From positions 1 through 22,390 of the IMG/VR virus record IMGVR_UViG_3300031539_000345: a stretch of 22,390 nucleotides of DNA; one strand, written 5' to 3'. Positions 1 to 22,390 of this stretch are shown here, one piece after another. Below the pieces are notes generated by a model that saw nothing but the letters and a program-made list of their open reading frames with translations, was not told where the DNA came from and did not search any database. A program made the position numbers and the translations under genes. Source of the DNA: a virus. Within the stretch, counting starts at the first letter, position 1, and each line of letters starts with the position of its first letter.

Positions 1-31
1 GGTAACCGGACGACATCCGACCAACGCCCAG

Positions 32-2089
32 ATGCGTATCGCGTTCAAGGCTGTGCACGAGGTCGAGCGCGAGCTGCACGTCTTCGCGAAAGAAGCGGCT
101 AACCCGCTCTCTGATTTCTTCAGTGGCAATTCTCTCTCAAAAGGACAGAACAGAGGGCGGCAGCCTGGCGGGCAGCAGTCGCCTGGCGGGCAGCAGTCGC
201 CTGGCGGACAAGGCGGTGGCCATCAGCCTGGCGGGCAGTCGCCGCTCGACTTCCGCGACTTCAACCAGAACCTCAAGACGAAGGTCGACAAGGCCCTCGC
301 CAAGACGCTGAAGAACCCGGCGATCCTCGCGAAGATCTCGACGGATGCGCTACGGGCTGTCGTGGAAGAGGCGCTCAGGCTCGACCCGTCGCTTCAGAAG
401 GCGCTCGATTCAATCGGCGGCAAGTGGGACTCCGCCAAGGATTGGATGAAGAGCAAGATGCCAGGCGCAGGTGCAGACACGCAGCGGTCGGTGCCTGGTG
501 ACGAGCTGACCCCTGAGGATATGGCCGCGGTCGGTGACCTCCCAGCCGGTGGCACCGGGCAGTCAACGGGGCCGCAGACTACTCCTGAGCCAGAGGTCGG
601 AGCAGAGCCCGGTCAGGCTCAGCAGCCAACAGAGCCCAATCAGGCTCAGCAGCCGAGCGGCGCTGCGCAGCAGTTCGCCGAGAGCTATGCATTAGCGCAA
701 GAAGTTGCTGTGCTGCTCCAGCAGCAGGTGCCTAACTTTTCTGTATCAGAAGGAAAGCTCAAGGGCTTCGCATCGGCGATACTCGATCCGAACATTGTGA
801 TGGACGGAGACACGCCGGCTGCTCTCGTGCCTTACCTCTGGAACTTTGCTAAGGAGAAGGGCGAACCAGTAGACGTACCGGGGTCGGACCCGATCACTGA
901 TCTGCCAGGAGCGGATACGAGGCCGGAGCAGAGCGCAATGTCGCCGGACTTCGGTGACCCGCTGTCACCAACGGACGCATTTGAGCCGACGAAACTCAGG
1001 AGCAGCCCCCCAGCTGAGCAGTTGCCGAAGGTCAAGCAGACGCCTTCGACTGAGGCCAACAAAGAGCTAACGCCGCTTGGCCAGGCTATGCCTGGGTCGG
1101 ACACGTTCAAGGACCTGCTGGCGGGGCCTTCGTTTGAGGACATGCTGGCGGACCTGCCTTCGCTTAGCGAGACGATTCCGGATAACGATGAGCCCTTCGA
1201 CATTGACGAGCCCTGGGCATTCAATCCGGAGCAGGCTGTCAGCGGTCTTGAGGTTCCCTCTGCGCCTCCAGTCTCTGCGCCTCCATCCAGCGCTGCCCCT
1301 GGTCGCAGGATGATGCGTGAGGATTTGTCAGAGAACACCATACCTGGGATGCCGGGGTTGGGCGCAGACATAACGCAGGAGATGCCGGCAGTGCAGCAAA
1401 GCGACCTGCGGGAGCGTACGCGGGAGATGCCGTCTGTTCAGATGGATCGAGCGCTTTCAGGTCTGGGAGATCGCGAGAAGCAGCTGCGTCGGACCATGGA
1501 CCCTCCAGGGAGGCGGATTCAGGATGTAGGTGATCGCGCACGGCGGCTCGAGGAGCGCCTCGCTCCAAGACCTGGGCCAGGAGCCGGACAGCCAGGTGTT
1601 CAGCACCCAGGGCTGGGCAGAGACTATGCGCCGGCGGCCCCGGCAGCCCCGGCAGCCCCGGCAGCGGCGCCTGGCGGGCGAAGGAACCAACTGAACATGT
1701 TCGGCCGGCGGCGTACTGCCGATAGCGCAACTGACGCGTATGGCGGGCGTCGCCAGCCGGCTACCGGCGGCATGCACTTCAGGCTTCGTGACCTTCGCCG
1801 GCGCGGAGACTTCATTGTCGGGACTGTGCTCTGGGACCCTGACGTGACTGCAGAGATGTCGGGCGGCAACGTCATGCACAGCATCGTCTCCTTTGTGAAG
1901 GGCGAGAGCTCTCGCAAGGACCGAGGCATTGACCTCGGCAACATCGGGCGCGTTGTCGTCGAGCCTGGCGAGCTGGACATCGATGCCGGCGTTGCAGTCG
2001 TCCGGTTCCGTAGCTCTGAGGCGCGCGCGTTCCCGCCCGAGTACATCTCGCTGGATGAGGGAGTGCCGAGGCATGACCCCTCGCACTAA
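32..2089 (+). CDS. Pro/Gln/Ala-rich repeat-containing phage protein, probably virion-associated
   Basis: I do not recognise this 685-residue protein. It alternates short ordered segments with long low-complexity linkers: PGGQ repeats near residues 45-70, a helical stretch near 76-145, QAQQP repeats near 195-215, a second helical stretch near 215-285, a long acidic Pro/Ser-rich region, a PAA run near 535-547, and a compact beta-rich C-terminal domain from about 577 to the end. The peptide GRRRTA at residues 558-563 sits just before that last domain. The reading frame is open back to base 2 and no ribosome-binding site precedes the ATG at 32, so the gene may begin outside the window. Its position at the head of a packaging/capsid cluster and its linker-rich make-up suggest a structural or internal head protein; this is inference. 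The next gene starts inside its 3' end. Confidence 0.7.
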   Translation: MRIAFKAVHEVERELHVFAKEAANPLSDFFSGNSLSKGQNRGRQPGGQQSPGGQQSPGGQGGGHQPGGQSPLDFRDFNQNLKTKVDKALAKTLKNPAILAKISTDALRAVVEEALRLDPSLQKALDSIGGKWDSAKDWMKSKMPGAGADTQRSVPGDELTPEDMAAVGDLPAGGTGQSTGPQTTPEPEVGAEPGQAQQPTEPNQAQQPSGAAQQFAESYALAQEVAVLLQQQVPNFSVSEGKLKGFASAILDPNIVMDGDTPAALVPYLWNFAKEKGEPVDVPGSDPITDLPGADTRPEQSAMSPDFGDPLSPTDAFEPTKLRSSPPAEQLPKVKQTPSTEANKELTPLGQAMPGSDTFKDLLAGPSFEDMLADLPSLSETIPDNDEPFDIDEPWAFNPEQAVSGLEVPSAPPVSAPPSSAAPGRRMMREDLSENTIPGMPGLGADITQEMPAVQQSDLRERTREMPSVQMDRALSGLGDREKQLRRTMDPPGRRIQDVGDRARRLEERLAPRPGPGAGQPGVQHPGLGRDYAPAAPAAPAAPAAAPGGRRNQLNMFGRRRTADSATDAYGGRRQPATGGMHFRLRDLRRRGDFIVGTVLWDPDVTAEMSGGNVMHSIVSFVKGESSRKDRGIDLGNIGRVVVEPGELDIDAGVAVVRFRSSEARAFPPEYISLDEGVPRHDPSH
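164..199 (+). repeat. 18-bp tandem repeat encoding PGGQQS
   Basis: Two exact tandem copies of cctggcgggcagcagtcg lie at 164-181 and 182-199, followed by degenerate partial copies at 200 and 227-241. They encode a PGGQQS peptide repeat and keep the reading frame. This is a coding minisatellite of the kind that expands and shrinks by slippage. Confidence 0.9.
604..657 (+). repeat. 27-bp imperfect tandem repeat encoding an EP.QAQQP unit
   Basis: Units at 604-630 and 631-657 differ at only a few bases and share the core caggctcagcagcc. They encode a Gln/Pro-rich peptide repeat in the linker between two predicted helical segments of the first gene. Confidence 0.8.
1638..1664 (+). repeat. 9-bp tandem repeat encoding PAA
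   Basis: Three exact copies of ccccggcag lie at 1638-1646, 1647-1655 and 1656-1664. They encode a Pro-Ala-Ala linker ahead of the C-terminal domain of the first gene. Confidence 0.85.
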
Positions 2090-2618
2090 AACTCTTCGGC
2101 TGTTCAACCGGCACCCGCAAGGGTACGCGCTCAGCTTCGAGCTGGCCTTTGGCGGCGCCCTGGCCTCGCCTGGTCTGCGGCGGCGCAGGGCTGTCTCGAC
2201 CTCTGTCAACATCCAACGCAATCAGCATTACGACGTCTGCGAGGCGCTCGGGCTGACGCTAGCGGCTGCGGAAGCGCTCTGCGCTGCGTCAATGGACGTG
2301 AAGCGGCTGGCCGGTCAAGGGAAGCTAGAGCAGGTAGTTTGGCCGCCTGATGTGGTCCCTGTAGCTTACGTGCCTCCACCGGTGCCTGACCCCGAGCCTG
2401 AGCCCGGCCCCGAGCCCGGCCCCGAGCCCGCACTGGCGGCAGCAGCTGTTCCGATCGCGCCTGCTCCAACACGCCCGCAAGTGGTTATCCCTGATGAGGG
2501 CTGGACGATGCGCCAGCTTGAAGACTTTGCAGCAGCGAACGACATCATTACGCGCGGCGCGACACACAAGACCGCTCTGCTTGATCGCGTGCTGCGAGGG
2601 ATCCGAGGCGAAGTCTGA
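2073..2618 (+). CDS. Small protein with C-terminal SAP/HeH-like motif
   Basis: This gene encodes 181 residues from the ATG at 2073, which lies inside the end of the previous gene and is preceded by AGGGAG about ten bases upstream. The frame is open further upstream, but the residues there look like a shadow of the previous gene. The N-terminal ~90 residues are an unrecognised globular part; a Pro/Glu linker (PEPEPGPEPGPEP) follows near residues 109-121. Residues 144-175 (WTMRQLEDFAAAND, then GATHKTALLDRVL) fit the two-helix SAP/HeH pattern, with hydrophobic positions and a Lys before the second helix. SAP-type motifs usually bind nucleic acid, so a DNA-packaging role is possible but unproven. 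The stop overlaps the next start (TGATG), suggesting translational coupling. Confidence 0.7.
   Translation: MTPRTKTLRLFNRHPQGYALSFELAFGGALASPGLRRRRAVSTSVNIQRNQHYDVCEALGLTLAAAEALCAASMDVKRLAGQGKLEQVVWPPDVVPVAYVPPPVPDPEPEPGPEPGPEPALAAAAVPIAPAPTRPQVVIPDEGWTMRQLEDFAAANDIITRGATHKTALLDRVLRGIRGEV
2400..2430 (+). repeat. 12-bp tandem repeat encoding EPGP
   Basis: Unit gagcccggcccc is present twice exactly (2400-2411, 2412-2423), with a partial third copy to 2430. It encodes the Glu-Pro-Gly-Pro linker that separates the N-terminal domain from the SAP-like motif. Confidence 0.85.
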
Positions 2619-3583
2619 TGGCGAGGCGGTTGTCAGAAGAGCAGCGGCAGCGTCGCCGTGCTGATGCTTCGCTCAAAGAGGTGCGGCTTCCTGAGCTGAA
2701 CGGCGCCGGGCTCAAGTTGGCCCAGCCTTGTCGGGTCTGCGCGCTGTCTCAAGTTCGCCCTGAGGTCTTGCGGCTTATCCATGAGGACCGCTTTGCTGGA
2801 CTGTCGCTGCGTAAGCTGGCGGCCAAATACGCTGACGTGATGATCAAGCACTGCAAGTCTTCACCATCACGTGAGCTGTACCGGAGGCATTTCGATTCAC
2901 ATCTAGACGGTGACCTGGCTGTCGTGGTGCGCAATGCGCGCGCTGCTGTGGAGGCGCGAGCTCGGCCTGATGCAGAGGCCACTGAGGCCGACCTGTCCGA
3001 AGATGATGACGAGTTTGATGAGGAGGCTGAGCCTCCCGAGGCTGAGCTTGAGCTGCCCCCCGAGCCGCTGCCGCCTGTTGAGGCTGCCCCCGCAGCGCTA
3101 GCAGTTATCCAGCCTACACCCGCTGCGCTTACGCATCCGGAGCCGGTTACCCAGCGGATGCGTGACGACGACTCCGACTACTTTGAACTGTGGGAGCTGT
3201 ACGACAAGCTGAAGCCGCTCCTTGAGGGCATCTATAACTCGGCCGCGGCTGAGCTAAAGAACGGCGAGTACAACGCCTACGACCTAGTGCTGCTGCTCAA
3301 GATCTTCGGCGAGGGTCGCAAGATGCTTGCAGAGGCCAACCGGATGAAGAACAGCGACCGCCTGATGCGGCTGGTGCTGGAGGCGCACACCAAGCGCTTT
3401 GTCCGGGTCCTGTCTGAGCCGCTCGGGCAGGCGCTCAAGAACCACTTGCTGCTCATGCGCCGCGGTGAGCTGCACCCCGACCAGTTCGAGATGTTCCTAA
3501 ACGACCAGCTCGTTCACATCTTTCAGTCCGCTGCCACCAAATCTCTAGCAATGAGCTGTGAAGAGTACAAGCTCGTGCATTAG
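2618..3583 (+). CDS. Zinc-HTH DNA-binding protein, candidate terminase small subunit
   Basis: This gene encodes 321 residues; the ATG overlaps the previous TGA. The N-terminus is very basic. Residues 38-95 combine a CxxC pair (C38, C41), a helix-turn-helix-like stretch (GLSLRKLAAKYAD, 61-73) and a YRRHFDSHL end with H91 and H95. The order CxxC, HTH, then two His near the recognition helix is familiar from small zinc-HTH proteins and small-terminase-like proteins of phages. Residues 120-180 are an acidic, Pro-rich linker. The C-terminal domain (about 185-321) is helical and of no family I know; it could mediate oligomerisation or contact the motor. Location a few genes before the large terminase supports a packaging-initiation role. 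Alternatives are a head-assembly regulator or a generic DNA-binding protein. Being a real gene is near certain; the small-terminase role is moderate. Confidence 0.55.
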   Translation: MARRLSEEQRQRRRADASLKEVRLPELNGAGLKLAQPCRVCALSQVRPEVLRLIHEDRFAGLSLRKLAAKYADVMIKHCKSSPSRELYRRHFDSHLDGDLAVVVRNARAAVEARARPDAEATEADLSEDDDEFDEEAEPPEAELELPPEPLPPVEAAPAALAVIQPTPAALTHPEPVTQRMRDDDSDYFELWELYDKLKPLLEGIYNSAAAELKNGEYNAYDLVLLLKIFGEGRKMLAEANRMKNSDRLMRLVLEAHTKRFVRVLSEPLGQALKNHLLLMRRGELHPDQFEMFLNDQLVHIFQSAATKSLAMSCEEYKLVH

Positions 3584-3594
3584 AGTGCGCTGCC

Positions 3595-3954
3595 ATGGAA
3601 GAGCTGACAAACCAAACCCCCGAGGCGCCTAATGCGCCACCGCCCGCGCCAGAGTCCGTTGCGGACCCTGACGTGATCGAACTGCCGCCGGAGGCTCGAG
3701 CCATGGTGGCTGAGACCGTCCAAGGCATTGCGGTGATGTACCAAGCCCTGGGGGAAGAGCGCGAGCGCTACCGTCAGACGGAGGTCGCGCTCCTGAGAGA
3801 GATCCACGAACGGCGCCAGGAGCTGCAAAAGCTCATGGAAGTCCTGACGAGGAAACATGTACCTGACGCGCCTGGTCAATGGGATTGGATCCCAGAGGCC
3901 GGCGCGTTTGTCCGCAAAAAGAACCCCAGGCCCGCTAACGGCGCTGGAAGATAG
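3595..3954 (+). CDS. Small coiled-coil protein of unknown function
   Basis: This gene encodes 119 residues. The first ~30 residues are Pro/Ala-rich and look disordered. Residues about 33-87 form a long charged helix with heptad-like spacing (EERERYRQTEVALLREIHER), a probable coiled coil. The end contains WDWIPEAGAFVRKK followed by a short tail. The start at 3595 lies 11 bases after the previous stop with only a weak purine stretch before it. No catalytic motif is visible. Position among packaging genes suggests a small assembly or accessory protein; I do not recognise the family. Confidence 0.65.
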   Translation: MEELTNQTPEAPNAPPPAPESVADPDVIELPPEARAMVAETVQGIAVMYQALGEERERYRQTEVALLREIHERRQELQKLMEVLTRKHVPDAPGQWDWIPEAGAFVRKKNPRPANGAGR

Positions 3955-3965
3955 GAGCGAGAACG

Positions 3966-4544
3966 ATGGCCAACCCTGCACTTCTCATTCGGAACAACCT
4001 GACGGGCGGCAAGACGCTGACCCTTGACATCAAGCTCGACGAAGACCGCGCCATTCGGGACAACGTCCCTGTCGGAGGTACGGTCAACGTCGGGGACGTG
4101 ACCACCCTCGATGAGCTTCTGCTCAACCCGCAGATGCGAGAGCTGCTCGACGCCAACCCTGCGAAGGCGACCGTCCTTGCCGGCACGGTGCAGGCGCAAG
4201 AGGCGACGGTAGCGGTAGCGTACGTCGACGGCGGCGCGAGCGCGGCTGACGATACGCTCATCACAGCTGGGCTTGAGTATGACGCGCTGCTGCTTGAGGC
4301 CACGTTGTGGAACGCCACAGCGGCCAGCGGCGGCGTGGCGACTGTGCGTGATGCGGCGGCGGCAGGCGGCAACGCTCTGACGATCGGCTTCAATCACGCG
4401 CTGACGACCAAACAGGTCGACGACGGCACGACGAGCACGGGCGCGTTGCAGACCGTTACGGCGGGAACACCGCTGTACCTGCATCGCACTGTCGATGACG
4501 GGTCGGTGGGCTACCTGGTCCTTCGCCTGCTGCGGCTGAGCTGA
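3966..4544 (+). CDS. Beta-rich protein, probable virion component
   Basis: This gene encodes 192 residues with a good ribosome-binding site (AGGAG at 3953-3957, eight bases before the ATG). It has no signal peptide or membrane segment. The sequence is rich in Thr, Val, Ala, Asp and Gly with alternating hydrophobic residues, typical of beta-sandwich structural proteins. A helical insert lies near residues 50-65 (LDELLLNPQMRELLDANP). The C-terminal third (TAGTPLYLHRTVDDGSVGYL) resembles the exposed sheet of decoration or fibre-type proteins. I recognise no specific family. Strong translation signals and composition favour an abundant structural or decoration protein; this is inference. Confidence 0.65.
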   Translation: MANPALLIRNNLTGGKTLTLDIKLDEDRAIRDNVPVGGTVNVGDVTTLDELLLNPQMRELLDANPAKATVLAGTVQAQEATVAVAYVDGGASAADDTLITAGLEYDALLLEATLWNATAASGGVATVRDAAAAGGNALTIGFNHALTTKQVDDGTTSTGALQTVTAGTPLYLHRTVDDGSVGYLVLRLLRLS

Positions 4545-4582
4545 GGCCTGAGCTGAACGCGCCGTCTAGATGTGCGGCGTCA

Positions 4583-5686
4583 ATGCCGCGAGTCCGTGTC
4601 GCTTTAGGGCGGCTGACGGTCTCGTGCGCCTTGGCGCGTACGGCCTCAGAGCAGGCGCAGGGCCTCCAAGGTTGGCGAGGTCTTGCGCCTGGTCAGGGGA
4701 TGCTGTTTACGTTCGCGCCCCCGCGGCGAGCGACCTTCCATATGGGGCGCGTCGAGTTCCCTATCGACCTGGTCTTCGTTGACGCGAACGGCCGGGTCGG
4801 GAAGGTCGTTCACGGCGCGCAGCCAGGAGCACGTGAGCGGTGGTCGATGGACCGGTGCTCTGCCGTCGTGGAGGTGCCTGCGGGTACTTGCTCGACCTGG
4901 GGTGTTCGCACCGGCCTGGCTTCGTCCTACAACCCGACGGAGCACATCGTCATGGCGGGCGACGAGCACACTGCCGACGACGAGGTCGCGCCCGGCGATG
5001 AGGGCTACTACCAAGCGCCGGTCACACAGGAGCGACCGCCTGGGCGTGTGCAGCCAGGCGAGGTAGAGCGCGAGTCACCCAATCGCTTCGAGGACCGCAA
5101 TCTCACCCCGTCCCCCGAGTCGATGGGGATGGGCGGTGATGTGACCTCTTGGAATGTCGGCAGCGACAGCACGCCCAGCAACTACAATGACGGCGGTGGC
5201 TTCGCGAATCATGACTGGCACGACTATCCTGACGGTGTGCCTGGCGCGGCTCCGGGCGGACCGGGCGGTAACGTGATGTCAGCTAGTCTGGCACGTCAGG
5301 CGAGCGCCAACGCCGCCTGGTACATGCAGCTGTTTGCGGAGAAGCTCCGTGACCAGTGGCGTACCGCCGGACCGCCGCTGCTCGAATGGCGGCCTGTTGC
5401 GGCTCGAGGCCTGAAGGTCGAAGCTGTCGAGGTTACCGCTGCGGACATTCAAGCGTGGATCCATCAGGCGGCGACCCAGGACCGCGCACTTCGGCGCTTG
5501 CGCCCTGACGTGGTCGAGGCGACCGCTGAGGCGTTCACCTCGTCTGTAGGGCTGCCGATGATCCAAGCTGCACTCGAAGCATCTGGGGCGGCTGATCGAG
5601 TCATGCTCACGGATGGTAGGATACTGATGCACCGCGGGGCAGACCCGCATAGGAGCGATAATGGACTTGCAAGCCAGCCTCTCTGA
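4583..5686 (+). CDS. DUF192-domain fusion protein
   Basis: This gene encodes 367 residues. Residues about 9-110 match the DUF192 pattern: ALART at 16-20, GLQG (27-30), GMLF (39-42), FHM (52-54), PIDLVFVD (60-67) and VVEVPAG (95-101). DUF192 is a small conserved domain of unknown biochemical role, usually a stand-alone or secreted bacterial/archaeal protein; here there is no signal peptide. Residues ~120-235 are acidic, Pro/Gly/Asn-rich and probably disordered. Residues ~236-350 are helical, starting with LARQASANAAW. The ATG at 4583 has no obvious Shine-Dalgarno and sits in a small GC-rich inverted repeat, but no better in-frame start is near. The 3' end overlaps the next gene by 26 bases. 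A virion or assembly role is inferred only from position. Confidence 0.7.
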   Translation: MPRVRVALGRLTVSCALARTASEQAQGLQGWRGLAPGQGMLFTFAPPRRATFHMGRVEFPIDLVFVDANGRVGKVVHGAQPGARERWSMDRCSAVVEVPAGTCSTWGVRTGLASSYNPTEHIVMAGDEHTADDEVAPGDEGYYQAPVTQERPPGRVQPGEVERESPNRFEDRNLTPSPESMGMGGDVTSWNVGSDSTPSNYNDGGGFANHDWHDYPDGVPGAAPGGPGGNVMSASLARQASANAAWYMQLFAEKLRDQWRTAGPPLLEWRPVAARGLKVEAVEVTAADIQAWIHQAATQDRALRRLRPDVVEATAEAFTSSVGLPMIQAALEASGAADRVMLTDGRILMHRGADPHRSDNGLASQPL

Positions 5687-7412
5687 GATTAACCAGACCC
5701 CCGAGCAGGTCCGAGCGCGGCGCGCGCGGCGAGCTCGCCGAGAGCGCGAGGTCTACGGCCCGCTCCGCGCGGCGATCCAGGCGACAGTTCGGCGTGCCCC
5801 CAAGCGCGCCACCGAAGACGAGTTCGACTTCGGCGCGGCTTCACGCCGTCAGGCAGCAGACCCGACGCTGATGGGGAGACCTCCGATTGCGTCGCCTGAA
5901 GGCGCAGCGCTCTGGGGCGAAGAGGAGGGCGAGCGACCACTCAAGTCAAACCCGGCATCCGACTCGCCCTTTTCAGGGCCACAGCAGTGGTCAGCGCAGC
6001 TTAGTTCTACGATGCAGCGCGCTGAGGAAGCGCGCGTGGCACTACAAAATCTCGAAGCGACTGCGCGCGCAGGACGTAGCCCGCACACTGCCGAGGGACT
6101 ACGCAGTCCGATGGCGCAGCTTGCAGCCGTAATCGACGAACTAACGCACGTCGCAACATCCCGAACAGGCCAAGGTCCCGAACTGCTCCGTGCAGAACAG
6201 GGCGTAGCCAGGGCGAGGCAGGAGCTTGATGCGCTCTCTGAGCAATCACTGGAGTTCCACTCGCCCGGAGCAAAGTCGCAGGGCATACGTGCGCTGGTCG
6301 CCCTAAGCCATGCCATTGCGGACCTGCGCGACTCTTTGGGGTCGATGCGCGAGATCGCGGCGGGCGTCAAATGGAACATGGGCGCTGACGGCGGCGAGTG
6401 GCACCCGCTTGATCGGAACGTGCATCCTGGGCAGGCGGCCATTCAGGCGGTGGCTTCGGTGCTCTCGGACCTGGACCTGCCCACGCTCTACAACTTGCGC
6501 TACGGCGGGATGCGGCGTTCGTCCGGTAAGGGCAACGGCATCGAGACTGGGCTTATCTACGTCGAGATGTCGATGGAGTCGATCTCTGGTCACAAGGCAG
6601 TCATCGACATTCCTGTCGTGGTGCGTCAGAGCCGGATGCTCGCGCCTGGCACGATGCTCTACAACGGCGAGCAGCGTGTCATCACGCAGTCGGCCTTCGA
6701 CGAGATCCTCAAGCGCGGCACCTTCTACATAAAGGAGCCCGACCGCCGCAACATGTACGCGCCGCCTGTCGAAGGCTCACAGCAGCGGAAGGTGCCGCTG
6801 ATGCGGCCCGGCGTTTACGGTCAAGGCTTGAACCGGCAGCTCTTCGCGCGCCAGGCCAATGTCGGCCTGCCTCCTCCTGGTTGGGACGTCAATATGGTCC
6901 CTGACCCAATAACGGGCGAAGAGACATGGAAGCTGGTAGACCCGCAGGGACAAGAGCATGCAACGAGTGGCCCTCCTCTGTATTTCGGGATGCTCAGCCA
7001 AGAAGAGGCCATTACTTACGCGCGTAAGCTCGATAAGCAGCAGAAGCATCAGCAGAATACACCCTCGCAGGATCAGCTCACACAACAGCAGGTTCTATTT
7101 GACCAGATGACACCTGAGCAGCGCGCGCAGAACATGGGCATGTCGATGCAAGGGCGCCGCGTCTTTGCGGGCCGCGACCTCGCGCACATCGACCCGGCTG
7201 AGCGTGAGCGCCCGGCCATCGTGGTCGGCTGCGACGTGAAGCCGACCGAGGAGCTGTGCGTCTACGGGCGTAACGGTAATCGCTGGACGATCCCAGCAGG
7301 CACTGCGGGCGTTGTGCTCACGGACACCGGTGCAGGCGCAGCCTACAAGGTCTGGTGGGAGGAGCTTGGCTTTCACGCGGTCGTTCCAGGGGACATGCTC
7401 AAGAAGGCATAG
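5661..7412 (+). CDS. Large probable virion/head protein upstream of terminase
   Basis: This gene encodes 583 residues; AGGAG at 5651-5655 precedes the ATG at 5661, which lies inside the previous gene. Segments in order: basic N-terminus with Arg clusters (residues ~17-45); SRRQA near 61-65; two predicted helical/coiled-coil stretches (~110-230) containing RAEEARVALQNLEA; a compact central domain ~235-372 with WNMGADGGEWHPLDRNVHPG and LIYVEMSMESISGHKAVID; a LFARQANVGLPPPGWD junction at 394; a Gln-rich helical stretch ~455-500; and a small beta domain ~518-583 (TIPAGTAGVVLTDTG, KVWWEE) that looks like an SH3/KOW-type barrel. I do not recognise the family. Modular make-up and position before the large terminase suggest a head or internal capsid protein. 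Confidence 0.65.
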   Translation: MDLQASLSEINQTPEQVRARRARRARREREVYGPLRAAIQATVRRAPKRATEDEFDFGAASRRQAADPTLMGRPPIASPEGAALWGEEEGERPLKSNPASDSPFSGPQQWSAQLSSTMQRAEEARVALQNLEATARAGRSPHTAEGLRSPMAQLAAVIDELTHVATSRTGQGPELLRAEQGVARARQELDALSEQSLEFHSPGAKSQGIRALVALSHAIADLRDSLGSMREIAAGVKWNMGADGGEWHPLDRNVHPGQAAIQAVASVLSDLDLPTLYNLRYGGMRRSSGKGNGIETGLIYVEMSMESISGHKAVIDIPVVVRQSRMLAPGTMLYNGEQRVITQSAFDEILKRGTFYIKEPDRRNMYAPPVEGSQQRKVPLMRPGVYGQGLNRQLFARQANVGLPPPGWDVNMVPDPITGEETWKLVDPQGQEHATSGPPLYFGMLSQEEAITYARKLDKQQKHQQNTPSQDQLTQQQVLFDQMTPEQRAQNMGMSMQGRRVFAGRDLAHIDPAERERPAIVVGCDVKPTEELCVYGRNGNRWTIPAGTAGVVLTDTGAGAAYKVWWEELGFHAVVPGDMLKKA

Positions 7413-7421
7413 GAGTGGTGC

Positions 7422-10400
7422 GTGCTGATCGAAGTCGAGCCTATTCCCGACGACGGTGCCTCGCTGTGCGACGACATCGCGGGCATTCTTGCCGTCTCCG
7501 TCGGGACGGACGACAGCGGTCCACACGCTGACCTCGACCTGGAGGGCCGCGCCCTCATTGTCCCGGCGCCGAACGCGATCGAGTGGGCGACCGGCGACCG
7601 CTGGTGCAGCTCGAGCTCGCTCTTCGAGTTTGTTCGCTCCTACCAGACGATTCGCGACTTCTTCGAGCTGCGCTGTCCACTCTGCAACCCCGGCGGTGCA
7701 GAAGACGGTGAGCCCGGCGACTGCTGGGGTAAGAGCCGGATGTGGCTCGAGTCAGAGACGCTGTTGGTCTGGGACACCGCGAACCGCGAGGACACCTGCC
7801 CTCGCTGCCATACGACGCGGGCTGAGCTGGAGACAGACGGACTGCTCAAAGGCTACAACCAGATGCACCTAGTGGTCGGAATGCGTGCAGGCAAGTCGAT
7901 GACCGCTGCGCTGATGGCGACCTTCTTTGAGCACCGCTATCTAACGATCGCGCACGGCTACCAAGGCGGCTTCCACGAGTACCTCGACATCACGAAGGCT
8001 GAGCAGTTCGAGGGGACCTTTCTTGCAGCTAACGCCGTCCAGTCCAAAGACACGATCTGGTCGAAGTACATGGGCTTTAGGACCAACTCGACCTGGTTCA
8101 AGCGCTACGTTCCGTGGTTGCGTCAGCAAGAGAAGCTCCAGCCTCGGACGGGTATGCGGCTGTGGCGCTACGAGGAGGCGTCTAACAAGATCATCAATGA
8201 GCACCCGAACGTGCGCCTGGTGATCAACTCGCTCAACACCAACTCCGGCGGTCAGGCCGGCCGTACGCGCGTGTGGGGCTTGGTCGACGAGCTCGCTCGG
8301 ATGAAGCAGACCGAAGGCACGCAAGGCGCGCAGGAGATCTACCGAACCATCGAGGCGTCGATGCGCACGGTGCGTTCGCGCGTCACAGCGCTGAACGGAC
8401 ACCGCTGGCTCGGAGCGATGGTCTCGGTGACGTCGCCGATTGCGCGTGATGACGTAGCGATGCGGCTGCTGCGCAAGTCGGTCGACATCCCCGACATGTA
8501 CTCGAAGCACTATCCGACGTGGCAGTTCAACCCACGCGAGCCGGAGGAAGGCTTCGAGAGCAACCGCATGAAGGACCCGATCGGCTGGCAGCGCGACTTC
8601 AAGGCTGACCCGGCCGGCGCAGAGTTCCCGCTCATCCACGACGAATACTCGTGGCGCATTCTTACCATCGACGAGGACCTGAAGCCGAACGCGCGCTTCG
8701 ACTACTATGACCGCTACGCGGCGACCGGCCAGGAGTATGTGGCTGTCCGACTCCGCGACGCTGAGCTAACGATGGACATGAACCCGCGGGTCATCGTCTT
8801 CGACGCCGGCAAGAACTTCGACGCGTTCGCCGGCGCGTGCGCTCATCGCGAGGTCGAGGTTGACGACAACGGCCGCGAGCGGTTCATCACGGTCTTCGAC
8901 TGGATCATTCGAATCCTGCCGACAGTCGGGACGGAGGTCTACTTCGACTCCGTGCGCGACCTGGTGCAGTCCATTCAGACACGGATGCTCATTTCGCGGG
9001 TCCAGTTCGACCGCTGGAACAGCGTGCAGCTCATTCAGCAGATCCGTGACATGGGCATCGAGAGCGAGCAGCACTCAATCAAGGACAAGGACTACGTCAA
9101 CTTCAAGATCGCGTGCTACAGCCAGCTTGTACGCATGCTGCCACCGGACTCGAAGGACTTCAAGATGAGCGACGACGGCCGCTACCGCTGGGTCGAGGAC
9201 CCACCCTTTATGTCAGCGGAGTCAGCGGCCATCTACGAGATGCTTGGACTCGAGCAGGACCCGGACACCAACCGTGTCTACAACCCGAACAAGGGCCGTG
9301 AGCGGGGCTGGAACTGCGGTCGAGGCGACACACCGGTGGCTCTGTCTGACGGCTCCCGTAAGCTGCTGAAAGACGTCGAGGTCGGCGACCAGGTGCTTGA
9401 TCGAACCGGGCGGGTTCAGCGCGTTGAGCGTCAGTGGTGCGAAGGAACGCCGTCACAGCTCTCCGAGCTCAAAGTGTATGGCCGCCCACCACTGTACTTC
9501 ACCAAAAATCACGAGTGGCCAGTCTGGGCTTGGGCACGCCATTGCCAGTGCGGCTGTGGCGCAGACATCAAGCCGGGGAAGCTGTATGCCTCCGGACATA
9601 ATGGAGGTCGCGGCAGTGGGCAGGGTGGTGTTGTTGTCTGGACCAGCGCGAGCGGCAACAAGCACTGCGCGCGCCTGCCTGACGGGTACGATCCTATCCA
9701 GCGGTTACAGACAAGCGAGATGCGAAAGGACGATTTCCTCCTCGTTCCCCGGAAGTTTGACCCGGTTGACACTGACGTAACGGAAGACAAGGCACGGCTG
9801 CTGGGCTATTACGCTGCCGAAGGTCATCTCCGCGACGGAAAGATTTGGTTCGCTTTTGGTGCACATGAACGGGACACGTGGGTCGCTGATGTTACTTCCA
9901 TTCTGGAAAAAGAAGGTATCCCGTCAACCGTGAAGTGGGTGCCGTCCAAAAAGCCAGAGTACACCGACGACGAAACGCGCGGCGGTATTGTCATCTGGAC
10001 GCGCAACCTTCAAGGCAAAGTAGACACAACGCCCCTGCAAGACTGGCTGCGAGCGCACGCAGGCGTCGGTGCCCGAGCGAAGCAGCTCAGCGAGGAGGTC
10101 ATGCGGTGGCCTGTGCGCCTGAAGCGTCAGTTCTTGATCGGGCTGTTTCGCGGAGACGCTACACAGGGCTGGAGCACAAGCGGTGACGGCTACGCGCGAT
10201 TCGGCGTTGTGCTGGGCGTCGTAGCGGAGACGCTCGTTGACCAGGTTGTCCTGCTGCTTGCCCAGTGCGGGTTCCCTACTCGACGGACGATCACGCGCTA
10301 TGCGAGCGCTCACCAAGCAGACATGCACTATGTCAAGATTCCTGTGCCTTGGGCTTACGACTTTGCAGAGATGGTTTGGGGGCGCTCCGTTGAGCGTAAG

Positions 10401-10769
10401 ACTTCAGCCCGTCCATCACGTTCAAGCCCGATGGTCGACGACGACTTTGTTTACCTGCCGATCCAGCGCGTGCAGCTCGTTGACAACGACGAGCCCGTCT
10501 ACAACCTGACAGTGAGCGGTGACCATAGCTACCTCGTCGGCGGTGTTGCGACGTGGAACAGCAATGACGTCGCGCAGGTCTGCGTGCACGCGCACAAGCT
10601 CATCCAAGAGCTGGGCTACACTGAGAAGCAAGGCGACCGGTCACGGCGTGCAGCTAAACGTCGTGCCGAAGGCGGCGCAGCGCAGTGGGGGCAGCGTAGT
10701 GGCGGAGGCGTAGCTCGCAACCAGGGCGCGGCCTCGGTCCGTAACTGGTCCACGAAGCGAGGTTGGTGA
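7422..10769 (+). CDS. terL: Terminase large subunit containing an intein
   Basis: This is the ATP-driven packaging motor and headful nuclease that docks on the portal. The start is GTG at 7422, six bases after AGGAG (7411-7415). The unspliced product has 1115 residues; removing the intein leaves 700. Visible motifs: a four-Cys zinc site (C85/C88 and C126/C129), Walker A VGMRAGKSMT (152-161), Walker B VWGLVDELAR with D289/E290, coupling motif VSVTSP (335-340), and RNase H-like nuclease acidic residues D461 (VIVFDAGKN), D530 (QFDRWNS) and D1049 (SNDVAQ). Residues 632-1046 are the intein. The C-terminal tail is basic and Gly/Arg-rich. The stop overlaps the next start (TGATG). The zinc site in front of the ATPase is a less common addition. 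Assignment is firm because ATPase and nuclease motifs occur in the correct order. Confidence 0.93.
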   Translation: MLIEVEPIPDDGASLCDDIAGILAVSVGTDDSGPHADLDLEGRALIVPAPNAIEWATGDRWCSSSSLFEFVRSYQTIRDFFELRCPLCNPGGAEDGEPGDCWGKSRMWLESETLLVWDTANREDTCPRCHTTRAELETDGLLKGYNQMHLVVGMRAGKSMTAALMATFFEHRYLTIAHGYQGGFHEYLDITKAEQFEGTFLAANAVQSKDTIWSKYMGFRTNSTWFKRYVPWLRQQEKLQPRTGMRLWRYEEASNKIINEHPNVRLVINSLNTNSGGQAGRTRVWGLVDELARMKQTEGTQGAQEIYRTIEASMRTVRSRVTALNGHRWLGAMVSVTSPIARDDVAMRLLRKSVDIPDMYSKHYPTWQFNPREPEEGFESNRMKDPIGWQRDFKADPAGAEFPLIHDEYSWRILTIDEDLKPNARFDYYDRYAATGQEYVAVRLRDAELTMDMNPRVIVFDAGKNFDAFAGACAHREVEVDDNGRERFITVFDWIIRILPTVGTEVYFDSVRDLVQSIQTRMLISRVQFDRWNSVQLIQQIRDMGIESEQHSIKDKDYVNFKIACYSQLVRMLPPDSKDFKMSDDGRYRWVEDPPFMSAESAAIYEMLGLEQDPDTNRVYNPNKGRERGWNCGRGDTPVALSDGSRKLLKDVEVGDQVLDRTGRVQRVERQWCEGTPSQLSELKVYGRPPLYFTKNHEWPVWAWARHCQCGCGADIKPGKLYASGHNGGRGSGQGGVVVWTSASGNKHCARLPDGYDPIQRLQTSEMRKDDFLLVPRKFDPVDTDVTEDKARLLGYYAAEGHLRDGKIWFAFGAHERDTWVADVTSILEKEGIPSTVKWVPSKKPEYTDDETRGGIVIWTRNLQGKVDTTPLQDWLRAHAGVGARAKQLSEEVMRWPVRLKRQFLIGLFRGDATQGWSTSGDGYARFGVVLGVVAETLVDQVVLLLAQCGFPTRRTITRYASAHQADMHYVKIPVPWAYDFAEMVWGRSVERKTSARPSRSSPMVDDDFVYLPIQRVQLVDNDEPVYNLTVSGDHSYLVGGVATWNSNDVAQVCVHAHKLIQELGYTEKQGDRSRRAAKRRAEGGAAQWGQRSGGGVARNQGAASVRNWSTKRGW
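9315..10559 (+). mobile_element. LAGLIDADG homing-endonuclease intein within terL
   Basis: This is an in-frame protein-splicing element of 415 residues (unspliced residues 632-1046). It begins with Cys632 (CGRGDTPVALSDGS, block A), shows a block-B-like TKNHEWPVW, and ends with a block F/G sequence VYNLTVSGDHSYLVGG then VATWN, followed by Ser as the +1 residue. Two LAGLIDADG motifs lie at 793-801 (LLGYYAAEG, acidic E800) and 904-912 (FLIGLFRGD, acidic D912), so the endonuclease may be active. The penultimate residue is Trp rather than the usual His. A Cys/His cluster (CQCGCG, GHN) lies between block B and the endonuclease. The insertion is two residues before the last nuclease Asp, a typical conserved target site. 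Codon use is visibly less C-ending than the flanking extein. Confidence 0.93.
9543..9602 (+). other. Cys/His cluster inserted in the intein
   Basis: Residues 708-727 of the unspliced terminase carry C708, C710, C712 and H726 in the pattern CxCxC-x13-H, with PGKLYASGHN at the end. This looks like a small metal-binding module between the splicing domain and the endonuclease, perhaps helping DNA recognition. Similar CxCGC...GHN pieces occur in some phage endonucleases, to my recollection. Confidence 0.5.
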
Positions 10770-13700
10770 TGGGCTGGTCGGGACTGGAACTGCGCCAGAA
10801 CTTTGAGCGCATCTATGCGAACTTGCCTAGGTCTACACCTGAGCAGCAGCAGAAGCTCGTAAGCTACCTGGCCGCGCTGACCAGCATGATGGAAGACGCC
10901 GGTGACGGAGAGCTAGTCGCTGCGTACCGTGCGGCAGGTCTGTCTGCGCACCCTGAGGCTGGCGTGATTATTGATTCGTTGAAGCCGCAGCCGCTACCTA
11001 AAGCCTACCTGGCTGGACCAGGACGTGTAGATGTCGACACATTCAAAACCGGGTATGAGCCTGAACTCCCTGAGCCGGACTGGGACGACGACGACTACGT
11101 GGCGTGTCCAGAGTGCAGTATGGAGACGCTCGACAGTCCAGAAGGCTGCGAATACTGCGGTGCGGAACTGGTCTTTGACAGGGAAGCTGCGGTTGATCCG
11201 GTGTTTACGGACGAGAATGAGCTGGACAGGGCGCTGGAAGATCCTGCTGACGGCTCTCCCGGTGGCGGGGTGGGTACGCTGTTCACTGAGCTGTATGGTC
11301 CGGCTATCGAGTCGGACGATGCCTTGGTTCCGAGCCGCTCGACTGAGGACGTGAAACACAACGACCGCACGCGCGAGACGACTGCGGCGGTCGACGACGC
11401 GCCGCCTGGCTACGGTCTGCCGTACGCGTCTCCTGGGCAGCGTAAGCCGCACCCGCGCTCACCTGAAGCCGATGAGCTAGACTACCCGCTGTACGGGGAT
11501 GACGTCTACATGCGTGAGCTGCGGAACCGCGACAAGCCCTCTGTCGAGGAGCGCGACATTGAGCTGGCGAGCGTCGAGGTGGTGCCTGGGCAGGGCTACG
11601 AAAACATTCGCGCGGTGCTTTCGTTAGCGACGGACGCCGAGCGGGACTACTGGGCGCGTTGGTACGACCGCGGCGCCGCCGATGTCGAGGAGCTGGCGGC
11701 AGTGTATTCGCTGCCGAAAGACCGCGTTGCCGGTGCGACTGCCGTGCTGTCACCGCAGCTTCGGTGGGAAGAGAACATCGACGCGACAGAGAAGATCATC
11801 GTCGGTCGGCGCGCGCCGGCTTACGGGCAGAACCAGACGAAGGCCAAGCGGATCATCGAAGAAGGCGCGCTGGAGCTCGTCAGCGGGCCGAAGGTCGAGG
11901 TCTTCTATGAGTCGCTTATGGCGCCCGAGGAGACGCGGAAAGAGATCGTGCTTGACGGGCACGCCATCAACATCTGGCGCGGCGTGAAGGTCCGGCTTCA
12001 GAACCAGCCGCCGTTGACGGACGATGAGCGCGAGCAGGTCATTCGAGACTACGCGCAGGCTGGGCTCGACGAGGGTCTAGAGCCGCAAGAGATCCAAGCG
12101 ATCACCTGGGCGATGTGGCGAGCTGCGGGCGCGCCTGCTCCTGAAAAGCCCGCGCCGCAGACCCGGCTGCACGTGGGGCGCCGCACGGCTGAGCACGTCG
12201 ACGCTGAGAGCTTCTGGCGCGAGTACATCACGCGCGTCGAGGAGCACGCTGCGGGCGCCGACGAGGATGACGACCCCGATGACCTCGACATGGAAGCGGG
12301 CGGCATGGGCGTGAGCCTGAAGGACCTGACGAATGGCCGTGTCGATGCGCCGCTCGCGCAGTCGACGCCGTGGGACCAGAGCTACGGCCAGACCCGCGAC
12401 GCCGACAACTATGAAGGAGGGGGCTCGATGATCCACATGGGCGCTGCGGCGTACCAGCCGCAAGAGGGTGACGTCATTCGCGGCGACGGTGGTAAGCGTG
12501 TGTACCGGCTAGGGACTCCGAGTTACGGCGGGCTCGGTACACGGTGGCGTCTCGAAAAGCCGGACGGTGACTACACCCAAACTTTTGAGGATGACCTCAT
12601 CCGCGACGTAGCGAAGGGACACTGGGTTGTTGAGCGCGACGGGCAGCCGCTCAGCGTAGAGCCAGCCGGGCCAATAAAGTGGTCGTGCGGGCATCGTCGT
12701 GAAGAGGACGATGATTCGTGCCCGATCTGTGATGCGTTTGGGCGCCCGCGCGTGACTGCGCAAAAGGCTGTCAGCGTGCGCGAGTTTGAGGACGACGAGC
12801 TGTGGGACTTGCTCATTCTCGAAGGTCCGCCCGATGACTGCGAAGAAGACGATGTTCGCGCGTGGACTGGTGATCCTGCTTACGACGCCGCAGTCCGCCC
12901 TGTCGGCGTGCAGCTTCGTGACGAGGTCGACATTGCGCTCAACGACTTCTTCTATCTGTGGCTGCACGGTCCGCAGAAGCCGCCGCTCGACCAGCTCCCT
13001 GTGTGGGACCAAGCAGTGACCGACGCGGTCATCGACTGGTTCGAGACAGGCAGCGGCATCTGGTACACGTGGCTTTCGCTCGAAGGACACGGCACAGGTA
13101 TCTGGGACAAGCTCGCTGATGAGCTGCACCCCAACCCGGACAGAGACACCATCGCGGACGTGCTGCACCAGTACATCACAGCGCAGCCGAACGTGCAGTA
13201 TGCCCATCAGGCACTGTTGGGCGTTTTGCAGAACCAGATGTTCGACGCCTGTCCTGAAGACGCTGATGACTTTGACGAAGACCTTAGCGACGAGCCTGAA
13301 GCGACGTTGCCCGCTAAGTGGAGCTGTGGGCACACGCGGGAAGAGGGTCAGGACTCTTGCAAGATTTGCGACCTGTTTGGGCGCCCGCGTGTGACTGCGC
13401 AGCGACAGCCCTGGGTCTGCGTCGACATGGACGGGACGATCCTCGAGAAGCCTGAAGGCGCGCGGACGCAGCAGGACTACATGACCAACTTCGGTGACCC
13501 TATCGACGGAGCTGCTGACGCGCTGCGTGAGCTGGCGTCGCTGGGCTGGCGCATCTCGATTTACACAGCGCGGTTCCAAGACCTCGACGAGGCTGAGACT
13601 GCGCAGCTCGAAGGCGCGATTGCGGCTCACCTCCGGTCGTGGCAGATACCATTCACGGACGTGTGGACCGGACGTAAGCCGCAGTGCGATTACTTCGTCG

Positions 13701-13918
13701 ACGACAAGGCGATCCAATTCGACGAGGACTGGTCCGCTGTGTTGACACAGCTCGCGGTGGAGCCCATGCCCAAGAAGCCAGACAAGACTGACAACGACGG
13801 CAGCGCAGCAGGTTCGATGGACTCACTCGTTGATCCACTTGCAGATGAGGCGCACGGGCGCACCGTCGATTTCGCGCCGTCGCCAGGCCGGCCAAGAGTA
13901 GAGGACGTGTTCGGATGA
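10769..13918 (+). CDS. Multidomain mosaic protein with zinc knuckles and C-terminal HAD phosphatase
   Basis: This gene encodes 1049 residues from the ATG at 10769, which overlaps the terL stop and follows GAGG; a TTG at 10763 is less likely. Order of segments: helical N-terminus; zinc ribbon with C113, C116, C127, C130; a domain at ~277-451 with YENIRAVLSLA, SPQLRWEENI (328-337), LDGHAINIW (D396, H398) and QAITWAMWR, resembling a conserved phage domain I believe is DUF7178; GRRTA (470-474); a beta-rich domain ~570-634; zinc knuckle 1 (637-665); a helical module with GHGTGIWD (773-780); zinc knuckle 2 (850-878); and a HAD phosphatase domain from 885 with DMDGT (D886, D888), T933, K970 and D978/D979, all expected catalytic residues present. 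Substrate is unknown. Its place between terminase and portal suggests a head-associated or packaged protein. Confidence 0.75.
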   Translation: MGWSGLELRQNFERIYANLPRSTPEQQQKLVSYLAALTSMMEDAGDGELVAAYRAAGLSAHPEAGVIIDSLKPQPLPKAYLAGPGRVDVDTFKTGYEPELPEPDWDDDDYVACPECSMETLDSPEGCEYCGAELVFDREAAVDPVFTDENELDRALEDPADGSPGGGVGTLFTELYGPAIESDDALVPSRSTEDVKHNDRTRETTAAVDDAPPGYGLPYASPGQRKPHPRSPEADELDYPLYGDDVYMRELRNRDKPSVEERDIELASVEVVPGQGYENIRAVLSLATDAERDYWARWYDRGAADVEELAAVYSLPKDRVAGATAVLSPQLRWEENIDATEKIIVGRRAPAYGQNQTKAKRIIEEGALELVSGPKVEVFYESLMAPEETRKEIVLDGHAINIWRGVKVRLQNQPPLTDDEREQVIRDYAQAGLDEGLEPQEIQAITWAMWRAAGAPAPEKPAPQTRLHVGRRTAEHVDAESFWREYITRVEEHAAGADEDDDPDDLDMEAGGMGVSLKDLTNGRVDAPLAQSTPWDQSYGQTRDADNYEGGGSMIHMGAAAYQPQEGDVIRGDGGKRVYRLGTPSYGGLGTRWRLEKPDGDYTQTFEDDLIRDVAKGHWVVERDGQPLSVEPAGPIKWSCGHRREEDDDSCPICDAFGRPRVTAQKAVSVREFEDDELWDLLILEGPPDDCEEDDVRAWTGDPAYDAAVRPVGVQLRDEVDIALNDFFYLWLHGPQKPPLDQLPVWDQAVTDAVIDWFETGSGIWYTWLSLEGHGTGIWDKLADELHPNPDRDTIADVLHQYITAQPNVQYAHQALLGVLQNQMFDACPEDADDFDEDLSDEPEATLPAKWSCGHTREEGQDSCKICDLFGRPRVTAQRQPWVCVDMDGTILEKPEGARTQQDYMTNFGDPIDGAADALRELASLGWRISIYTARFQDLDEAETAQLEGAIAAHLRSWQIPFTDVWTGRKPQCDYFVDDKAIQFDEDWSAVLTQLAVEPMPKKPDKTDNDGSAAGSMDSLVDPLADEAHGRTVDFAPSPGRPRVEDVFG
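12677..12763 (+). repeat. Zinc-knuckle cassette, copy 1
   Basis: This stretch encodes 29 residues of pattern KWSCGHxREExxDSCxIC followed by DxFGRPRVTAQ (residues 637-665). Likely metal ligands are C640, H642, C651 and C654. It lies directly before the GHGxGxWD-containing helical module. The last 27 bases (12737-12763) differ from copy 2 at only two positions, while the first half has diverged, including at synonymous sites. Confidence 0.85.
13316..13402 (+). repeat. Zinc-knuckle cassette, copy 2
   Basis: This second copy has the same 29-residue pattern (residues 850-878), with C853, H855, C864 and C867 as the likely zinc ligands. It ends in FGRPRVTAQ immediately before the HAD phosphatase domain. 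The 27 bases at 13376-13402 are nearly identical to the end of copy 1. Confidence 0.85.
13415..13750 (+). other. HAD-superfamily phosphatase domain (part of the mosaic protein)
   Basis: Motif I is VCVDMDGTILE (nucleophile D886, acid/base D888), motif II is ISIYTAR (T933), motif III is GRKPQ (K970) and motif IV is YFVDDKAI (D978, D979). All four HAD motifs are intact and spaced as in small phosphatases/5'-nucleotidase-like HADs with little or no cap. A phosphate-ester hydrolase activity is likely; the substrate cannot be read from sequence. Confidence 0.8.
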
Positions 13919-16257
13919 GCGACGGAAAGAAACAAGGCGGAAGCAGCGGACGTAGACCGCCAGGACCTGCTGGCCTCGGCGGCATTCATGATGCCGTTCG
14001 TCGCGAGGCCGCTGCAGATCCATATGTGCACGGCGCTGACCGAATGCACAGCGGGATGCCTCCCGAGGTTGCTGCGAAGATGCATCAGCGCATGAGCAGC
14101 TTCGTGCCGAAGATCACGACAGGTGCGGCTCGCGCTGAAGACTTCTTCGACGGCATCCTGCCTGAGGGTGCGAATCTGGCGCCGGGCGCTGGCAAGGGCT
14201 ATCGTGAGGCGCTTCAGAAGTCTGCAAAGGTCGGAAAGAGGGAGGCTGCTAGCGGTGGGTTCTCGGGGACGATCTCGGACAGCTCGTCGGGCGGCTCGTT
14301 CTCGACGACGCAGCGTCCATACCAGCCGGAGTTTGAATCGCCGGACAGGCAGCAGTACCCCGTCCATCGCAACCTCGCGAACATCTATTGGCGCCTCTTC
14401 TACAAGCTCGACCCGATCATCGGTAATGGCGTCGACATGTTCTCAGAACTTGCTTGGGGCAACTTTGAGCTGGTTGGTGAGGGTGTCGACGGCGAGATCA
14501 AGGACACGCTCGAGCTCATGTGCGAGACCACCCAGGTCCGCGCGATGCTCCCCTACTTCGTGAAGGAGTACCTCGTCCTGGGCGAAGCGTGCCCGCATCT
14601 GTTCTACGACGAGGACGCCAGCATCTGGAGCTACATCGGGATGCACAACCCCGACCAGCTGGAGGTCATCTACACACCGTTTGTGAAGATGGACCCGATC
14701 GTGCGCTTCAAGCCAGACATGCGGCTGCGCCAGGTGCTCACGTCGCAGCACCAGATGACGACGGCGCTGCGTGAGTCGATGCCGGCTGAGCTGCTCAACG
14801 CGCTCACTTCGGGACAGCACATTGAGCTGAGCCCTACCAACTTCACGTTCATTGCGCGCAAGATGCATCCCTACGATGTGCGCGGCACCTCTATCCTCTC
14901 GCGTATGTGGCGCGCGCTCATGTACGAGGATGCGATCTTCAATGCGAGTATCGCGACCGCGCGCCGTCACGCCGGTCCCATCAAGATCGCGAAGCTGGGT
15001 GATCGCAACACCGGCTGGATCCCTGACCCTTCACACGAGCGTAAGCTCTTGGAGCTGCTGGCCCAGGCTGAGATCGATGTCAATGCGTGGATCGTCTACC
15101 ACTACGGCGTCGAGTTCGACATGGTCGGCACTACAGACCGGGTGATGACCATCGACCGGCACTGGGAGCTGATCGAGAGGATCAAGCTCATCGCGCTCGG
15201 GATCAGTAAGGCCTTCCTCCATGGGGAGGTCACCTATGCGTCTGCGGCCTCGGGCCTGACCGTATTCTTGCAACGTCTGAAGGCGCTGCGCGAGTTCTTC
15301 GAGAACACCTGGATCTATCCCAAGTTCTTCCGGCCTATCTCGGTCATGAACGCCTGGGTCAAGCCGACGCAGGCCGAGCTCGCGCATAAGGTGCGTACGC
15401 GGCGGTCACACCGTGAGCTGCTTGAGGATAACCGTTATATCATGCCGCGGCTCGAGTGGGACCGTCAGCTGGACCCCAGCGTGGACCAGGCGCAGATCAA
15501 CGCCATACAGGCCTTAACTCAGATGGGGATCCGCTTCAGCAAGCAGACACTCAGCAGTCTGGTCGGGCGTGACTGGGAAGAGGAGCTCAACCAGCTCGCT
15601 CGCGAGACAAAGATCGAACAGAAGGTTCTCGAAGAGAACCCTGACCTCATGTACGCCCAGGGGCCGGGCGGTGAAGGCGGAGCACCAGGCGGAATGCCGG
15701 GTGGTGGTATCGGCGACCCGAACGGAATCGTCCCAGGTCTGCCAGATGAGGCCCTTGGCATAGAGCCTGGCACAGACGGGCCTGATATGGGTGGCACACC
15801 GGAGCCTGGTGGCGAGGAAACTGCGGGTATCCATGCAGGTGAGGGTGACGAAGGCGGTCCCGGCCGCGAGGGCGACGACGCCGAGGACCCTGAAAAATCG
15901 GCCATATTGGCGGACTTTCGGCGGCTATTGGCTGGAGATTTGCCGGAAGAGGAGGTCTTTGTGAACCTGTGGGCTCACATGGAGGAGACTGGCACAGTTC
16001 AGCAGCTTGAGGACCTTCTTTTGGCACACGACCCAGGCGCAGTTGACCTCATCGAAGACTGGTTGCTTGACATCGGCGGCCCGGTGGCACGGGTCCGTGC
16101 CATTGTTTCCTCCATGAAGCATATCCTAAACGAGGAAACATTTTCGGATGAGCGCTCAGCGAAGCTGCTTCAGTGGGAGCGGGAAATGGCCGAGGAGTCC
16201 GTAAATTGGGGTGGAAGCGGCCTTTTGGTAGGGAAGGGCACGCCTCCGCGACGCTAG
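13915..16257 (+). CDS. Portal protein with C-terminal extension
   Basis: This 780-residue protein forms the dodecameric ring at the capsid vertex through which DNA enters. Its ATG overlaps the previous stop (ATGA). After a Gly/Ser-rich N-terminal ~145 residues comes the portal core (~148-580): NLANIYWRLFYKLDPIIGNG (154-172), FSELAWGNFELVGEG (176-190), VKEYLVLGEACPHLFYDED (216-234), and the stem/clip region with LGISKAFLHGEVTYASAASG (428-447). These are characteristic of portals of large tailed phages. Residues ~581-660 are a Gly/Pro/Glu linker, and ~661-765 form an additional helical domain (LLAGDLPEEEVFVNLWAHME) not expected in a minimal portal. Codons in this extension (ttg, ata, cta, ttt) are less biased than in the core, hinting at a separate origin. 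Position before the protease and capsid genes is classical. Confidence 0.87.
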   Translation: MSDGKKQGGSSGRRPPGPAGLGGIHDAVRREAAADPYVHGADRMHSGMPPEVAAKMHQRMSSFVPKITTGAARAEDFFDGILPEGANLAPGAGKGYREALQKSAKVGKREAASGGFSGTISDSSSGGSFSTTQRPYQPEFESPDRQQYPVHRNLANIYWRLFYKLDPIIGNGVDMFSELAWGNFELVGEGVDGEIKDTLELMCETTQVRAMLPYFVKEYLVLGEACPHLFYDEDASIWSYIGMHNPDQLEVIYTPFVKMDPIVRFKPDMRLRQVLTSQHQMTTALRESMPAELLNALTSGQHIELSPTNFTFIARKMHPYDVRGTSILSRMWRALMYEDAIFNASIATARRHAGPIKIAKLGDRNTGWIPDPSHERKLLELLAQAEIDVNAWIVYHYGVEFDMVGTTDRVMTIDRHWELIERIKLIALGISKAFLHGEVTYASAASGLTVFLQRLKALREFFENTWIYPKFFRPISVMNAWVKPTQAELAHKVRTRRSHRELLEDNRYIMPRLEWDRQLDPSVDQAQINAIQALTQMGIRFSKQTLSSLVGRDWEEELNQLARETKIEQKVLEENPDLMYAQGPGGEGGAPGGMPGGGIGDPNGIVPGLPDEALGIEPGTDGPDMGGTPEPGGEETAGIHAGEGDEGGPGREGDDAEDPEKSAILADFRRLLAGDLPEEEVFVNLWAHMEETGTVQQLEDLLLAHDPGAVDLIEDWLLDIGGPVARVRAIVSSMKHILNEETFSDERSAKLLQWEREMAEESVNWGGSGLLVGKGTPPRR

Positions 16258-16299
16258 ACTCCTCCCGCGCGGCTGCCGGTACGCTGCTCCTATGTTGGC

Positions 16300-16485
16300 G
16301 TGAGCGGGGAGAACCAGGGTCTCGGCTTCCGCAAGACGGGACGCGGCACCTCATTAGGGGTTGTCCGTAAACCGTCTGAGCACCAGGACCGCAAGGCTGG
16401 CACGACCGACACCGCCGAACAGGAGCGCGAGAACGAGAACTCGCGACCTGCGCACACGACGACTGGCTCCGGGCAGGGACAGTAG
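16300..16485 (+). CDS. Possible small hydrophilic protein
   Basis: A 61-residue reading frame starts with GTG at 16300 and ends with TAG at 16483-16485, overlapping the GTG start of the next gene by one base. It would encode a highly polar, Gly/Thr/Glu-rich peptide (GENQGLGFRKTGRGTSL at the start) with no recognisable domain. No clear ribosome-binding site precedes it. It fills most of the 227-base gap after the portal gene. The stop/start overlap is consistent with a translated leader coupling to the protease gene, but the frame could be chance. Confidence 0.4.
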   Translation: MSGENQGLGFRKTGRGTSLGVVRKPSEHQDRKAGTTDTAEQERENENSRPAHTTTGSGQGQ

Positions 16486-19400
16486 TGGGCGCACTTCCTT
16501 CCTTCGATGAGGCGTTCAACCGGCGTACCGCTAAGGTGCGTACAGTTGCGCGTGGTGTTCATGATGTGCGAGCTGGCGGGCTCCGGAAGCTCGCTCGCGA
16601 AGAGCTGGGAGTCGGCGGCGGTGCGCCACTTTCGCAAGCCGTCGGCACCAGCTACTTCATTGGGGGCGCACGGAAGCTCGACGTTCGCGGACTGGTTGAG
16701 CGGGTCGCAGACCTGTATTCGATCAGCCCCGACCCGAGCGACTACCTATTTGAGGCCATTCGGGCCAACACGACGAACGCGCCAAACGAAAACAATGACG
16801 GCTTTCACCAGAATGAGCTGCTTCGTTTCGACCTCCGGCTCGGAATGCCTGTCTACTACACGTACAGCGGTAAGCCGCACCACGTAGACCATCGCACCGA
16901 GAACCCGCACGCAGCCCGTGGCGTCATTGTCGACTCGCACTACAACACAGACACGCCGCCACTGACGCACTGCCCTGGCTGTCGTCTCAAGACAGCTGAT
17001 CGGCAGAACCGCGACGAGTCCGGCCTGCATTGCCGCCGATGCGGCACACTGACGGCAGACCACTTTGTCGAGATCCTAGTCGGCGTCGACATGAAGAAGG
17101 ACCCGCTGTTCGCTGAGGGTGTCCGTACCGGGCGCTTGGCCGCGGGTTCGATGGGCTGTAATTGCCTCTCGACTGTTTGCAACGTCTGCAACCACGTCGC
17201 CTATTCGCGCCCTGAGTTCTGCGAGCACATTCGCTCCGGCAACAAGGGCTCTCTTTGGGTCCGCAAGCACGGTGGCTGGGCCAAGAGCAACAAGACCGAG
17301 GTCGGCCGCGCGCTCAGTAAGCGCGGCTACAAGTTTATCGAGAACGACTTCTGCTACGTGAAGCTCGACGGCTTCGAGGCGCGGAAGGCGTTCGAATACT
17401 GCCAGGGCGTGATCTTCGACGAGTATTCGCGCGTTGATCAGCCTGCCGATCCCAAGGCGCTTCAGCGAGAGATCCTGAAGGCCGCTCACGTTCAGGTCCC
17501 GGCGGGTGAGGTGCCGACTCCGGCCCAGCTTCGATTGGAGACCGAGCACCTGTTGCGCGCCGCCGCCCAGGTTGAAGAGGAGTCTCAGATGAGTCGCAGC
17601 GCCAGTAACCGAACCGCGATGGATATGCCAGGCGATGACCTGGGTATGGCCGCTGACATGGACCTGGAAGCCCTCGAGCTTGCGCCCGGCGAGGTCGCTG
17701 AGGTTCGACGTGTCGACGAGGCCGAGGGCGAGATGTTCTCTGGCGATGAGGAGCTTCTCGACGAGAACGGAATGCCGCTCGACCCAACGGTGGCCGGCGA
17801 CGTGCCTGCGGCGCCCGGCGCTCCTGGCGTCGCACCGATGGGCATCGAGCAACTACAAGAACAACAGACCGGCGTGCCAGCAGGCCCCGCTGGCTTGGCA
17901 GCGACCGCACCACAAGCGAGCCGAACGGCTCCACGCGGAAAGAGTCGTCGGAGGACTGCAATGCGTCGTTTCGCTCAAGCGTACGCGGACTGGACTGTTG
18001 AGGTGACTGAGCAGGGCAACGCCCGCCTCCTCGACGGCAACAAGAACGCTCTTCTGGTGGTGCGCGGCTCTGCGACACAAGTGGAGGCTCGGCATGAGTT
18101 CGGCAAGCGTGTCCTCGCCACGGTCCTTGACCACGGTGTCGTTGAAGCTGCTCGGCGGCTGAAGGCGCTGTGGACACCTAAGGTTGCTCAAGTCGTCGAC
18201 GGCGCCATGAACGACATGCAGGGATACGACGACCACAACCAGCATGGGTCCGTTCTCGACGGCGAGGACAACGACATGCAGCTCTCTCGCGAGACGCCTC
18301 CGGCGGATACGCGTGTTGACGCGGTCGGCTCGGACGACATGGCTGAAGACGGCCGCGGCTCACCTCCGGCGCACACGCTCGAGGACGGCGAGATGGACCA
18401 CGAGAAGAGCGTCGAGCAGAACCCCAGCTCGCTCTCGGCAACTGACGAGGACACCAACGACATGGAGCACAAGCGACCTCCCTACAACGTCGGGAAGGGC
18501 AAGTCTCCGCTGGATGACGGCATCGTTGACCATGCGATGGGCCAGACCGCCAAGCGCAAATACGCCTCCAAGGCCAGCGCGTCCTCTGCGCTGAAGCAGC
18601 TCCTCAAGGTCGGCAGCTCGATCAAGCACGGCCCGAGCGGCGAGAGCTGGAAGGTCACGGACGCGAAGCGGTCGAGCGCCAAGGAGTGTCAGTTCTTCGG
18701 CCCTGTCTCGGCGGTCGTACAGAAGGGGAGCTCGATGCGCCGCATTGGTGCGCGTGACCTGCTTGACTACTGGCACGCGCTCGACGCCAGAAAGCCTGCG
18801 CCTTCTCTCGAGGATCGTCGGCGGGCCGCTGCGCCGCCGCCTGCTGCGCCGCCAGCTGCAGCCGCCGTCTCTGACGCCGAGCGCAAGAAGTATGAGGCGC
18901 GGCTCCAGAAGCTGACGCTGTCACGCATCGCTAAGGTCAAGGCTGAAGCCGAGGCTGACGCGGGGCTGAAGATTCACGCAGGCATTGATGCCTTCTGCCG
19001 CGCACTCCGCATCGTCGCGAAGCGTCAGTCTGCCGGACTTGAGCGGTCGCCAATTCGGCAGGCTGCTGAGGCCGCGCTCTGTGAGCGTCGAGCCATCGGC
19101 ACGGACGCCGCATCGCGACAACCGATCATGTTCGACGGGCTCGATAACGAGCTGGGCAGCTACCTCGCTGCACAGATCGAGCAGCTCGGACAGAGCGACC
19201 ATCTCGAGCTTTCGATTCGGCGCGCACGCGAGCTGATGAAGAAGGGTGACCAGTACCTGCTGGACGCCGAGGCTGATCTCAAACGAGTCGAGCCCTCTCT
19301 TCCGAAGGTCACCGCCTCGGTGCTCACGCCGGTTGACCCGGCTGCGCTCCAGGCAGCTCAGACACGGCAAGCTGCTGTGTCGGGCAATTTTCAGGTCACC

Positions 19401-19523
19401 CCTGCTCCGGTCGATGACGTTCCAGTCGGGAACGTCGGGAACAAGCGGAGCGCGATCCGCGGCGCGGTCAATGGGACGTTGGTGAGCAACACGCTCAACC
19501 AGCTTCGCCAGGATCCGTCCTAG
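16485..19523 (+). CDS. Probable capsid maturation protease fused to scaffold-like region
   Basis: This gene encodes 1012 residues from a GTG at 16485. The N-terminal ~320 residues contain NAPNENNDGFHQNELLRFD (98-116), a strand with GKPHHVDH (129-136), HFVEILVGVDM (193-203) and AGSMGCNC (220-227), followed by a Cys-rich CNVCNHVAY...FCEHI. This order matches prohead-protease-like proteins of large phages with a His/Ser pair, here probably H136 and S222. A zinc ribbon (C163, C166, C183, C186) is inserted between them. Residues ~340-490 are an acidic Ala/Pro-rich linker ending in RRRTA; further parts include a small mixed domain (~498-570), an acidic low-complexity tract (~575-680), a beta-rich patch (~700-760) and a charged helical tail (~790-950) suited to scaffolding. 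Position before the decoration and capsid genes supports this. The catalytic assignment is by pattern only. Confidence 0.65.
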   Translation: MGALPSFDEAFNRRTAKVRTVARGVHDVRAGGLRKLAREELGVGGGAPLSQAVGTSYFIGGARKLDVRGLVERVADLYSISPDPSDYLFEAIRANTTNAPNENNDGFHQNELLRFDLRLGMPVYYTYSGKPHHVDHRTENPHAARGVIVDSHYNTDTPPLTHCPGCRLKTADRQNRDESGLHCRRCGTLTADHFVEILVGVDMKKDPLFAEGVRTGRLAAGSMGCNCLSTVCNVCNHVAYSRPEFCEHIRSGNKGSLWVRKHGGWAKSNKTEVGRALSKRGYKFIENDFCYVKLDGFEARKAFEYCQGVIFDEYSRVDQPADPKALQREILKAAHVQVPAGEVPTPAQLRLETEHLLRAAAQVEEESQMSRSASNRTAMDMPGDDLGMAADMDLEALELAPGEVAEVRRVDEAEGEMFSGDEELLDENGMPLDPTVAGDVPAAPGAPGVAPMGIEQLQEQQTGVPAGPAGLAATAPQASRTAPRGKSRRRTAMRRFAQAYADWTVEVTEQGNARLLDGNKNALLVVRGSATQVEARHEFGKRVLATVLDHGVVEAARRLKALWTPKVAQVVDGAMNDMQGYDDHNQHGSVLDGEDNDMQLSRETPPADTRVDAVGSDDMAEDGRGSPPAHTLEDGEMDHEKSVEQNPSSLSATDEDTNDMEHKRPPYNVGKGKSPLDDGIVDHAMGQTAKRKYASKASASSALKQLLKVGSSIKHGPSGESWKVTDAKRSSAKECQFFGPVSAVVQKGSSMRRIGARDLLDYWHALDARKPAPSLEDRRRAAAPPPAAPPAAAAVSDAERKKYEARLQKLTLSRIAKVKAEAEADAGLKIHAGIDAFCRALRIVAKRQSAGLERSPIRQAAEAALCERRAIGTDAASRQPIMFDGLDNELGSYLAAQIEQLGQSDHLELSIRRARELMKKGDQYLLDAEADLKRVEPSLPKVTASVLTPVDPAALQAAQTRQAAVSGNFQVTPAPVDDVPVGNVGNKRSAIRGAVNGTLVSNTLNQLRQDPS

Positions 19524-19538
19524 CCGCTCACACATGAC

Positions 19539-19545
19539 AAAGGAG
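19539..19545 (+). promoter_or_regulatory. Strong ribosome-binding site for the decoration-like gene
   Basis: AAAGGAG lies nine bases before the ATG at 19555, one of the best Shine-Dalgarno matches in the window, as expected for an abundant virion protein. Confidence 0.8.
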
Positions 19546-19554
19546 TAGAGAAGA

Positions 19555-20349
19555 ATGGGTTCTCTCAATGACGGCAGCCCGGATCTTGCATCGTTCACGG
19601 GCCAAGTGTTCAAAAAGGGCCTCGACCTCGGTCGATGCACCATCAAGCGCGACCTCGGCGTGTACACGACCGCGGACGGCACAACGCTTCGTGCGGGACA
19701 GCTTGTCTCGCGTGACGCCACTGGCCTCGTGATCCCGGCGACGGGCGCGGATGTCTTTGGTGTCGCGAAGTGGAACAAGCAGCAGTTCGGCGTTTCTGTG
19801 AACGTCGACGAGCCGCTCGTGTTCACCTCGGCGGCGCAGGTGCTCAACCTGAAGCGTCCCAACGTGTCCAACGTGGCCATTCGCGCGGCAGCAGGCTTCG
19901 GCTCTGCAGCCATCGCGCAGGCGGGCAACTACACAGTGGTTGCCGCCAACGGCACCGTCGCGGACATCGGCGGCAACCTGGTCGCGCTCGGGACGGTCTA
20001 TGTGACCTACACCTACGCGCTCGCTGACGCCGACTTCGAGTTCGACGGCAGGGACTTCAGAAACCAGGCGAACGACGATGTCACGGGGTCCGAAGGCAAA
20101 ATCACAGTCATCACCGACTGGTCGCTGCTCTACACGATGGAGTGGGCCTCGGGCGCCGGCATCACGGGCGGTGCGACGATTGGCGACTACGCTCTGACCG
20201 GCGCGGACTCGAACTTGTACTGCGACGCGCTGGGCAAGTTCAGCAACATCGCGACGGCCAACGAGTACGTCGGCAAGGTGTTTCAGCTGCCGACCGCCCA
20301 GGACCCCTACATGGGCGTGACTGTCAGCGGCAACCCGGTGGAAGTCTGA
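19555..20349 (+). CDS. Probable capsid decoration/stabilisation protein
   Basis: This gene encodes 264 residues with a strong ribosome-binding site (AAAGGAG). The sequence is beta-rich with many Gly, Thr, Val and Ala. An early segment, GTTLRAGQLVSRDATGLVIP (43-62), resembles the small beta domain seen in capsid-stabilising proteins, followed by GVAKWNKQ. No protease or ligand motif is visible. It is placed between the protease/scaffold gene and the major capsid gene, the usual slot of a head-decoration protein. An alternative is a minor capsid or vertex protein. The family is not recognised with certainty; the structural role is inferred from position, composition and strong translation signal. 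Confidence 0.6.
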   Translation: MGSLNDGSPDLASFTGQVFKKGLDLGRCTIKRDLGVYTTADGTTLRAGQLVSRDATGLVIPATGADVFGVAKWNKQQFGVSVNVDEPLVFTSAAQVLNLKRPNVSNVAIRAAAGFGSAAIAQAGNYTVVAANGTVADIGGNLVALGTVYVTYTYALADADFEFDGRDFRNQANDDVTGSEGKITVITDWSLLYTMEWASGAGITGGATIGDYALTGADSNLYCDALGKFSNIATANEYVGKVFQLPTAQDPYMGVTVSGNPVEV

Positions 20350-20353
20350 TCAA

Positions 20354-20369
20354 CTGTTCGGAAGAACGG
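20354..20369 (+). promoter_or_regulatory. Small hairpin with GNRA-type loop in the capsid-gene leader
   Basis: ctgttc (20354-20359) pairs with gaacgg (20364-20369), including one G-T wobble, around the loop ggaa, which fits the GNRA tetraloop consensus. It sits between the decoration-gene stop and the capsid ribosome-binding site. It could stabilise or mark the mRNA 5' of the most highly expressed gene; function is not shown. Confidence 0.4.
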
Positions 20370-20371
20370 AA

Positions 20372-20380
20372 AAGGAAGGA
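20372..20380 (+). promoter_or_regulatory. Purine-rich ribosome-binding site of the major capsid gene
   Basis: AAGGAAGGA lies seven bases before the ATG at 20388 inside an unbroken 18-base purine tract. It decides the start of the capsid gene, because the frame is open for over 200 bases further upstream through the shadow of the decoration gene. Confidence 0.8.
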
Positions 20381-20387
20381 AAGAAAG

Positions 20388-21686
20388 ATGCCAACGGCAC
20401 TCAACCCGTATCGCGGTATCGCTTCCGGGCAGCAGGCTCCCTCGCAGCAGCGACAGGCCTCTCGGAACGATCCCAACCCCTATGCACAGCACGTGCAGAC
20501 CAACGAGGCGCCCGCCATCCAGCAGGCGCGTCAGGCTGGTCTCGACCAGCGGCTGCCTCAGTACGCGCAGCCCATTCAGCGGTTTGCGTCGCACGAGGAC
20601 GAGCGGTCGTTCGCGCCTGAGGGCACGTTCAACCCGCAAGCCTACGGCGGACACCAGTGGCGAGCTGGCATCCAGCAGGCGATTCCGGACCCGCGGCAGC
20701 GCGCGTTCGACAACCGCGGCGAGATCAACGCCTGGGACACTCGAGATGCGCTGAAGCAGATCGCGCACGTGCTCCAGTCGTCGGTGAAGGACGCCAAGAC
20801 GGCGCGCTTCAAGCGACAGGCTGCCACGAAGATGACCGACGAGCGTCGGCGCATCCTCGCGGCTGCGGCTCAGGACCCCGAAGGCTTCGCGATCATGGGC
20901 CAGGAGCTCTTGCTCCCGATCAAAGACCTTGTGGATTACGAGGGCTGGAGCCGTAAGGTCTACCGTGTACGACCACTCGCTCAAGGCGAGCTGTTCCGTA
21001 TCGCGAAGGACGTCCGCTCCACGGCGTGGGTTATCGGTCAGGACGGTCAGGGCATCGAGTCCCGCCTGTTCGGACGGTACGTCACTCCTTCGGAGTTCAA
21101 GATCGGCTCCTTCCCCACGATCGACATCGAGGAGATCTACCAGGTCAACTACGACATCCTTGATCGTGCGCAGGACACCGCTCGTCAGGAGATCGAGCTC
21201 GAGGAGGACAAGAGAGGCCGCGCGCTGATCGACGTCGCTTCGCAGACCGTCAACGCGGTCACGGGCTTCGGTACTCTCGGCGTCGGCGCCTTTGAGGACA
21301 TCCGGTTCCAGGTCGAGAAGCACAGGCTCGTTGTTGAGAAGTTCCTCATCAACCGTGCCGAGCTGAGCGACATCGTGAAGACGATGAGCACTCAGGTGGA
21401 CCCGGTGACTGAGCGTGAGCTCATCCTCGCCGGCTACATCGGGAGCTTCCTGAACGCCGTCATCCTGACCAGCGCGGGCACGGGCGTCGAAGAGGTTGTC
21501 CCTGCGGGCACCGTCTACGCGACGACCGGGCCGGAGTACATGGGCGAGATGGGCATTCGTGTTGAGCTGTTCTCTGAGCCGTTCAACATGTTCAGCCAGA
21601 TGCGCTTCGTCAAGGGCTGGGCCTTCGGCGAGATCATCGGCTTCGTGATCGTCAACCCGCGCTCCTGCGCTAAGGGCGAGAAGTAA
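20388..21686 (+). CDS. Major capsid protein, HK97-fold type
   Basis: This gene encodes 432 residues from the ATG at 20388, chosen for the strong purine-rich ribosome-binding site. The first ~110 residues are Gln/Pro/Ala-rich and polar, compatible with a removable or flexible N-arm. Residues ~117-165 are helical. From ~170 the sequence has the look of an HK97-type shell protein of large phages: LVDYEGWSRKVYRVRPLAQG (181-200), then ELFRIAKDVRSTAW, FGRYVTPSEFKIGSFPTIDI (228-247), a long spine-like helix around 255-290 (LDRAQDTARQEIELEED), and a C-terminal beta-rich part with ILTSAGTG and MGIRVELFSEPFNMF. Position after portal, protease and decoration genes fits. Prediction rests on context and overall pattern rather than on a single diagnostic motif. 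Confidence 0.82.
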   Translation: MPTALNPYRGIASGQQAPSQQRQASRNDPNPYAQHVQTNEAPAIQQARQAGLDQRLPQYAQPIQRFASHEDERSFAPEGTFNPQAYGGHQWRAGIQQAIPDPRQRAFDNRGEINAWDTRDALKQIAHVLQSSVKDAKTARFKRQAATKMTDERRRILAAAAQDPEGFAIMGQELLLPIKDLVDYEGWSRKVYRVRPLAQGELFRIAKDVRSTAWVIGQDGQGIESRLFGRYVTPSEFKIGSFPTIDIEEIYQVNYDILDRAQDTARQEIELEEDKRGRALIDVASQTVNAVTGFGTLGVGAFEDIRFQVEKHRLVVEKFLINRAELSDIVKTMSTQVDPVTERELILAGYIGSFLNAVILTSAGTGVEEVVPAGTVYATTGPEYMGEMGIRVELFSEPFNMFSQMRFVKGWAFGEIIGFVIVNPRSCAKGEK

Positions 21687-21727
21687 GCCACAGGCTCTCT
21701 TTCTCTGGGGGCGTCAGCCTCTTCCTA

Positions 21728-21761
21728 GGACCGGGTGGCTCATGGCGCAGCCACCCGGTCC
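21728..21761 (+). terminator. 13-bp perfect hairpin after the capsid gene
   Basis: ggaccgggtggct (21728-21740) is perfectly complementary to agccacccggtcc (21749-21761), with an eight-base loop. It stands 42 bases after the capsid stop codon. There is no T-tract after the stem, so it may be a partial terminator, an RNA-stability element or a processing site rather than a classical intrinsic terminator. The rest of 21687-21809 shows no coding potential. Confidence 0.6.
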
Positions 21762-21809
21762 ACTCAACAGCGCCGTTCCGAACCGGCCGGGAAAGCCGAG
21801 GCACAAACA

Positions 21810-22390
21810 GTGGGTCGAAGGAGGCTACGGCCGGATGACGTGCTTGTCGTCGATGCGAGTAGACAGTTCGTGGACTATGTCCAGTCTGGATTCGCAAGAC
21901 GCCTTGTCCGAGGTGGATTTGTTTCCGTCTTGCGTCGTTCGCCCTTCACGGTCATTCTGCCGCCCGGACAGCGGGTGCTCCCCAAGATCGACTGGCGTGC
22001 GAAGAAGGAAACAAAGATGCAACCGCAATACCGCCAGCCTGGCACCAATTCATTCAACTGGCTCAAGTTCTTCGAAGAAGAGAAGGACATCTGGATCCAG
22101 AACATCAGCGCCATGCAGTGGTCCTTTGAGATCGAGCTGGGCGCCGGTCAAGACCACCCTGTCCTCCTGCCGCAGATGCCTGACCCGTACTGTCTGTCAG
22201 ACGAGGTCGCCTTCGAGCTGCTCAAGAAGAGCACCAAGCTCCGAAAGATCGTCGGCAAGCGCAAGAAGGGTCAGCCGGTTCTTCGGCTCATGGACGGCGA
22301 AGAGGCGCACGCCTGGTTTCAGAATAAGGCGAGGCAGCGCAACATGATGGACGCCAACGGTGAGCCCGATGTCGACGCGGCGATGACACA
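21810..22390 (+). CDS. Partial gene downstream of the capsid gene, unknown function
   Basis: This reading frame is open to the right edge, so the gene is incomplete. I place the start at GTG 21810, preceded by GAGG at 21798-21801. It begins with GRRRLRPDDVLVVDASRQF and continues through VILPPGQRVLPKIDW (about residues 50-64) into MQPQYRQPGTNSFNWLKFF. An ATG at 22017 with GAAGGAAA just upstream is an alternative start, but the 69 codons before it contain no stop and read like normal protein. The visible 193 residues have a basic patch (LRKIVGKRKKGQP) and the helical HAWFQNKARQRNMMD near the end. No family is recognised. Position right after the capsid gene suggests a head-completion or head-tail connector protein, which is only inference. 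Confidence 0.6.
   Translation, partial: MGRRRLRPDDVLVVDASRQFVDYVQSGFARRLVRGGFVSVLRRSPFTVILPPGQRVLPKIDWRAKKETKMQPQYRQPGTNSFNWLKFFEEEKDIWIQNISAMQWSFEIELGAGQDHPVLLPQMPDPYCLSDEVAFELLKKSTKLRKIVGKRKKGQPVLRLMDGEEAHAWFQNKARQRNMMDANGEPDVDAAMT

Follow-up and report, generated by a model that had tools for sequence, protein, structure and literature searches.

A candidate polyvalent-type cargo protein encoded between the terminase and portal genes, with a constant disordered cassette and exchangeable enzymes

Phages and conjugative elements encode so-called polyvalent proteins, large chains of unrelated enzymatic domains. Their genes lie among the virion genes of portal-terminase phages, and the proteins are predicted to enter the virion and to be injected (Iyer, Burroughs, Anand, de Souza and Aravind, 2017; PMC5512222). 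Inorganic pyrophosphatase (InPase), 2H phosphoesterase, GNAT and ParB-like domains are all treated there, the first three as listed domains of phage polyvalent proteins whose genes adjoin virion genes, and the main text names no glycosylase, zinc ribbon or haloacid-type HAD (PMC5512222). A second system is that of phage T4, in which diverse injected proteins, the internal proteins and Alt, have nothing in common but the short capsid targeting sequence. This N-terminal propeptide, about 10-20 residues long and removed by gp21, has been shown to bring them into the prohead (PMC3012670; PMC7411985). MuF-type and portal-InPase fusions (e.g., BcepF1, cited in PMC5512222) join effector domains to portal-proximal head proteins.

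The protein considered here, P0001, is encoded in a stretch of 22,390 nucleotides (IMG/VR record IMGVR_UViG_3300031539_000345, positions 1 to 22,390; hereafter the window), among the following genes.

7422..10769, + strand: terminase large subunit (TerL; phrog_17415, 4.6e-42), with an intein at about 9315-10559
10769..13918, + strand: slot protein P0001, putative cargo protein (open frame, codon overlaps, equivalent slot in 24 relatives)
13915..16257, + strand: portal protein (phrog_16240, 5e-82)
16485..19523, + strand: candidate prohead protease (phrog_18299 head maturation protease, 2.3e-23; alignment with relatives)
20388..21686, + strand: major capsid protein with a variable Q-rich N-terminal extension (81% identity to the Rctr197k homologue)

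The intein ends were read from the sequence, the Pfam Hint/LAGLIDADG matches being weak; the capsid assignment is shared by annotated major capsid proteins that the same product matches, and its N-terminal extension was recognized from the alignment. The P0001 gene is a single open frame from the ATG at 10769 to the TGA at 13918 (1049 residues), overlapping TerL by one base (TGATG) and the portal gene by four (ATGA); the initial annotation of one continuous frame between terminase and portal is thus borne out by the frame itself and by the family matches of both neighbors. The possibility that an assembly chimera or a spurious frame lies behind P0001 is close to nil and was discarded, as nothing speaks for it: a second IMG/VR contig, 99.87% identical across 17.7 kb with 23 SNPs, encodes the same 1049-residue protein, so that all six SNPs within the gene are synonymous, and homologous proteins fill the TerL-portal slot in many contigs. 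Along the chain, the following elements can be distinguished.

10769..10939, + strand: N-terminal helical segment, residues 1-57 (AF2 model, pLDDT ~64-74)
11105..11158, + strand: zinc-ribbon-like motif CPEC...CEYC, residues 113-130 (sequence motif alone)
11525..12124, + strand: DUF7178 module, residues 253-452 (Pfam PF23802; modeled fold of an 8-oxoguanine DNA glycosylase/lyase)
12176..12196, + strand: GRRTAEH, residues 470-476, weak candidate protease site, the only exact [RK]TA[AEGSQD] site in P0001
12314..12442, + strand: conserved disordered cassette SLKDLT...WDQSY...IHMG, residues 516-558, candidate head-loading tag (HMM and model)
12449..12652, + strand: beta-rich domain, residues 561-628 (AF2 pLDDT ~60-80, strands at residues 569-623)
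12677..12763, + strand: zinc knuckle copy 1, KWSCGH...CPICDAFGRPRVTAQ, residues 637-665 (repeat of copy 2)
12869..13261, + strand: GHGTGIWD module, residues 701-831 (homology to part of Virus Rctr197k_181)
13316..13402, + strand: zinc knuckle copy 2, KWSCGH...CKICDLFGRPRVTAQ, residues 850-878, immediately N-terminal to the HAD domain (repeat of copy 1)
13403..13762, + strand: HAD phosphatase, residues 879-998 (phrog_1238, 2e-14; four catalytic motifs)
13766..13915, + strand: disordered C-terminal tail, residues 1000-1049, at the position of the relatives' conserved tail (..IPRPPELEEALYG)

P0001 resembles the polyvalent proteins in being a large chain of apparently unrelated activities (at least two, if the glycosylase-like fold modeled for DUF7178 is counted with the HAD phosphatase) encoded among virion genes, here between TerL and portal. 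Its clade differs from them in having a fixed place for the gene and a constant disordered cassette, with the cargo turning over. The TerL-slot-portal order is the same in 25 related phages, window included, and the slot protein ranges from 175 to 2175 residues; a portal-based search of genome contigs yielded a single locus (L065). Beside the cassette lie HAD, the domains listed below or no recognized domain.

InPase: L019, L020, L022, L024, L027, L030, L035, L073
2H: L008, L017, L065
GNAT: L018, Rctr197k, L011
Ferritin: L027, inserted within the cassette region
GGACT: L035
DUF5661: L011, L014, L030

HAD is missing from the slots of L023 and L073. The Rctr197k slot protein carries a zincin and a PRTase, both assigned by eye, and a ParB-like domain occurs among the relatives of P0001. 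InPase, 2H and GNAT, all from the published polyvalent set, are thus found in slot homologues, whereas in P0001 itself DUF7178 is the sole domain detected by Pfam.

The cassette (L.[DEQ]LT ... W.[DEQ]SY ... [IL][KHR][LM]G) is common to 18 of the 25 slot proteins, window included. An HMM built from 16 other slots, with the window left out and copies less than 60% identical, retrieved the window cassette at E = 3.6e-9, and leave-one-out profiles recovered the cassette at E ≤ 2e-4 in 16 of 17 slots; the AF2 model shows the window cassette as disordered. When 2.9 million viral contigs were scanned with an alignment of six cassettes, eight loci came up, all eight of them TerL-portal slots and one a new phage. 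Among the six-frame open reading frames of the examined loci, which take in the whole of Rctr197k, it occurs in no further gene (weak matches at E ≥ 0.04 only). No cassette was detected in L011, L014, L028, L029, and L031, five slots that are among the most divergent, and the cultured relatives PaBG, fHe-Yen9-02, phage G, and Essence have other, small slot proteins in which no cassette was seen by eye. The L023 slot protein stops right at the cassette and has no recognized enzyme, which indicates that the cassette, and not the cargo, is the core of these proteins. The element that ties P0001 to its relatives, residues 516-558, had been passed over in the initial annotation.

As in T4, then, a short sequence is common to otherwise unrelated cargo, as the leave-one-out profiles indicate; unlike the T4 targeting sequence, it is not N-terminal but internal (residues 516-558 of 1049), spans about 45 residues and sits in very large proteins, and its loading role is that of a candidate. 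Unlike in MuF-type and portal-InPase fusions, the slot protein and the portal are distinct chains, and Pfam finds no MuF domain in P0001. We tentatively propose, without holding it to be the likelier outcome, that the internal, disordered cassette (taken for this purpose as L.[DEQ]LT...W.[DEQ]SY...FED..[KHR][LM]G) serves as a head-loading tag that is indifferent to its cargo and differs in kind from that of T4, with which this clade swaps multi-enzyme cargo through one slot, including a virion-carried DNA glycosylase of the 8-oxoguanine type.

The glycosylase is the proposed activity of DUF7178, a domain name that the initial annotation had already given and that proved right: PF23802 matches residues 278-451 with E = 6e-28. 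Its AF2 model (pLDDT 88.8) has a fold like that of 8-oxoguanine DNA glycosylase/lyases (Ogg2, OGG1, and AGOG; 3knt, 3fhg, 3n0u, 1xqo, and 1ebm), with VIA-align giving Z 10.9 to 3knt (rmsd 3.8, 163 residues aligned), 10.7 to 3fhg and 10.6 to 3n0u, and all 50 matches listed being 8-oxoguanine glycosylases, at a Z of ~10 that can arise by chance for mostly helical models. Foldseek gave weak E-values for the same match (best 0.19), and a comparison of the DUF7178 sequence with solved structures gave no meaningful match. K375 and D396 (K123 and D144 of the domain) are invariant in 16 sequences and lie 21 apart; judging from the motif, they may correspond to the catalytic Lys of the helix-hairpin-helix (HhH) and the downstream Asp of the helix-hairpin-helix-GPD active site. 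In human OGG1, the catalytic Lys and Asp are 19 apart. Pfam Ogg-HhH does not match DUF7178 by sequence: PF22175 has no match in the window record and is not among the families matched by 16 DUF7178 homologues at E ≤ 10. A literature search gave no paper on the domain. Among the TerL-portal slots, DUF7178 was found only in that of the window; in several phages it is a separate gene of 212-292 residues.

The second enzyme had been described as a catalytically complete HAD phosphatase, and so it appears: besides the PHROG match, all four motifs (DxD, T/S, K, and D) are present as D886/D888, T933, K970 and D978, and these catalytic columns are conserved in 12 slot homologues. VIA-align relates the HAD model to 2obb (Z 11.7), phage AfhF 9iqw (10.1) and the T4 Pnkp phosphatase (9.7). 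In SPO1-like, Rhizobium and Enterococcus phages, relatives of this HAD stand as genes of their own. Of the modules said normally to occur as separate genes, DUF7178 and HAD were thus found as such, and the GHG module was not.

That module had been associated with separate small phage proteins, which was not reproduced. A search of phages, viral contigs and PHROGs found Rctr197k_181 as its only relative (score 113 against a shuffle maximum of 61, n=1000; BLASTP pairwise E 4e-7), the viral-contig scan giving only the near-identical contig and PHROGs a best E of 0.28. The two zinc knuckles of the same pattern are indeed present and, being 71% identical in amino acids and 64% in nucleotides over 34 residues, reflect an old duplication. 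The predicted beta-rich domain is likewise visible in the model, and a family search found no relatives for it, nor any match for the N-terminal segment. The zinc ribbon is there as a motif, but it has no significant family match and is disordered in the model (pLDDT < 50). The C-terminal tail has diverged in the window relative to its relatives, as aligned by eye. Overall, the expectation that the segments fold independently agrees with the AF2 models for DUF7178 and HAD, at high confidence, and for the beta region, at moderate confidence; the zinc ribbon, knuckles and GHG module gave no usable model.

The initial annotation had suggested a multi-enzyme cargo packaged in the head. The slot fixed in 25 phages, the swapped cargo and the shared tag-like cassette support this indirectly and fit the polyvalent class (PMC5512222), packaging itself being something we infer. 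We are inclined to regard P0001 as a virion cargo carrier of the polyvalent type, in which a constant cassette docks the chain for prohead loading and injection while the enzymes vary. By analogy, it is probably a variant polyvalent protein whose tag is constant and whose cargo varies, much as the T4 internal proteins are. P0001 would be produced together with TerL and portal, and its cassette would most likely dock the chain onto a head-assembly component such as the scaffold, protease, portal or capsid protein; the docked chain would then end up inside the prohead and be injected into the next host along with the DNA. Each phage would arrange its own enzyme set around the cassette, that of the window comprising the putative 8-oxoguanine-glycosylase-like DNA glycosylase/AP lyase (DUF7178), the HAD phosphatase, the GHGTGxWD module, the zinc modules and the small beta domain. 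Once delivered, the glycosylase may remove bases that are damaged or modified; candidate substrates of the phosphatase are nucleotides, sugars and 3'-phosphate ends.

The same enzymes would also suit a protein that remains beside terminase and portal in the infected cell, mending or trimming DNA ends and damaged bases during packaging, and is absent from the mature virion. The constant neighborhood and the start/stop overlaps with both genes agree with such a role, as do the glycosylase/lyase-like fold and a HAD domain similar to polynucleotide 3'-phosphatase. We consider it unlikely, however, as ferritin, InPase, GGACT, 2H and GNAT have no evident use at a packaging motor and resemble injected effectors, and neither the HAD domain (absent in L023 and L073) nor DUF7178 (confined to the window's slot) is a constant part of the slot. 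Less probable again is an ordinary multi-domain cell enzyme that never enters the virion and owes its place in the head operon to late expression only: DUF7178 and HAD are free-standing phage genes elsewhere, but neither the strict TerL-portal position nor the retention of the cassette through complete enzyme turnover would be explained.

If P0001 is instead a polyprotein, as had also been suggested, the prohead protease would cut between the modules, perhaps at [RK]TA, to give separate head-internal enzymes. Virion-region proteins of Rctr197k contain more [RK]TA[AEGSQD] sites than expected (26 against 9.2; other proteins, 9 against 10.1; p = 0.0013), and so do those of Mycobacterium phage Essence (16 against 3.2; other proteins, 7 against 6.2; p = 0.0008), for a motif picked post hoc with the data already seen, and 9 of 15 inter-domain [RK]TA sites fall within 40 residues of a domain edge (2.2 expected). 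Furthermore, a candidate protease gene is present, and in the relative PaBG several virion proteins are processed, the capsid protein losing ~20% (PMC7412058). However, broader forms of the motif are not enriched, and the general R-x-A motif was dropped for this reason; P0001 has one exact site (RRTAE, residues 471-475) and two RVTAQ, the slot proteins of four close relatives (L006, L007, L016, and L025) have none, and in L025 the cassette passes directly into HAD without a linker. These data hint faintly at cutting of P0001 by the prohead protease, and we judge the polyprotein distinctly unlikely, between the two preceding alternatives. In the major capsid protein, a conserved [RH][FLH]AS follows the variable N-terminal extension and resembles [RK]TA without being identical to it, which is a hint only.

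Returning to P0001 as a virion cargo carrier, the slot offers a ready-made natural comparison, one carrier with differing enzymes, and this makes the polyvalent-protein idea directly testable. In addition, DUF7178, an unnamed domain spread over many phages, gains a likely activity, DNA base excision, as far as the modeled fold can indicate. Finally, if the cassette does load the head, injected cargo would become recognizable from sequence alone in uncultured large phages, and the tag could be used in reporter tests in ordinary laboratory systems.

The window encodes, in this order, TerL, the portal, a candidate head protease and a capsid protein, and the 1049-residue protein is read from a single frame (window 10769-13918) in the slot between the first two. 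Because the TerL stop (TGA, 10767-10769) overlaps the start of the slot protein (ATG, 10769), and its stop (TGA, 13916-13918) overlaps the portal start (ATG, 13915), the overlaps suggest that the three genes are translationally coupled. Another contig matches this 22.4 kb virus record at 99.87% identity across 17.7 kb, and its six SNPs within the slot gene leave the protein the same; this argues against a chimera and for a frame under selection. Other features upstream of the slot are as follows.

Window 32-2089: low-complexity protein of 685 aa; short repeats occur in tandem, a GRRRTAD motif is present, and a family search gave no match
Window 4583-5686: a gene two upstream of TerL, in which a DUF192 (COG1430) enzyme domain is joined to a long low-complexity stretch
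Window 9315-10559: an intein, large and in frame within TerL, part of it LAGLIDADG-like

Inteins also seem to be present in the portals of L008 and L009, in the L008 protease and, twice, in the L065 portal, L-numbers being database loci of related phages.

The initial annotation described several modules in one frame between terminase and portal, and this was confirmed by the frame, Pfam, PHROGs and a whole-chain AlphaFold2 model (alignment of 10 sequences), in which the chain is mostly disordered with folded islands.

N-terminal helical part: pLDDT up to about 70
aa 278-451: DUF7178 (Pfam, E 6e-28); folded island at about 260-452, pLDDT blocks 76-98
aa 561-628: beta region, pLDDT about 60-80
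aa 878-998: HAD (PHROGs, E 2e-14); folded island at 880-997, pLDDT mostly >80

As to independent folds for the proposed segments, DUF7178, the beta region and HAD do fold in the model, and the zinc ribbon, knuckles and GHG module fall in low-confidence regions where the alignment is nearly without homologues. The two zinc knuckles form a repeat of 34 residues (identity 71% in protein, 64% in DNA), and the GHG module was found again once, adjoining an unrelated domain in Rctr197k_181 of the related phage Virus Rctr197k (local alignment score 113, versus at most 61 among 1000 shuffles).

Portal searches yielded about 30 loci plus Virus Rctr197k, and in 25 distinct phages (the window, Rctr197k, L006-L008, L011, L014, L016-L025, L027-L031, L035, L065 and L073) the TerL-portal slot is occupied by a gene for a protein of 175-2175 aa, with smaller extra genes in the interval of L024. 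The cargo, identified by Pfam or PHROGs unless marked, varies.

HAD: 15 slots
InPase: L019, L020, L022, L024, L027, L030, L035; an InPase-like segment in L073 (by eye)
2H: L008, L017, L065
GNAT: L018, Rctr197k, L011
DUF5661: L011, L014, L030
Ferritin: L027
GGACT: L035
PRTase and two zincin motifs: Rctr197k slot protein (by eye)

L027 (604-9959) has three large proteins in a row between TerL and portal, the first with two HipA-like kinase segments (by eye). The Rctr197k record carries annotated CRISPR arrays (L039 36304-37818, 44782-45036) and, elsewhere, >40 tRNA genes.

Common to 17 slots is a cassette in which L.[DEQ]L[TNS] is separated by a spacer from W.[DEQ]SY, with [IL][KHR][LM]G after it; in the window protein (aa 516-558) the cassette is predicted to be disordered. 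Leave-one-out profiles, from which the tested slot and every cassette >60% identical to it were removed, recovered it in 16 of 17 slots at E <= 2e-4 (window 3.6e-9), the exception being Rctr197k (E 0.065). When an alignment of six cassettes alone was used prospectively against 2.9 million viral contigs, all eight loci returned were TerL-portal slots, including L073, a previously unseen phage. No cassette above chance was found elsewhere in six-frame ORFs of the loci examined, including the full Rctr197k record; L021 was a weak case (E 0.04), and the Rctr197k homologue of the window's DUF192 gene gave a faint match (E 0.24). The ferritin of L027 lies within the cassette region, HAD directly follows the cassette in L025, and the L023 protein ends at it. 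Many relatives also share an N-terminal NVVD...FP.GE motif and a C-terminal tail (..IPRPP..E..KY), from which the window protein's own ends have diverged.

DUF7178 occupies the slot only in the window among slots surveyed, and relatives are encoded at 17 loci; several of these loci have it as a gene of its own, 212-292 aa long, and in others it is part of a longer protein. It is also present in a second giant protein, Rctr197k_173 (L003:15924-22043, 2039 aa), which has two DUF7178, two InPase, a ParB-like and one 2H domain, lacks the cassette and lies far from the terminase region. The closest structures to the isolated domain model (mean pLDDT 88.8) are archaeal/bacterial 8-oxoguanine glycosylase/lyases (3knt, Z 10.9; 3fhg, 10.7; 3n0u, 10.6), followed by AGOG and OGG1; all 50 best rows listed are of the 8-oxoguanine glycosylase kind, and Foldseek ranked this family first with weak E-values. 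The helix-hairpin-helix-GPD active site of OGG1 and Ogg2 holds Lys and Asp, and the DUF7178 alignment has an invariant Lys in its GPKV column and an invariant Asp in its V[LV]DGHA column. Some phage records already name relatives N-glycosylase/DNA lyase. Because sequence profiles do not connect DUF7178 with glycosylase families, we term it glycosylase-like, with a candidate activity.

HAD retains four of four catalytic motifs in 12 slot proteins. Solved structures related to it include 1xpj (profile E 3e-9), 2obb and polynucleotide kinase 3'-phosphatase; in fold it resembles 2obb (Z 11.7), the phage D-arabinose 1,5-diphosphate phosphatase 9iqw (Z 10.1) and T4 Pnkp phosphatase (Z 9.7). That a DUF7178 lyase and then a HAD 3'-phosphatase form a base-excision pair is speculation, since most slots have HAD without DUF7178.

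The slot protein might conceivably be cut during maturation, one of two readings initially offered. In two phages, virion-region proteins, unlike the remaining proteins, show enrichment of the motif [RK]TA[AEGSQD]. Of 15 sites outside domains, 9 are close to a domain edge, versus 2.2 expected, on an incomplete domain table. PaBG, a relative judging by its capsid protein, has several virion proteins that undergo processing, and its capsid protein becomes about 20% smaller (PMC7412058), so a head protease acts in the wider family. However, the motif was picked post hoc, is missing from several close relatives of the window slot protein, and shows no enrichment in looser versions; for the window protein, cleavage is a weak possibility. 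At its N-terminus the capsid protein carries a Q-rich extension (window 20388-20580) whose length varies widely among relatives, and the conserved [RH][FLH]AS..[DE]E after it likely marks a propeptide boundary.

The simplest account of the slot protein is a constant tag with variable cargo. In the open-licence papers searched, neither an unchanging cassette whose cargo is exchanged at a single slot nor DUF7178 read as glycosylase-like inside a virion-operon protein was found. For phage polyvalent proteins, encoded near virion genes, packaging and injection have been predicted (PMC5512222). The slot protein belongs to an already known class and unites two ideas, the constant tag with variable cargo and the polyvalent protein. 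The other initial reading, that it may be cargo packaged in the head, has indirect support.
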